In this document: piece after piece, positions 1 to 41,803 of the stretch
Position numbering within the stretch: position 1 is the stretch's first letter
How the letters are laid out: the number at the start of each line of letters is the position of its first letter
Virus record (IMG/VR): IMGVR_UViG_3300041809_000716
Location: 1 to 41,803 of that record
Strand: one strand, 5' to 3'
Length of the DNA: 41,803 nucleotides
Source of the DNA: a virus
Made by a program: the position numbers and the translations under genes
Notes under the pieces: generated by a model
Database searches by the model: none
Seen by the model: only the letters and a program-made list of their open reading frames with translations
Told to the model about the DNA's origin: nothing

Positions 1-291
1 CGCCGCCCACGTCCCGCCGCCGCTGCCGTTGTCGGTAAGGGAGGAGCCGCCGGGAAACGTCAAAATATTACCCGAGCCTGTAATCGTGGCCCCGCTGGCG
101 AGAATAGGCCCGGTCCCGTTTCCGATCAGGATGTCGGTCGCCGCGAAGCTCGAAGGGCTGTAAGGGCCAGATCCCGGGATGCTCGTGTTGATCTGGAGGA
201 CCGCGCTGCCTGCCCCCGGAGTGATAGCTCCCTGCCCGAAGCAGGCAGCGGCCAGCGCAACTGATAATAGAATTGAAATAAGCTTTTTCAT
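1..291 (-). CDS. Exported fibre-type protein, 3' end cut by window edge
   Basis: Only the first 97 codons lie in the window; the frame stays open to base 1. The product starts with Met-Lys-Lys and a hydrophobic stretch of about 16 residues ending near Ala-Cys-Phe-Gly-Gln, a good Sec signal peptide (likely signal peptidase I; the residues before Cys do not make a clean lipobox). The rest is rich in Gly, Ser, Thr and Ile, with short beta-like phrases such as GNGTGPILASGATITGSG, typical of phage fibre shafts. It starts 3 bases after the stop of the upstream exported gene and is the third signal-peptide gene in a row. Role in receptor binding or surface display is inferred. The ORF and signal peptide are clear; the function is not. 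Confidence 0.75.
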   Translation of the reverse strand, partial: MKKLISILLSVALAAACFGQGAITPGAGSAVLQINTSIPGSGPYSPSSFAATDILIGNGTGPILASGATITGSGNILTFPGGSSLTDNGSGGGTWAA

Positions 292-294
292 TGC

Positions 295-717
295 CTAAGA
301 CGTCGGGAACGTGGTGCTGGCGTTCGACCCTGGAGAATCGTCGGTGTCGATGTCGATCTGTCCGGTTGCTCCGCTGCTTTCAAAGATTATGCGGATGGGC
401 CGATGCAACCCCGCACCGTTTGGCAGCGTGTTGATAGTATAGCTGGCACCAGCTGCAACCACGATGCCGCTGGTCGTCGTCGGGTCCGCCCCAGCCTTCC
501 CGGTCTGCTGGTCGGTGTAGGTGCTTCCGCCGTCGATCGTCATGCGGAAGGCCACCGTGGTATTGTTCTGAATGACGCACGTCTGCATGTACGTGCCGGG
601 GATAACGATCGTCTCCACGGTCGTGCTTGACAGGTTGTTCTTGACTGTGCCGATGCAGGCCCGCGAAGCCAAAGGCATCAGAAGGGCCAGCGAGAAAGTA
701 AGGACTCGAATTTTCAT
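295..717 (-). CDS. Small exported beta-rich protein
   Basis: 140 residues. Residues 1-20 form a signal peptide (Met-Lys-Ile-Arg, a Leu/Ala-rich core, then Ser-Arg-Ala before Cys21). The mature part is about 120 residues of Thr/Gly/Ile-rich sequence with two cysteines (Cys21, Cys47) that could form a disulfide after export. It sits 7 bases downstream of the 588-residue fibre gene and 3 bases before the next exported gene, so the three look like one unit. I do not recognise a family. It resembles in size and composition the other exported protein at 27246-27683. It could be a fibre tip, a fibre chaperone or a surface-exposed exclusion protein; nothing in the sequence decides among these. Confidence 0.75.
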   Translation of the reverse strand: MKIRVLTFSLALLMPLASRACIGTVKNNLSSTTVETIVIPGTYMQTCVIQNNTTVAFRMTIDGGSTYTDQQTGKAGADPTTTSGIVVAAGASYTINTLPNGAGLHRPIRIIFESSGATGQIDIDTDDSPGSNASTTFPTS

Positions 718-724
718 GTGTGGG

Positions 725-2491
725 TTACTGGCAGAGGACTTGGACGACTGTTCCGTTGACGTTCATGGGAAAAGAGTGGCCGACCGAGGCGGAGGAGGTG
801 CTGAGGGTGACGTCGGTTCGGATTTGGCCGCCGACATGGAGCTGGTCCGAGCCGTCGTCCGAACCCACGCCGAGTCCAGTCCGTCCCGAGGCGAAGAGAA
901 GGAGCGCTGTCGTCGAGGACGTGGTTTCGAACTGGTGGCTCGACGCCTCGTAGATAATGAGGTCGGCCTTGCCAAAGGTCGTGATGAGGCCTTCAGACCC
1001 ATCCCATCCGACGTTGAGCGAGTGCGATGCGGTTATGCCCCACTGATCGAAAAGGGAATTGCTGCCCGTCGTCACGTGGTTGAACGCCGTGACCGTTTGC
1101 AGCACCTTCCCGCTTGCCGCCGCGAGAATGAGGTTGTCGCCGCTCGCCGAGGTAATTCCTCCGGAACCGGCGGTGAGGCTCAGGGCGCTTAGGTTTCCGG
1201 AGGTGTCGGAGGTGAGCCCCGAATTGCTTCCGTAGGTGGTCGATCCGGTGAAATAAAGCAGCCGGGTGCTCGTACCGCCAGACAGGACCGCGGGGATTGT
1301 GTTTTGGGCATACCAGCCCTTTGTTCCGCTGCCGTTCGTGCCGTAAAAGTAGGAATTGCCAGGGGAAGCGGAATCGCCGGAAAGCGAGACTGTGCCCGAA
1401 CTGTTAGAGAGGCTGTCGATGAACGTGTACGTGTTTGCCGTTCCTCCCATGCCCGAAATCGCTATCGATCCTTCGGTCGTGCCCGAACAGGACAAAAACA
1501 GCGTCACGCTCCCGTTATTCGCCAAGGTCGAGGGAACACCTCCGCCTGCAACCCAAGAGGAATTGACCGTTATGGTCGCCGACCCCCCCGATAGATTGGT
1601 GATTGTTATGATCTGAAATCGTCCCGCGAGCATTCCGTCCGAACCCGACGGAGACAGGCTTATGCTCGATGTCGTAAGGCCGATGTTCGCATAACTTCCT
1701 TCGTCGAATCGGATTTGAACGTTTCCGCCGGTCGCGTAAGTGAGGGCATTGTATTGCAATGGCCCCGTCAGCGACAGGATGTTGAAATTGGCCGAGAAAC
1801 CGGCCGCAAGCAGGCTTGACGGCGAATAGCCGCTGTCCTGGATCAAAAGCCCAGTCGTCCCGTTGAACGCCGCCAAGTGCCCAGGAGCGGCGATTGACGG
1901 GCCGCTGACGTTGCCCAGCCCGGCGCTCGCCAGTGGGATGAAGGTCGGAACACCCAGGTTGCTGAATCCCAAAAGGCATCCCTCGCGCTGCGAAAGCGGC
2001 AGCACCCCGCTGATCGTCTCGTCCGGCTGGAACTGCAGGCCCAGCCCCTGATAGTTGGCCACGAGGCCGATTTGCTGCACAAGCATCGTCAGTTTGTCGA
2101 GGCCATTGCCGATCATCGCCGCTGTCAGCGGGCCGGTGTTCGTGAAAGTCGTCGTCTGGGTGAGCGGCACCGACCGCGTGACGGTGATCACGTCGCCGAT
2201 CTGCACGCCGTTTGTGCCGCCCGGGATCGTGATGACGTTGCCGGTATTCCCCCCCCCTCCCGTCACCGAGTAGTCGCTGTTCAAAACCAACTGCGTCGGC
2301 GGGCTGGTCTTGCTGTCGAGAACGAAAAGGTCGGCCGGAAATTGGAACGTGAAGGGGACGACCAGCGTTTGTGGATTCGATGATAGCGTGTATTGCGACC
2401 AAGTGGTCGAACTCGAAACGGTTGCCCGGGCCGCCGGGAGAACCGACAACGCCAGCGAAACGACCAAGATGAATGCTTTCAGGAATTTCAT
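725..2491 (-). CDS. Tail fibre-like protein with T7-type N-terminal domain behind a signal peptide
   Basis: 588 residues. Residues 1-23 read as a Sec signal peptide (Lys at 2 and 5, a Leu/Val/Ala core, Ala-Arg-Ala cleavage site). Residues about 29-150 resemble the virion-attachment domain of T7 gp17: a Tyr-x-Leu opening, a Val-Pro-Phe-x-Phe strand, Leu-Asn-Ser-Asp-Tyr, a Gly-Asp-x-Ile-Thr-Val-x-Arg strand and a closing helix. The middle holds phrases common in phage fibres (GHLAAFNGTTGLLIQDSG, about residues 205-225), followed by a Gly/Ser/Thr-rich shaft and a short C-terminal segment with a conserved-looking Asn-Gly-Thr ending. Its place after the internal virion genes matches gp17 in T7. 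The signal peptide is hard to reconcile with cytoplasmic virion assembly. Fibre identity is fairly secure; the attachment-domain match is by eye. Confidence 0.8.
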   Translation of the reverse strand: MKFLKAFILVVSLALSVLPAARATVSSSTTWSQYTLSSNPQTLVVPFTFQFPADLFVLDSKTSPPTQLVLNSDYSVTGGGGNTGNVITIPGGTNGVQIGDVITVTRSVPLTQTTTFTNTGPLTAAMIGNGLDKLTMLVQQIGLVANYQGLGLQFQPDETISGVLPLSQREGCLLGFSNLGVPTFIPLASAGLGNVSGPSIAAPGHLAAFNGTTGLLIQDSGYSPSSLLAAGFSANFNILSLTGPLQYNALTYATGGNVQIRFDEGSYANIGLTTSSISLSPSGSDGMLAGRFQIITITNLSGGSATITVNSSWVAGGGVPSTLANNGSVTLFLSCSGTTEGSIAISGMGGTANTYTFIDSLSNSSGTVSLSGDSASPGNSYFYGTNGSGTKGWYAQNTIPAVLSGGTSTRLLYFTGSTTYGSNSGLTSDTSGNLSALSLTAGSGGITSASGDNLILAAASGKVLQTVTAFNHVTTGSNSLFDQWGITASHSLNVGWDGSEGLITTFGKADLIIYEASSHQFETTSSTTALLLFASGRTGLGVGSDDGSDQLHVGGQIRTDVTLSTSSASVGHSFPMNVNGTVVQVLCQ

Positions 2492-2580
2492 GCGGGGATC
2501 GGATGCTCTTCGCCCAGCTTCTCCCCCGCTATGCGGGCCTTGGCGTGGATGCCCTGAGTTGAGAAATCAAATGGAGGCAT
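2488..2580 (-). CDS. Tiny ORF coupled to the fibre gene (30 aa)
   Basis: This 30-codon frame ends in a TGA that overlaps the ATG of the fibre gene (ATGA). A TTG at 2589 that overlaps the stop of the upstream 52-codon frame would extend it to 33 residues. The product is hydrophilic with a basic middle and no recognisable motif. Support is positional: it fills the gap between two genes with the same stop/start coupling used throughout the window. It may simply be a translation relay into the fibre gene. Confidence 0.45.
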   Translation of the reverse strand: MPPFDFSTQGIHAKARIAGEKLGEEHPIPA

Positions 2581-2585
2581 CGGTG

Positions 2586-2744
2586 TCAAGATTGCCTGAG
2601 AGTAAGAGGGTGGAGTTGAGCGAGCTTTAGGAACGGCCTGGGCTTGGGCGGGACAGCCCCCTTGTAGTGCGGAGTGGCCCCGCGGACTATCTTTCGCTCG
2701 GCATCCGTGAGCGGTCGAAGAGTGAGTAATTTTCCCTTGTTCAT
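2586..2744 (-). CDS. Small basic protein coupled to ATP-grasp gene (52 aa)
   Basis: 52 residues, starting at an ATG that overlaps the stop of the ATP-grasp gene (ATGA). The product is basic and proline-rich (a Pro-Pro-Lys-Pro-Arg-Pro run near residue 32), with Arg/Lys scattered throughout and no cysteine. I recognise no family. Direct coupling behind an ATP-grasp ligase-like gene makes it a conceivable substrate or partner, but that is conjecture. Support for being a real gene is the overlap and the fit between neighbours. Confidence 0.55.
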   Translation of the reverse strand: MNKGKLLTLRPLTDAERKIVRGATPHYKGAVPPKPRPFLKLAQLHPLTLRQS

Positions 2745-4030
2745 TTCGAAAAGCTGAAAACTTTGAGGCCGATCTCGTTTAACTTCTCCATTTCCTCCAT
2801 GGCGTTCTCGACAGGCCCGATGGCGAACTTGATGCCGTAACCCTCGATCGACTCGCCGGCCTCTTTCACCATTTCGATGGCTTCCTCCATGCTGTCACCC
2901 CAGCCTACGACCGCCCCGATCTCGGTCACGTCCTTCTCCAGGGGCAGCACGAATCGCTCCCCGTTGACCACTACGTAGTCGAACAGCTTGATGTTGCGGG
3001 CGAACTTTTCCGGGTAGATCACGGGCTGCAGTTTGCCGTTCGCCCCGCTTCCTGCCCATGCGCTCTTGAGGACGATTTGGGCGCCGAACTTCCCGGCCGG
3101 CTCGGGATCTACCAAGTTGCCGTCTGCCCCTTCCCAGACGATCTCGGCCAGGTTGAGATAGAACTCCTGATAGAGTTCGGACGGTGGGCTGCCCGCGCGC
3201 GTGCAGGCGTCGATCTGGTAGGGCACCTTGTCCTCTCCGATTCGGATCTCGCAGGACAGGAACCCGCGGTAGCCGTAGGTCGCAAAGTAGGGGGCCATCG
3301 TCTCGTTCCACCGACGCAAAGGCTCGGGGATGGCGTTCCAATCGACAAACTCAGCGCAGTAACCGAGATCCTTCACTTCGATCCCGAGGAGCGTTTTTGA
3401 CGGGTACTGGCCGTCGATGCAGTAGACGTCGGTTCCTATCTCCACCTTGTCCGGCAGGTCGTCCTCGACGATGAAAAGGCATGTCTCCTTGAAGGCGCCG
3501 AGTTCGGCCTGCAGGTCATCGAGCTTCGCGCTGACGCTCTCGGAGTTCGGGGCGAAAAACGTCTCGGTCAGCCCGCGCCACCTGTTGATCTTGACGTGCT
3601 GGTCCTTGTGCGTGGCCAGGTGCTTGCGTAGGGCATCCATGCCCTTCAGTTGGACCCATGGAGCGACCGGCAGTCCTTCCTTCTCCATGAGCTGCTTGCA
3701 GAGTTCCCGCCGCTGCTCCAATTCCTCGCCGTTGCGCGGGCCCCACACGCGCTTGCCGTACTTCTCCTCCAGTTCGATTTGAAGGGGGGCAAAACCAATG
3801 TCGGGGAAGATCACGATGTCCGCCTCCTTGAGGTGCGGCCCGAAGATCGAGTCCACCTTTTCGACGTTCGGCAGGCCGGTTCCCACCATGCCCTGGTTCA
3901 TCGTTACGAAAGAACCCGAGGTCGGGACGTGCAAGAACACCTTGCCGAAATCCCGTCCTAGCCTTTCCGCCAGACTCACGAAAAGCGGCGAACAAATCAC
4001 GAAAGCGACTTTGTCCTTGAGGTCAGTCAT
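2741..4030 (-). CDS. ATP-grasp enzyme, PurD-like
   Basis: 429 residues from the ATG that overlaps the previous stop (ATGA at 4027-4030); the longer open frame upstream is not used. The order fits ATP-grasp ligases: an N-terminal alpha/beta region (about 1-85), a central part with a Trp-Gly-Pro-Arg-Asn-Gly segment and a Lys-containing strand typical of the ATP-binding subdomain, and a C-terminal segment (about 255-300) resembling glycinamide ribonucleotide synthetase (PurD), with Gly-Phe-Leu-Ser-Cys-Glu then an Ile-Asp-Ala-Cys-Thr-Arg-Ala-Gly-Ser-Pro stretch. In PurD the matching stretch is Glu-x-Asn-x-Arg-x-Gly; here it reads Asp274-Ala-Cys276-Thr-Arg278, so a metal-binding Asn is replaced by Cys. 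The protein ends with a PurD-like C-terminal subdomain. Substrate unknown: purine intermediate or amide/peptide bond formation are both possible. The fold assignment is reasonably sure. Confidence 0.75.
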   Translation of the reverse strand: MTDLKDKVAFVICSPLFVSLAERLGRDFGKVFLHVPTSGSFVTMNQGMVGTGLPNVEKVDSIFGPHLKEADIVIFPDIGFAPLQIELEEKYGKRVWGPRNGEELEQRRELCKQLMEKEGLPVAPWVQLKGMDALRKHLATHKDQHVKINRWRGLTETFFAPNSESVSAKLDDLQAELGAFKETCLFIVEDDLPDKVEIGTDVYCIDGQYPSKTLLGIEVKDLGYCAEFVDWNAIPEPLRRWNETMAPYFATYGYRGFLSCEIRIGEDKVPYQIDACTRAGSPPSELYQEFYLNLAEIVWEGADGNLVDPEPAGKFGAQIVLKSAWAGSGANGKLQPVIYPEKFARNIKLFDYVVVNGERFVLPLEKDVTEIGAVVGWGDSMEEAIEMVKEAGESIEGYGIKFAIGPVENAMEEMEKLNEIGLKVFSFSK

Positions 4031-4407
4031 GGCAGGCGGTTGATGGCCTCCTCGTAGCGTTTCCATTTCACTCCGAGCAGCATCGCAAGGATGCGCTCGA
4101 CGCCAGTAGCCGCGCAATGCTCGTTGACGTAAGGGGCACTTGGCTCGTCGCCCGGTTCGCTTTCGTCGCTTGGCTTGCGGTTCTTCTCATAGGCGATGTC
4201 GAAACGGTCCACAGCCTTAACCGATATGCCGCGGTGTTTACAGATCAGCACCTCGACCAGCTCATGCACCGCGACAAGCATTTCGTAACGCCAGTTACCT
4301 AGTTTGCTGATTCGGATTTGCAGTGTGCCGTCGGCATCATATCTCCAGTCCCCGCAAGTCGGATATTTTTGCTCGGAATGGGGAATGACTTTGATGCAGA
4401 CGTTCAT
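4027..4407 (-). CDS. Conserved phage protein with HE-x8-H putative zinc site
   Basis: 126 residues, overlapping both neighbours by 4 bases. The N-terminal half has phrases I know from many phage hypothetical proteins (His-Ser-Glu-Gln-Lys-Tyr-Pro, Gly-Asp-Trp, Leu-Gln-Ile-Arg-Ile-Ser). A helix then carries His48-Glu49-Leu-Val-Glu52 and His58, followed by an Asp-rich Val-Asp-Arg-Phe-Asp. The His-Glu pair plus downstream His/Asp is compatible with a small zincin-type metalloprotein. The usual HExxH spacing is absent, so peptidase activity is not assured. It lies between the largest ejection protein and the ATP-grasp gene. Confidence 0.7.
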   Translation of the reverse strand: MNVCIKVIPHSEQKYPTCGDWRYDADGTLQIRISKLGNWRYEMLVAVHELVEVLICKHRGISVKAVDRFDIAYEKNRKPSDESEPGDEPSAPYVNEHCAATGVERILAMLLGVKWKRYEEAINRLP

Positions 4408-7400
4408 TGGCCGAAAGTGGTGTTGATGTCGCGACTCGGCAACGCCGCATCCTTTTTCTTCTGCGCTTTGGTCTCGGGCACGTTTTGGCGAAGGCCGGGA
4501 ATCTTCTCCTCCAAGTCCTCGGCAAAGGTCTTCGGGGAACGTGATTTCTGATCAAGGTCGGTGGCGATGTTCGCCGACAGCATGGGGATCAGGCCGGCGA
4601 CTTCATCCCACAGGACTTTCTCGGCCTGGTGGCGCTCGACGTCCTCGGCGATGTTGGTGATCGGGTTCACCACGGGGGCGGCCGAGGCTGCGGCCAGGAC
4701 GGACGCCACGGCGCCCTCGACCACACCTTTCGTCTTGGAACTCTTCTTGTTCAGTTTGCTCGTGGCCACCCGCATCATCGTGTTGCCCATCTGGGCGGGT
4801 TCGAGGAACAGGAAATGAACCCAGGTCGGCGTCTCCCAGCCGGCAATTCTCATGCGGGAGAACCCCACGTCGTTTGGATCTCGCTTATCGCCCGGTTGGT
4901 AGTAGCCGCCGAAGATGCGGTCTTTCGGTTTCTTCGTCGCGTCGATGGCCCCCCAGACGTACATGGCGGTCCCGACCGCCCCGACTTTGAGCAGACGGTG
5001 GATCGTGTTGGCCTGATCGTTGGTCAGCTTTTCCACGCCCTTCACGTTCGCCCGGATGTTCTCCACCAACCCGGCGGTCAGGCCAATCGGTGAACGCTCG
5101 AATGCCGTCTGCCAGACGAAGTTCATCGGCGTCTTGACGATCCCCTTCGTGACAAAGGTTTTGAGAAAAGCCGACAGCGTGGCCTTGGCCCAGCTCGCCT
5201 CCCCGGTCTCCGGGTTGGCCTGCTCAAGTCGGGCGGTCAGCGAGTTGATCCAGTCGGCCACCATGTTATTTTCCTGTAAAATGCTTCGGTTGGCGTAGTC
5301 GTAGGCCCGCTTGCGAAGGGCGCCCTGAACCAAGGGGTCGGTCACGTCCTGGCCGTTCTGAATGGCCTTTGCCACGTCCGCCTCGTAGTGGGTTTCCTGG
5401 TCGGCTGCTTTCTCACCGATGGCCTTCAGGTTATCTTCGCCCTTGACCATTCGCATCTCGAAATCCCCACGGAGTTCCAGGGACTTCTCGGCCGCATGGC
5501 TCAGGCCGAAGTAGTCGTACCAGTGGACAGGACGGATGTTCTCCTTTCGCGTGGCAAGCTCAGCCTTGAGGCCGCTCTTGCCGGATTTCAACGTCTCCAG
5601 GGCATCGGCCGCCCCATCGGTGAAAAATCCCTTGTAGTACGCGGCAAGCGACTTTGCCTCGGCCCCAGCCTCAAGATCAGCCTTTGCGGCCACGTCGCGG
5701 AAACCAGGCATGCGGCGGATGACCGCTCCAACGGCCTCGGTGAAGGGCTTGCTCATGAGCTGGCCCAGGCTGAAGGTGGCGAGCTTGACCAGCGTGTGAT
5801 AACCAGAGAGTGCCGCCGCCCGGGCAGTCCCGGCCACTTGGTTTAATATCTTCCGATACCGCGGGAGTGCCTGCTCCTCGGCCTCTGCCCGCCGTTCGCC
5901 GAACTCCTGCTTGATGCGCTCCAACTGCTGCTGGATCTTTATCCCGGCCGGATCCAGCTTCACCGGCTCACGCTTTGGCGCCGGCGCGAAGTCGCTCTCG
6001 GCGATCCGCCGCTGGTATTCCTCGGCGCGGGCGAACGCCCGGGCCTTCCACATGTTGAGCCGCTGTTCGTCCGTCAGCCCAGGCTTGCCGAAGATTTCCT
6101 CGTACTGCTGCTTCAGCACATCCCGACGGTCCCGCAGTCCCTCGGCCTCGGAGTCGTACTTGATGCCCCGCTTCTCCTTCACGATCTTGGTTCGGGTGTC
6201 GATCTGCTTCTCCAGGTCGGCGATCTGGCGCTTGAGACTGCTCTTAACGCTGGCCAGAGCGGATTCCTCTGGGGTCGTCCGCTCGGGCGGCTGCAGCGAT
6301 TCCCGCATGTATTGGCGCTGCTTCTTCAGGTCCGACAGTTGGCCCTTCAATTCCTCGATCCTGGCATTCGTAGGCGCGGGGATTTTCGTCGGCTCGAAAG
6401 GCGCCTGGTCGGCCAACTGCTTCTCCACGTCCGCGATCTCGTGTTCGAGGCGCGTCTCCGCGGCTTGCAGTGAGCTCTTCAACTGCTTGGCCGGATCGGT
6501 AACGTCGTAGCCCGCGGCCTTCTTTCGCTCCTCAACCTGCTGGATCAACCTGCGCTCCTCGTCGGTCGGGGTCCGGCGTTCGGCCCCCGTCTTGGCCGGT
6601 GCCTGGCCGGACTCCATGTCCTCTAGTTTGGCCACCTGCTGAAGCTGGCCCCTGACATCCCGCAGGGCGTCCTCGATCTCGTTGTGGGTCAACTGGCGAT
6701 ATTTCCCGTAGCCCGAGATCGCATCCATGGTGTCACGGCGGGTGATGCCGGGCAGCGCCTTCTTCAGCTCGGCCTGCACCTTATCGACGATCTGATCCCG
6801 ATTCCGAATCCCATCCTCGATGAATCCGCGCGCCAGTTCGTTCGCCACCCCGCCGACATCGGCGTTGTTGTCCTTGTCGAGCCGCTTGCCCAAAGATTCG
6901 ATCAGGCTTTTCCGGTTCTCGGAATTGAATCGCTTGCGGCTGGCCGCCCACACGTCCTGAAGGTGCGGTCTGATCTTCTCTCCGATGTCGGCGATCATCT
7001 CAGCCGACCACTTGGCGAAGTCGAGTCCCGTGGAGTAGATATGGTCCGCCCCGATGACCGACAGGTGGTAGAGCACGTCCGGCCCGATGGTGAAGACCCG
7101 TCCAGCCAGCGCGGCGCGCGATGCCTCGGCCTGCGCATGCAGACGGTTGCCGATTGCCGTCGCGGTCCTGAATCGCCGAGGGGTTGTCGGGGGTCGGGAC
7201 ATCTGGGCCACCGCGCGGTCAACCGCTTCTGTGGGCGTCAGGATGGGCTCGTGGGCCGCCATCTCGGCCTGCTTGGCCTTCAGCCGAGAAATGGTGTCGA
7301 GAAGCATTTGGCGCTCTGGAGGCGTCAGTTCCTTATTCCCCTTGGCTGCCCGGAGCAGCGTCTCCTGGGTGGCGAAGTCGAAGTTCTCCTTGGCCATCGC

Positions 7401-9611
7401 CTGCCGCCAGCGACCCTCCCGGCCCCATTCCGATCCGCGGGCCTTCACGGCATCGAGGAAATTGACCAACTGATCGGACAGTTCCTTGGCCTGCTTCTCG
7501 GCCTCCTGGCGCAACTCTGGCGTCTGGTCCTGGTCGTGGGCGATGTCGATTGCCTCGTTGAGCGCGTTCTCCATCCCGACCTTGTGACGGAGAAGCAGCG
7601 CCGATTGGTCGTCCGACAGCCCGATGTTCGGGTCTTTGAGCAGGCGTGCGGCCAGCCGTGCCCCGGCCTCTGGGTCTTTGGCCAGCACCTTGCCGGCACG
7701 TTCCCAGCGCGGAAGCATGGCGCGTTTCTCGGTCGGTGTCGCGTCGGCCAAATCGTAGCCCGCGCGCTCCATCTCGGCGGTAGCATTCTTGAGCGAGGTC
7801 TCGGAGCCGGGCTTGAAGGGCTCGACAGTGGCCGGTGCAGCGGGTTCGGCAGGCGAAGGAACTTGCTCACCACGCCTCGCTCCAAGTTCATCCATGTGCG
7901 CTTTGAATCGAACGGTCTCTTGCCTGATTGCAGAGGCGACATCCTGGCCCTTTTGGGCCGCCATCACGGCTTCACGGTCCACTAGTTCCACAAGGATCGC
8001 CTGCGTGCCAGGATCTTCGCTTGCGAAGTTAGGCCACCGTTCTGTCACGAGAGCCGTGAACAGCTTTTTTCCAAGCGCCTGTTTGGCGAACTTAACGGCT
8101 TCGATGGTCGGGATGTAATCCGCATCTTCCGTCTCTGCGTCAGGATTGCCCTTGGGTGGAGGCATGTTCACCTCTTCGGCGTGCAGCTCCTTTGGAGGGT
8201 TATCGGCGAAATCCAACTTCAACTGCCCTGCATCTTGGGCGATGGTCGATGCCTCCTCGCGGTCTACGAATCGGCCGGTGGACGTGACGAATCCCTCCTG
8301 CGATCCCTGCGGCACGGTTTCCCCTTCCGCCACGATGTCGGGATGAGTCGGACCCTCGAATATCCGCTGGTCTGGTGTCTTGATGGCGGCGGCGGCGATC
8401 TTTTCCTGCGGCGCTGGCTCCATTGGGCCAACGAACTTCATCGGTTGCCCGGCCACCTGTTCCTCCGGCGGTGCTGGCCGGACCTCGTGCTCGGCGAGCC
8501 TGTCCATCGTGTCGGCCACTTCCTCAAGGTGTTCGGTCTCGGCTGGCGTGTCGCCCGCCATGGCTGCTTGTCGCAACGACTCGGCCGCCTGGGATGGTGT
8601 CTTGCCTTTGATCTCGTCAAGGAGTGGGGGCACCTTCGAGGCTGGCATGAGTTCCAGCGCGGTCCCGAAGGCCCCAATGACTGAGGCTGTCCCGTTCGCA
8701 ACCGGAGCGGCGACGGCGGTGATCTTGTCCTGCAACGTAGAATTGGGATCGGCGAAGACCGGCTTGATCTTCTCCGCGCTTTCCACCGTCTGCCAGCCCA
8801 TCATCGCAGCAAAGAGGCCGCTGATCGTCGCCAGTCCCTTTGCGGCCAGCGGATACGCCTCTGCCGCGGCCTTGAGTTCGCCGGCCACTCCGAGCGTGCC
8901 CACTCCGAGCGGCGTTTCGATTCCTTCGGCCAGCGGTTTCAGGGCATTGTAGACACCCCCGATGACCGCCGGATTCTCGGGGCCAAGAAAAGGGATGTTC
9001 GGCAGCTCGGGGGCCTTTGGGAGTTCGACGTATGGCTTGTTGATCGACTGCCAGAAATTGCTCCGGGTGGCATGGTAGTACGTCGTCGTGGCATCGCCCA
9101 TCAGACTTTCCTTCCACGTCCAAGGTTGGATCTGACCGGCGTCCTGCTGTTCGTCCTGTAACCGCTTTGCGATGGCGCCGTGGAGTTCGGAGTCGCTTTT
9201 CACCGGCGTTTGCATCCCGAGCTTTTCCGTGGAGAGCGTTTCCCGAACGGCGGGCCAGTTGTGGGCGATGTAGTCGGGCGACATGCCCGGAAGCTGTGTT
9301 CCCGCCCACGCCTGATTGATCGCTGTGTAACGGGCCTCCTTGGGGTTCGGCGAAATCTTCTGAAGCGCCTGCAGGGCCGACTCCTGATCGGGCTGCAGCT
9401 GGTCCTTCGTGTAGACCGTCGCCCAGTCGGTGCCGCGCACAATCGGGCTTATCTGGGCCTGCGGCGGGGCGGCGGTGCTGACCGCATCCCATTGGCTCCG
9501 CTGGGGCGCAGCAGGCGGGGCCGCGCTCGAAACCGCATCCCATGCGCTCGCCGGTTGGGTCAGGTCCGAAGCCGTGACGGTCGGCTCAAGCGTTGTGGCG
9601 GGATCGGTCAT
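4404..9611 (-). CDS. Giant internal virion (ejection) protein, T7 gp16-position
   Basis: 1735 residues, the largest gene in the window. It is last in the gp14-gp15-gp16-like series and immediately before the late fibre region, as T7 gp16 is. The N-terminus is Ala/Pro/Thr-rich with two near-identical repeats, Trp-Asp-Ala-Val-Ser-(Ser/Thr)-Ala-Ala-Pro-Pro at residues 24-33 and 41-50. The body is mostly helical and highly charged, with long Glu/Lys/Gln coiled-coil stretches (about 1040-1200). Hydrophobic Ala/Gly-rich patches lie near 230-320 and towards the C-terminus. I do not see the N-terminal lytic transglycosylase found in T7 gp16. The start overlaps the previous stop by one base. Expected role: packed in the capsid and ejected to form a channel for DNA entry. 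That role rests on size, order and composition. Confidence 0.7.
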   Translation of the reverse strand: MTDPATTLEPTVTASDLTQPASAWDAVSSAAPPAAPQRSQWDAVSTAAPPQAQISPIVRGTDWATVYTKDQLQPDQESALQALQKISPNPKEARYTAINQAWAGTQLPGMSPDYIAHNWPAVRETLSTEKLGMQTPVKSDSELHGAIAKRLQDEQQDAGQIQPWTWKESLMGDATTTYYHATRSNFWQSINKPYVELPKAPELPNIPFLGPENPAVIGGVYNALKPLAEGIETPLGVGTLGVAGELKAAAEAYPLAAKGLATISGLFAAMMGWQTVESAEKIKPVFADPNSTLQDKITAVAAPVANGTASVIGAFGTALELMPASKVPPLLDEIKGKTPSQAAESLRQAAMAGDTPAETEHLEEVADTMDRLAEHEVRPAPPEEQVAGQPMKFVGPMEPAPQEKIAAAAIKTPDQRIFEGPTHPDIVAEGETVPQGSQEGFVTSTGRFVDREEASTIAQDAGQLKLDFADNPPKELHAEEVNMPPPKGNPDAETEDADYIPTIEAVKFAKQALGKKLFTALVTERWPNFASEDPGTQAILVELVDREAVMAAQKGQDVASAIRQETVRFKAHMDELGARRGEQVPSPAEPAAPATVEPFKPGSETSLKNATAEMERAGYDLADATPTEKRAMLPRWERAGKVLAKDPEAGARLAARLLKDPNIGLSDDQSALLLRHKVGMENALNEAIDIAHDQDQTPELRQEAEKQAKELSDQLVNFLDAVKARGSEWGREGRWRQAMAKENFDFATQETLLRAAKGNKELTPPERQMLLDTISRLKAKQAEMAAHEPILTPTEAVDRAVAQMSRPPTTPRRFRTATAIGNRLHAQAEASRAALAGRVFTIGPDVLYHLSVIGADHIYSTGLDFAKWSAEMIADIGEKIRPHLQDVWAASRKRFNSENRKSLIESLGKRLDKDNNADVGGVANELARGFIEDGIRNRDQIVDKVQAELKKALPGITRRDTMDAISGYGKYRQLTHNEIEDALRDVRGQLQQVAKLEDMESGQAPAKTGAERRTPTDEERRLIQQVEERKKAAGYDVTDPAKQLKSSLQAAETRLEHEIADVEKQLADQAPFEPTKIPAPTNARIEELKGQLSDLKKQRQYMRESLQPPERTTPEESALASVKSSLKRQIADLEKQIDTRTKIVKEKRGIKYDSEAEGLRDRRDVLKQQYEEIFGKPGLTDEQRLNMWKARAFARAEEYQRRIAESDFAPAPKREPVKLDPAGIKIQQQLERIKQEFGERRAEAEEQALPRYRKILNQVAGTARAAALSGYHTLVKLATFSLGQLMSKPFTEAVGAVIRRMPGFRDVAAKADLEAGAEAKSLAAYYKGFFTDGAADALETLKSGKSGLKAELATRKENIRPVHWYDYFGLSHAAEKSLELRGDFEMRMVKGEDNLKAIGEKAADQETHYEADVAKAIQNGQDVTDPLVQGALRKRAYDYANRSILQENNMVADWINSLTARLEQANPETGEASWAKATLSAFLKTFVTKGIVKTPMNFVWQTAFERSPIGLTAGLVENIRANVKGVEKLTNDQANTIHRLLKVGAVGTAMYVWGAIDATKKPKDRIFGGYYQPGDKRDPNDVGFSRMRIAGWETPTWVHFLFLEPAQMGNTMMRVATSKLNKKSSKTKGVVEGAVASVLAAASAAPVVNPITNIAEDVERHQAEKVLWDEVAGLIPMLSANIATDLDQKSRSPKTFAEDLEEKIPGLRQNVPETKAQKKKDAALPSRDINTTFGQ

Positions 9612-11290
9612 CAGTTGGCGTAACGGAGTTGGCCGGATGGATCAATGAACGGTGCTCCGGCAGGAAGTTTCTTTACCTCGTCGGGACTCGTCAGCCGCAC
9701 GGGTGCGCGTTTTGACAGGGTGGCCTTCACGGCGTCCATTACGAACGGCCGCTCTAGTTCCTGACGGTGGGCGTTGGCCTGGTCGAAGGTCGCCTTTTCT
9801 CCCTCGGGGCTTTGGAACCACTCGTGCATCTGATTTTGGATTTTGGCCGCGTGGATGTTCGCCGCCGAAATCACGTCATCCTTCTTCATGCCCGGGAACG
9901 GCCAGGGTTCATCCCCTCCGTCCTCCTTCATTTTGTCCAGCGCATCGAGTCCGCCTTCGATGGGTTTGTAGCTCGTGGTCGCCGGTGCCGTCTCGGTGGT
10001 CTTGCGGAATCCGATGAGGCCGTGTTTTTCCGTCTGGGCCGCCACGTCCTCGGGTTGAACCGGCACCATCGCACCCTGTGTGCGAAGATCCTTGTTCATC
10101 AGCTCGATCATCTGACGCTCGACCGGACGTTCCGCGGTCGTCCCGTTCTTCTTCACCGACGCCAATTGCCTATTGATGTCCGTGATCGCCTCCTGGCGGT
10201 GCGCCGGGTCGGTCAGCCCTCCTGCATCGGCCATCAGTTCGTGGGCGTAGTCGTCGGCGTTGGTCTGCCAGGAAACCGGGTCGTGGATTTTCGCCGAAAG
10301 AACATGATAGTTGTCGGTGTCCTCCCGGGCCAACCGGGTCTGCTCCTCCTTGGTCTTCGCCGCCGCCTGCCGGTTCTGGCGGTTGATGATCGATTGGCCA
10401 TCGGTCGGGGCGATGGTGCCTTTCTTGACCGCATCTCGGATGTCCTGCTCGGGGACGATGCCGGTCGTTGGGTCGGAGCCGTTGAGGAGCAAGTTTTGCA
10501 GGTTGGTCTTCTGCCAGGCGTTGGTCTGGGTGCGGGCCGTGTTCTGCAATTGCTCAAGTTCCTTGGCGGAAAACACCTTGCTCGGAACGATGTCATTTCC
10601 CTGCTGGTCCTTGACCGGCAACGCGGCGCCGGATTTCAGAAGGTCGCCCGTCCCCTTGGGATTTACCCGAAGGCCATTCTGGATCGCTGTCATGGCTACA
10701 GTCCGGGGGATGTCGCGCTCCCACTGATCCATCGTCACAGGGTCCAACTTGGCCGAGCGTCCGAGGTTGACCACCGCCTGCATGTGATCGGCCGCGCCAT
10801 CCAATCCAGCTTCCTGATAGTCCTTATAAAGCGTTCCCTCGGTGCGCTTCGTTGATTGGATTCTAGCCATCGTCACTGCTTGAATCCCTAGATTCTGGGT
10901 CCAGGAGCCAAGCGCGATGTCCACTTGGTTCTTCATGCCAGGAGGCACGCCGTCCTTTCCAGAGTAAACGTCATCTTTCACCTTGCTGGCCATCTCCTGG
11001 GCGCGCTGGAACCACTCGTCCTCGTTGGCATCGCCCTTGGTGCTTTCGATAAATGCCTGCTGAGCCGCTCGCATTTTCAGGTCGATGTCCGCTGCGATCC
11101 GCGCTCCCTTCTGGCGTTCGAGGTCAGCCTGTAGTGTGCCGGCAACGTCACCGACTTGGTCGATCGCATTGGCCAGGGCTTGAGCACCACGAACCCGAGG
11201 ACCGATCAGCGCGCCGGGGTCCAGGCGAACGGATTTGTCCGGCGTCTGGATTTCCACTTCACTGCCCGGGACTGTGGGAATCTGTGCCAT
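9611..11290 (-). CDS. Internal virion protein, T7 gp15-position
   Basis: 559 residues, mainly helical, rich in Gln, Ala, Lys and Asp, with no membrane segment or signal peptide. The start ATG shares one base with the stop of the 190-residue gene before it, and its stop shares one base with the start of the giant protein after it. The C-terminal segment (about 530-559), Thr-Ser-Pro-Asp-Glu-Val-x-x-Leu-Pro-x-Gly then Phe-x-Asp-Pro-x-Gly, is a short motif I associate with the ends of phage internal virion proteins. Size (T7 gp15 is 747 residues) and place in the order support an ejection protein. No enzymatic motif was seen. Confidence 0.7.
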   Translation of the reverse strand: MAQIPTVPGSEVEIQTPDKSVRLDPGALIGPRVRGAQALANAIDQVGDVAGTLQADLERQKGARIAADIDLKMRAAQQAFIESTKGDANEDEWFQRAQEMASKVKDDVYSGKDGVPPGMKNQVDIALGSWTQNLGIQAVTMARIQSTKRTEGTLYKDYQEAGLDGAADHMQAVVNLGRSAKLDPVTMDQWERDIPRTVAMTAIQNGLRVNPKGTGDLLKSGAALPVKDQQGNDIVPSKVFSAKELEQLQNTARTQTNAWQKTNLQNLLLNGSDPTTGIVPEQDIRDAVKKGTIAPTDGQSIINRQNRQAAAKTKEEQTRLAREDTDNYHVLSAKIHDPVSWQTNADDYAHELMADAGGLTDPAHRQEAITDINRQLASVKKNGTTAERPVERQMIELMNKDLRTQGAMVPVQPEDVAAQTEKHGLIGFRKTTETAPATTSYKPIEGGLDALDKMKEDGGDEPWPFPGMKKDDVISAANIHAAKIQNQMHEWFQSPEGEKATFDQANAHRQELERPFVMDAVKATLSKRAPVRLTSPDEVKKLPAGAPFIDPSGQLRYAN

Positions 11291-11862
11291 CAGAATAGTT
11301 GGTTGCTCAGGTTATTGGTCGATGGGCTGACACCGCCGGCATTCGGGGAACTGCTGCCGAACAGTCCCTGCTGGTTGTAGGAGTAGAGCTGCCCTGCCAC
11401 CTTGCTTGCGCCGCTGAGAACCGCGGCCTGGCCTTCGAGGTCGTACTGATCGGCTTGGGCTGCCCCTTCGGCGATACCGGCTTGGGCCTCGGATGCCAGC
11501 GTCTCCTCCTTGGCCTGGGAATCCTGCCAGGCTTGCTGCTCCTTCATGGCAAATTGTCCTGCGGTAGCCGCCCGCACGGCCAGCGCCGAGCCAGTGTTAC
11601 CAACCACTCCTGATGATACGAAAGCGGTCTGCTGGCGCGACATGTAGGTTGCCGCGTCGCTGCGCATGTTGTCGATATTCTGCTGCGTGTCCTCGTCGAT
11701 CTGGGCCGAATCGGCGGCATCGACGTTCGCGTTGTACTGCGCGATCTGAGTAGATGTGGACGCTGCTGCTGAGTCGGCCTTCTTGGCATCTTCGGTTGAT
11801 ACCACCGTCGCGGCCGTGGAAGCTGCGGCTAGGATGTATGGAATTGCGGGTACTATGGGCAT
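11290..11862 (-). CDS. Internal virion protein, T7 gp14-position
   Basis: 190 residues. It opens with a hydrophobic Ala/Ile-rich segment (about 3-22), followed by a long Ala/Gln/Ser-rich helical region with Gly-Val-Val-Gly-Asn-Thr-Gly-Ser-Ala-Leu near the centre, a phrase typical of gp14-type internal core proteins of T7-like phages. T7 gp14 is 196 residues. The gene overlaps the end of the GNAT-like gene by 10 bases and touches the next ejection gene by one base. The expected role is part of the ejected pore, reaching the outer membrane. Assignment rests on length, hydrophobic N-terminus, composition and order. Confidence 0.75.
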   Translation of the reverse strand: MPIVPAIPYILAAASTAATVVSTEDAKKADSAAASTSTQIAQYNANVDAADSAQIDEDTQQNIDNMRSDAATYMSRQQTAFVSSGVVGNTGSALAVRAATAGQFAMKEQQAWQDSQAKEETLASEAQAGIAEGAAQADQYDLEGQAAVLSGASKVAGQLYSYNQQGLFGSSSPNAGGVSPSTNNLSNQLF

Positions 11863-12308
11863 GTGACAACCCCACTCTCCGGCGGGTGGTAGTTTTCGAC
11901 GCCGACCAAAGGCTTTGCGTAAAGGCGGTGCCCGCAGTCTTCGGCAGAAGTCACGTACCCCATCTTCGACATGATGCGCTCCTCGCTACCCTTCGGCTTC
12001 ACGAAGGAAAGGACCGCGATGCACCCCTCGGCCTTGGCGACCGCCTCGAGATGCTCGTACAGCCCCTTCACGGCCATCAGGAGGTCACGGGAAAACGCGC
12101 ACTTCGGGTTCGTGGTCGTCCACTCGATGACGCCGATCTTGCCCGGGTCCATGTAGAGGAAGCTCGCGGCGATTTCCACGCCAGAAGCCTCGGCCATCCA
12201 CCCGCGCGGCAGTATCATCTTCGGGACGGCCAGAACATGGTGGTCCCTCCACCACGAGCAAAGCGTCTCGTAGTCCTCTTGAATAATAATGGGGCGAAAG
12301 TGTATCAT
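11853..12308 (-). CDS. GNAT-like acetyltransferase-fold protein, T7 gp13-position
   Basis: 151 residues beginning at an ATG that overlaps the nozzle stop (ATGA). The sequence follows the GNAT pattern: an N-terminal strand (Met-Ile-His-Phe-Arg-Pro-Ile), a helix with a Trp-Trp pair, a strand carrying a small-molecule-facing segment, a long helix (about 75-92) and a C-terminal Lys-Met-Gly-Tyr resembling the C-terminal GNAT motif. It lacks a clear Arg/Gln-x-x-Gly-x-Gly/Ala acetyl-CoA loop, so it may be inactive. T7 gp13 holds this position and GNAT-like annotations are common there. Its role in virion assembly or in modification of a virion or host protein is open. Confidence 0.65.
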   Translation of the reverse strand: MIHFRPIIIQEDYETLCSWWRDHHVLAVPKMILPRGWMAEASGVEIAASFLYMDPGKIGVIEWTTTNPKCAFSRDLLMAVKGLYEHLEAVAKAEGCIAVLSFVKPKGSEERIMSKMGYVTSAEDCGHRLYAKPLVGVENYHPPESGVVTCP

Positions 12309-15300
12309 GGGGTCGATGCGATGTCGTAGTCCACAGCCACGCCGCGGACGGTGAGTGGCAGCGGTCCCGATGTCGAAATTATAACCGGGATTGTCAGCCC
12401 GTAGTCCCCCGGGAAATCCGTGATTCGTTTATTGCCGGTGAAGAGCGGCGTCTCGGCCAACGGATCCGAGGTCTTTCGGAAGACGACTTCATGCTTCCGC
12501 GCCGACCCATCCGTCACCGTACAGGCGAGAGTATTCAATAGGCTCAAAGTCAGTCGGCAGACCTTCTTGATGAGACCCTGGGTGACTCCAGTGTGGACAT
12601 CCACGTCCAAGTTCATTGGCTGCACGGTGCTGGTGAACGGCAGGCCGATCTGGGCCACCTGCTCGACCTCGCTGTTCGGCGTGAAGTTCGGCACCACGAT
12701 ATCCCCGCCAGCCGTTCCGGTTCCTGTCCCTGGTCCTGTGGCTACGAAGAGCAAGCCCACGGTATTTGAGACGGCGCCGATGGCCGTGAAGTCGGTAGTT
12801 CCAATGGTCAGGATCTGGTAGACGTTCCCGGTCACGAAAGTTCCAGCCTGCTGGGACACGGGAAATAACCCGTAATCCTGAGCGTTGATGCACACGGCGA
12901 CCGTGCGGCCAGTGAGGTAGGCAAAACCCGGAAAGACATTGCTCGTTGGGCTAACGAAGGTCAGGCCGCAGTCCACATAGTAGGCTTGATCCTTGTCCGG
13001 CCCATAACCCGGAGTCTGTCCTGGCTGTGGTATAATGGACTGCCAGTTGATGGGGTTCATGCGCTCCATGAAGCGTGTGGAGACACCGTTGATCGTGCGG
13101 TTTACGACGCACCAGACCTCATCGTCATTCGTGCCAGTCCCTGGGATCGAACAAACCGACTCAAAACCTGCGTCCGTGACGGTATTCTGCCCTGGCTCCC
13201 AATTGTTCGTATCGTTTGCCGGATCGACGGTGCTGCCCGAGATGTTATTGATGCACTCGTACACGTTTTGATTGAGCAGCGACGTGGCGAACTGCCCCAC
13301 GGTGTAGCTCGCGCCGCTCATCCACGGCTGCGTTACCAGGGGGCTATTCAGGCCGGTGTAGTGGCGGTGCCAGCCGAAGATTTCCTGGTCCAACTCGTAG
13401 GTCATCCCGACCATCTCGCCATTGAGCGTCGTGGCCCAGACAAAGCCGTTTTTCTGCCCCTGCTCCTGGTAGGCCAGTTGAATCGCCCCGCCGTTTAGAA
13501 CTTCGTCGGAAAGCGCGGTCAAATCCTGGCTCATGTACTTGTTGGTCACCACCGAGTAGAGCATCTGCCTTAGAGACACGGCCTGACGCTGGGCGAATAC
13601 CAGGGCATCCCCGACGACTTTGGCGGGAACATTCGGATTGCTCCCCCACTTGGATTGGCGCTGGGCATTGATATTCTGGGGGGTGATGGCCTGCGAGCCA
13701 TCGCCGGCCGAGACGACCCACTCGGCAGTCGAGAGCCCGAGGAAGAGAGCGTCCTGGCTCTGCATCCAGAGGATCGCCCCATCCCCAACGGCATCGAGAT
13801 CAAAGGCCATCCCATCGGTCGCCAGCGTCTGGTCGCCAAGATCCCAGTTTTGGATGTCGTCCGTCTGGGTGCCCCAGATCCGCTGCGGCTCGAAGGCCGT
13901 GAAGCCGCACCACACCCTCTGCTGAAACGCTGTGGTGCACGCAGGATAGCCGCGCACGGCCGACCACGCGCCCTCGGACCAGTAGACCGTGGGCCATCCA
14001 TCTGCCAGCCAGTCTGTCGGATCGCTCGGGGGAGGAGTGCTTCCGGAGGTGTCGTTGATGCAGATGTAGTTCACCCCGTTGTAGCCAACCCGGTCCCCGC
14101 CCAAGTAGCCGTTGCCGCTTATCCACTCGTCGGCCACCGTCAGTGGCGTGATCACGGTGGCAACCGCATGGTAGGCGTCGGTCACCGCCGTTATTTGGAC
14201 AATGCCGTAGAGGAAGGCGTCGACGCACTCAAAGACGATGCGTGGGTTCGTCGGACCAGGGGTGATAGGAACCGCGACATTCGTCACCACTATCTGGTAA
14301 AGCTGCGGCTGATCTGCTGTTCCGGCTATATCCACATTGCGGTCATTCCTGCCCGTCACGGTGCTCACCGACTGCCAAGTGTTACCTCCATCGTCTGAAC
14401 TCTGGATTTCGATGTCGGCCGACCAGACGCCGTAGGTATGCACTTCCCAGGTTCCAAAGGCAGTGATTGTGCTCGATGTGCCCGCAGAGAAGCCACTGGC
14501 TGCCGTACCATCATATTCAACGTAGGCCGAGTCCCGAAGGTAGGAGAGTTCCCAGTAGGCTCCCACATGGCCAGAAAGGAAGATCGGTGTCTCGGTCCAG
14601 TCTCCGTCAGCCAGATCCACCGCAAAAATGTTTGATGTGTGTGGGACGTTGCACTCGTAGATATTACCACCCTCGAGCACCGAATCCCCGACATCGTAGT
14701 AGGTATCCGTCACCCAGGCAGGAGCGGTGGCGGTGAGGTTGGTTGATCCCGATGCCGAGGATGCCGCGATGGTTGTGTCGGTCGCATTTTCATCCAAAAG
14801 AGGAGGGGTCAGGTCTTGGACAACGGCATAGACCCAGTCGGTGTCCGAGTAGCGAGTAAGGGAAGCTCTCGGGTAGTTCGGGTGGCTGATGTAGATGACG
14901 TCGTTTATGTCGCAGAACTGGAGTTGGAAAACGTCCGTGGCCGCGAGGCCACCTGCCCCGACCAAGGCCCCATAGGGGGTTTCTAACTCAAGCGGACTAT
15001 TCGTAGACCAATGAGCCGTGTCCAGATCAGGGGTGACAATGCTGTTGGGCAGCCCCACGAGGCATCGGTAGGAGACGCCCGAGTAATTCACGAAATCTCC
15101 CAGAGCGTAGGTGGACCCAGAGTTCCAAACGGGAGGAGCGAAGGTGGTTGGCGTAGGGTTTGGAACCTGAACCTGCGCTCCGTTGGAATAGAATCTCACG
15201 TAATTGTGCCCCCACTCCATGACGAACTTCGTGTTGGTCGAGAAGATGAACTCCTGCGAACGCGCGCAGTAGTCGCCAGCCCCGATGTATTTGGTCGGCG

Positions 15301-15469
15301 CAATCATTTGAAGCCCCAGCCTGCGTGTCGCCGGACCTGTCTTTAGCGCCAGCATGTTCCTTAGCTGGATGCAGGCCGCGCGGTACTTCTGCTGGTCGAC
15401 GCGAGCGGTGAGCGTGGGGGACCATTCCCCAGCGCTAAATGAAACAAGGGCTTCTGTGGATTTCGCCAC
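12305..15469 (-). CDS. Tail nozzle (tubular protein B, gp12-like) with four CBM5/12-like insertions
   Basis: 1054 residues, larger than T7 gp12 (794). The N-terminus has the nozzle signature: Phe-Ser-Ala-Gly-Glu-Trp-Ser-Pro (11-18), Arg-Val-Asp-x-x-Lys-Tyr, Asn-Met-Leu and Gly-Pro-Ala-Thr-Arg-Arg-Leu-Gly. Four segments share a Trp...Tyr-x-x-Gly-(Asp/Gln)-x-Val...Gly...Tyr-x-Cys...Trp pattern at residues 115-154, 252-291, 449-487 and 716-757, resembling CBM5/12 chitin-binding modules. Residues about 873-920 hold a Gly-Thr-Thr-Asp-Phe-Thr-Ala-Ile-Gly-Ala module that recurs in many phage tail proteins. It follows the adaptor gene by 3 bases and overlaps the GNAT gene by 4. It should form the hexameric tip of the tail tube; the inserted modules probably project outward. 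Nozzle identity is strong; the module family is by pattern. Confidence 0.85.
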   Translation of the reverse strand: MAKSTEALVSFSAGEWSPTLTARVDQQKYRAACIQLRNMLALKTGPATRRLGLQMIAPTKYIGAGDYCARSQEFIFSTNTKFVMEWGHNYVRFYSNGAQVQVPNPTPTTFAPPVWNSGSTYALGDFVNYSGVSYRCLVGLPNSIVTPDLDTAHWSTNSPLELETPYGALVGAGGLAATDVFQLQFCDINDVIYISHPNYPRASLTRYSDTDWVYAVVQDLTPPLLDENATDTTIAASSASGSTNLTATAPAWVTDTYYDVGDSVLEGGNIYECNVPHTSNIFAVDLADGDWTETPIFLSGHVGAYWELSYLRDSAYVEYDGTAASGFSAGTSSTITAFGTWEVHTYGVWSADIEIQSSDDGGNTWQSVSTVTGRNDRNVDIAGTADQPQLYQIVVTNVAVPITPGPTNPRIVFECVDAFLYGIVQITAVTDAYHAVATVITPLTVADEWISGNGYLGGDRVGYNGVNYICINDTSGSTPPPSDPTDWLADGWPTVYWSEGAWSAVRGYPACTTAFQQRVWCGFTAFEPQRIWGTQTDDIQNWDLGDQTLATDGMAFDLDAVGDGAILWMQSQDALFLGLSTAEWVVSAGDGSQAITPQNINAQRQSKWGSNPNVPAKVVGDALVFAQRQAVSLRQMLYSVVTNKYMSQDLTALSDEVLNGGAIQLAYQEQGQKNGFVWATTLNGEMVGMTYELDQEIFGWHRHYTGLNSPLVTQPWMSGASYTVGQFATSLLNQNVYECINNISGSTVDPANDTNNWEPGQNTVTDAGFESVCSIPGTGTNDDEVWCVVNRTINGVSTRFMERMNPINWQSIIPQPGQTPGYGPDKDQAYYVDCGLTFVSPTSNVFPGFAYLTGRTVAVCINAQDYGLFPVSQQAGTFVTGNVYQILTIGTTDFTAIGAVSNTVGLLFVATGPGTGTGTAGGDIVVPNFTPNSEVEQVAQIGLPFTSTVQPMNLDVDVHTGVTQGLIKKVCRLTLSLLNTLACTVTDGSARKHEVVFRKTSDPLAETPLFTGNKRITDFPGDYGLTIPVIISTSGPLPLTVRGVAVDYDIASTP

Positions 15470-15472
15470 GGC

Positions 15473-16381
15473 TTATCCTGCCGTTGAACCCCAACGGGAA
15501 CGGAGGAAATTCGACTCCCTCGTTGGATCGTACCGCCGGTCCTTTCGCTCGCCAGCGTCCTTCATGCGGGCGTTCGGAAGCACGTCGGTCACGAATCGCT
15601 GTCTTAGCTCCTGGGCCATCTTCCCATCGTCGCCGCGGATTACCGTGGAAATCTTGGACGCGAGAATGATCGCCAGGGCTCCGACAAAGAGCGGGTCGTA
15701 GATCGTCGTGTCCTGGATGAACGCCGTGTATTTCACATCCGCGTTCGGCGCGTTGCAGAAGAGACAGAGCTGGTTCGAGGTCGACTGGTTGGCTGGGTTC
15801 GGCGTCTGGACGACGTAGATTTCATAAAGGCTCCCCAGACCCCGCTGCTCGGTGCAGTCGTTGCCATTGAGTTCGGTGATCAAGAGATAGTCATTCGGCA
15901 GCGCGAAGGCGTTGCGCCACTCGTACATTCCTCCAGCATTGCCGGTGTTCGTCCCGTAGAAACTGGAGTAGATTTGCGCCCAGTAGCCGGCCGTCAGGTC
16001 GTTTATGAAATTGAACCCCGAAGTATAGGTCAGCAGGCAGTAGTAGATTGCCTCGCCGTAGGTGACGAGCGTGCCGCCAGTGTAGGCGGTGTGGGCCGCC
16101 CAATAGGGCGGGGGAGTGGTGGGAAGGGTCCCGGGCCATCCGAACCACGTCTGGGTGTTTCCGGGCAAAGGGGGAGTAAGAGGGGCAAGGTTCTGCCGCT
16201 TTTTTAGGCAGTTCCAGTTGTGGGCCCGGCCCGTCTCTCGGACGGACTGCCAGAAGGCCGCCGAACCGGCCAAGGCCCGGGGCTCGTTCGTGTCGTCGAT
16301 CGAGTCGACCGCGGGGCTACCTACCTCCTGCAGGGCCAAATTAAGGATGTCTGTCGGCGAAAGGGGAGCGTAGGCGGCCAT
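15473..16381 (-). CDS. Tail adaptor (tubular protein A, gp11-like) with one CBM5/12-like insertion
   Basis: 302 residues against 196 in T7 gp11. The N-terminal helix with Asp-Ile-Leu-Asn-x-Ala-Leu-x-x-x-Gly-Ser-Pro-x-Val-x-Ser-Ile (11-28), then Glu-Pro-Arg-Ala and a His-Asn-Trp-Asn-Cys, is characteristic of the gp11/gp4 adaptor family that sits between portal and nozzle. Extra length comes partly from residues 94-134, which repeat the Trp-x-x-x-x-x-Tyr-x-x-Gly...Tyr-x-Cys...Trp pattern found four times in the nozzle. A Lys-Asp-Arg-Arg-Tyr-Asp-Pro ending is near the C-terminus. Order adaptor-nozzle matches T7. Confident. Confidence 0.85.
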   Translation of the reverse strand: MAAYAPLSPTDILNLALQEVGSPAVDSIDDTNEPRALAGSAAFWQSVRETGRAHNWNCLKKRQNLAPLTPPLPGNTQTWFGWPGTLPTTPPPYWAAHTAYTGGTLVTYGEAIYYCLLTYTSGFNFINDLTAGYWAQIYSSFYGTNTGNAGGMYEWRNAFALPNDYLLITELNGNDCTEQRGLGSLYEIYVVQTPNPANQSTSNQLCLFCNAPNADVKYTAFIQDTTIYDPLFVGALAIILASKISTVIRGDDGKMAQELRQRFVTDVLPNARMKDAGERKDRRYDPTRESNFLRSRWGSTAG

Positions 16382-16385
16382 AGGA

Positions 16386-16730
16386 TTAGGCGGTTGCGGG
16401 TGGGGGCGCAGGTGGCGGGGGTGCCACGGGATGGCCAGGGACGGGCGCTGGCGGGGCAGACTGAGCCGATTGGGCGGCAGACGGCACCGCGATGGATATC
16501 CGGGGCAGTTCCCCGTCCCTTACGGGCAGGGCGGCGGTTGCCGCGGCGATCTGATTGCCTCGTGGCGGCGGGTAGAACTTGACCGGCGACTCACCCAGTT
16601 TTCGGTGGATCGGCTTTGGCGCCCGCCCACGCTTGCCCAAGCCAGCCACACGCCTGCCTTTGCGGAGGATGCCGCCTTTTCGGCTTGCCGGATTTGACGC
16701 TTGGTCGGTGGATTTTATTGCGGCTACCAT
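16386..16730 (-). CDS. Small basic protein with proline-rich tail
   Basis: 114 residues from the ATG at 16730; a longer reading upstream would run through the terminator hairpin and is unlikely. Residues 1-50 are basic (Lys/Arg-rich, with Arg-Lys-Gly-Gly-Ile-Leu-Arg-Lys-Gly-Arg-Arg) and the last 35 are Pro/Ala-rich. No Shine-Dalgarno is visible: the U-tract of the upstream terminator ends 3 bases before the start codon, so expression may come from read-through or an internal promoter. It lies between capsid and adaptor genes, where some phages keep small head-completion or connector proteins. I do not recognise it. Confidence 0.6.
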   Translation of the reverse strand: MVAAIKSTDQASNPASRKGGILRKGRRVAGLGKRGRAPKPIHRKLGESPVKFYPPPRGNQIAAATAALPVRDGELPRISIAVPSAAQSAQSAPPAPVPGHPVAPPPPAPPPATA

Positions 16731-16733
16731 GAT

Positions 16734-16771
16734 AAAAAAAAGAGCCCGAGAGCGGCCGTCCGCCCCCGGGC
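16734..16771 (-). terminator. Rho-independent terminator after the capsid unit
   Basis: On the minus strand a nested hairpin (outer arms GCCCG at 16767-16771 and CGGGC at 16744-16748; inner arms GCGG/CCGC at 16760-16763 and 16752-16755) is followed by GAG/CTC bases and a run of eight T ending at 16734. It lies about 60 bases after the capsid-companion gene and directly before the start of the next gene. Confidence 0.8.
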
Positions 16772-16832
16772 CCATATGCTTGCAAACCGACCAACGCCGC
16801 CGGGGAGGGAGAATCTCCCCAGCGGAATTAGC

Positions 16833-17330
16833 TCAATCCAGCCCGGCCAGACTGATGCGGAAGACGATGGTCTTGTTGGCTACCGGCGTGTTTAGCGTGG
16901 CGAAGGTCGCCACGAGCCAGGCCCAGTCGTCTTGGATTTGAGCCGGCGTGTTCAGGGTGGTTCCGCCCGAGAAGGCGAATCCGACCGTGGTGTTGCCGGC
17001 GGCGACGTTCAGGGCGCCCGAGTAGCGCGCCGGATCGTAGGCGACGGTTCCGCCTTGGGTGTCCGTATCGCCGACCGAGACGGTGGCCGTGGTGGCGATG
17101 GCCGTGGAGGCGATGTTCCCGTTGACGGGGTTCACGATCACGCCCTGGGGGACGCGAGCGATGTAGATCACATCGTTCGCAACCTCGTTGCCCGTCATCG
17201 TGTAGGTGGCCGTGATCAGTTTCACGTTCCCCATGTCGAGATTCGGGTCGTTCAGGTTGGCGAGGATGTTCACGCCGCCCGCTTGGACGGCGGCGATGTT
17301 CGAGTACCAGATGTTTGTGGGAGCTCCCAT
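16833..17330 (-). CDS. Probable head decoration or capsid companion protein
   Basis: 165 residues, Gly/Ala/Thr/Val-rich, with predicted beta strands throughout and no membrane segment. It lies 45 bases downstream of the major capsid gene, preceded by a clear Shine-Dalgarno (AAAGGA at 17344-17339, 8 bases before ATG), and is the last gene before a terminator. Small beta-rich proteins encoded next to the capsid gene and co-expressed at high level are usually head decoration or stabilising proteins. That is the inference here; I do not recognise a specific family. Confidence 0.7.
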   Translation of the reverse strand: MGAPTNIWYSNIAAVQAGGVNILANLNDPNLDMGNVKLITATYTMTGNEVANDVIYIARVPQGVIVNPVNGNIASTAIATTATVSVGDTDTQGGTVAYDPARYSGALNVAAGNTTVGFAFSGGTTLNTPAQIQDDWAWLVATFATLNTPVANKTIVFRISLAGLD

Positions 17331-17338
17331 TGTTGTTA

Positions 17339-17344
17339 TCCTTT
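17339..17344 (-). promoter_or_regulatory. Shine-Dalgarno of the capsid companion gene
   Basis: AAAGGA on the minus strand, 8 bases before the ATG at 17330, within an A-rich stretch. It is one of only a few strong Shine-Dalgarno sites in a window where most starts rely on stop/start overlap. Confidence 0.7.
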
Positions 17345-17375
17345 TTTTACGAAGTTTTCTTCAGTGGGTTTCCCA

Positions 17376-18293
17376 TCAAACGGTCTCGTCCGACGCGATG
17401 GTGCCGACTCCGGCCTCCTCCGTGCGGGTGAGATCCAAGAGCATGACCGTGCGGATTTGCAGGGCGTGCTTCTGGGTGGCGATGACGTCGACGTGCGTGC
17501 GGGTGTCCGACCCGATGCCCATCTTCAGGAAACGCTTCTGCCAGAAAATGCAGGTGCGGATTCCGGCCGATGTCACCGGGAGGAGCTGGGTCAACTTGAA
17601 GTCGAACCCGAGGAAACGCTGGATCTTGCCGTCGACCAGAGCCTTCACGTCGTTGTACAGGTAGTTCGCAACTTGGTCCACGTTGGTCAGCAGGTTGTTC
17701 AACTGCTTGGCCGAGTAGCCGAGGAAGCGATCCATCTGCGGGACTTCGTTCGAGTCCAGCACGTAGCGGGCTTGCGTCATCTTTTTCAGCGTCATGCCGA
17801 TGTTGACCGAGCCGTTTCCGAAGGTGACGGCGATCTGGTTTGCGGCCAGAAGCTGAACCTGAGTCGTGCCGTTCGGTCCGGTGAAGTTCGTGCCCGTGGC
17901 GCCGTTGATCAGGACGATGTCCTTGTTGCGGTTCGCCACCGTCGCATGGGTCATGATCGCCGGACCCTCGGGGTCGGGCAACTCGCCAAGCGCAACCGGG
18001 TCGAACTCGTCGTAGATCGTCGTCTTGTCGTAGGGACGCGGACGCAGCCACCGCTGGCCGGTCGGAATGTTGCTTGGTTGGGACGGGCCAGCGCGGTCTG
18101 TGACCTCGCGCATGACGTCCGTCGAAGAGCCGTAAAGGTCGATCCGGAAATAGGCCCCCTTCACGTTCTTGAGTTCGTATGTTCCAGCAAATCGCTGATC
18201 GAGTTGCTGCGCCACCACCTGGTGCCAAGTGTCGTCAAACTGCGTTTGAAAATCTTGGACTAGGCTCGGCCAGACTTGTCCTACACCAGCCAT
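17376..18293 (-). CDS. Major capsid protein
   Basis: 305 residues. The N-terminus (Phe-Gln-x-Gln-Phe-x-Asp near 15-20, then a Gln-Gln-Leu-Asp-Gln-Arg segment) and the general pattern resemble the podoviral capsid family often annotated simply as phage capsid protein (HK97 fold expected). Other typical parts are a Tyr-Asp-Glu-Phe-Asp strand near 93-97, a Lys-Lys-Met-Thr-Gln-Ala-Arg helix near 170 and an Ile-Gln-Thr/Arg-Thr-type C-terminal beta segment. Position after scaffold and co-chaperonin genes, in its own unit between two terminators, is what is expected for the most abundant structural protein. No Shine-Dalgarno is visible directly upstream of its ATG, which is odd for a strongly expressed gene. 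Identity is by context and sequence character. Confidence 0.8.
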   Translation of the reverse strand: MAGVGQVWPSLVQDFQTQFDDTWHQVVAQQLDQRFAGTYELKNVKGAYFRIDLYGSSTDVMREVTDRAGPSQPSNIPTGQRWLRPRPYDKTTIYDEFDPVALGELPDPEGPAIMTHATVANRNKDIVLINGATGTNFTGPNGTTQVQLLAANQIAVTFGNGSVNIGMTLKKMTQARYVLDSNEVPQMDRFLGYSAKQLNNLLTNVDQVANYLYNDVKALVDGKIQRFLGFDFKLTQLLPVTSAGIRTCIFWQKRFLKMGIGSDTRTHVDVIATQKHALQIRTVMLLDLTRTEEAGVGTIASDETV

Positions 18294-18487
18294 AAAGAAA
18301 AAAGTTGGCTAACCGCCAGGGTGAATGGCCTGGCCCATTGCCCCGCCAGAAAAGAAGTATTCGCGCTATGCGCGGTTCAAATCTGAGGCATTGAACCTGC
18401 GGGCGATTTGGCCGAGTATCTCGGGTGTTCTATCTCTCACCGCTAGGTTGCGAATCCAGAAAAAGGTAGGTCCGCACCCAATGTCAA
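18294..18487 (-). promoter_or_regulatory. Capsid-gene leader with possible promoter
   Basis: This is the longest non-coding stretch in the window (between the terminator at 18493 and the capsid ATG). On the minus strand an exact TTGACA lies at 18487-18482; 16-18 bases on is only a T-rich stretch, so the -10 element is poor or non-standard. The leader holds two hairpins: CGCGC-loop-GCGCG at 18374-18362 and GCCAGG-loop-CCTGGC at 18334-18315. A 9-codon frame (ATG GGC ... TAG) overlaps the second hairpin. Promoter function is inferred from its position after a terminator and before a gene that must be highly expressed. Confidence 0.4.
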
Positions 18488-18492
18488 GCGGC

Positions 18493-18531
18493 AATAAAAG
18501 ACCCCCGAGCACTCGTCAGCGTCCGGGGGTC
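18493..18531 (-). terminator. Rho-independent terminator after the co-chaperonin gene
   Basis: On the minus strand GACCCCCG (18531-18524) pairs with CGGGGGTC (18507-18500), an 8-bp GC-rich stem with a 16-base loop, followed by TTTTATT (18499-18493). It lies about 50 bases after the stop of the double GroES-like gene and closes the packaging/scaffold transcript. Confidence 0.85.
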
Positions 18532-18583
18532 AGTGGTATGCGGCTTACCGGGCCGCGCTTATCGTTCGTTTGGTTACGAAAAG

Positions 18584-19204
18584 TCAGGCAGCTTTTTCGG
18601 CCCTTCGGTCCTTTCTGTCAAAGGCTTTCTTCGCATCGTCCCAGACGCCGATGATGTCGTTCTCGTTGATGATGGTGAACATTTCGTCGCCGAACCGGAC
18701 CTCGGATCCGGCGTAGCGGTTGAGCAGCACGCGGTCTCCGGCCTTCAGCTTGAATGCAATTCGGTTCCGACCCGTGCCCTTGCCGTGGCCAACCGCGACG
18801 ACCTCAACCCCTTGGCGCTCCCGATGGACTCCCGCGGGGATCCAGATGCCCTTTCGGATTTCCTCCTTCTCCCTGATGTGCTTGATCAGGATGCGGTCCC
18901 CGATGGGCAGGCATGCCCCTTTGTGCACGATGCAGTTCACGTGGCGCTCGCGGATCGCGTACACCATCTGGCCATTCAGCTCGAAGCGAAACTCCCCTTC
19001 GACGAAGTTCTGAATCCACACGACCTGCCGTTTCTTGAGCAGACAGTCGGGACCGGCCGCGACCACCGGGCACCTGCCATATTGTCGAGCGGTGTCCGGC
19101 AGTTCGATGCCGCCGAGTGTTGTCTTTGCCTCCTTGATCGGCCGCAGGATCAGCCAGTCCTGCATGGGCCGAAGGGTGCCGGTGAACTGCTGCGCGCCGA
19201 ACAT
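18584..19204 (-). CDS. Tandem double GroES-like co-chaperonin
   Basis: 206 residues holding two GroES (Cpn10)-like domains. Domain 1 (about 12-93) has Leu-Arg-Pro-x-x-Asp-Trp-Leu-Ile-Leu-Arg-Pro, a mobile-loop-like Thr-Leu-Gly-Gly-Ile-Glu-Leu-Pro-Asp-Thr-Ala (29-39) and Val-Val-Ala-Ala-Gly-Pro. Domain 2 (about 100-188) has Ile-Gly-Asp-Arg-Ile-Leu-Ile-Lys, a loop with Gly-Ile-Trp-Ile-Pro (119-123), Val-Glu-Val-Val-Ala-Val-Gly-x-Gly, Leu-Lys-Ala-Gly-Asp-Arg-Val-Leu, and an Ile-Asn-Glu-Asn-Asp-Ile-Ile-Gly-Val ending. Both loops keep the hydrophobic I-x-L/I tripeptide by which GroES binds GroEL. Phage GroES substitutes (T4 gp31) enlarge the folding cage for capsid protein; here the gene is between scaffold and capsid genes. 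Double-domain forms are known in chloroplast Cpn20. A 13-residue basic C-terminal tail follows. The start is at 19204, sharing one base with the scaffold stop. Confidence 0.85.
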   Translation of the reverse strand: MFGAQQFTGTLRPMQDWLILRPIKEAKTTLGGIELPDTARQYGRCPVVAAGPDCLLKKRQVVWIQNFVEGEFRFELNGQMVYAIRERHVNCIVHKGACLPIGDRILIKHIREKEEIRKGIWIPAGVHRERQGVEVVAVGHGKGTGRNRIAFKLKAGDRVLLNRYAGSEVRFGDEMFTIINENDIIGVWDDAKKAFDRKDRRAEKAA

Positions 19205-20178
19205 CAGGCGGGCACCGCTTTTTTGCGGCGCTCGTTGAACAGCCGATAGAGTTCGTTCACCCGGTCCTTGGCTGCCTCGTGCTGCGGGTGCTCGCTCTCG
19301 TGCCATGCCTTATACATGGGGTTGTTCGGGTTGTTCATCACGTCAAGGGCCTGCTGGCGCTCGTTCGCTCCCGCGCCTTCCACCGCATCGCCTTTGATCA
19401 ACCGGTCCTCGGAGACCAAGTTTGTGAACCGCACGCAAGCCGCCCGCACCGATGCGTCCCTGAAGAGGTTGCTCTTCGGATCGATGCCGAGTGTGGCGGC
19501 GCCTCGGGTGGCCAGGTTCATCGCCTTGTCCTGGTCGATCCCGGCCTTCTGCATCGCCTGGGCGAAGACGTTATCCTGGTTGGTCCAGTACTGCGACTCG
19601 TAGGTCTGGGCGGCGGCAATCTCCTGGCGGGTGGCCTGGAGCTGCATGTTCATCAGCTCCTTAAACTGCGACGGCCCGATGCTCAACTTCTGGGCGAGAG
19701 CCGCCCATCCGGCCACTTGGTCATCGCGCCAGAACTTGGCGTCCAAGTCGTCCGGCTTCGTGATTCCGTAGGCCTTCACCAACTCCGCAGGCTCCTTGGC
19801 GGTCGGGACGTTGTTGATCAGGTTCAGGTGCGCGGTGCGTTCGGCGATCTGCTGGGGGGTCGCGTCGGGAGGAAGCGGAGTCATCGCCTTGGCGACCGCC
19901 ATCTTATTCGCCGCCGCGGCTCCGCCAAACAATCCTTCAAGAGTCTCGTATTTCCCGAACCAGTCCTTGTGGGCCTTGATCGCCTCGGGCGCCTTGTCCC
20001 AAACATCCTTGTTGATCTTCCCATCCGCTCCATAGAGGCCATCAAACCAAGGCTTATCGCCAGCGGGCGGCGGAGGAGGAGGTGCACCACCCGGGGGCGG
20101 AGGCGGCGGGGAACCGCCGGGAGGAGGAGGGGGCGGCGCGCCGCCAGGAGGAGGAGGATTTGCGTCAGCCATGGTCAC
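19204..20178 (-). CDS. Scaffold-like protein with polyproline N-terminus
   Basis: 324 residues from a GTG that overlaps the previous stop; an ATG two codons in (20172) is an alternative start. Residues 8-38 are four blocks of four to six prolines separated by Gly-Gly-Ala or Gly-Gly-Ser. The rest is Ala/Gln/Lys/Glu-rich and helical, with a Leu-Ile-Asn-Asn-Val-Pro segment, Gly-Ile-Thr-Lys-Pro-Asp-Asp-Leu, an Asn-Pro-Asn-Asn-Pro-Met-Tyr stretch and a basic C-terminus with Arg-Arg-Lys-Lys. A charged, mostly helical protein of about 300 residues between portal and capsid genes is the usual signature of a podoviral scaffold; scaffolds carry capsid-binding basic C-termini. No catalytic motif is visible. 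The proline repeats are unusual for the family. Confidence 0.75.
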   Translation of the reverse strand: MTMADANPPPPGGAPPPPPPGGSPPPPPPGGAPPPPPPAGDKPWFDGLYGADGKINKDVWDKAPEAIKAHKDWFGKYETLEGLFGGAAAANKMAVAKAMTPLPPDATPQQIAERTAHLNLINNVPTAKEPAELVKAYGITKPDDLDAKFWRDDQVAGWAALAQKLSIGPSQFKELMNMQLQATRQEIAAAQTYESQYWTNQDNVFAQAMQKAGIDQDKAMNLATRGAATLGIDPKSNLFRDASVRAACVRFTNLVSEDRLIKGDAVEGAGANERQQALDVMNNPNNPMYKAWHESEHPQHEAAKDRVNELYRLFNERRKKAVPA

Positions 20179-20816
20179 TCATCCCCCTTTCCAGCGCGGC
20201 CACTGACGGCCCCGCGCTCGGCCTCTTCGTCGATCTCGGGCTCTTCCTCGTCGAACTCGATGCACTCCTCCGGGATGTAGGTCAGGCGATCACCCTTGAT
20301 GCCGGCCACCGCCCGCGTGGCGACCATGGCGTTATCGACCTGATTATTCATGCGGACGCAACCGCGGAACTCCATCACGCCGTCGACCGGGCGGGGCTCC
20401 CAGAGCGGTTCAAGGTAGGAGACCGGGCCGCTATACGTTCCGATCACGCCATAGCGCGCGGCGAACTTGCTCGGGAAATAGCGGTGATACCACTCTGCCA
20501 CCGCGGGCGTCTTGTCGCCCTGAAGGCGATCCTTTTTCGGGCGCGGTGGGATGTTCTTCGTCAGCGGTTGATCGGCCTTCAGGTCCGCCCGGACGAACTC
20601 GCGGATTGGCATTTCGTTCTCGGCCAGGAAGGTGATGACTCCCAGCTTGAAGCCGCGCAGGAAGCTCAAGGACGGGAATGTCACGTCCCGAGTGTCGGGA
20701 TCGTAGGTGGCGACCACCTTGTCCTCTAGGATTTCGTCGCCTTTGCCTTTCTTGCGGTGGATCGCTTTTGTCCCCGCGTCGTAAGAATACGTTATCGGTA
20801 TGCGTTCGTCGGCCAT
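20175..20816 (-). CDS. Head-region protein of unknown function
   Basis: 213 residues with a strong Shine-Dalgarno (AAAGGAG, 6 bases before ATG). The middle has Phe-Leu-Arg-Gly-Phe-Lys-Leu-Gly-Val and Phe-Leu-Ala-Glu-Asn-Glu segments and a Trp-Tyr-His-Arg-Tyr-Phe-Pro; the C-terminus is strongly acidic (Glu/Asp-rich, about 185-205). I do not recognise a family. Located between the Bbp19-like gene and the scaffold, it is probably a virion or assembly protein; the acidic tail could also suit a scaffolding or DNA-mimic role, but that is conjecture. Confidence 0.65.
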   Translation of the reverse strand: MADERIPITYSYDAGTKAIHRKKGKGDEILEDKVVATYDPDTRDVTFPSLSFLRGFKLGVITFLAENEMPIREFVRADLKADQPLTKNIPPRPKKDRLQGDKTPAVAEWYHRYFPSKFAARYGVIGTYSGPVSYLEPLWEPRPVDGVMEFRGCVRMNNQVDNAMVATRAVAGIKGDRLTYIPEECIEFDEEEPEIDEEAERGAVSGRAGKGDE

Positions 20817-20822
20817 GGTTTT

Positions 20823-20829
20823 CTCCTTT
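20823..20829 (-). promoter_or_regulatory. Strong Shine-Dalgarno of the 213-residue head gene
   Basis: AAAGGAG on the minus strand, 6 bases before the ATG at 20816. It fixes the start of this gene and suggests independent, strong translation rather than coupling to the upstream gene. Confidence 0.8.
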
Positions 20830-20831
20830 GG

Positions 20832-21116
20832 TTAGTTTGTGGGTCGTTCTGGACTAAAATTCAAGCAGGCTTCGATGTAGAGCAGCACCGACCGGCTTCC
20901 CTCGGCATGGCCCATGCGGATCGGACAGCAGATGCCATCCCTACCAGGGAGCACGGTGGTCTGCTTTGCGTAACACCGCTTCTGCAAATCCTCCCAGACC
21001 ATCTTCTGGATGTCGCTTCGGGTCTTTGGGTCGTCGCCGAACACAACCTTGTAGGCGTGCATCAGACGACCGTATTCGGCGGCTTCCTCTTTGCGTTGCT
21101 CGGCGGAGGTGGGCAT
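20832..21116 (-). CDS. Bbp19-like structural protein
   Basis: 94 residues. The pattern Tyr-x-x-Val-Phe-Gly-Asp...Leu-x-x-Arg-Cys...Glu-Gly-Ser-Arg-Ser-Val-Leu-Leu-Tyr-Ile fits the Bbp19 family, named from Bordetella phage BPP-1 and found next to portal genes of podoviruses. Members are short and have a terminal Glu-Gly-x-Arg-x-Val helix as here (about 71-82). It starts 3 bases after the portal stop. Family role: a small virion component of unclear function. Confidence 0.7.
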   Translation of the reverse strand: MPTSAEQRKEEAAEYGRLMHAYKVVFGDDPKTRSDIQKMVWEDLQKRCYAKQTTVLPGRDGICCPIRMGHAEGSRSVLLYIEACLNFSPERPTN

Positions 21117-21119
21117 CGG

Positions 21120-22925
21120 TTATGCCGCGGCTTGGCCGGGATTGGTCTGCGGGATCGACTCGGACACCTGATCCTGAATCTGCTGCGGGGCCTTTCCGAG
21201 CTTGCCGGCCGCATTCGCCGCCTGTTCGGCCAGGTCCATGGCGCGCTGCTGTGCTGCCTGCTTGGCCCGCGCGGCACGCAGGGCGATCACCTGCTTGAAC
21301 GGACGCTCGAAGGCGGCCGACATTCCTTGGTTGATGGCGAAGGTGCGGAACGCCGCGTCCAGATCCCAGTTGTCCAACAGCTCGGGCTTCTTCATCGCGT
21401 CCGCGGCCTGGATGACGAACTGCAGGGTGTCCATCGTGGCCTTGTTCTGGAGGGCCTTGAGAGCTAGGGCTAGGCGGCTCGTGTAGGTGATTTCCGGCAT
21501 GGCCAGCCGCATCTTGTTTTTCATCCCCGGGACCGGGACGTACATCGACCTCGGAGGCTTCGGGAACTTGCCCGCACGAAACAGGATTCCGAAGATGCGC
21601 TTCAGGTCCGGGCCCGTCTTTTCCGAGATCAGCCGCATGAACATCGGGCTTAGCTGCTCCAGTTTTTCCCCCATGACCTGCGAGATCCCATAGGCCGTTG
21701 CCTTCGAGACATCGATCTGGGAAAGAGCTTTGAAGACGTCGACGTAGAACATCCGGTGGACGGCCTGCTGCTTGCCCTCGATCGACTTCTCGGTGCCAAC
21801 GACATCGGCCTCGGTCATCCACTCTTCGGGCTTTCCCCCGCCCGGAAGATTCGGGTCAAAGCTGGTCCGTCCCCCCGGGCGAAGGTCAACCTGTCCCCAG
21901 AGGCCGATGGGTTCCAAGATTCTCGGGTTGGCGCGCAGTTCTATCTGCCCATCGGAGAACCGCACCATGTAGTTCAACTGCCGGACGTTCGGCAGCGTCT
22001 CGAAGGCCGGCGAGTATCCCCATGGCGAGCCCGTTCCCCACTCGTCGAAGCGAGTTACGGAATCGGGCATCTCGTCGTAGCCGGAGATTCGCACGCAGTC
22101 TTTTTCGTCCATGTCGATGTAGATCGAGGCAATCGGCTTGTTGCGGCCATCCATCTTCATCGGGTCGCGCTCCATCTCGGCGCGCGGGCGGATCGAGTGG
22201 AGGAACTTGAACTCTTTGTCCATGTCCTTGCCGCCTGGGCTCAGGTAGGCATCGCGGCATTTCTTGCAAAGGTTCTCCGGACCGAAGGCCTGCGCCGCTT
22301 GCCGGGCCGTCAGTTTGAACTCGGCATAGACGGTATCGACTATCTCCTCTTCGTCGTTCGCTATGCAGTAGGTCGAAATCTTCCGGCTCCGGCAGTTGAT
22401 CGTCGTGTGCTTGCCCTCCTCGATATGCATGTGCCCGGTGCCGAAGACCGTGCGGCTCTTGTACTGCGTGCCGCTCACCCGATAGTAGTTCGACCGCGAA
22501 AGCTCATCGAGCGCAATCTGCGTACAAATGCCGGTCCAAATCGCCCCATCGTCGTCTTCCTCCATGTTGAGGAACTTCGGCGGTGTCCAGGCGAACCACG
22601 GCTCGGTCGCAGGGGTGGCCCAGTTGGATTGCCCGGTCGTGCAAATCCGGGCATCCTCGATCGCCGTCGTGTCGTAAAGCCTGTCACTCCACCCGCTAGT
22701 GCCTTCCGTCTTCTCGTTGTCTATATCACTCATGTTCGGCAGATAATAATTCGATAAACTCTGCCAAGCAGAATCCCAGATTCCTGTGCGTGCGTTCCGC
22801 AGCTTCTCGTAGCGGGACAACTCCTGGTGGGCCAAGTCGGGATCGCTGTGCGAACGGGGCGGAGGTGCTTCGCCCGACGGTGCCCTGGTGATGTCTTGCA
22901 CGGTATCTACGGCGATGTCGGGCAT
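21120..22925 (-). CDS. Portal (head-tail connector) protein
   Basis: 601 residues, the usual length for T7-type and Bbp-type connectors (500-700). The N-terminal region has Leu-Arg-Asn-Ala-Arg-x-x-x-Trp-Asp-x-Ala-Trp-x-x-Leu-x-x-Tyr-Tyr-Leu-Pro, followed by Leu-Tyr-Asp-Thr-Thr-Ala-Ile and Trp-Phe-Ala-Trp-Thr-Pro, typical of the phage head-to-tail connecting family. It carries Asn-Val-Arg-Gln-Leu-Asn-Tyr and a Pro-Arg-Ile-Leu-Glu-Pro segment in the wing/stem region, then a C-terminal helical Ala/Gln-rich barrel. Twelve copies form the vertex through which TerL pumps DNA. TerL is encoded three small genes upstream. Confident. Confidence 0.9.
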   Translation of the reverse strand: MPDIAVDTVQDITRAPSGEAPPPRSHSDPDLAHQELSRYEKLRNARTGIWDSAWQSLSNYYLPNMSDIDNEKTEGTSGWSDRLYDTTAIEDARICTTGQSNWATPATEPWFAWTPPKFLNMEEDDDGAIWTGICTQIALDELSRSNYYRVSGTQYKSRTVFGTGHMHIEEGKHTTINCRSRKISTYCIANDEEEIVDTVYAEFKLTARQAAQAFGPENLCKKCRDAYLSPGGKDMDKEFKFLHSIRPRAEMERDPMKMDGRNKPIASIYIDMDEKDCVRISGYDEMPDSVTRFDEWGTGSPWGYSPAFETLPNVRQLNYMVRFSDGQIELRANPRILEPIGLWGQVDLRPGGRTSFDPNLPGGGKPEEWMTEADVVGTEKSIEGKQQAVHRMFYVDVFKALSQIDVSKATAYGISQVMGEKLEQLSPMFMRLISEKTGPDLKRIFGILFRAGKFPKPPRSMYVPVPGMKNKMRLAMPEITYTSRLALALKALQNKATMDTLQFVIQAADAMKKPELLDNWDLDAAFRTFAINQGMSAAFERPFKQVIALRAARAKQAAQQRAMDLAEQAANAAGKLGKAPQQIQDQVSESIPQTNPGQAAA

Positions 22926-22926
22926 G

Positions 22927-23193
22927 TCAGCTCCCTAAAGTTTTGGCGCCTGGTCCCATTGACGCCGGAGGTTGCTTTGGATTTGTGGGTGAGGGCGTTG
23001 GATTGCTGGGAAACCAGCCGCCAGTGTCCCCAGCGAAGATCGTACTGGTGAACCCACGCTGCTTCAACGCCTGCCGCCTTGCGTCCTGCTGTGCCTGAAC
23101 GACCTCGGCAGAGCTGTCGGTCACGGGAGGCGTCGCCGCGGGGACCGACGTTGCGGCAATATTCGGCTGAGCGGGCGTCCCCCCGCCGAACAT
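22927..23193 (-). CDS. Small pre-portal protein
   Basis: 88 residues from the ATG at 23193 (10 bases after the previous stop); an earlier Met at 23247 would overlap the upstream gene by 44 bases and is less likely. The N-terminal two-thirds is Pro/Ala/Thr-rich. The middle has Ala-Arg-Arg-Gln-Ala-Leu-Lys-Gln-Arg-Gly-Phe-Thr-Ser-Thr-Ile, a phrase (Arg-Arg-Gly-x-x-Ser-Thr-Ile-Leu/Phe) common in short proteins encoded beside podoviral portals. Function unknown. Confidence 0.65.
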   Translation of the reverse strand: MFGGGTPAQPNIAATSVPAATPPVTDSSAEVVQAQQDARRQALKQRGFTSTIFAGDTGGWFPSNPTPSPTNPKQPPASMGPGAKTLGS

Positions 23194-23203
23194 ATTGCGC
23201 TGC

Positions 23204-23605
23204 TCAACCTGTCTGCGCAGCGGCCAATGGTGATTCGATCGAATCATGGGTGAGCCTGTGTATTCTCTCGATGGGAAATATTTGCAATTCCAATTTACCT
23301 TCACGTAGGCGCTCGAAGGCTATCCACGGAAGAGGAAAAGGGAGGATCGACCATGCTTTGCTCATGTCGCCCGCCATCGCATGGATGTACCAAGTGTCCG
23401 CGAACTCCCTCGGCATGATGTCCAGTGGGATGCCGGTCCCCTCGTGGCGGCTCAGAAAGAATCGGCTCGTCGATCGCCCCATGATGAAGAAGTCCGGCGT
23501 GGCGAATCGAAATCCGTGCATCGAGTGCCAGTCGTCGTAAAACTCGAACGGGTGCTCCTGGGGGTGGAGGCGGTAGGCCTCGGCGATTTGCTCGAAGGGG
23601 CTCAT
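23204..23605 (-). CDS. Conserved-type phage protein, unknown function
   Basis: 133 residues from the ATG overlapping the previous stop (ATGA at 23602-23605). It has many aromatics (Tyr-Asp-Asp-Trp-His-Ser-Met-His, Trp-Tyr-Ile-His-Ala-Met-Ala-Gly-Asp) and a Met-Gly-Arg-Ser-Thr-Ser-Arg-Phe-Phe segment. The Phe-Arg/Phe-x-Thr-Pro-Asp-Phe-Phe-x-Met-Gly-Arg arrangement recalls small proteins between TerL and portal in other podoviruses, some of which look acetyltransferase- or HTH-linked; I cannot place it. Located in a three-gene run TerL to portal. Confidence 0.6.
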   Translation of the reverse strand: MSPFEQIAEAYRLHPQEHPFEFYDDWHSMHGFRFATPDFFIMGRSTSRFFLSRHEGTGIPLDIMPREFADTWYIHAMAGDMSKAWSILPFPLPWIAFERLREGKLELQIFPIERIHRLTHDSIESPLAAAQTG

Positions 23606-23880
23606 TCGGGTGGGTAAAAGTAGAGTTTTGTTTCGCTGGCTGACTCCGTGGCTAACGTCTTCGCCCAAGCGCAGAACAGATCAGAATTGTTCCAATCGCC
23701 GCGCCTGATGCCGATGACCCACTGACCCCAGGCAGTCAGGAAGATGCCGAATGACTGCGCCTCGAACGGTCGGGCCTGGCGCTCGATCTCGTCTGGCACA
23801 TTTGACCGGCTAGTCGCCATGACGAGTACGGACTCCACCGAAGGGCGCCGCATCGGATAGTATGCTCGCTGCGTGGTCAT
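23602..23880 (-). CDS. Small protein downstream of TerL, unknown
   Basis: 92 residues from the ATG overlapping the TerL stop. The product is mixed charged/aromatic with Gly-Ile-Phe-Leu-Thr-Ala-Trp-Gly-Gln-Trp-Val-Ile-Gly-Ile (about 44-58), suggesting a compact beta-type fold, and ends with Tyr-Phe-Tyr-Pro-Pro-Glu. No family recognised. Coupled on both sides, so probably co-translated with TerL and the next gene. Confidence 0.6.
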   Translation of the reverse strand: MTTQRAYYPMRRPSVESVLVMATSRSNVPDEIERQARPFEAQSFGIFLTAWGQWVIGIRRGDWNNSDLFCAWAKTLATESASETKLYFYPPE

Positions 23881-25535
23881 GCCAGTATGCTCCTTGGTTT
23901 CGGCCGCCAGTCGCCGCGGGCCGCATTCCAACCGGCCAGGATGACCTTGCGTTCGCCGCCCTGGCTCTGGCGGGCGATCATGCTCGTGCCGGGCAGCAGT
24001 CCTTTTAGCTCGGCTTCCGCCAGGCAGCGGAGGGCATCGGCTCCGTGGCTGTTCTCGTCGTGGACCGGCATCTCCTTGATGACGCCGCTGCTCGCGTCCT
24101 GCTTGGTGTGGTAGCCTTCAAGGCAACCGATGCCGGATGGCATGATGCGACCCTCGTGGAACCACTCTGTTCCGCAGTTCGTCTTATGGAAGACGAAGCG
24201 AGGGAGCAGGGATCGGAGACGCTGGATGCCGAGCCATTTGTCATCGCAGACGGTCACGACCTGGGTGTTCGGCAGTCCGCACTCGCGCAGATAATCCCGA
24301 TAGCTTTTCCCGCTGAGTTCTTTCGAGTCGGCGTCGTGCGGCAGGAAGTTGGTCTGCACGACCGTCTCGTAGCGGCGCTCCCACTCGCGGACCACCGCGG
24401 AGTAGTAGGGCGGATCCTCCCCGCAGTTGCAGCGGTAGGCCAAGACCCAGAACTCGGTGCCCACGAGCTGAACGAGCCAGATCGACGTGAAGTCGGAGCG
24501 GCCGATGTCCCAGAAGGTCAGCAGCGGATTGTTGCGGTCGTGCTCGAAATCGACGATCCGCTTCTTCGCCCGAAGCTGGGTGATCAGCTTACCGTAGATC
24601 GAACCCGAAACGACGGCCTCGAAGCACTCCTCCACGACCGACGGATACTCTTTGAGGATCGACTCGCCGATAGTCTGCTTCTTTTTGACGTACCAGTACA
24701 TCTGCTCGCGGGTGAGCTTGATGCCGCGCTGGGCCAGGCGCTCGAAGTATTCGGCGTCTTCCTGGCTGAGCTTGAACCACTGATCGACCGCCAGCGTGTA
24801 TTTGCGATGCCTCCACCACTCGAAGAAATGGAACCGCCAGTCCATGGCCGACAGCGGTTCGCGGGCCTCCATGGCGATCCGATTGAAGTGGTACGAGACT
24901 CCGAATTTCCCGCCCTCGTGCGAGGATTCGATGACGACCGTGTTGCCTGGGTGGACAGTGTTGACCGCGCCCTTCTTGATTTCCTCCGCGCGCTCAGGGT
25001 CGTAGAACGAGATGTAGGCCAGCTCCGTCACCCAAAGGAACTGCAGGGTGCCACCGCGCATGTTTGTGCCGCACCAGACCTTCGATCCGTTCTTCCACTG
25101 CATTTCCTTCTTATTGTCGAAGACGAGAGGCACAGAAGCTTTGATCAGCGCACCGATGCCCGAGGTCGTCGGGTCGTCTGCATCGTCCAGGTGCTCGTAG
25201 GCGAAGCTGATCTTGGCAAGCTTGCGCTTGCCGTCGTCGTCCGTCTTGTCGATCACGCCGCAGGTTTTGTTTCCCGAGAAGAGGCAGAAGTCCAACACCC
25301 GGATGGCGACGTAGGTCGAGATCCCGATCTGGCGGGTCTTCAGCACATCGTTCAAGCAGTGCCAGTTGTTGTGAAGCGCCACCTGCTCCTCGTTGGGGTG
25401 AAACTTCACCTTCCGGCCGTTCTCGTCCTCGATCCAGTAAAGATTGTCCAAACGCCACGCTTGGCTGGCGAGCTTCCGGCGTATCTCCTCGCGGGCCGCT
25501 TCCTCGGACACGTGGAGTTGGTCGGCGTCGGTCAT
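23877..25535 (-). CDS. terL: Terminase large subunit
   Basis: 552 residues, normal for TerL. ATPase part: a variant Walker A, Leu-Lys-Thr-Arg-Gln-Ile-Gly-Ile-Ser-Thr (65-74), a Walker B-like Phe-Leu-Trp-Val-Thr-Glu (166-171) and a Glu-Ser-Ser-His-Glu-Gly-Gly coupling motif (203-209). Nuclease part: Phe-Trp-Asp-Ile-Gly-Arg-Ser-Asp (342-349, metal-binding Asp344), a Pro-His-Asp-Ala-Asp segment (400-404) and a final His-Asp-Glu-Asn-Ser-His-Gly-Ala-Asp-Ala-Leu-Arg (493-504, Asp501). It docks on the portal and cuts the genome when the head is full. Unusually it follows the tailspike gene and is about 9.5 kb from the putative small subunit. The start shares one base with the tailspike stop. Confidence 0.92.
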   Translation of the reverse strand: MTDADQLHVSEEAAREEIRRKLASQAWRLDNLYWIEDENGRKVKFHPNEEQVALHNNWHCLNDVLKTRQIGISTYVAIRVLDFCLFSGNKTCGVIDKTDDDGKRKLAKISFAYEHLDDADDPTTSGIGALIKASVPLVFDNKKEMQWKNGSKVWCGTNMRGGTLQFLWVTELAYISFYDPERAEEIKKGAVNTVHPGNTVVIESSHEGGKFGVSYHFNRIAMEAREPLSAMDWRFHFFEWWRHRKYTLAVDQWFKLSQEDAEYFERLAQRGIKLTREQMYWYVKKKQTIGESILKEYPSVVEECFEAVVSGSIYGKLITQLRAKKRIVDFEHDRNNPLLTFWDIGRSDFTSIWLVQLVGTEFWVLAYRCNCGEDPPYYSAVVREWERRYETVVQTNFLPHDADSKELSGKSYRDYLRECGLPNTQVVTVCDDKWLGIQRLRSLLPRFVFHKTNCGTEWFHEGRIMPSGIGCLEGYHTKQDASSGVIKEMPVHDENSHGADALRCLAEAELKGLLPGTSMIARQSQGGERKVILAGWNAARGDWRPKPRSILA

Positions 25536-27052
25536 TAGAATAGTATTTCCGTGATCGAATCGTTGGTTCCGCTGTCCGTGTAGTTCGTCGCGCAGGATGC
25601 GAAGGTCAGGTCTCTCGCGCTCGATGTGTTTGCTGACGAATCAAAAATGAATCCGGTTCCTGTGCATTCCGCTATGAAGCAAGTTGCCACTTTATTATAG
25701 TAACCAGCCAATGAGATTCCGTTCGTGCAGGTTGATGAACCAACCACACCGAGACGGCAGCCTGTGATTATGTTGTAACCGCCAGCTCCTCGTGAACCCG
25801 AAGCCTGTTTGATCCCATACGTCGGCGTCCCGTTCCAAAGCACGTAAAGTTGGTCCACATTGTTCTGCGCAGAGCCGCCGAAATCCACGGCCCCCACATA
25901 GGGATTGCAGTAACATCCACCCTTTATCCAGGTATTCCCGGTCCAGTCCCCACAAACCCACCCTTTTCCCACATTAACGGCATCGCAGTTGTTGAAGACC
26001 GTTCCCTCAGTGGCAAGGGAGGCCCCGGAATTACCGTCTATATTGTACGCGATTGTTGAATTAGTTCCTGCGTAACCATACACAGAGCACCCATCAAGGT
26101 ATGTGTTTCCACCCACCGTAAGAATGTTGAAGCCTATGGTCGGCCAGCTTGCGCTAGTGGACTGTTGGTAGGTTATGTCATTGAGGTAAAAACGCAGGGC
26201 TGGAAAGGTGCTCCTCAGGTCCACCCCGTGGTCCCAGTTGCCAGTGATTAAAATGTCGGCAGCGACCAAAAGCGTCGTGATCGCCGCAGCGCTCGATCCG
26301 CTTGCGTAGGCGAGGGCGTAATATCCTGACCCAGGGGTTCCCGTCTGGTTGAGGGCTAGGTTCCTGATTTGGGCAGTCGAACCCCCCGTCCCATAGTTAA
26401 AATAGATCCCCTGACCTGCGCAGTTCAGATTTGTGCAGCTCTGGCCGTCGCCCAGTACTAGGGCCGGGACGGTGATAGCCGTCAAGTTGCTTGAAATCTT
26501 GTAATTGTTTGGAGTCGCTGGAAAATATAGAACGCCAGCCCCGGCAGAATTTAGGGCGGCTATGGCCGAGTTGATTGCACTAGAGTCATCCGTAGACCCA
26601 TTGCCAGTAGCGCCGTAAGTTTTGACGTTGAACCACGGTAAGGCGCCGGATGATCCGTTCGCCGCAGCGGTAAGCCTACCATCGGCCCCGACCGTGATGT
26701 TCGGGTTGGTGTAGGATCCAGGCGTCACTGCCGTCGCCGGGATGTCGGCCGCAACCATGCTCCTGAACGTCGGTGCTGCTGCAGACCCGCTCGCTGGTCC
26801 TGCGAGAATTTTATTCGCAAGCTGGATCGCCTTCGTGAGCGCCAGTGTTCCTGAACTTGTGATCGGACTTCCTGCGACCGCCAAAATATCGGTCGGCACA
26901 GTCATCGCCACACTTGTTACAGTTCCAGACCCACCCCCACCGCCTCCAGTCGGTGTTCCTCCGGTTGCTGGCGTGTTGTCAGGTTGGGGCCCTTGCGCTG
27001 CCCTGTCTGTGACGGTGACCGATCCCGTATTGCTGGCGGGTGAGCCGGCCAT
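25535..27052 (-). CDS. Tailspike with right-handed beta-helix (pectate-lyase-like)
   Basis: 505 residues with a very strong Shine-Dalgarno. The N-terminus is low-complexity (a Gly run at 36-43), then Gly-Thr-Val-Thr-Ser-Val-x-Met and Ser-Ser-Gly-Thr-Leu-Ala-Leu, standard in phage fibres/spikes. At 139-180 the Trp-Phe-Asn-Val-Lys-Thr-Tyr-Gly-Ala-Thr-Gly-Asn-Gly-x-Thr-Asp-Asp-x-x-Ala-Ile segment followed by Gly-Val-Leu-Tyr-Phe-Pro is the start of a Pectate_lyase_3 beta-helix; repeats of Asn/Gly/Thr-rich coils run to the end. Such spikes bind or cut capsule/O-antigen. It has no recognisable virion-anchoring domain and is encoded away from the tail genes, next to the sugar-transfer cassette. Catalytic residues cannot be assigned. 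Confidence 0.85.
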   Translation of the reverse strand: MAGSPASNTGSVTVTDRAAQGPQPDNTPATGGTPTGGGGGGSGTVTSVAMTVPTDILAVAGSPITSSGTLALTKAIQLANKILAGPASGSAAAPTFRSMVAADIPATAVTPGSYTNPNITVGADGRLTAAANGSSGALPWFNVKTYGATGNGSTDDSSAINSAIAALNSAGAGVLYFPATPNNYKISSNLTAITVPALVLGDGQSCTNLNCAGQGIYFNYGTGGSTAQIRNLALNQTGTPGSGYYALAYASGSSAAAITTLLVAADILITGNWDHGVDLRSTFPALRFYLNDITYQQSTSASWPTIGFNILTVGGNTYLDGCSVYGYAGTNSTIAYNIDGNSGASLATEGTVFNNCDAVNVGKGWVCGDWTGNTWIKGGCYCNPYVGAVDFGGSAQNNVDQLYVLWNGTPTYGIKQASGSRGAGGYNIITGCRLGVVGSSTCTNGISLAGYYNKVATCFIAECTGTGFIFDSSANTSSARDLTFASCATNYTDSGTNDSITEILF

Positions 27053-27058
27053 AACCTT

Positions 27059-27064
27059 CCTCCT
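27059..27064 (-). promoter_or_regulatory. Consensus Shine-Dalgarno of the tailspike
   Basis: AGGAGG on the minus strand, 6 bases before the tailspike ATG (27052) and touching the stop codon of the 56-residue gene. It is the best Shine-Dalgarno in the window. Confidence 0.85.
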
Positions 27065-27235
27065 CTATCGCTTCCGGTGGTCGACTATGCGATGGCCAGG
27101 GTGATGCGTGTGGGCGGACTTGTCGGCCTGGTGGAGCGCGGCGGCGACCGCCTGCCTTTGCGGATGGCCAGCGGCCCTCATCTCGCGGATGTTCCGTGAA
27201 ATCACGCTCCTGCTCGTCCCTCGGTGGAGCGGCAT
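27065..27235 (-). CDS. Small basic phage protein (56 aa)
   Basis: 56 residues. The opening Met-Pro-Leu-x-x-Gly-x-Ser-Arg-x-Val-Ile-Ser-x-Asn-Ile-Arg-Glu followed by Gly-His-Pro-Gln-Arg-Gln-Ala-Val-Ala-Ala-Ala-Leu is a widespread phage/prophage small-protein pattern (Lys/Arg-rich helix, Pro-Gln-x-Gln-Ala-Val-Ala-x-Ala-Leu). Function of the family is unknown; a DNA-binding or head-associated role has been guessed from its charge. It lies between the exported protein and the tailspike, ending just before the tailspike Shine-Dalgarno. Confidence 0.75.
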   Translation of the reverse strand: MPLHRGTSRSVISRNIREMRAAGHPQRQAVAAALHQADKSAHTHHPGHRIVDHRKR

Positions 27236-27245
27236 GATAGCCCCC

Positions 27246-27683
27246 TTACTGAGCCGATGCAGAGCGTCCTATCTCGTGCCAGTTCGAGCCGTCGGAAACC
27301 CACGTCATGCTGATCGACTTGCCCGCCGTCACGACCGCTGTAGCTGTCGGCAAGAAGTACGTCCCGAGCGTGTAGGTCACGGTCCCGCTGGCGTCGGCCG
27401 ATAGGATCGTGATCAAGAACTGCCCGAACTGCCCGGTCTGGCCGGCGTTCACCGTGCAGGTCGCCGAGGTGGTGTTGACCCCCAGAATCTGATGTACGGC
27501 GCCGAGCGACGGATTGAGAGTGATCGTCGCCGCGAAGGTCGAGTGGAGGATCGGGGCACCGGGTCCGCCCGCAATCTGCGCGAGAGGTGCGGCCGGCTGG
27601 TTGTAGATCGTCGCCTGGGCGTGGACGGAAGCGGCGAAAACAATCAGGGCTGCCGCGAAGAGGAATGAGGAGAACTTTTTCAT
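27246..27683 (-). CDS. Exported beta-rich protein
   Basis: 145 residues from ATG 27683; an open frame extending to 27770 is not needed. Residues 1-22 are a clear Sec signal peptide (Met-Lys-Lys, Phe/Ala/Leu core, Ser-Val-His-Ala cleavage). The mature part is Thr/Ala/Gly/Ile-rich with Cys at about 81 and a C-terminal Ser-Met-Thr-Trp-Val-Ser-Asp-Gly-Ser-Asn-Trp-His-Glu-Ile-Gly, a phrase frequent at the ends of phage fibre or decoration proteins. It resembles the exported proteins at 1-2491 in design. It lies between the GT11-like gene and the tailspike unit. Confidence 0.8.
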   Translation of the reverse strand: MKKFSSFLFAAALIVFAASVHAQATIYNQPAAPLAQIAGGPGAPILHSTFAATITLNPSLGAVHQILGVNTTSATCTVNAGQTGQFGQFLITILSADASGTVTYTLGTYFLPTATAVVTAGKSISMTWVSDGSNWHEIGRSASAQ

Positions 27684-27735
27684 GGTTTTGGAAACGAGGA
27701 GGGAAATCCGTTTGTGGGACGTTTGGCCTTGGCTG

Positions 27736-28533
27736 TCAAGAGTCCCTGAGCCGCAGTTCGGAATGCCCAACCCACCACTCGGTCAGGGGCGCGTGGTTGC
27801 CTTCGATGAACGGTACGTCCTGAAAACCTCGGTCTGAGCCTTCATGGGAAATGCCTCGCTGGTCCGGGCTGAAGACTCGATCGTGATTTCCAAGCTCGGC
27901 CGCCCACCAGCTAAAGGTCGAAGGCGCTCGGAACAAAACCTTGGCACGCATCAGCAGAACGAAGTCTGGCAGGAAGCCTATGCCTGGGATGTGGTCGCTC
28001 GCACGTCCCTTCCAGCGGAACATGGGGTCAATATGCGGCACGGTGCTGGGCTCCTCCTCAGAGACGAACACGAGCTTGGCTCGGTCCACCCCATACTGAT
28101 CGCAGGCCCGGAGGTACGAATCTTTGCTGATGCAAATGAATCCCCCGTGCGTCACATAGTCGCCCCAACGTAGGTGCGCTGCAGCCTCAACCGTCGGCAC
28201 CGAACGAAGCAGGTCTAGAATCTCCGGCCGGAACTTGAACCATCGCCGTGCATCCGCCCGCGTGTATATCAGGTGCTTGCCGTGCTGCGGATCGCCCCGG
28301 ATGCAAACGTCCACCCGCCCGTTCCACTGCTCGAACTCGAACGTGCCAACCTCGGGCAGTCCGTTTGGGTACATCGGCATTGTCTCATGCTCGATCCCGA
28401 ATATCTCATGGGCCTGCGGCCAGGGGCTCGTGCGCAGCGTGCAGCCGTACTGCTCAGCGTACTTGCGGGCGAATGCGTATTTAAACAGTCGATTTCCCCA
28501 GCCCCCGCTCATCTCGCAGTCGATGAAGGGCAT
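27736..28533 (-). CDS. GT11-family glycosyltransferase (fucosyltransferase-like)
   Basis: 265 residues, typical for bacterial alpha-1,2-fucosyltransferases. Motifs in order: Gly-Gly-Trp-Gly-Asn-Arg-Leu-Phe-Lys-Tyr-Ala-Phe-Ala (10-22; family consensus GGLGNQ-FQYAFA), His-Leu-Arg-Trp-Gly-Asp-Tyr-Val (120-127; consensus HxRRGDY, with the second Arg replaced by Trp) and Ser-Thr-Phe-Ser-Trp-Trp-Ala-Ala-Glu-Leu (205-214). The enzyme would transfer a sugar, usually fucose from GDP-fucose, to a glycan acceptor in the cytosol. The Arg-to-Trp change sits in the nucleotide-sugar site and could alter donor use. Last gene of the surface-sugar cassette. Confidence 0.85.
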   Translation of the reverse strand: MPFIDCEMSGGWGNRLFKYAFARKYAEQYGCTLRTSPWPQAHEIFGIEHETMPMYPNGLPEVGTFEFEQWNGRVDVCIRGDPQHGKHLIYTRADARRWFKFRPEILDLLRSVPTVEAAAHLRWGDYVTHGGFICISKDSYLRACDQYGVDRAKLVFVSEEEPSTVPHIDPMFRWKGRASDHIPGIGFLPDFVLLMRAKVLFRAPSTFSWWAAELGNHDRVFSPDQRGISHEGSDRGFQDVPFIEGNHAPLTEWWVGHSELRLRDS

Positions 28534-28536
28534 GGC

Positions 28537-29145
28537 TCACTTCGGATTTAGCCACGCCTCGGTCGCTCGGTCCTGCAGCCACTTGATCAGCGGGCCGGCA
28601 ACGAGCGTAGGCACGGCAATGATCACGTCCTCGTAGACGAATACCGCGCGCGGATACCGGGTGAGCAGCTTCACGATCAGCGAGAGGTCAGGCCACTTGT
28701 AGGCATCGTGCGGGTGGACCGGGGGACCGAGAAAGTACCGCGCGTCGTCGATTAGGATGATGTCCTCCAGGTTGTATTCGTTGATCGCCAGAAGTTCTCG
28801 GACAACCGGGCATTCGTCGCCGCTGTCGCCGGCCGTGTTCGATCCCGGTCCCATCCAGTGGGCGTCGAGCCAGAAGATGGCGGGTTCTCCGCGAGCATAA
28901 TACTCAAGAACTTTTGCCGAATCCCCAAAGACGACTTCTATATTCGGCGAGGTTATGAACCGCTCGCAAGCCTTCTGTGCAATGTCCGCTTTGGCCTCGA
29001 TCGTAAGGACGTGCCCGAAGTGCTGCGCGGCCCAGGCGGCGCTGTCCCCCCCGAGCGTACCCGTTTCGATGAATCGTTTGATGCCGCTCTTGTCCTTGAG
29101 GAACAGGACCAGCTCTTGGGGGATGCCGTGTCGTATGGCGCCCAC
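28537..29145 (-). CDS. SAM-methyltransferase-like protein
   Basis: 202 residues. The opening Phe-Ile-Glu-Thr-Gly-Thr-Leu-Gly-Gly-Asp-Ser (25-35) and Val-Leu-Thr-Ile-Glu-Ala-Lys (45-52) match the first two motifs of a Rossmann methyltransferase of the type often encoded beside glycosyltransferases. Phe-Trp-Leu-Asp-Ala-His-Trp (91-97) and Asp-Glu-Cys-Pro-Val-Val-Arg-Glu-Leu (110-118) follow, where similar proteins have an LDAHW / CP-x-x-x-E-L pair. The Gly-rich loop is altered relative to classical GxGxG. Substrate unknown, probably sugar or glycan. Confidence 0.75.
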   Translation of the reverse strand: MGAIRHGIPQELVLFLKDKSGIKRFIETGTLGGDSAAWAAQHFGHVLTIEAKADIAQKACERFITSPNIEVVFGDSAKVLEYYARGEPAIFWLDAHWMGPGSNTAGDSGDECPVVRELLAINEYNLEDIILIDDARYFLGPPVHPHDAYKWPDLSLIVKLLTRYPRAVFVYEDVIIAVPTLVAGPLIKWLQDRATEAWLNPK

Positions 29146-29146
29146 G

Positions 29147-30577
29147 TTATTTGATGACGCGCTCCAGCCGAGGCAGAATGTACTCCCGTTTCTTCGTCGC
29201 GTGGGTCAGTCCGTCATCATGCACATTGCCCCAATTCTCCCGTACGTTGCGTTCTGAGAGGCGGGCGCGCATCCCATCGTAGCGTCGGGCGATGCGATCA
29301 ATCGGGCCCAGTTGGTGGCAGTGGAGCATGAAAACAGGTGGGTAGGTCTTCGCGGTGTCCTCCCGCATGTTGACCGCTCGGCCATCGTAGAGGACAGGCC
29401 GGCTCTCGTGCGCTCCGATCCCGAAGCCGGACTCGGCCACTATCGTAGGGCTGAACATGACCGGCTTGGCGTACCACTTGTCATCTCTGGCGCCGATCTT
29501 GACATGATCGTACAATTGCCCAGGTCCACTCGGGAAGGTCTCGGAGAACATTTCGAAGCCATGTGGCTTGACGATCCCGATGTCGAGCCGGGCGTAGGTC
29601 TCCAGCGTGTCCGCTATCCCTTCAGGGAAGTAGATCAGCTCGTCGGCGTCGACGACGATCACCCAGTCAGCCTCCGTTCCCCGCCAGCACTCATTCTTCA
29701 AATCCCGCGTAGTGGCGTCGTTCATCTGGCCGCCCGTGTCCCAAGGGACCACCGCACCGTACTGAAGCGCGATCTGCCGAGTGCGATCGGTAGATCCTGC
29801 GTCGTGCACCACGATCTTGCTGGCGAACTGCGCGTAGTGCCGAAGGGTCCACGGAAGGATGTCCTCCTCATTGAAGGCGATGATGTGCACCTCAATCTCC
29901 ATCTCTCGGAAATCGTAGTGCTTGTGGTGGCGCAGGTAGGGGCGCTCCCAAAATTCCCGGTAGGCGTAGGCGTCCAAGCCGATCACCTCTTCAAGCCTGA
30001 TCAGGTTCCAGTCCTGATGGACGCCCTCGGGGTTGATCGAGCGGTGCTCGCCAGAGTACCCAGGCTTGCCGGGCATGCCCTTGATGCCGACCACGAATCG
30101 CTCCGAGTCGTTCCGGGGCATGTGGAGGTAGCGTCCTCCGTCCTTTAGCCATAGCCGGGTGTCGAAGAATGGGCTGTCGTAAGACTCGATCGTGTTGCAC
30201 AGGTACTCAAACAAGTCGGAGGTGATCGCGGTCTGGCAGAGAGCGGCGTGGCGGACGTTGCAGCATTCGGACCACCAGCGGTGGCGCACGGAATAGTAAA
30301 AGGCATCTCCCTGGCCTACGATGTCGAAACTCTCCAGTTGCTTGGCGCACCACGCGAGCCAGTCGGGATGATACCAGTCGTCATCCTCAATCCACACCAG
30401 CCCTTCACCCTTGACCTGGCCGGACTCGATGGCCTTCAGGACTTTAATCGGCATCGGCTCCGGGCCGTCGAGGACCAGCCACTGGTCGGGCTGGCGGGTC
30501 TGCCGATCGATGTACTTGCGGCACAGCTCCATCGCCGCCGGGCGCTCGTAGGTGCAGGTGAGGGCGGTCAGATTCAT
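29147..30577 (-). CDS. Two-domain GT2-type glycosyltransferase
   Basis: 476 residues. Domain 1 (about 1-215): an N-terminal Leu-Thr-Cys-Thr-Tyr-Glu-Arg-Pro strand and Trp-Ile-Glu-Asp-Asp-Asp-Trp-Tyr (62-69) with the DxD-type metal site. Domain 2 (about 225-476): Val-His-Ile-Ile-Ala-Phe-Asn-Glu-Glu-Asp (230-239), His-Asp-Ala-Gly-Ser-Thr-Asp-Arg-Thr (258-266) and Trp-Val-Ile-Val-Val-Asp-Ala-Asp-Glu (305-313), the pattern of GT2/GT92-like glycosyltransferases. Two catalytic domains in one chain may add alternating sugars. It overlaps the small gene before it by 4 bases. Confidence 0.85.
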   Translation of the reverse strand: MNLTALTCTYERPAAMELCRKYIDRQTRQPDQWLVLDGPEPMPIKVLKAIESGQVKGEGLVWIEDDDWYHPDWLAWCAKQLESFDIVGQGDAFYYSVRHRWWSECCNVRHAALCQTAITSDLFEYLCNTIESYDSPFFDTRLWLKDGGRYLHMPRNDSERFVVGIKGMPGKPGYSGEHRSINPEGVHQDWNLIRLEEVIGLDAYAYREFWERPYLRHHKHYDFREMEIEVHIIAFNEEDILPWTLRHYAQFASKIVVHDAGSTDRTRQIALQYGAVVPWDTGGQMNDATTRDLKNECWRGTEADWVIVVDADELIYFPEGIADTLETYARLDIGIVKPHGFEMFSETFPSGPGQLYDHVKIGARDDKWYAKPVMFSPTIVAESGFGIGAHESRPVLYDGRAVNMREDTAKTYPPVFMLHCHQLGPIDRIARRYDGMRARLSERNVRENWGNVHDDGLTHATKKREYILPRLERVIK

Positions 30578-30774
30578 CGAGTGACCCTAACCCAAGAACG
30601 AATGACCCTGCGCCATGGGAATCCCCACATTGTGCAGACCGCCCATCCATCGGGTCCGATGTAATCCACCAGCCAGATGGTATTCGAGTCAACCTTCGCA
30701 TTCCGTTTTTCAGGCATGCAAGCGTCCTCGCATTCGTAAACGCGGTCGCCGGGTTTGGTTGTTGACTGGCTCAT
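30574..30774 (-). CDS. Small protein of the sugar cassette, unknown
   Basis: 66 residues, overlapping the FkbM gene and the two-domain GT gene by 4 bases each. It has two cysteines (Cys15, Cys19) near the N-terminus and a Trp-rich C-terminal half (Trp-Gly-Phe-Pro-Trp-Arg-Arg, about 50-56). No family recognised. Coupling to enzymes on both sides suggests co-expression. Confidence 0.6.
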   Translation of the reverse strand: MSQSTTKPGDRVYECEDACMPEKRNAKVDSNTIWLVDYIGPDGWAVCTMWGFPWRRVIRSWVRVTR

Positions 30775-31391
30775 ATCTCCTCGTTTCGGAACAGCACGTC
30801 ATGGCCGTAGTCCTCGACCAGCGTCCACTTGCCGGGCAGTCGGCGGTGGATTTCCTCGCGCCCGATTTGGCCTTGGTAGAGCTCCTGCTCCCAGACCTCT
30901 GTGTAAAAGTATCGGGTGCGCGCCAGCGCCTTCTGGCCGCCGGCCAGCACCAAGTCCTCCGCGCCCTGCACGTCGCACCAGATCCAGTCAATTGGTCCAA
31001 CCTTCAATTCCGACATGGCGAAGTCGAGCTTCGACATCGGGACGGCGGTCGGCGGTGCGAACTTGATCTGCGGCCAAATCGTCAGGTGCTTGACCGGCTT
31101 CTTGACCGAGCCGGATAGCGTGTGCTCGATGGAGGCGTACCAGCGGGACATGCCGGTGCGGTCTCCGATGGCGCAGGGGATGAGTTTGAAGCGGTCGGCC
31201 AGCGGGTGGGCCTTCAAGGTCGGTTGGTGGTTCGGCTCCGGCTCGAAGGCGATGTAGGTGTAGGGCTTTCCCAGGTCGAGCAGCGCCTGCACGTAGTGGC
31301 TTGTGTCCGCTCCGTCGGCCGCGCCGATCTCGAGCACGGTCGGCTTGGCCGCGCCGGCGATCATATTAAGATAGCGGTCGGTGATGTTCAT
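30771..31391 (-). CDS. FkbM-family methyltransferase
   Basis: 206 residues. SAM-binding motif Val-Leu-Glu-Ile-Gly-Ala-Ala-Asp-Gly (19-27), Phe-Glu-Pro-Glu-Pro (49-53), Pro-Cys-Ala-Ile-Gly-Asp (72-77) and the FkbM hallmark Ile-Trp-Cys-Asp-Val-Gln-Gly-Ala-Glu-Asp (137-146), in which Glu-Gly is replaced by Gln-Gly. FkbM enzymes O-methylate sugars, polyketides and glycans; in phages and bacterial surface loci they often cap or decorate glycans. Here it sits inside a set of glycosyltransferases. It overlaps both neighbours by 4 bases. Confidence 0.85.
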   Translation of the reverse strand: MNITDRYLNMIAGAAKPTVLEIGAADGADTSHYVQALLDLGKPYTYIAFEPEPNHQPTLKAHPLADRFKLIPCAIGDRTGMSRWYASIEHTLSGSVKKPVKHLTIWPQIKFAPPTAVPMSKLDFAMSELKVGPIDWIWCDVQGAEDLVLAGGQKALARTRYFYTEVWEQELYQGQIGREEIHRRLPGKWTLVEDYGHDVLFRNEEI

Positions 31392-31690
31392 GGCACTTCC
31401 TCGTATGTCGCCGCGAATATATCCGGCTTGCAGGGGTAGAACTCGCCTTTGACGCCCTTGATGATCCAGTCGCCCTCGGTGGCGAGCATGGTGCCTTCGG
31501 GTGTTTTGATCAGCAGCCCGATTCGATCATGGTCTATGTCGCGTGGGTTGTCCCCGTATTCTCCTGGCGCGCTATACACCCACACGCCTTTACCAAAAGC
31601 CTCCCTTGAAACGAAATCGCAAATCTCGCTCCACGTCCGCCAGCTTAGCTGGATCGCCTCAATGACGACAGGTTTCTTGCGGAATTTCAT
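31388..31690 (-). CDS. Conserved phage protein of unknown function
   Basis: 100 residues from ATG 31690; the longer open frame runs antisense-like through the upstream gene and is rejected. It opens Met-Lys-Phe-Arg-Lys-Lys-Pro-Val-Val-Ile-Glu-Ala and ends Gly-Asp-Trp-Ile-Ile-Lys-Gly-Val-Lys-Gly-Glu-Phe-Tyr-Pro-Cys-Lys-Pro-Asp-Ile-Phe. This pair of phrases marks one of the commonest small hypothetical families in phages and prophages. No activity is known. It is not obviously related to sugar metabolism. Confidence 0.8.
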   Translation of the reverse strand: MKFRKKPVVIEAIQLSWRTWSEICDFVSREAFGKGVWVYSAPGEYGDNPRDIDHDRIGLLIKTPEGTMLATEGDWIIKGVKGEFYPCKPDIFAATYEEVP

Positions 31691-31692
31691 CG

Positions 31693-32295
31693 TCACGATG
31701 TCCGCCTGAAAGCCCGCGTCCCGCAGTCGATGTTCTCGGTCGGGTCCGGGCAGCCCTCGGCAAATGGCTTCCATGGCTCCCAGGGGAAGTGGATTGCCTC
31801 CAGCGCACGGTTCACGTCGACGGCGAACTCTAGAATCTCCGGCCCATGGTATTGATGCCCCCACCCCTGGCAGGCCGGGTTCGTGTCGTGGTAGCACATG
31901 AAGCCGCCCGGCCTCACGCGGGCGCCGTAGCGCACGGTTTCGATCATCACATGATTCGAGCAATGACAGCCGTCCACCCAGACCAGATCCAGCCCGAACG
32001 GGACTTGGTTAAAGACCTCCGCCGAGTCGCCAATAATCACCGCCGCGTCCTTCGGGATGTACCGCGGGCGGGTCAGGCCCGGGTCCGGGTCTATTCCCCA
32101 GTACATAAGCTCCCGACCGTGGGCCTTGCAGTACGCCTCCAGGCCTCGGGCGGTGTTGCCGTCGTGCATGCCGATTTCGCAGATGCGCAAGGCGGGTGTG
32201 CCGGCCTCCAAGATCGCCGCGAGGCACTTCTCGAGGACAGCGACGTCCTCGTTCAAAATCGCGCCGTACCCACATTCAAAGAGTTTGCCGCTCAT
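31693..32295 (-). CDS. Class I SAM-dependent methyltransferase
   Basis: 200 residues. Ile-Cys-Glu-Ile-Gly-Met-His-Asp-Gly-Asn-Thr-Ala (38-49) is the SAM motif; Trp-Gly-Ile-Asp-Pro (66-70) is the second strand; Val-Trp-Val-Asp-Gly-Cys-His-Cys-Ser-Asn-His-Val (105-116) and Gly-Gly-Phe-Met-Cys-Tyr-His-Asp-Thr (130-138) match the IDGxHxYexV and HD steps of the Methyltransf_24 group used on glycans and nucleoside-antibiotics. Starts 4 bases after the upstream stop. Second of the three methyltransferase-like genes in the cassette; acceptor unknown. Confidence 0.8.
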   Translation of the reverse strand: MSGKLFECGYGAILNEDVAVLEKCLAAILEAGTPALRICEIGMHDGNTARGLEAYCKAHGRELMYWGIDPDPGLTRPRYIPKDAAVIIGDSAEVFNQVPFGLDLVWVDGCHCSNHVMIETVRYGARVRPGGFMCYHDTNPACQGWGHQYHGPEILEFAVDVNRALEAIHFPWEPWKPFAEGCPDPTENIDCGTRAFRRTS

Positions 32296-32299
32296 AAAA

Positions 32300-32671
32300 T
32301 CAGTAGCAGAGCTTTTCGCGCTCCTCGTCGGACACCGACCAGCGCAGGCGATCCATCACAGCTTCGGTCTGTCGATTGAAGAACTCCCAAGCATCAAAAT
32401 CATCCATCTCGACGCCTTTGATCTGGCCATCGGGATAGCGCACACAGATGCGGCAGGAGTGGCGCTCCCAGGGCAGCATGTCGACCATGACCTCGCCGCC
32501 GAGCGTATCGCACAGCCACTGGACGGTGGTCGTATCAACGATCTTGACCGGAAGGCGCTGCACCTTGGCGCGCCGCTCGCGCAACTCATCCATCGCCATG
32601 CCGGCGAGGAACTGTGCCCCTGCGCCGTCGTAGGCTTCCCCAACTATGCCGCAATCAAAGGTGTGCCTCAT
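32300..32671 (-). CDS. Unknown protein (123 aa)
   Basis: 123 residues from the ATG that overlaps the stop of a 35-residue membrane ORF (ATGA). It has Trp-Leu-Cys-Asp-Thr-Leu-Gly-Gly-Glu-Val near the middle, His-Ser-Cys-Arg-Ile-Cys-Val-Arg, and a C-terminal acidic/aromatic helix (Asp-Ala-Trp-Glu-Phe-Phe-Asn-Arg). Four cysteines are spread out and do not form a clear zinc motif. No family recognised. Confidence 0.6.
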   Translation of the reverse strand: MRHTFDCGIVGEAYDGAGAQFLAGMAMDELRERRAKVQRLPVKIVDTTTVQWLCDTLGGEVMVDMLPWERHSCRICVRYPDGQIKGVEMDDFDAWEFFNRQTEAVMDRLRWSVSDEEREKLCY

Positions 32672-32775
32672 GTCTCGTCGTCCCAGTCCTTGTTGGATTT
32701 GTCCACGGCCCGAGTCAGCCAGAATATGCCCACGACCATGATCAAGCCCAGCACGACTGAGGCGATGGCGATCAT
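32668..32775 (-). CDS. Very small membrane protein (35 aa)
   Basis: 35 codons linked to both neighbours by ATGA overlaps. Residues 2-20 are a single hydrophobic helix (Ile/Ala/Val/Leu/Met), followed by a charged Lys-Ser-Asn-Lys-Asp-Trp-Asp-Asp-Glu tail. The short hydrophilic tail suggests a single-pass peptide in the inner membrane. It could assist lysis or anchor the glycan enzymes; neither is shown. Its existence rests on the double overlap and the clean membrane segment. Confidence 0.6.
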   Translation of the reverse strand: MIAIASVVLGLIMVVGIFWLTRAVDKSNKDWDDET

Positions 32776-32906
32776 CGCATGCCGCCGTGAACATTCGCCT
32801 TGGAATAGGCTGATGCGCCCGGCTTGTCAGCTTTCCTCGCACGCTTGATTTTCGCCTTGTGGATGTACCACTGGCCGATGGATCCCATGGGATCACCCTT
32901 GCTCAC
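32772..32906 (-). CDS. Small basic protein with GTG start (44 aa)
   Basis: 44 residues starting at a GTG that overlaps the stop of the glycosyltransferase gene (GTGA) and ending in an ATGA overlap. It is Lys/Arg/Gly-rich with Trp-Tyr-Ile-His-Lys-Ala-Lys-Ile-Lys. An internal ATG six codons in is an alternative start. No family recognised. Confidence 0.55.
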   Translation of the reverse strand: MSKGDPMGSIGQWYIHKAKIKRARKADKPGASAYSKANVHGGMR

Positions 32907-33769
32907 GGCAGAGCCTCCGTGTCGACGCCCGGGATGGCAGGCCACTTCTCGGGGAATACCGTGCCGTCCGCGTCGTGGTGCCTGATCTTGGTCTTGGTGT
33001 CGACGAAGATGGGGATCTGGGCGCAGCGGCAGAGGTAGTCCAGGAAGTAGTCCTCGGGGAACAGCCGTCGGTCCATCACGGGCTGCTGGTAGAATCCGGT
33101 CACGGCCTCCCCGGTGTCGGTGTCGATGTACTCGATCGACTGGCCGCCGGCCTTCGGGTTCACGTCGGTCACGAATATGCGTCGGATTTCCCGGTAGACC
33201 TTGTTGATGATCAGCTTGGCGCCGCCCGCCGCTTCGGCGACCTGGAGGAGTCCGTCGGCCTCGTGCTGGACCTCGGCGACCGGCAGGAACGTGCAGGCCC
33301 ACGAAGGTCTCTTGGTCCGCCGGCAGTACATCCCGGCCACGATGGGCTTGCGGTGGCCGAGCATCCGAAGGACGAACGCCGCTGGGTCTTCCGGGCGAAG
33401 GTCCTGGTCCCAGTTGAGCGTCCAGGTGCTTGTCCCTTTGAGGATGTCGTGGATCGCCCCGTTGCGGGCCCGGCAGATGCCGCCGACGGCGGCCAGGAAC
33501 TCGAAGGTGTAGAACGGGTGGTCCGCCAGTTCACGGAGCGCGCGGCCGATCTGGGGCGCCTGGTCCTGGAGGTACTCGGCCTGCTCCTCGGGCTTGGTCG
33601 GGAACCAGCGGAAGGGCGTGACGATGGTGACGCCGATCTTCCCCGTCTTCGCCACCTGCTCTTCGATGGAGGGGGACTTGGCGACCTTCTTCACGATGTC
33701 GATCACCTGGGTCTCGCCCGCCTTGGTGCCTTCGACGTCGGCCTGGGTGGCGGGGAGGGCTTCGGTCAT
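32903..33769 (-). CDS. GT-A-fold glycosyltransferase
   Basis: 288 residues. After a 40-residue charged leader, Gly-Val-Thr-Ile-Val-Thr-Pro (46-52) starts a Rossmann-like strand. Leu-Asn-Trp-Asp-Gln-Asp-Leu-Arg-Pro (118-126) holds the DxD metal site, then Leu-Gly-His-Arg-Lys-Pro-Ile-Val-Ala-Gly-Met-Tyr-Cys-Arg-Arg (137-151), a pattern known from phage glycosyltransferases of the nucleotide-diphospho-sugar fold (hydrophobic-DxD, then Lys-x-Ile-Val-x-Gly-x-Tyr). A later Pro-Glu-Asp-Tyr-Phe-Leu and Lys-Ile-Arg-His-His are in the acceptor/metal region. It overlaps both neighbours by 4 bases and is the first enzyme of the cassette. Confidence 0.8.
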   Translation of the reverse strand: MTEALPATQADVEGTKAGETQVIDIVKKVAKSPSIEEQVAKTGKIGVTIVTPFRWFPTKPEEQAEYLQDQAPQIGRALRELADHPFYTFEFLAAVGGICRARNGAIHDILKGTSTWTLNWDQDLRPEDPAAFVLRMLGHRKPIVAGMYCRRTKRPSWACTFLPVAEVQHEADGLLQVAEAAGGAKLIINKVYREIRRIFVTDVNPKAGGQSIEYIDTDTGEAVTGFYQQPVMDRRLFPEDYFLDYLCRCAQIPIFVDTKTKIRHHDADGTVFPEKWPAIPGVDTEALP

Positions 33770-34059
33770 AGGAGGTTGGTGCGCACGAACCGGAACTCGG
33801 TGGGCAATTCGACGATGGGGCCTTTGAGCATCGCCTCCAAAATCTCGCGGTCCTTCGCGTGCGCCGCAGCGCGGGCGTGCATGCGGACCAAATCACCTTC
33901 CACGTATGGGACTGGCTTACTCCACTCGCCCACGCCAATCGACGCCAGCACGTCGCGCCGAAACATCTCATTGAGCGTTGGTTTCAGCACCGGCAGCTTG
34001 GCCGCGATCGGCACGAACGGCGCCAGCCCCAAGAAGCGAAAAAAAGAGCGGCGGTTCAT
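33766..34059 (-). CDS. Protein with Tat-like N-terminus
   Basis: 97 residues from the ATG overlapping the upstream stop. The N-terminus reads Met-Asn-Arg-Arg-Ser-Phe-Phe-Arg-Phe-Leu-Gly-Leu, close to the twin-arginine motif, followed by a hydrophobic Pro/Ala/Val/Ile segment to about residue 21 and Ala-Lys-Leu-Pro. The remainder is an ordinary soluble sequence with no known domain. If real, it would be exported folded; twin-arginine-like N-termini also occur in cytosolic phage proteins, so this needs care. It couples the 81-residue gene to the glycosyltransferase. Confidence 0.6.
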   Translation of the reverse strand: MNRRSFFRFLGLAPFVPIAAKLPVLKPTLNEMFRRDVLASIGVGEWSKPVPYVEGDLVRMHARAAAHAKDREILEAMLKGPIVELPTEFRFVRTNLL

Positions 34060-34301
34060 CGTGAGAGCAGAAACGCTGCGAAGTCTCGGCTGTAACCCCA
34101 GCGGTATCTCCACGCCGAGATTGCCTCTCCGATATCGAGCAGCAGCCCAGTGGGCCCGTAACGTGGCACGGGGAAGCGATACACAGCCAAGCCTCGGGGC
34201 AATGCCTTCTCCACCTTGTCCAGCATGCCTATTTCACGGAGATCCTGCCGCGACAGATCGATCGTGCGAATCGGCTCAAGCATTTGGGGCACCTCGTTCA
34301 T
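34056..34301 (-). CDS. Unknown protein (81 aa)
   Basis: 81 residues from an ATG at 34301 that overlaps the stop of the 55-residue ORF; the longer open frame upstream is not supported by coupling. It is moderately basic, with Asp-Leu-Ser-Arg-Gln-Asp-Leu-Arg-Glu and a C-terminal Trp-Arg-Tyr-Arg-Trp-Gly-Tyr. No family recognised. Confidence 0.6.
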   Translation of the reverse strand: MNEVPQMLEPIRTIDLSRQDLREIGMLDKVEKALPRGLAVYRFPVPRYGPTGLLLDIGEAISAWRYRWGYSRDFAAFLLSR

Positions 34302-34465
34302 AGCGCCGACGAATCGAGGCTTTCCCACGTACCCATGCAAGCGTTTTCCACCGCGATGAAGCCGTAGGGCATCGCGAATATATCCCACCAAAGCTTGATC
34401 GTCGGAAATACCCTCACATACCTAATTCCTGGCGGCGGCTCGACTTCTCGCAATACAGAGATCAT
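34298..34465 (-). CDS. Unknown small protein (55 aa)
   Basis: 55 codons with 4-base overlaps at both ends (34462-34465 and 34298-34301). The product has Leu-Arg-Glu-Val-Glu-Pro-Pro-Pro-Gly-Ile-Arg-Tyr, then two tryptophans (Lys-Leu-Trp-Trp-Asp-Ile-Phe) and an acidic end. No family recognised; the double overlap is the support. Confidence 0.6.
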   Translation of the reverse strand: MISVLREVEPPPGIRYVRVFPTIKLWWDIFAMPYGFIAVENACMGTWESLDSSAL

Positions 34466-34725
34466 GGAGAAAAGTCCTTCGGATCGCTTGGTTCAGATTG
34501 GTACACCATCGGTTGGTTATCCACGATGTCCACCTCGGCGTACAGCCGTCCGTCCGGCTTCAGGTCCAAGCTCACCACCTTGGCCGACTGGCTATCGCAG
34601 ACGTGCAGCAGGACTATCGTGTCGCCGTCCTTGGCCTCCCGTGGGGCGTCGGTGATCAGCTTGTGCCTGCCCGGTATCAAGCGCGGGACAGCATTCCCTG
34701 GTATACGGTCGATGCGGTAGATCAC
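34462..34725 (-). CDS. Unknown protein (87 aa)
   Basis: 87 residues, coupled to the regulator gene before it and the 55-residue ORF after it. It contains a beta-type core (Asp-Thr-Ile-Val-Leu-Leu-His-Val-Cys, Leu-Tyr-Ala-Glu-Val-Asp-Ile-Val) and no signal or membrane segment. No family recognised. Confidence 0.65.
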   Translation of the reverse strand: MIYRIDRIPGNAVPRLIPGRHKLITDAPREAKDGDTIVLLHVCDSQSAKVVSLDLKPDGRLYAEVDIVDNQPMVYQSEPSDPKDFSP

Positions 34726-34952
34726 AGAAGTTTCCCTGATGCCTTGAGGTACGGCCCATGTCGGCGCTCCCGGGTGATCGTTCCGACAGGCTCTAATTCT
34801 AATACTTTCTTTTCGGCGATCATATACGGCAGTCGGTCGTGGATTACGGCGTCGATCACACCAGCCTCGCTCATGTCCAGCGTCCGGGCTAGGTATTTGA
34901 GTTTTACGTCGGTCTCCTGCTCGACCCGGTACGCTCGGAGTATCTTCGGCAT
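34722..34952 (-). CDS. Putative ribbon-helix-helix regulator
   Basis: 76 residues from ATG 34952; a TTG at 34976 would only add residues encoded by the operator-like repeats and is rejected. Short beta strand (2-9), helix (12-24) and helix (28-40) match the ribbon-helix-helix layout: Lys-Ile-Leu-Arg-Ala-Tyr-Arg-Val, then Lys-Leu-Lys-Tyr-Leu-Ala-Arg-Thr-Leu and Met-Ser-Glu-Ala-Gly-Val-Ile-Asp-Ala-Val-Ile. Its start region is flanked by three copies of a 9-base repeat, one inside and overlapping the Shine-Dalgarno-like AGGA, which suggests autorepression. The fold assignment is by pattern only. Confidence 0.6.
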   Translation of the reverse strand: MPKILRAYRVEQETDVKLKYLARTLDMSEAGVIDAVIHDRLPYMIAEKKVLELEPVGTITRERRHGPYLKASGKLL

Positions 34953-35003
34953 GTATAGCAGCTTCCTGTATAGCAACCGTCAGTCAAGCCCGATCTGCTA
35001 TAC
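34953..35003. promoter_or_regulatory. Operator-like repeats before the regulator gene
   Basis: Plus-strand positions: GTATAGCAG at 34953-34961, GTATAGCAA at 34968-34976 (15 bases on), and the reverse complement CTGCTATAC at 34995-35003. The first copy abuts the ATG of the putative RHH gene and the Shine-Dalgarno-like AGGA lies between the first two copies. Two direct copies plus one inverted copy over 51 bases, at the start of a small DNA-binding-type gene, fit an autoregulatory operator. Confidence 0.6.
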
Positions 35004-35005
35004 GT

Positions 35006-35632
35006 TCACGACACCCGCTCCGCGAACTTCTCTACCTTACCGCCGTCGATCGAGGTCAGCAGCTGGCTGAAGCTTTCGACGATCTGCACAACGTGCTTCT
35101 CGGCCGGCCCGTCGCCCGCGATCTTCGTGTAAACCTCGAGCGACCGGGCCCGGGCGTTCATGTACGCCGGGCTGGCGCCGCGGCTGCGCGCGTCCCGTGC
35201 CAGGATCTCCAGACGCTCCTCCCGGGTGAGCAGCCGGTGAAGCTCGAAGCGGCCCTGCAGGCGCTTGATCTCGGCTCGAACCTTTGGGTTCTGCGCTATG
35301 CGATAGCCGTGCGTTGCGAGATATCGGGCGCTGGTGTCGCGCGGCTGGTAGACCTGCTCGTAAGCCTTGGTTTGCGAAAGGCCCATTGCTATGAGACTGG
35401 CGAACTCCCTCTGGCGCGAGGACAAACCCTCTATCACAATCGGTGTAGCCTCTTTTGTGGCCTGGGTAGGGGCTACAAGTTGGATTTGCTCCTGCTGCTT
35501 CGCCTGCCAGTCTGCGAGGGTTGCCTTGTCGGGGGCAGAGAGTACGCGGCCGGCCTGCAGCTTCTTCAGGATGTTGGCAACGTTTTGGCTTTCAATGGCC
35601 TCCTGCGTTGCGATTGCCTTCTCTTCGCTCAT
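35006..35632 (-). CDS. terS: Probable terminase small subunit
   Basis: 208 residues from the ATG overlapping the methyltransferase stop; an open frame extending upstream is rejected. Residues 70-126 fit the TerS N-terminal HTH region: Leu-Ser-Ser-Arg-Gln-Arg-Glu-Phe-Ala-Ser, Gln-Thr-Lys-Ala-Tyr-x-x-x-Tyr and Ala-Gln-Asn-Pro-Lys-Val-Arg-Ala-Glu-Ile-Lys-Arg-Leu, where known proteins have LTxKQxxFxxxY ... ATxAAxxAGY ... LxxNPxVxxxI. Here the HTH is preceded by about 65 extra helical residues. TerS recognises viral DNA for packaging. It is about 9.5 kb from TerL, with the sugar cassette between them, an unusual separation. Another HTH role is possible. Confidence 0.7.
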   Translation of the reverse strand: MSEEKAIATQEAIESQNVANILKKLQAGRVLSAPDKATLADWQAKQQEQIQLVAPTQATKEATPIVIEGLSSRQREFASLIAMGLSQTKAYEQVYQPRDTSARYLATHGYRIAQNPKVRAEIKRLQGRFELHRLLTREERLEILARDARSRGASPAYMNARARSLEVYTKIAGDGPAEKHVVQIVESFSQLLTSIDGGKVEKFAERVS

Positions 35633-36894
35633 TGATCTGTGATCAAGGTTGGTTTGCGGCCGGTGAGCTTTGCCCATCGGTCGAGGGTGACAGCAACATA
35701 GGCCGGGAGGATGTCAATACCCAGGCAGACGCGGCCGGTCTGCTCGCAGGCGACGAGGGTGGTGCCGAAGCCAAGGAAGGGGTCGTAGACCGAAGATCCG
35801 ATGAGGGAGTTGTTCTCGATCGGCCGGCGCATGCAGCCGAGGGGCTTGGGGGTGGAATGGCCGTCCCCGTCGCCCTCCCGGGCTGGGTAGTCCCAAACGG
35901 TGGGTTGGTCCCGCTGTCCGGTCCATTGGCTCGTCTTGCCCTTGCGGACGGCGTACCAGCAGGGCTCGTGCTGCCAGTGATAGTTGCCGCGGGAGAGGGC
36001 GAAGCGGTCCTTGCGCCAGATAATCTGGCTACGGACCTCGAATCCAGCTGCCTCCAAGTTGGAGGCCACCGTGCCAGCATGGAGGCCACCGTGCCAAACG
36101 TAGGCCACATCTCCCACGAATAGGGCCCATGCCGGGGTCCAGTCTGCCCGGGCGTCGTTGGCTACCTTTCCCATTTTGCGGGTATTGCGGTTGATTCCGG
36201 CCCTTTTGCGCCAGGCGGGGTCGTAATTCACGCCGTAAGGGGGATCCGTGACCATGAGCCTGGGAGGTGGGATTTTGTTAGATAAAGCGCCATAAAGGCG
36301 CAGGACGTCTCCCTTCAGAGTGGCGTCACCCACGAGGATCCGGTGGTCGTCGCAGCCCCATAGCTGGCCGGTCTCGGTGCCCCATTTCTTTCGCAGCTCC
36401 GCGGCGTGATCGATATCGGGCTCGATGTCCACCTGGGGGTTGCTCCGCGCGATCTTGGCCAGGAGCAGGGCGATTTCCTTGGAATCGTAGCCGGTGAGCT
36501 CGATCTGGGCGCCCTTGGCCGTCAGGTCGCGGATCAGGGCCCCTACCAGTGAATCCTCGCGCTCTGAAAGCTCAGCTATCCGGTTGTCGGCCAGGAGATC
36601 CTGCCATTCCTCCTCCTCGCTCTTGTAGTCCTGCAGGTCGACCGGAACTTCTGCCAGCTTCAGAAAATTGGCCACCAGGAGCTTGCCGTGCCCCTTGATC
36701 ACGTACCCTGATCGGTTGGAAACCACCAAGGGTTGCCGCCACCCCAGGCTCGATATGATCTTGGCGAATATCTCGATCTGTTGCTGGGGGTGCCGGTTGG
36801 GGTTGCGGGGATGGGGTTTGAGCGAGGCTGTGCGCCGCATCTCCTTGAAGGCGCAAAAGATGGGGATGGCCGGCGAGTCCAAAGGGGTCTTCAT
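35629..36894 (-). CDS. ParB-like / DNA methyltransferase fusion (beta class)
   Basis: 421 residues. N-terminal ParB/sulfiredoxin-like domain (about 20-110): Leu-Lys-Pro-His-Pro-Arg-Asn-Pro-Asn, Leu-Gly-Trp-Arg-Gln-Pro-Leu-Val-Val, Val-Ile-Lys-Gly-His-Gly-Lys. C-terminal methyltransferase (about 180-421): Asp-Pro-Pro-Tyr (217-220), Asp-Pro-Phe-Leu-Gly-Phe-Gly-Thr-Thr (371-379) and Leu-Gly-Ile-Asp (391-394), in the IV-then-I order of beta-class N6-adenine/N4-cytosine enzymes; the HxTxKP element reads His-Ser-Thr-Pro-Lys-Pro (346-351). No restriction partner is visible, so it is an orphan, likely protecting phage DNA or marking it for packaging. Coupled by ATGA to the putative TerS. Confident on class; target sequence unknown. 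Confidence 0.9.
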   Translation of the reverse strand: MKTPLDSPAIPIFCAFKEMRRTASLKPHPRNPNRHPQQQIEIFAKIISSLGWRQPLVVSNRSGYVIKGHGKLLVANFLKLAEVPVDLQDYKSEEEEWQDLLADNRIAELSEREDSLVGALIRDLTAKGAQIELTGYDSKEIALLLAKIARSNPQVDIEPDIDHAAELRKKWGTETGQLWGCDDHRILVGDATLKGDVLRLYGALSNKIPPPRLMVTDPPYGVNYDPAWRKRAGINRNTRKMGKVANDARADWTPAWALFVGDVAYVWHGGLHAGTVASNLEAAGFEVRSQIIWRKDRFALSRGNYHWQHEPCWYAVRKGKTSQWTGQRDQPTVWDYPAREGDGDGHSTPKPLGCMRRPIENNSLIGSSVYDPFLGFGTTLVACEQTGRVCLGIDILPAYVAVTLDRWAKLTGRKPTLITDQ

Positions 36895-37256
36895 CGGGAC
36901 TTCATCCTCCGAATCTTGGCCTTAAGGGTCCGGGTGCGCCAGCCTTTTAGGGCCGCGGCGCGACGTCGGCGTTTCCGAATGATCTCCTGCCGGGCCTTGT
37001 GGAACGCAAGGTCCGCCTCGGTCCTGACGTGACGTGCGGGTATGCCGGCGTTCCTGGCCATCTCCCTGGCCATAACCACGTAGTCCACGGGTGGGAGGCT
37101 GCGCAAAATCGCCAACACCGCCCTTGCGAATGCCCGCTGCTCCTTGGTCGGCAGCCTGGGGTCGGCCATCACCTGGTCCCATACCTTGGCGAAACTGAAT
37201 CGCCTGCCCCTTCGGCGAGGGATACCTGTCCATTTGCGGTAGCTCGTGCGCTTCAT
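36891..37256 (-). CDS. Very basic small protein, unknown
   Basis: 121 residues from ATG 37256, overlapping both neighbours by 4 bases; the longer frame upstream is rejected. About a quarter of residues are Arg or Lys, with an Arg-Lys-Arg-Arg-Arg-Arg block near 95-100 and a basic C-terminus. Nucleic-acid binding is likely from charge alone. No recognised fold. It directly precedes the ParB/methyltransferase gene. Confidence 0.65.
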   Translation of the reverse strand: MKRTSYRKWTGIPRRRGRRFSFAKVWDQVMADPRLPTKEQRAFARAVLAILRSLPPVDYVVMAREMARNAGIPARHVRTEADLAFHKARQEIIRKRRRRAAALKGWRTRTLKAKIRRMKSR

Positions 37257-37819
37257 GGGGGTGGCTTTGGTGCCTGCTGGGGCATGGGGATGATGGGGGC
37301 ACCCTTCGGCTTGCCCGCGCGCGCGATCAGCCCCCGGAGCTTCGCGTTCTCCTTCAGCACCCCATCCCAGGCGTCGATCACGCTCTTTCGAATCTCCTCC
37401 GCGGTGGCGTTCGAAGGGAGGGTGCCGGCCAGCACCAACCTGACCCATGCCTTCCACTCCCCTTGCTCGGGGTTGTCAAGGGTGGGGTCGGAGGCGACGG
37501 CAGCTTGGCATTTGCCCTGAATTACCCCCACGCATTCCTCCCAGGTGCTTCCGGGCCACGCGCAAATCTCTGCCTTCTGGGCAAGCTCGAAAAGCCTCTT
37601 CGCTGTCAGATCTGGCTGGGCGATCCGCCGCTCCATCATGCGGACCATCTCGCCATTCAGGCGGGCGTTCTCCTTGGATGCCCCCTCCATGGCCTGCTTC
37701 ATCGCGTTCATCTCGGCCCGGGTGAGCAAGAGCCACCCCCGCTCCATCCCCCGCTTGGCCAGGAAGGCATGGCGCTCCGGGGGTGTCATCGCAAGGGGGC
37801 CTGATCCGTTGATGCTCAT
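37253..37819 (-). CDS. Unknown protein (188 aa), helical
   Basis: 188 residues. Residues 30-70 form a charged helix (Glu-Met-Asn-Ala-Met-Lys-Gln-Ala-Met), the middle has Trp-Pro-Gly-Ser-Thr-Trp-Glu-Glu-Cys, and the end is proline-rich (Pro-Gln-Gln-Ala-Pro-Lys-Pro-Pro-Pro). No family recognised. It starts after a 44-base gap, one of few in this region; a TTGACA is present in that gap but without a good -10. Confidence 0.6.
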   Translation of the reverse strand: MSINGSGPLAMTPPERHAFLAKRGMERGWLLLTRAEMNAMKQAMEGASKENARLNGEMVRMMERRIAQPDLTAKRLFELAQKAEICAWPGSTWEECVGVIQGKCQAAVASDPTLDNPEQGEWKAWVRLVLAGTLPSNATAEEIRKSVIDAWDGVLKENAKLRGLIARAGKPKGAPIIPMPQQAPKPPP

Positions 37820-37863
37820 GGGTGCGGTTTAGGGGAGTTCGGGCGATTCGGACTGTCAACTAT

Positions 37864-38025
37864 TCAAGGGCGATGGGGTTCTGTGGCGTTCATAGGCTGG
37901 CTTTGGACGTTCGGGTAGAAGTTGAAGGCGGGCGGGATCATTTGCGGGTGGGCGATCCTCCACGCAAGCCCGACCGAAAGAATGACCATCGAGAGCCCGA
38001 CGGCTATGGCGAGTGTCAGTTTCAT
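37864..38025 (-). CDS. Single-pass membrane protein (53 aa)
   Basis: 53 residues from the ATG overlapping the previous stop (ATGA at 38022-38025). Residues 3-24 are a hydrophobic helix (Leu-Thr-Leu-Ala-Ile-Ala-Val-Gly-Leu-Ser-Met-Val-Ile-Leu) after a single Lys; the rest is Pro/Asn/Gln-rich and outside. N-in/C-out single-pass with a proline-rich periplasmic tail recalls spanins, but no endolysin is seen nearby and the tail is short. A non-cleaved signal anchor is the safest description. Confidence 0.6.
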   Translation of the reverse strand: MKLTLAIAVGLSMVILSVGLAWRIAHPQMIPPAFNFYPNVQSQPMNATEPHRP

Positions 38026-38666
38026 GGCTTCGGTGCGTCTGGGGCGGAAATGGCGGCGTCGATGGCTGCGCGAGTGACCCTCATCCGTTGAAACTCGGGC
38101 TCGACTCCCTGAAGTGGCGTAGCGTCGAACGGCACCACAGGCGCAGTCTCCAGCCAATCCAACCTCTCCTTGTCCTTCCGCAGTTCCGCCAACTCCCGCT
38201 CGGCGGCGGCGAGACGGTCCTCTGTGTCGCGCAGCTTCGGAATCTCGACGCATAGCCTGTCGGATAGTCGGATGGCGTCTTTCTTCCAGGTGGCACGCTG
38301 CATCGTTTCACCGTCATTCGGGCACGTCTCGGCTTTGGCCAAGTCAGGCACTATGCTCCCGCTTAGCACTGCCATAATACTCTTGGTGAGCTGGAAATTG
38401 CACTTCGGGCATTCCCAAGACCCAGGCACATAAATTAATGTGTCCTTCTCGGCCATAGCTATCTGATGAGCCAGTGTCAGATCTACTTGTAGGGAGGCGC
38501 AGGCAGCGAGGCGGTGGGCGGCGATCAGGCTAATATCGCGTTTCACCTCTTCTTGGGACATAGCAGCAGGAACATAATCCCCGCGATACAGCTTGAAATA
38601 CAGTTCACGGTCTTCTGCCGTCGGCGTCTTCTCTCCTTCGCCGGGAGCTTGGGGACAGGTGCTCAT
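38022..38666 (-). CDS. Protein with zinc-ribbon-like motif
   Basis: 214 residues from the ATG overlapping the previous stop. Trp-Glu-Cys-Pro-Lys-Cys (Cys86, Cys89) and, 26 residues on, Cys115-Pro-Asn-Asp118 resemble a zinc ribbon in which the fourth ligand is Asp instead of Cys. A charged coiled-coil-like helix follows (about 150-173, Glu/Lys/Arg/Leu). The N-terminal half is helical. Likely nucleic-acid or protein binding; no family recognised. Confidence 0.6.
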   Translation of the reverse strand: MSTCPQAPGEGEKTPTAEDRELYFKLYRGDYVPAAMSQEEVKRDISLIAAHRLAACASLQVDLTLAHQIAMAEKDTLIYVPGSWECPKCNFQLTKSIMAVLSGSIVPDLAKAETCPNDGETMQRATWKKDAIRLSDRLCVEIPKLRDTEDRLAAAERELAELRKDKERLDWLETAPVVPFDATPLQGVEPEFQRMRVTRAAIDAAISAPDAPKP

Positions 38667-38956
38667 AAGCAAGATTTCGGATACTTTGGGTGGCCGGCTT
38701 GGGAGCACGCCCTGACGACTCCGCAGACGATTCCAATAGGCACGCGGTTCTCTATATTTTGGACGTATGACTCTACCGGGATCAGCTCTTCCATAATCGC
38801 CTTGAGTTGAGCATCGACCGTCATTGCGATTGAACCGCCGATTATCATAGCGGCAACTTCTCTATCCGCGCCGTCGATTCGCTTCAAAAGCTGACGGCCA
38901 AGCTTAATGTATTCCGGGGGGACTTCGCCGGGAGCGGGGTGGGGAGGGGTGGTCAC
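38663..38956 (-). CDS. Unknown protein (97 aa)
   Basis: 97 residues, coupled by 4-base overlaps on both sides. Amphipathic helices dominate (Lys-Leu-Gly-Arg-Gln-Leu-Leu-Lys-Arg-Ile), with two cysteines near the C-terminus (Val-Cys-Gly-Val-Val-Arg-Ala-Cys). No recognisable domain. Confidence 0.55.
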   Translation of the reverse strand: MTTPPHPAPGEVPPEYIKLGRQLLKRIDGADREVAAMIIGGSIAMTVDAQLKAIMEELIPVESYVQNIENRVPIGIVCGVVRACSQAGHPKYPKSCL

Positions 38957-39252
38957 TTGCGGCCTTTCTTTGCTTTGATGCCGAGTGCGTGGAAAATTCG
39001 CGCTGTTGCGGCGGCCGACAATTCTATCTCATGGTCGCCGCAATCAATCTCTTGGCGGATCGCATATGCTGTTTTAACGGCCATCGCCTCCACACTCTCC
39101 GGCGAAAGGTCGATCACGAGGACGGGCTGCGCTGGCGGTCGCTCATCCCAAGATGCCTTGACCGGCTTCTTGCTGAAAGCGAGCCAACGGCATCCTTTTC
39201 CCGTCGGGTAATGCCTGATCCACATGCGCCTTGGTTTGCGTGGCTTGCTCAT
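38953..39252 (-). CDS. Unknown basic protein (99 aa)
   Basis: 99 residues from ATG 39252, 2 bases after the upstream stop; the upstream extension overlaps that gene and is rejected. The N-terminus is very basic (Lys-Pro-Arg-Lys-Pro-Arg-Arg-Met-Trp), with Asp-Leu-Ser-Pro-Glu-Ser-Val-Glu-Ala-Met in the middle and a lysine-rich end. No family recognised. Confidence 0.55.
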   Translation of the reverse strand: MSKPRKPRRMWIRHYPTGKGCRWLAFSKKPVKASWDERPPAQPVLVIDLSPESVEAMAVKTAYAIRQEIDCGDHEIELSAAATARIFHALGIKAKKGRK

Positions 39253-39254
39253 GG

Positions 39255-39476
39255 CTAATGAATTTGACTGTTCGATATGATGTGATTCCAGCGGCAAGAA
39301 CATCCAGCGGACGATTGCACGTAAGTTCCGCATCGCAGGCACCGACCAAAGAAATCGACGCCCCCGTTAGGCAATGGAGCTTCTTGGGTCGGAAATGTAA
39401 TAGTCGGGACGACTTTTAATGGCGACGGTTGCCGATAGTCTGCATCGTCTGGCCAGCTTGGGGGCACATCGCTCAC
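39255..39476 (-). CDS. Small putative zinc-binding protein (73 aa)
   Basis: 73 residues, starting in a 4-base overlap. Near the C-terminus Cys46-x-x-Cys49 and Cys59-x-Cys61 form a CxxC-x9-CxC arrangement that could bind one zinc ion; the first half is Pro-rich and probably unstructured. Small zinc proteins of this sort in phages are often regulators or host-protein inhibitors; no specific match. Confidence 0.6.
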   Translation of the reverse strand: MSDVPPSWPDDADYRQPSPLKVVPTITFPTQEAPLPNGGVDFFGRCLRCGTYVQSSAGCSCRWNHIISNSQIH

Positions 39477-39874
39477 GTCGTCTCTCCCTTCGTCTCCCCG
39501 CGCTGGGGAGCCTCATTTTCGTTCGGAGATTTAGATTGAACTGTGTCGTTGGGCGCTGCTCCTATGGATACAGGGTGAATAGCAGGAAGATTTACCGCTT
39601 TGTTGTGCGAAATCTCGCTTTGGACTAAAGCCGCGAACTCCTGCAATGTCATGTGTTCTTCCTTGGTCCCGCGACGGGGATAACCAGCTTTGCAGAGCAG
39701 GTGCTTGAGGCGTAGGTTTTCTTCCCAGAGCATAATTACGTCAGCCTTCATGTCCTCGAAGGCAAACATCTTGGCATTGTCGCTCATGTCGTGAGCCATC
39801 GCACGAGGGAAGCACTTGCGGTAAGATTCAATGGTGCGTTTCATGGGAGGAGTCGAGGGGCGGGGCGGAGTCAT
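39473..39874 (-). CDS. Unknown protein (133 aa)
   Basis: 133 residues. A Met at residue 11 is an alternative start (39844). An acidic/hydrophobic helix (Asp-Met-Lys-Ala-Asp-Val-Ile-Met-Leu-Trp-Glu-Glu) and a second helix Leu-Gln-Glu-Phe-Ala-Ala-Leu-Val precede a Lys/Asn/Glu-rich disordered tail. Overlaps both neighbours by 4 bases. No family recognised. Confidence 0.55.
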   Translation of the reverse strand: MTPPRPSTPPMKRTIESYRKCFPRAMAHDMSDNAKMFAFEDMKADVIMLWEENLRLKHLLCKAGYPRRGTKEEHMTLQEFAALVQSEISHNKAVNLPAIHPVSIGAAPNDTVQSKSPNENEAPQRGETKGETT

Positions 39875-40275
39875 GGCCTCCCTCCGAATTTTTCCTTACG
39901 AGATACCTGCTCAAAGGCTAGTTCACCGTCTTCAATGAACCAGCGGACTTGGATGGTCACATGCCAGGCATCCTTTCTGCGACCGAAACGCGAACCCCAG
40001 CCGCGCCATTTGCATTCGTGGGCTAGTCCGCCGTCGTCAGCGGGTGATCCAAGTATGATGTCTTCGCAAATGTCTTCCACCGCATATTCTATCCCGCCGG
40101 TATTTCCTTCGCTCTTAAATCGGCGGTACTTCTTTGGCCAGTAAACGACGCAAGGCATTTCAAACTCCCAATGATCGTTCCAGGCAACGCCGCGAAACTC
40201 GGTTGGTAGCTTCGATAAATCCACCTCGTTCATCACCCTTCCCGCTCCACAGGACTCTGGATTATGAGTGCTCAT
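39871..40275 (-). CDS. Unknown protein (134 aa)
   Basis: 134 residues from ATG 40275; a second Met at 40233, preceded by AAGGG, may be the true start and would give 120 residues. The product has several tryptophans (Trp-Asn-Asp-His-Trp-Glu, Trp-Arg-Gly-Trp-Gly) and Asp-Ile-Cys-Glu-Asp-Ile-Ile. A compact alpha/beta fold is plausible. No family recognised. Confidence 0.55.
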   Translation of the reverse strand: MSTHNPESCGAGRVMNEVDLSKLPTEFRGVAWNDHWEFEMPCVVYWPKKYRRFKSEGNTGGIEYAVEDICEDIILGSPADDGGLAHECKWRGWGSRFGRRKDAWHVTIQVRWFIEDGELAFEQVSRKEKFGGRP

Positions 40276-40337
40276 ATCGAACGACAGTTACGGTTTCAAC
40301 TCAGTAGAAGGAGAGACGCCAGACGAGCCACGCGGAG

Positions 40338-40679
40338 TCATAGGATATATCTCAGCGGGAATCCAACGCCTGAAAGGTTCTGCTCTCGGATCGGAATTGT
40401 TTCCTCAATGGCGACTGTCTTCCGCGCCTCTTCGATTGTTCCTTGGCCCATGCGGTGCATCATTTGCGCGATGCCTTCCCGCTGTTCTTTCGAGCATGCG
40501 CCGAGAACGACGAAAAATACCTTGGAGTAGTGGCGATTCGATCCTTCGCCCAACTCGGCGTCGATGCTGTGCGGCAATGAAAGCGGAACGATGCCGTTTG
40601 GGAACACGACACGAAGCGGCGATTCCCTGGTCAGCATCCCGCTGAAAGCTGTCATGGTGACTCTATCATTCATCGGCAT
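40338..40679 (-). CDS. Unknown protein (113 aa)
   Basis: 113 residues; an internal Met at residue 3 (40673) is an alternative start. Basic with Ser-Lys-Val-Phe-Phe-Val-Val-Leu-Gly strand and an amphipathic helix (Gln-Arg-Glu-Gly-Ile-Ala-Gln-Met-Met-His). No recognised domain. It is separated by 28 bases from the coiled-coil gene and by 62 bases from the next gene, where a 17-codon ATGA-coupled frame lies. Confidence 0.5.
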   Translation of the reverse strand: MPMNDRVTMTAFSGMLTRESPLRVVFPNGIVPLSLPHSIDAELGEGSNRHYSKVFFVVLGACSKEQREGIAQMMHRMGQGTIEEARKTVAIEETIPIREQNLSGVGFPLRYIL

Positions 40680-40707
40680 AGATCAAGCGATAGTTAGCGG
40701 TTGCGAC

Positions 40708-41058
40708 TCATTCCGTTTTCGACTCGGCTGGCCAACTGTCGGTGGCTATTTCGTGCTTCAACCGCTCGTTCTCCCTCCTTAGCCCTTCCATCTCCTCGTG
40801 GTCCTTCAAATCGTCGTTCTGCGCTCGAATCAAACGCCCCTCTAGGCGCTCAATTTCGGCGTTCAGTTTCACCATCTCCTCCGCTCGCAGGGAGCGGTCC
40901 TGGGCGACGGCCGAGGCGACGTGGGAATTGATCTTCTCGATGCAGCGGCACGATTTATCGGGTGAGACGTCAAACAGGCACTTCTCGATTGAAAGAAGCA
41001 GTTTGTCAGCCTCGCTCGGCTCGGGAGCGCCGGTCGGTTCGGGGATGGGGGAAGTCAT
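40708..41058 (-). CDS. Coiled-coil protein (116 aa)
   Basis: 116 residues, coupled to the upstream gene by ATGA. Residues about 55-105 form a strong coiled coil (Ala-Glu-Glu-Met-Val-Lys-Leu-Asn-Ala-Glu-Ile-Glu-Arg-Leu-Glu). The N-terminus is Pro-rich, and two cysteines lie at Cys36 and Cys38. It probably oligomerises; a packaging, regulatory or phage-host inhibition role cannot be chosen. Confidence 0.6.
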   Translation of the reverse strand: MTSPIPEPTGAPEPSEADKLLLSIEKCLFDVSPDKSCRCIEKINSHVASAVAQDRSLRAEEMVKLNAEIERLEGRLIRAQNDDLKDHEEMEGLRRENERLKHEIATDSWPAESKTE

Positions 41059-41261
41059 AGGTTCCTTTTTCGGGCGATTTCGTCGGCAATGGGCTTGAGC
41101 TTCTTCACGTCGTAGGCGTCTATGCCCGAAAAGTTCACTCGCCCGTAGGCCTTCAAGACATCCTCAGCGATTACTGTCTCTCCATGCGTCGCTATGATAT
41201 TGGCCGTGGCACAGTAGTAGCCTTGACGAAAGGCGAGGTCAGATTTGGATTCCTTCTTCAC
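41055..41261 (-). CDS. Unknown protein with GTG start (68 aa)
   Basis: 68 residues beginning at GTG overlapping the previous stop (GTGA), chosen over a longer frame that would overlap the neighbour by about 120 bases. Basic N-terminus, then helices (Ala-Phe-Arg-Gln-Gly-Tyr-Tyr-Cys-Ala-Thr-Ala-Asn-Ile-Ile, and Val-Leu-Lys-Ala-Tyr-Gly) and a basic end. No family recognised. Confidence 0.6.
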   Translation of the reverse strand: MKKESKSDLAFRQGYYCATANIIATHGETVIAEDVLKAYGRVNFSGIDAYDVKKLKPIADEIARKRNL

Positions 41262-41428
41262 GGCTCCGCTCCTTCCCTGGTTTTCTTCGTTCGGAGGCGG
41301 GCTTCGACGCGGCATTTGTCGGCCAAGAAAAGGTCTTTGTTTTTGATCGGACCGCAGATGATCTCGAAGTCGGTCGCGCAATAGCCCATCGGTATATTGA
41401 CGGTCAAAGGATCTCGGTACTCGGTCAT
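41258..41428 (-). CDS. Unknown protein (56 aa)
   Basis: 56 residues from ATG 41428 (ATGA overlap with the membrane gene before it), rejecting an upstream extension. It has Gly-Tyr-Cys-Ala-Thr-Asp-Phe-Glu-Ile-Ile-Cys-Gly-Pro-Ile and a basic C-terminus. No family recognised. Confidence 0.6.
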   Translation of the reverse strand: MTEYRDPLTVNIPMGYCATDFEIICGPIKNKDLFLADKCRVEARLRTKKTREGAEP

Positions 41429-41586
41429 AGTGAAATCGTCGATGCGCCTGCTATGAAGAGTCCGACTCCCATGCCCGTTATGAAAACGCCGAACTTTTGG
41501 TCGCATCTCTGTACGAGCAACCCAATGATTGCGATGGAGAGCCCAAAACCTGAGATAAGCAATGCGCTGGCGCGTGCGTGATTCAT
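41425..41586 (-). CDS. Two-helix membrane protein (53 aa)
   Basis: 53 residues, joined to both neighbours by ATGA overlaps. Two hydrophobic helices, residues about 8-25 (Ala-Leu-Leu-Ile-Ser-Gly-Phe-Gly-Leu-Ser-Ile-Ala-Ile-Ile) and 33-52 (Val-Phe-Ile-Thr-Gly-Met-Gly-Val-Gly-Leu-Phe-Ile-Ala-Gly), separated by a short charged loop (Gln-Arg-Cys-Asp-Gln-Lys). A membrane hairpin of this size fits holins and small phage membrane effectors. No neighbouring endolysin is visible. Confidence 0.65.
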   Translation of the reverse strand: MNHARASALLISGFGLSIAIIGLLVQRCDQKFGVFITGMGVGLFIAGASTISL

Positions 41587-41729
41587 GGCGTCTTTACCCC
41601 GAACGGCGTTCGATTGTTCCCGTTGCTGCCGACGGTAGGCTGCTTGGTCTTGAACACCGGCCGCTTTCCGAAGTCGGATCTGGTGCGACGCTTCGGATCG
41701 GCCTTGTAGCGGGTGGCGTTGCGGCTCAT
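41583..41729 (-). CDS. Small basic protein (48 aa)
   Basis: 48 residues from ATG 41729, overlapping the previous stop (ATGA). Lys/Arg/Thr-rich with Asn-Ala-Thr-Arg-Tyr-Lys-Ala-Asp-Pro-Lys-Arg-Arg. The frame remains open upstream through a 6-base repeat, but starting at the coupled ATG avoids translating the repeat. No family recognised. Confidence 0.6.
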   Translation of the reverse strand: MSRNATRYKADPKRRTRSDFGKRPVFKTKQPTVGSNGNNRTPFGVKTP

Positions 41730-41803
41730 GTTGAACTCCACGACCCCGACCGCGACCGCGACCGCGACCGCGACCGCGACCCCGACCACGACCACGACCC
41801 CGA
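41726..41803 (-). CDS. 3' end of a gene with a Ser-Arg dipeptide tail
   Basis: The last 25 codons of a frame entering from the window edge. They read alternate Ser with Gly, Trp or Arg, including five consecutive Ser-Arg pairs, then Gly-Ser-Trp-Ser-Ser-Thr and a TGA overlapping the next ATG (ATGA). The overlap fits the coupling rule of the window and favours this frame over the Val-Ala or Arg-Gly alternatives. Such RS-type tails are basic and disordered. The gene itself is outside the window. Confidence 0.55.
   Translation of the reverse strand, partial: SGSWSWSGSRSRSRSRSRSGSWSST
41741..41803. repeat. Hexanucleotide tandem repeat at window edge
   Basis: About 10.5 copies of a 6-base unit on the plus strand, CGACC followed by G, C or A (five CGACCG units flanked by CGACCC and CGACCA variants), continuing beyond the window. 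In the supported minus-strand frame it encodes Ser-Arg, Ser-Gly and Ser-Trp pairs. The copy number may vary by polymerase slippage. Confidence 0.85.

Follow-up and report, generated by a model that had tools for sequence, protein, structure and literature searches.

In the accepted picture, tail fibres are synthesised in the cytosol and joined to the phage particle there, and their export has no place in the textbook account of assembly. The fibres and tailspikes of the T7 gp17 type, including T7 gp17 itself, the epsilon15 tailspike, Dpo36 of phage Carin-1 (8ck1) and the pelagiphage fibres, carry an N-terminal attachment domain that is like that of the fibre described here in both sequence and fold. 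Location in the structural region and a variable C-terminal adhesin part are further features that the gp17-type podophage fibres have in common with it. The known cultured relatives are leaderless and begin at M/TVSS, whereas this fibre has a Sec signal peptide in front.

Cleavable signal peptides are found on virion proteins of the filamentous phages, the pIII and pVIII coat proteins. These are assembled in the membrane and extruded through it, whereas the phage here is tailed and its fibre would be soluble after cleavage. PblA and PblB of the Streptococcus mitis phage SM1 are tail-fibre-type proteins that are active outside the cytosol, yet they are without a signal peptide and reach the surface through lysis. 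Signal sequences like those of the genes described here are present on other phage-encoded exported proteins, such as SAR endolysins, spanins, Lom and the lipoprotein Llp, but these are not virion fibres. The mosaic adhesive trimeric (MAT) fibres of Bdellovibrio are phage-fibre-like trimers that are exported with signal peptides, which are adjoined, as in the fibre studied here, by a beta-rich domain of approximately 130 amino acids, the domains being likened by description (PMC10769870). The S74 chaperone is part of some MAT proteins and of one related fibre (L031), but is absent from the proteins studied here. The MAT genes belong to a predatory bacterium, which uses the fibres to invade its prey, whereas the present proteins are phage-encoded beside virion genes. 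In a study of phage DGR proteins, missing signal peptides were taken as support for the phage origin of adhesin genes (PMC6199706). No report of signal peptides on tail fibres was found in the literature searched, an absence that does not amount to proof.

The window, meaning the whole stretch of 41,803 nucleotides analysed, is the 41.8 kb record of an uncultured podophage (IMGVR_UViG_3300041809_000716) with no flanking bacterial DNA. The presence of TerL, portal, capsid and tail genes identifies it as a phage record. Its structural genes are all on the minus strand and encode the terminase, portal, a GroES-ended protein, the capsid, tail tubes A and B and an internal virion protein. The portal/head-tail adaptor (21120–22925, minus strand, phrog_332), major capsid protein (17376–18293, minus strand, phrog_3437) and tail tubular protein A (15473–16381, minus strand, phrog_394, E=1e-26) are without signal peptides. 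So is tail tubular protein B, the nozzle (12305–15469, minus strand, phrog_376, E=7.7e-126), which is the customary docking site for gp17-type fibres. A second adhesin, a tailspike of the pectate-lyase type with PF12708 and PHROG tail spike matches (25535–27052, minus strand), also lacks a signal peptide and serves as a contrast case. Tail tube B contains three stretches that match the carbohydrate-binding module CBM5/12 (E=1.8e-18), which is unusual in a nozzle protein. Adjoining the capsid gene, the product of 18584–19306 (minus strand) has its GroES (Cpn10) domain at residues 134–221, behind an additional N-terminal part.

Three consecutive genes with signal peptides, at 725–2491, 295–717 and 1–291, occupy the low-coordinate end of the window, and a fourth is located away from these at 27246–27683, all on the minus strand. 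The preliminary description had placed the first three correctly; the gene at 1–291 is cut at the contig edge. According to the PHROG annotation of its neighbours, the fibre gene at 725–2491 sits among podophage virion genes.

Signal peptides were called by a rule of our own, based on the charge of the n-region, the hydrophobic core and an Ala-x-Ala-like site in the c-region. The strict form was calibrated on 107 E. coli K-12 proteins from three genome stretches, where it recovered 15 of the 18 precursors of exported proteins or lipoproteins that are known as such, and flagged none of 89 other proteins. In the window, 5 of the 47 genes called are flagged: the four named above and 2741–4030, where the flag is probably a false positive on a cytosolic-looking protein. 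The Sec-type signal peptides that had been proposed for the three consecutive genes, and the same plan proposed for 27246–27683, are thus all recovered. The predicted cuts lie between MKFLKAFILVVSLALSVLPAARA and TVSSST in the product of 725–2491, between MKIRVLTFSLALLMPLASRA and CIGTVK in that of 295–717, between MKKLISILLSVALAAA and CFGQGA in that of 1–291, and between MKKFSSFLFAAALIVFAASVHAQA and TIYNQP in that of 27246–27683. A positive n-region, a hydrophobic core and an Ala-x-Ala-like site, features of Sec export and cleavage by signal peptidase I, are all present in the fibre. The flagged gene at 2741–4030 (minus strand), directly ahead of the fibre gene, encodes a 429-amino-acid protein without a family match, and the start of a gene ahead of the fibre in L034 (6642–7985; PLFVSLAER) is similar to its start.

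The fibre encoded at 725–2491 is 588 amino acids long, with a predicted signal peptide at residues 1–23 (2423–2491, minus strand), an attachment domain at residues 24–150 (2042–2422, minus strand) and a fibre shaft and tip thereafter. PHROG tail profiles cover residues 24–150, the match to phrog_1640 having an E-value of 1.6e-15 over profile positions 2–123. Among phage tailspikes of solved structure, Dpo31/Dpo36 (8ck1, 28lx) is matched by a profile of the fibre family at E=4e-31 over tailspike residues 1–130. The AF2 model (pLDDT 79.5) has a helix at residues 2–16, a beta-rich domain and then a long helix. Its best 24 Foldseek matches in the PDB all represent the portal-tail, tail or fibres of phages, among them structures of Carin-1, LME-1, PhiM1, Kp9 and T7 gp17 (7boz, 7ey7, 7ey9), with scores of 1.6e-7 for 9efk, 2.7e-6 for 8ck1 (TMt 0.80) and 8.6e-4 for 7boz, and a TMt of 0.74 for 7ey7. 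The top matches in a viral structure library are likewise phage fibre-type proteins. The suggestion of a gp17-like structure is therefore borne out, and the domain proposed at about residues 29–150 is found, with its start at 24 rather than 29. The proposed comparison with PF03906 gave no Pfam match at E<=0.1 for the 588-residue protein. A match to PF03906 is not itself defining for a gp17-like domain, which is supported here by PHROG profiles, the PDB profile match and the fold. On these features the protein is an otherwise ordinary T7 gp17-like fibre, to which the first 23 residues have been added.

The junction of the two parts is precise. Position 2 of the PHROG tail profile falls on residue 24 of the fibre. 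The 23-residue signal peptide precedes the domain, and the TVSS residues come directly after Ala-Arg-Ala (ARA/TVSS). The start is M/TISS, M/TVST or M/TVTS in the fibres without signal peptides of cultured phages (pelagiphages, epsilon15, BcepC6B and a Klebsiella phage). A cut after Ala-Arg-Ala would therefore restore the N-terminus that these relatives have after the initiator methionine. Independently of our alignment, the PHROG profile places the start of the domain exactly at the predicted cut, which is at residue 24 in this fibre and at residue 27 in the fibre of L074. In the alignment-based set the cut and the domain boundary coincide in 10 of 11 fibres with signal peptides, which is weaker evidence because the Ala-x-Ala site was visible when these boundaries were chosen. 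In L030, the closest relative, the profile boundary is the same, but the long, odd N-terminus is not called by the rule, and the signal peptide would be lost if translation began at an internal ATG (MARATVSS).

Signal peptides are present on 11 distinct fibres, those of the window, L031, L032, L033, L038, L041, L042, L046, L070, L074 and L190, and the state of L030 is ambiguous. In a tree of 50 N-terminal domains the signal peptide requires four changes of state, forced by well-supported branches; L030 is counted there as having one, L190 is left out, L070 is a long branch, and gain and loss are indistinguishable. The close kin L035 and L040 are without a signal peptide, which is therefore not required by the fold. 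Apart from L070 itself, no relatives of L070 were found. L074 is located in a delta-proteobacterial MAG and has a prophage-like appearance, and L190 is a virus record with a fibre of the L074 type. Paired cysteines at positions equivalent to 36 and 92–94 of the window fibre are present in L070, L074 and L190 and in no row without a signal peptide; this hints at a possible disulphide. The other fibres with signal peptides are poor in cysteine.

Each of 12 related virus records has exactly one gp17-like domain, so that the protein with the signal peptide is the sole gp17-type fibre of the genomes concerned. A tail tube B gene was looked for in 14 virus records and found in every one, as well as in an Armatimonadetes MAG; the search for it in the delta-proteobacterial MAG gave no match. 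Tail tube B together with the single gp17-like domain indicates that these records are phages and not bacterial adhesin loci. One query with a signal peptide matched 45 records (Vibrio, pelagiphage and enteric) and another matched 111; among those examined, no cultured relative has a fibre with a signal peptide. Host genomes were searched in the phyla of the two MAG matches, G023 and G024. For G023 the phylum gave a gp17-like domain in 16 of 395 genomes and for G024 in 1 of 291, and of 18 matches examined in the former only that of G023 has a signal peptide.

Signal peptides are also concentrated around the fibre genes. Across eight genomes they are predicted for 25 of 47 fibre-module genes and 7 of 304 genes elsewhere (odds ratio 48), the module having been delimited after looking at the data and near-threshold false calls occurring on both sides. 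The downstream genes with signal peptides are fibre-like, having PHROG tail matches, T4-type TPTAPTA...TTQIATTAFV repeats and glycine-rich tips. In L034 and L073 a short adaptor without a signal peptide is followed by genes that have one. In L063 (8700–14492) five consecutive signal peptide genes, most with a Shine-Dalgarno-like site, follow a gp17-like adaptor that lacks one. The central claim of the preliminary description, that gp17-type fibres here carry Sec signal peptides, thus stands and extends to several lineages and to downstream fibre genes. The observation is confirmed; the interpretation given to it is partly supported.

Within the window, 295–717 encodes a predicted exported beta protein of 140 amino acids, whose homologues in the fibre regions of G001, G007, G011 and G017 keep the signal peptide, so that it is retained in five genomes. 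Its structure model has weak jelly-roll-like matches only. A pelagiphage structural protein of 109 amino acids was considered as a homologue without a signal peptide and is unsupported (hhalign probability 0.2). The gene at 1–291, known from the gene call and the rule, is the start of a third fibre-like gene. The 145-amino-acid product of 27246–27683 has a C-terminal motif, NWHEIGRSA, resembling NWYEVSRSA in a 671-amino-acid signal peptide protein of G018, and a below-threshold match to the C-terminal sandwich of a depolymerase.

Export of the fibre is well supported by its predicted signal. The add-on nature of this signal, its match to the domain boundary, the anchor fold, the recurrence and the restriction to the fibre module can all be read from the sequences. 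We infer from these that cleavage, folding outside the cytoplasm, docking at or after lysis and presence on the virion follow. In the proposed mechanism, fibre-module proteins would use the Sec pathway, and the 588-amino-acid fibre, made with a cleavable signal peptide, would cross the inner membrane. A cut at ARA/T24 would give the N-terminus that related fibres gain by loss of the initiator methionine. The fibre trimer would then fold beyond the cytoplasm, which in a diderm host means the periplasm. Head, portal and tail tube would be built in the cytosol as a fibreless particle, and the fibres kept ready outside, with the adjoining small exported proteins, would dock on its tail nozzle at or after lysis. 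We consider it moderately probable that the fibre parts are Sec-exported, trimmed, folded outside the cytoplasm and docked in this way. There is a slightly better than even chance that this is a new assembly route for tailed phages, with a receptor-binding module that is Sec-exported, processed by signal peptidase and added at or after lysis, and that has arisen several times. Docking on virions is favoured by the intact attachment domain, by the location of the signal peptide on the genome's only gp17-like gene and by the predicted cut that restores the N-terminus. Docking after lysis would dilute the fibres, which counts against this explanation. The preliminary description had offered attachment after lysis as one of three options, and this is the one now preferred.

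The exported proteins might instead never join the virion and, staying with the envelope or in the medium, act as receptor blockers, either excluding superinfection or freeing progeny from debris. Export to the envelope or surface is what a signal peptide does, and PblA and PblB of S. mitis are fibre-like proteins that work off the virion. The same is true of the Bdellovibrio MAT fibres (PMC10769870), and the window has an additional tailspike without a signal peptide. A blocker would not need the attachment domain, however, which is conserved and is the only gp17-like one in the genome, and several of the linked signal peptide genes resemble distal fibre parts. This explanation is therefore considered unlikely. 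A dual use, in which some of the fibre leaves the cytosol to serve as decoy or blocker while some docks on virions, fits all of the sequence evidence, and genes with and without signal peptides share one fibre module in L034 and L063. A cytosolic form would need a second start, yet L041 has no further start codon between that of the signal peptide and the domain. Alternative starts in the other fibres are mostly TTG or GTG, with an internal ATG in L030, L032 and L074, making dual use decidedly improbable. Positive residues ahead of the hydrophobic stretch would also suit an uncleaved membrane anchor, another of the earlier options, but the cores are short and Ala-x-Ala lies exactly at the start of the conserved domain, so that an anchor is very improbable. 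Misassigned start codons or a chance resemblance, with the leader untranslated or no signal at all, would agree with the weak Shine-Dalgarno sequence at the window fibre start and the possible internal ATG start in L030, but are scarcely credible given L041, the ribosome sites (Shine-Dalgarno-like sequences) immediately upstream of the signal peptide starts in L063 and L070, and the recurrence at four positions in the tree. A Shine-Dalgarno-like sequence also precedes the internal ATG of L074 (MKKFF), and this too counts in favour of the export reading.

If docking of exported fibres is correct, a recurrent fibre class with a precisely added signal peptide would imply assembly in two compartments. 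The recognition of phage receptor-binding proteins in metagenomes would change, and fibre maturation would be open to periplasmic conditions, including disulphides and glycans.

At the end of the signal peptide fibre of L031 (8001–9788) there is a self-cleaving chaperone of the S74 type, and behind it a hydrophobic segment forms the C-terminus. This arrangement recalls S74 proteins with a membrane anchor and would fit folding at the membrane. Beside the signal peptide gene at 27246–27683 in the window, the cluster at 27736–32295 (minus strand) encodes a family-2 glycosyltransferase, an FkbM methyltransferase and a second methyltransferase, which could modify fibre or host glycans. The N-terminus encoded by 33766–34059 (minus strand), MNRRSFFRFLGLAPFVPIAA, resembles a twin-arginine (Tat) signal, and its product has no Pfam match. 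The reading frame at 41425–41802 (minus strand), at the contig end, begins with a long Arg-Gly repeat and represents a simple-sequence end.

Follow-up and report, generated by a model that had tools for sequence, protein, structure and literature searches.

CBM5/12-like modules occupy exchangeable loop sockets in the tail adaptor and nozzle of an uncultured short-tailed phage

Why would the proteins that build the DNA-ejection tube of a short-tailed phage carry small domains that resemble carbohydrate-binding modules? The question is raised by a 41,803-base IMG/VR virus record, which was analysed over its whole length and is called the window below. Its gene content is of the short-tailed phage type, with terminase, portal, major capsid protein, adaptor, nozzle, internal virion protein, a fibre whose N-terminus is conserved and a spike-like gene on the minus strand; the source is an uncultured short-tailed phage. 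The nozzle matched phrog_376 (tail protein) at E 7.7e-126 and the solved tail nozzle 8ck1_A at E 2.1e-55 (E 7.2e-197 with a 16-row profile), while the adaptor matched phrog_394 at E 1e-26 and the solved connector 8ck1_E at E 2.2e-7. We take 8ck1 to be the structure of Carin-1, a Cobetia phage; its own annotation reads just 'Tail Nozzle' and 'Connector Protein'. T7 gp11 and gp12 were absent among the solved-structure matches of the two proteins at E 1. A tblastn search of 50,697 phage records with the adaptor returned 0 matches, and a search of bacterial genomes for the host with the adaptor alignment returned 14 pattern matches, of which 0 were confirmed. Elsewhere in the window, two genes match phage glycosyltransferase families, whose products could decorate DNA, capsid or host surface, and a third encodes a DNA methyltransferase with a fused ParB-like domain. 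A further gene, which adjoins the terminase gene and lies away from the tail genes, encodes a 505-aa protein whose residues 139-209 match tail and tail spike families over about 50-70 residues.

Table 1. Carrier genes, inserted modules and other genes mentioned in the text, with positions in the window and profile scores in bits
Feature	Position	Strand	Protein residues	PF02839	Non-window profile	Remark
Tail nozzle / tail tubular protein B-like	12305..15469	(-)				1054 aa, GTG start; carries modules 1-4
Nozzle module 1	15008..15127	(-)	115-154	30.8	24.9	
Nozzle module 2	14597..14716	(-)	252-291	26.5	50.3	
Nozzle module 3	14009..14125	(-)	449-487	27.5	47.4	
Nozzle module 4	13199..13324	(-)	716-757	10.3	22.8	
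'GTTDF' type inserted module of the nozzle	12707..12850	(-)	874-921			about 48 aa; alignment gap in both relatives
Tail adaptor / tail tubular protein A-like	15473..16381	(-)				302 aa; carries one module
Adaptor module	15980..16102	(-)	94-134	27.0	71.7	
Glycosyltransferase-family matches (two genes)	27736-28533; 29147-30577	(-)				
DNA methyltransferase with ParB-like domain	35629-36894	(-)				phrog_498
505-aa protein	25535-27052	(-)				

A sequence-only reading of this DNA had proposed that four segments of the nozzle and one of the adaptor share the layout of CBM5/12 modules. Against the Pfam family PF02839 (CBM_5_12, curated cut-off 26.2 bits), the whole nozzle scored 66.7 bits (E 1.8e-18) and was over the cut-off, while the whole adaptor scored 24.1 bits (E 3.7e-5), slightly under it. 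Segment by segment, modules 1, 2, 3 and the adaptor module were over the cut-off and module 4 taken singly was below it. A second profile, made without window sequences from 14 modules that other phages carry, found all five segments at 22.8-71.7 bits, compared with a best score of 11.0 bits among 2000 shuffled nozzles and 8.5 bits among 2000 shuffled adaptors. Pfam, the non-window profile and the shuffles agree: the five segments are real, lie where they had been placed and are relatives of the CBM5/12 family. The proposed motif was right in its main elements and too strict in two of them. The first Trp, the first Tyr, Tyr-x-Cys and the closing Trp are present in all five segments, but segment 4 has Ala in place of the Val of the second element and lacks the Gly that comes next. 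Equivalents of the core aromatics Trp656, Tyr662, Tyr675 and Trp696 of chitinase A1 (ChiA1) were also found in each of the five modules. A recent duplication as the origin of the set was ruled out, the other four modules being only 26-36% identical to module 1, and the module profile found no further match among the other window ORFs of at least 50 aa.

Among solved domains, a profile of 19 modules matched 4ilv (an intradiol dioxygenase, E 1.5e-10), 1ed7 (chitinase A1 ChBD, E 2.9e-9) and the deacetylase DA1 (E 5.4e-8). Antibody chains lower in the same list, at E 0.012 and above, were taken as noise. The profile also matched the phage fibre/spike chains 8fqc (gp124), 9rkv and 9zd7 at 7.6e-5 to 1.4e-3, but there the modules belong to the fibre or spike. 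Similarly, tblastn searches with two single modules gave mostly weak matches, often at E near 1-5 and often to tail fibres, which serve as leads only; those in Pelagibacter phages place the modules in fibres, whereas here they are in adaptor and nozzle.

The modules are insertions in both carriers, as the sequence-only reading had held. The Carin-1 nozzle and connector are homologous to the window proteins but have short turns where the modules stand, namely about 5 residues between residues 114 and 119 at the module-1 site and about 6 residues in the stretch 63-70 at the adaptor site. Aligned with Carin-1, module 4 has no counterpart, and the region of modules 2 and 3 is not alignable. The two full-length nozzles nearest to that of the window, L006/L011 and L007/L013, have modules 1-3, whereas module 4 is missing from L006 and L007, where the join is uninterrupted, and was seen in the window only among the relatives compared. 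With 830 aa in the solved Carin-1 homologue, the window nozzle has an excess of 224 aa, of which 161 aa belong to the four modules and about another 48 to an unrelated inserted module. The claim that the modules explain much of the extra size, originally framed against T7 gp11 and gp12, thus holds against this homologue.

To what extent are these sites used by other phages? All ORFs in the relatives' loci that matched the nozzle profile were collected, giving 59 nozzles, or 34 after dereplication. The first nozzle socket of these 34 held a CBM-like module in nine, an FCCH-like domain in 12 and another insert in one (L025); it was empty in nine (L033, L036, L053, L058, L073, L077, L078, L081 and L087) and not covered in three. 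The nine CBM-like cases are the window, L011, L013, L023, L024, L032, L082, L040 (15.1 bits) and L039 (recognised by eye only), and the module of L024, which is split by a nested module, was recognised from the alignment. Pfam E1_FCCH (PF16190) was over its cut-off at the first socket of five nozzles (L074, L076, L044, L079 and L030) and at the adaptor site of one adaptor, that of L081, whose nozzle has an FCCH-like stretch at another place, under the cut-off. The name of this Pfam family comes from ubiquitin-activating enzyme and is probably a misleading label here. The FCCH-filled sockets belong to Pelagibacter phages and other records; one of them, L076 (HTVC010P), also has an unrelated insert of about 90 residues at the module-4 site of its nozzle. 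The adaptors, 65 in number and 37 after dereplication, comprised nine with a CBM-like module (two in tandem in L024), one with an FCCH-like domain and 27 without a module match, among which three long ones (284-406 aa) may contain inserts. An ORF upstream of the L024 adaptor (L024:1149-1976, plus strand) gave a weak module match at E 0.035, and the modules may therefore reach a third virion protein.

Socket states were then placed on a tree of the nozzle core with 29 rows, in which deep nodes are poorly supported and from which two L080 ORFs, L010, L031 and L040 were left out. Parsimony required 10 changes on this tree, compared with a mean of 14.4 for shuffled states, and 12 of 2000 shuffles gave 10 or fewer. 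Since there are fewer changes than after shuffling, yet still 10 of them, the socket state follows ancestry but has repeatedly been exchanged. The sister nozzles L032 and L033 (support 0.989) illustrate this, the former having the socket-1 module and the latter lacking it. Overall, the modules occupy fixed loop sockets that in relatives are empty or filled by other small modules. To our knowledge no sugar binding is known for FCCH-like domains, yet they share a socket with the CBM-like modules. Because the sockets can be filled by this unrelated domain or by nothing, they are better described as general insertion sockets than as dedicated sugar-binding sites.

A third module type contributes to this variety. 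The GTTDF-type module, which takes its name from its sequence, scored 66.2 bits in the window with a profile that includes its own sequence, and it matched no Pfam family (best match E 0.033). Its motif reads Y-x-I-x-x-x-G-(T/S)-x-(D/N)-(F/W)-T-x-x-G-A, and it is inserted at differing places of the nozzle. It also occurs nested within CBM modules, inside module 2 in L007/L013 and twice, inside modules 1 and 2, in L024. The nesting point is in each case the second beta turn, which joins the Gly-x-x-Val and Tyr-x-Cys strands. At E < 0.1 the module was also found in two public phage records, in one of them within a nozzle-like 'phage stabilization protein' and in the other within a cyanophage structural protein.

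If the sockets are general, the question remains which of the modules are equipped to bind sugar. We take Trp687 of ChiA1 to be the key exposed ligand-binding residue of chitinase A1. In the columns for Trp687 and Pro689, taken from a profile alignment of short sequences in which the placement of gaps matters, the modules fell into two groups. At Trp687, the three solved references have Trp, the adaptor modules have Phe in 10 of 10 rows and nozzle module 2 has Phe in six and Trp in one of seven, while modules 1, 3 and 4 have an aromatic in none of 10 rows, with Val, Thr or a gap instead. In the window itself the residue is Phe in module 2 and the adaptor module, Val in modules 1 and 4 and Thr in module 3; it is never Trp. 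The Pro689 column is the opposite: modules 1, 3 and 4 have the Pro in all 10 of their rows, and none of the 17 adaptor and module-2 rows has it. No single module class retains the remaining ChiA1 surface positions as a set. Judged from these residues, the modules appear to fall into two classes that differ in surface, and sugar binding is plausible for the adaptor module and nozzle module 2 and doubtful for the other three. Nozzle module 2 would be the best candidate for glycan contact and the adaptor module the second. On the surface aromatics by which the sequence-only reading was to be judged, the outcome is split, with an aromatic in two of the five modules (17 of 17 rows) and none in modules 1, 3 and 4. 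The modules are like the CBM5/12 module of chitinase A1 in the core, but differ from it in the Trp687 equivalent and in lying inside virion tube proteins, not beside an enzyme.

The modules also differ in how fast they change. Mean identity across five relatives was 75% for the adaptor module versus 60% for the rest of the adaptor. By contrast, across three nozzles, identity was 31% for module 1, 42% for module 2 and 67% for module 3, versus 69% for the rest of the nozzle. These values indicate constraint on the adaptor module and on module 3, and relaxation or change in modules 1 and 2.

The reading that we prefer, tentatively and with slightly more doubt than confidence, is that the modules are interchangeable external decorations for accessory, low-affinity adhesion to surface or matrix glycans. 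The modules, inserted in loops of the adaptor and nozzle, would most likely face outward from the tube, as modules of 40-50 residues are too big for the DNA channel. On steric grounds, the sockets of essential tube proteins that accept different domains would have to face outward as well. Their likely job would be a weak multivalent grip on cell-surface or matrix glycans that helps the tail approach before or after fibres and spikes bind, and modules 1, 3 and 4 may have another ligand or serve as spacers. The fast divergence of modules 1 and 2, compared with the remainder of the nozzle, is what surface parts would show. Solved CBM5/12 members have a small three-stranded fold. AlphaFold models of the nozzle (3-row alignment, pLDDT 29.7) and the adaptor (5-row alignment, pLDDT 35.5) were rejected for too low confidence; in them modules 1 and 2 had short strands at pLDDT about 41-52. 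In T7 the adaptor is a 12-mer and the nozzle a 6-mer (PMC6702177). If the same stoichiometry applies, about 24 nozzle and 12 adaptor modules would surround the tail. The sequence-only reading had foreseen dozens of sugar-binding sites per tail; this analogy supports the number (about 36 copies), and the reading as a whole is supported in part, sugar binding being plausible for the adaptor and module-2 copies and doubtful for the others.

The main rival is a structural role, in view of an adaptor module that is conserved more strongly than its carrier; a protein-protein contact would explain this better than a receptor contact that changes. The modules might act as clamps between adjacent subunits or as a collar holding the fibres and spikes, with the adaptor module extending the fibre dock. 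The adaptor module is present in all seven phages of the window's nozzle clade and sits in the beta-rich part of the adaptor, which is the fibre dock in T7. In a low-confidence model its insertion site appears to be flanked by the second predicted helix and the strand region. Furthermore, the T7 fibre is held between docks of the adaptor and the nozzle (PMC6702177), and the window shares a fibre N-terminus with the relative G001 (54% over residues 4-209). However, the fibre was found in only one of the four relatives searched, the other three having fragments or divergent sequence. Relatives also assemble with the sites empty (27 of 37 adaptors without a module match and nine of 34 nozzles at socket 1). 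Divergence is fast in modules 1 and 2, and among the sequences compared only the window has module 4. We consider a structural role a serious but less likely alternative, above all for the conserved adaptor module.

Less likely still is neutral or selfish accretion, in which stable small beta modules spread by recombination, are tolerated in outward loops and are mostly without function. The presence of unrelated modules or none in identical sockets, the modules within modules of L013 and L024 and the difference between L032 and L033 would all be expected from it. It does not account for an adaptor module and a module 3 that are conserved about as much as, or more than, their carriers, or for the aromatic kept at the Trp687 position throughout the adaptor and module-2 rows; this conservation and the kept aromatic suggest that at least some modules are under selection. 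True chitin- or cellulose-binding modules, with which the virion would ride chitinous or plant particles and not a bacterial cell, are very improbable, since despite the top solved matches to 4ilv, the chitinase A1 ChBD and chitin deacetylase modules, Trp687 is replaced in all window modules and the other ChiA1 surface positions are scattered among the classes.

Adhesion is preferred over these alternatives by analogy with two systems. According to PMC10688798, CBM insertions in Dit restore adsorption to EPS-coated lactococci. Like the adaptor and nozzle, the evolved Dit of lactococcal skunaviruses and other siphophages is a core tail protein with or without a CBM insert; unlike them, it belongs to a siphophage baseplate ring and has BppA-like modules (5e7t), whereas the window has a short-tailed adaptor and nozzle with several sockets at once and modules that are interchangeable and nested. 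The second system is that of tail tubular proteins, which can bind a host receptor (PMC7241545). It resembles the present case in host binding by adaptor or nozzle, but the receptor is a protein and the abstract mentions no CBM. Ig-like domains on phage structural proteins are likewise small beta domains scattered over exposed virion proteins and are thought to aid weak surface adhesion (PMC13320782), but they differ in fold and sites, the window modules being in fixed internal sockets of tube proteins. A search of open-licence texts found no description of a CBM in the adaptor or nozzle of a podovirus, and passages from PMC13320782, PMC11440229 and PMC10575957 describe no CBM insertions in either protein. 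The earlier remark that no such grip had been seen described for this tail type agrees with this result. Module insertions in siphophage tail proteins are already known; what did not turn up in the texts searched is their presence in an adaptor and nozzle at shared, exchangeable and nested sockets.

A broader form of the adhesion reading, which we hold with less confidence than the reading itself, is that the sockets are a clade-wide standard taking CBM5/12-like, E1_FCCH-like, GTTDF-type and nested modules. The DNA-ejection tube would then itself be a modular, multivalent adhesion surface that could be retuned by recombination. The host range of short-tailed phages is normally inferred from fibres and spikes. 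If this proposal is true, part of the contact surface would escape adsorption models and host predictions that draw solely on tail-fibre genes.

Follow-up and report, generated by a model that had tools for sequence, protein, structure and literature searches.

The cassette of six enzyme genes at positions 27736-33769 of the window (the whole stretch of viral DNA analysed, IMG/VR record IMGVR_UViG_3300041809_000716, 41,803 nucleotides) is probably a virion-glycosylation module, predicted from its genes to act late and in the cytoplasm and to tailor its product with methyl groups. The virus, a podophage with virion genes distantly related to those of HTVC010P, most likely uses it to cover its own virion with a sugar that contains fucose and is methylated. 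The initial annotation was right in placing here three glycosyltransferases (GTs) and three SAM-methyltransferases, all on the minus strand, and in noting small coupled genes among them: adjacent ORFs overlap by 4-19 bases or sit 1-6 bases apart. The tightly packed, same-strand cassette is located between the genes of the terminase small subunit TerS (35006-35677, minus; phrog_51, 6.8e-9) and the terminase large subunit TerL (23877-25535, minus; phrog_2, 1.6e-18). By our working definition, such a module comprises at least two phage GT genes, here accompanied by SAM methyltransferases, within the virion structural operon, and this is what was found (in the window, the genes occupy the TerS-TerL interval; in its relatives, that from a GroES-like gene to the gene of the major capsid protein, MCP). 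Four small ORFs precede the first GT on the TerS side, and at the other end the cassette is separated from TerL by g174 (27246-27683, minus) and a tailspike-like protein of the pectate-lyase fold (25535-27052, minus; PF12708, 2e-7, and tail spike PHROGs). No terminator-like sites were found within the cassette on the coding strand, the tRNA search found none, and the GC content of the cassette (about 0.60-0.61) is no different from that of the remainder of the window.

The first cassette gene (32903-33769, minus) encodes an Anp1-like GT of the GT-A type, the sole enzyme present in nearly every version of the cassette. Taken alone, the window protein matches Anp1 weakly (0.041); Pfam Anp1 was matched by 7 of 17 relatives (best 6.2e-5), the ARN, DxD, ED and H columns are conserved in the family, and the closest PDB profile match is the viral GT-A enzyme STIV A197 (2c0n, 7.9e-5). 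An AF2 model of this protein, built on six sequences, was set aside (pLDDT 36). The second GT (29147-30577, minus) is a two-domain GT2 protein; both its Pfam matches (PF13704, 4.5e-14; PF00535, 5.3e-11) fall on the C-terminal half (GT2c), and the N-terminal half (GT2n) carries a DDD motif. The two domains are separate ORFs in the relatives L008, L023 and L180 and are fused in a 477-aa homologue in L096. As for the third GT (27736-28533, minus), it is a GT11-type fucosyltransferase by its motifs HLRWGDY and PSTFSWWA, of the HxRxGDY and NSTFSWW kinds, and by homology to GDP-fucose-dependent fucosyltransferases: it matches phrog_2644 (glycosyltransferase, 2.7e-7), its cyanophage relatives carry GT11 or alpha-1,2-fucosyltransferase annotation, and the family profile matches FUT8 at 2e-4 and, marginally, POFUT1 (0.013). 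By itself, the window protein is below the Pfam cut-off (PF01531, 0.028), and of the two Arg of the canonical HxRRGD motif it has the first only, which counts against our preferred explanation.

The methyltransferases belong to different families. One (30771-31391, minus) is of the FkbM family (PF05050, 4.9e-12; NCBIfam TIGR01444, 2e-15), with 52% identity to the copy in L008; another (31693-32295, minus; Methyltransf_24, PF13578, 7.5e-10) shares a family HMM with the methyltransferase at L190:7586-8389. The third (28537-29145, minus), a SAM O-methyltransferase-like protein of the FWLDAHW family (hereafter MT202) with 199 viral relatives, is weak in Pfam alone (Methyltransf_3, E 0.21) and was assigned through phmmer matches to solved O-methyltransferases (E 0.003-0.005). 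No strong hydrophobic segment was found in GT2n, GT2c, the Anp1-like GT, FkbM or the GT11 enzyme, and a search of solved structures with the two GT2 profiles and FkbM gave no match. The small genes include a 66-aa ORF (30574-30774, minus) coupled by 4-base overlaps on both sides, a phage protein of phrog_419 (31388-31711, minus; 1.9e-32), which may be a bystander or an accessory, and an ORF without family match (32300-32896, minus), whose internal ATG may be the real start, giving about 122 aa.

The main argument for action on the particle comes from the position of the cassette in other phages. Uncultivated podophages, whose virion genes are distantly related to those of HTVC010P, encode these enzymes too, with mostly unchanged gene order, immediately upstream of their MCP gene, the other flank of the site being a Cpn10/GroES-domain gene. 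Both flanking genes are present in the window (MCP, 17376-18293, minus, phrog_3437, 3.2e-37; Cpn10/GroES-domain protein, 18584-19306, minus, PF00166, 1.4e-24), but there the MCP gene has no adjoining cassette. The interruption of the TerS-TerL pairing, noted in the initial annotation, is true of the window's own clade, where the cassette lies upstream of TerL, and not of the phages where it precedes the MCP gene. Both flanks could be read in 25 MCP clusters, and in 11 of these the GroES-MCP gap contains GT or methyltransferase genes, compared with two matches in total in the nine other virion-gene gaps; all 11 positive clusters were also recovered by an MCP scan independent of the cassette genes. 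The content of the gap ranges from a single Anp1-like GT up to six or more enzymes, and its long ORFs, as identified by reading, are GT and methyltransferase genes, g174, DUF3431, DUF7796, a radical-SAM-type protein and a nucleotide-sugar dehydrogenase-like ORF. Reading of L162 and L168 revealed fusions of a methyltransferase with the Anp1-like GT, which ties methylation to glycosyl transfer. The order Anp1GT-GT2n-GT2c-MT202-GT11 is common to the window and L008/L023, although the proteins are only about 35-54% identical and the genome location is different. Pelagibacter podophages of the HTVC010P type share with this group the virion gene order TerL-portal-protease/scaffold-MCP-tail tubular A/B, their MCP being about 25-32% identical; however, in four records of this type (two Pelagibacter phages, a Vibrio phage and a Manatee Spring genome), the interval from TerL to the tail tubular genes contains no gene annotated as a GT or methyltransferase. 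A single contig from the genome scan, assigned to an Armatimonadetes MAG from a fen, was rejected as a pointer to the host: it carries the same phage-type genes and is 100% identical to the IMG/VR contig L194, so it is probably misbinned.

Decoration of a virion protein, one of the options named by the initial annotation, is therefore favored by the recurrent position next to MCP and by experimental precedents, with the acceptor itself a candidate only; the position is circumstantial, as neighbors of MCP need not act on MCP. We suppose that the cassette would be transcribed along with the head genes and that its enzymes would act in the host cytoplasm on SAM and host nucleotide sugars (GDP-fucose and others). 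The Anp1-like GT probably adds the first sugar to a virion surface protein, either MCP or a small beta protein such as g165 or g174; the GT2 pair and the GT11 enzyme would then lengthen and fucosylate the glycan, and the FkbM, Methyltransf_24 and O-methyltransferase-like enzymes could cap the sugars with methyl groups. Such a glycan would serve to protect the surface of the particle or to adjust its properties. By its family, gene contexts and AF2 model (pLDDT 80), g174 is a small beta-sandwich virion-type protein, the model giving VIA-align Z scores of 9-11 to tailspike beta-sandwich domains and 7.1 to the Pa223 capsid spike; its usual site in relatives is just ahead of the MCP gene, and the N-terminus of the window copy is signal-peptide-like. 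As an obligatory acceptor it was rejected, many GT-bearing phages being devoid of g174 and many GT-free ones possessing it; since it accompanies the cassette in some lineages only, it is not the general acceptor. In GT-bearing phages, no Ser/Thr/Asn enrichment was found in MCP, g165, g302, g1054 or the portal, and the only nominal value among 21 tests (Ser/Thr of g213, p 0.033) was a decrease.

The cassette is subject to turnover. L023 and L026 are 96-100% identical across almost the whole of 19 kb and diverge at GT2c-MT202-GT11, at a small beta-type gene that follows the portal and at g165 after MCP, with milder dips of identity at GroES/Anp1GT; the cassette genes of this pair are under purifying selection (omega 0.13-0.29 where dS was measurable). 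The swap of MT202-GT11 alleles is known from this one pair, a second one (L194/L215) being without such contrast. In addition, the trees of the Anp1-like GT and the capsid conflict, which suggests transfer between phage lineages. Tentatively, and with considerable doubt, one may go further and regard the cassette as a mobile, modular island of capsid-glycan variation, in which the first gene is kept while the inner GT and methyltransferase genes are replaced, or swapped as alleles by phages that are almost identical, along with the small surface beta proteins of the virion; such exchange would change the capsid "serotype", and the island would have passed from lineage to lineage and changed between two sites in the head-gene block.

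It is rather improbable that the enzymes instead modify, in the cytoplasm, the LPS, capsule or teichoic acid of the host and so alter the receptor, leading to serotype conversion or superinfection exclusion. Bacterial polysaccharide loci often encode FkbM, GT2 and GT11 enzymes, the pectate-lyase-fold spike of the window implies a sugar receptor, and the unrelated phages L204 and L211 pair GT2n-GT2c-GT11 with a GT9 heptosyltransferase-like gene of an LPS-type family, which keeps something of the serotype-conversion and host-glycan options of the initial annotation. These are nevertheless made less likely by the location of the genes within the head-gene block, clustered at the MCP gene in relatives, and by the lack of the expected partners: polymerase, flippase and acyltransferase, already noted as missing, were indeed not found, nor were a Pfam or PHROG match to GtrA/GtrB or a multi-helix membrane protein in the cassette, the GtrB-like phrog_841 matching part of GT2c at E 0.32 only. 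Moreover, with late expression a change of the host surface would not be made in time to protect the cell. Still less probable is a loose set of moron genes with no common function: individual genes, such as those of the MT202 family, are indeed scattered over many phages, and cassette content differs between relatives, but the conserved gene order despite low identity and different location, the GT-methyltransferase fusions, and the intact coding sequences under purifying selection all argue against it. As for modification of a base in phage DNA, for which the T-even phages are a precedent and which the initial annotation also considered, we find it very unlikely, because the upstream DNA methylase (35629-36894), the sole DNA-modifying enzyme among the Pfam-scanned early genes, is of the ordinary N6/N4 type, and no base-hydroxylating (T4-like hydroxymethylating or similar), thymidylate-synthase-like or other hypermodification genes were found among the Pfam-scanned proteins of the window, a linear and possibly incomplete IMG/VR contig with some small ORFs outside the scan; besides, Anp1- and GT11-type families are not known to include DNA glycosyltransferases.

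Glycosylation of virions by viruses is known, though little explored, and the window cassette would be a further version of it, working in the manner of the Corndog/Che8 mycobacteriophage and STIV systems; the open-access literature, a subset from which absence proves little, contained no report of this cassette. The genes gp35-38 of the mycobacteriophage Corndog (cluster O), an O-methyltransferase and GTs between portal and protease, are reported to modify the capsid and tail tube (Freeman et al. 2023, as cited in PMC11600133 and PMC12363180; PMC4351075). Like the window, Corndog gp35-38 and Che8 gp108-110 reportedly combine several GTs with an O-methyltransferase inside the structural operon, and Che8 gp108, by reading, resembles a GT-methyltransferase fusion, as in the window's relatives. 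However, these are long-tailed Mycobacterium phages and the window is of the podophage type; Che8 gp108-110 gave no significant match to the window families in hmmsearch or hhalign, the likeness being at the GT-A superfamily level at most, and Corndog is compared by its published description rather than by its proteins. The window has a GT11 enzyme, which is absent among the Che8 GTs, with none named for Corndog. The A197 of STIV is an essential viral GT, and the STIV major capsid protein B345 is glycosylated (PMC10551542); like the Anp1-like GT of the window, A197 is a cytoplasmic, virus-encoded GT-A enzyme, but STIV is an archaeal virus with a single GT, that source describes no methyltransferase cassette in the text reviewed, and the acceptor of A197 is only putative. 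In the chlorovirus PBCV-1, GTs and SAM O-methyltransferases (A064R, A061L, A111/114R) furnish the major capsid protein with a glycan that carries methyl groups (PMC9614988). Multi-domain virus-encoded GTs and SAM O-methyltransferases are common to both, although PBCV-1 is a eukaryotic giant virus with N-glycans and other enzymes, and the likeness is an analogy of mechanism only.

Glycosylated virions have been demonstrated in very few phages. As to the reason for glycosylation, the work on mycobacteriophages implicates antibodies, an explanation that would not hold for environmental phages. A recurrent hot spot of glycan genes beside the capsid gene in a group of uncultivated podophages, with one to six or more enzymes, provides a natural series for studying the function of the sugar, and the cassettes supply compact sets of GTs and methyltransferases for glycoprotein synthesis.

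All genes assigned in the analysis lie on the minus strand of this 41.8-kb IMG/VR virus record, for which no end repeats were reported. The TerS gene (35006-35677), which forms the upstream end of the run leading to TerL, is followed by four small ORFs and by the first glycosyltransferase (GT) of the cassette, an Anp1-like GT-A enzyme (Anp1GT, 32903-33769). Then come an unknown ORF, a Methyltransf_24 methyltransferase (MT24, 31693-32295), a phrog_419 protein (31388-31711), an FkbM methyltransferase (30771-31391), a 66-aa ORF, a two-domain GT2 protein (29147-30577), an O-methyltransferase-like protein (MT202, 28537-29145) and, as the last enzyme, a GT11-like protein (27736-28533). Adjacent genes in the stretch from the first GT through GT11 either overlap (4-19 bases) or are separated by 1-6 bases, and a scan of the coding strand found no terminator-like site within the cassette. 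This gene order, the tight junctions and the absence of an internal terminator-like site confirm the initial observation, and the cassette is real and coherent. As to its placement between TerS and TerL, the gene run is indeed present there, but it does not adjoin TerL (23877-25535), since g174, a small protein gene (27246-27683), and a pectate-lyase-fold spike gene (25535-27052) intervene. The phrog_419 protein, a strong member of its family and of unknown function, sits amid the sugar genes.

The GT2, FkbM and Methyltransf_24 assignments are above the Pfam or NCBIfam cut-offs. The Anp1-like, GT11-like and O-methyltransferase-like proteins are weak as lone sequences, and their assignment rests on relatives. 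The profile of 17 Anp1-like proteins, seven of which match Pfam Anp1, detected the viral GT-A enzyme A197 of STIV (7.9e-5) and did not significantly match yeast Mnn9 (0.18). The GT11 family profile retains the HxRxGDY and STFSWW motifs and matches human FUT8 (2e-4) and, marginally, POFUT1 (0.013). The methyltransferase at 28537 matches solved O-methyltransferases with E of 0.003-0.005.

Searches with individual cassette proteins point to the same few contigs. In L008 (3300032665_000106), L023 (3300029955_000060) and L026 (3300037093_000042) the order is Anp1GT, GT2n, GT2c (the N- and C-terminal halves of GT2), MT202, GT11, FkbM, from which the window differs in the position of FkbM, and the block lies between the GroES-domain gene and the major capsid protein (MCP) gene (phrog_3437, 3.2e-37). 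These phages share their virion gene order with HTVC010P-type Pelagibacter podophages, the MCPs being ~25-32% identical, and no GT or methyltransferase (MT) is annotated at the corresponding place in the four HTVC010P-type records examined. The window's own GroES/Cpn10-domain gene (18584-19306, minus strand; PF00166, 1.4e-24), directly upstream of the MCP gene, encodes ~130 additional N-terminal residues; many relatives have a shorter version. One contig of the group, L269 (PMZA01000513.1), comes from a fen MAG labelled Armatimonadetes; being 100% identical to the IMG/VR contig L194 over 18 kb, it was probably misbinned.

The GroES-MCP gap is a hot spot. An MCP scan gave 121 relatives, the best 80 of which, clustered at 90% MCP identity, yielded 25 clusters with both flanks readable; GT or MT genes occupy the gap in 11 of them, while the nine other gaps of the virion module gave two such matches in total. 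The profiles used for counting were seeded from cassette proteins and miss other gene types, therefore the gap ORFs were also inspected by reading: the long ones are GTs, MTs, g174, DUF3431, DUF7796 and a radical-SAM-type protein, as well as, in L023 and L026, a UDP-glucose/GDP-mannose dehydrogenase-like ORF without the third domain. Gap versions range from one Anp1-like GT (contigs L149, L153) through Anp1GT-MT24-fused GT2 (L096) and Anp1GT-GT2n-MT24-GT2c (L180) to long cassettes, and in L162 and L168 a methyltransferase is fused to the Anp1 domain. L168 has two Anp1-like copies (4341-5144, 7720-9156), one of them between the portal and the next head gene; the L166 record has a second match (G014:40087-40761).

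Upstream of TerL, the cassette with g174 and the spike is found in the window and in contig L190, and the 3' part of this arrangement in the short contigs L107 and L003. In the MCP tree these form one clade (100/100), which lies apart from all other members. The Anp1GT tree instead places the window and L190 in a strongly supported set with L008, L097, L096, L180, L194 and L179 (100/99), and constraining this tree to the MCP arrangement was rejected (AU p = 0.003). These phylogenies suggest transfer of the cassette between lineages; as the branches are long, the evidence is good but not final. L190, a close relative, carries a C5-cytosine-DNA-methylase-like gene (3253-5184) at the position taken in the window by a ParB-like/N6-N4 methylase.

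Across almost the whole of 19 kb, L023 and L026 share 96-100% identity. Clear dips (300-base windows) fall in GT2c-MT202-GT11 (69-89%), in an unnamed small beta-type gene after the portal (L023 3754-4160; 78%) and in g165, a small gene after MCP (80-91%), with milder ones at the 3' end of the portal gene (92%) and in GroES/Anp1GT (93-94%). The beta-type and g165 products are likely surface-exposed virion proteins. In a second pair, L194/L215 (~85% identical), cassette and core do not stand out from each other, so an exchange of alleles is suggested by one pair of phages. Purifying selection acts on the cassette genes (omega 0.13-0.29 wherever dS could be measured).

Modification of a host glycan is a less likely alternative to virion glycosylation; in its favour, the enzymes are of types used on surface polysaccharides, and the unrelated phages L204 and L211 carry GT9-type genes together with GT11 and the GT2 pair. 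Neither phage has the MCP type of the group, the GT9 genes are heptosyltransferase-like, and the L211 set lies near a terminase gene. A role of the GTs in DNA modification, with a hypermodified base as one of the acceptors proposed initially, found no supporting gene among the window proteins scanned.

For virion glycosylation, candidate acceptors are MCP, g165 and g174; Ser/Thr/Asn composition gave no signal. The g174 protein is a beta-sandwich akin to tailspike domains (VIA-align Z 9-11) and, less strongly, to the Pa223 capsid spike (Z 7.1). It was rejected as an obligatory acceptor, since many phages with GTs lack it and many without GTs have it. The window copy starts with a signal-peptide-like stretch, MKKFSSFLFAAALIVFAASVHAQ, absent from the 29 other aligned copies, and may be exported.

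We infer that the cassette serves virion glycosylation, a function of an already known kind. Late in infection, the Anp1-like GT would take a sugar from a host nucleotide-sugar and place it as primer on a surface protein of the virion. The fucosyltransferase-like enzyme and GT2n/GT2c would then lengthen the glycan, and the methyltransferases would cap it. In cluster O mycobacteriophages, three GT-type genes and one for an O-methyltransferase lie between the portal and protease genes (PMC4351075), and two papers describe these as modifying capsid and tail-tube proteins (PMC11600133; PMC12363180). In STIV, A197 is essential and the capsid protein is glycosylated (PMC10551542), and PBCV-1 has GT-MT enzymes able to make a methylated capsid glycan (PMC9614988). 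The GTs of Che8 have no detectable homology to the window families beyond the GT-A level, so the cassette is proposed to work like these systems, not to belong to the same family. It has an unusual hot spot and shows relocation and modular turnover.
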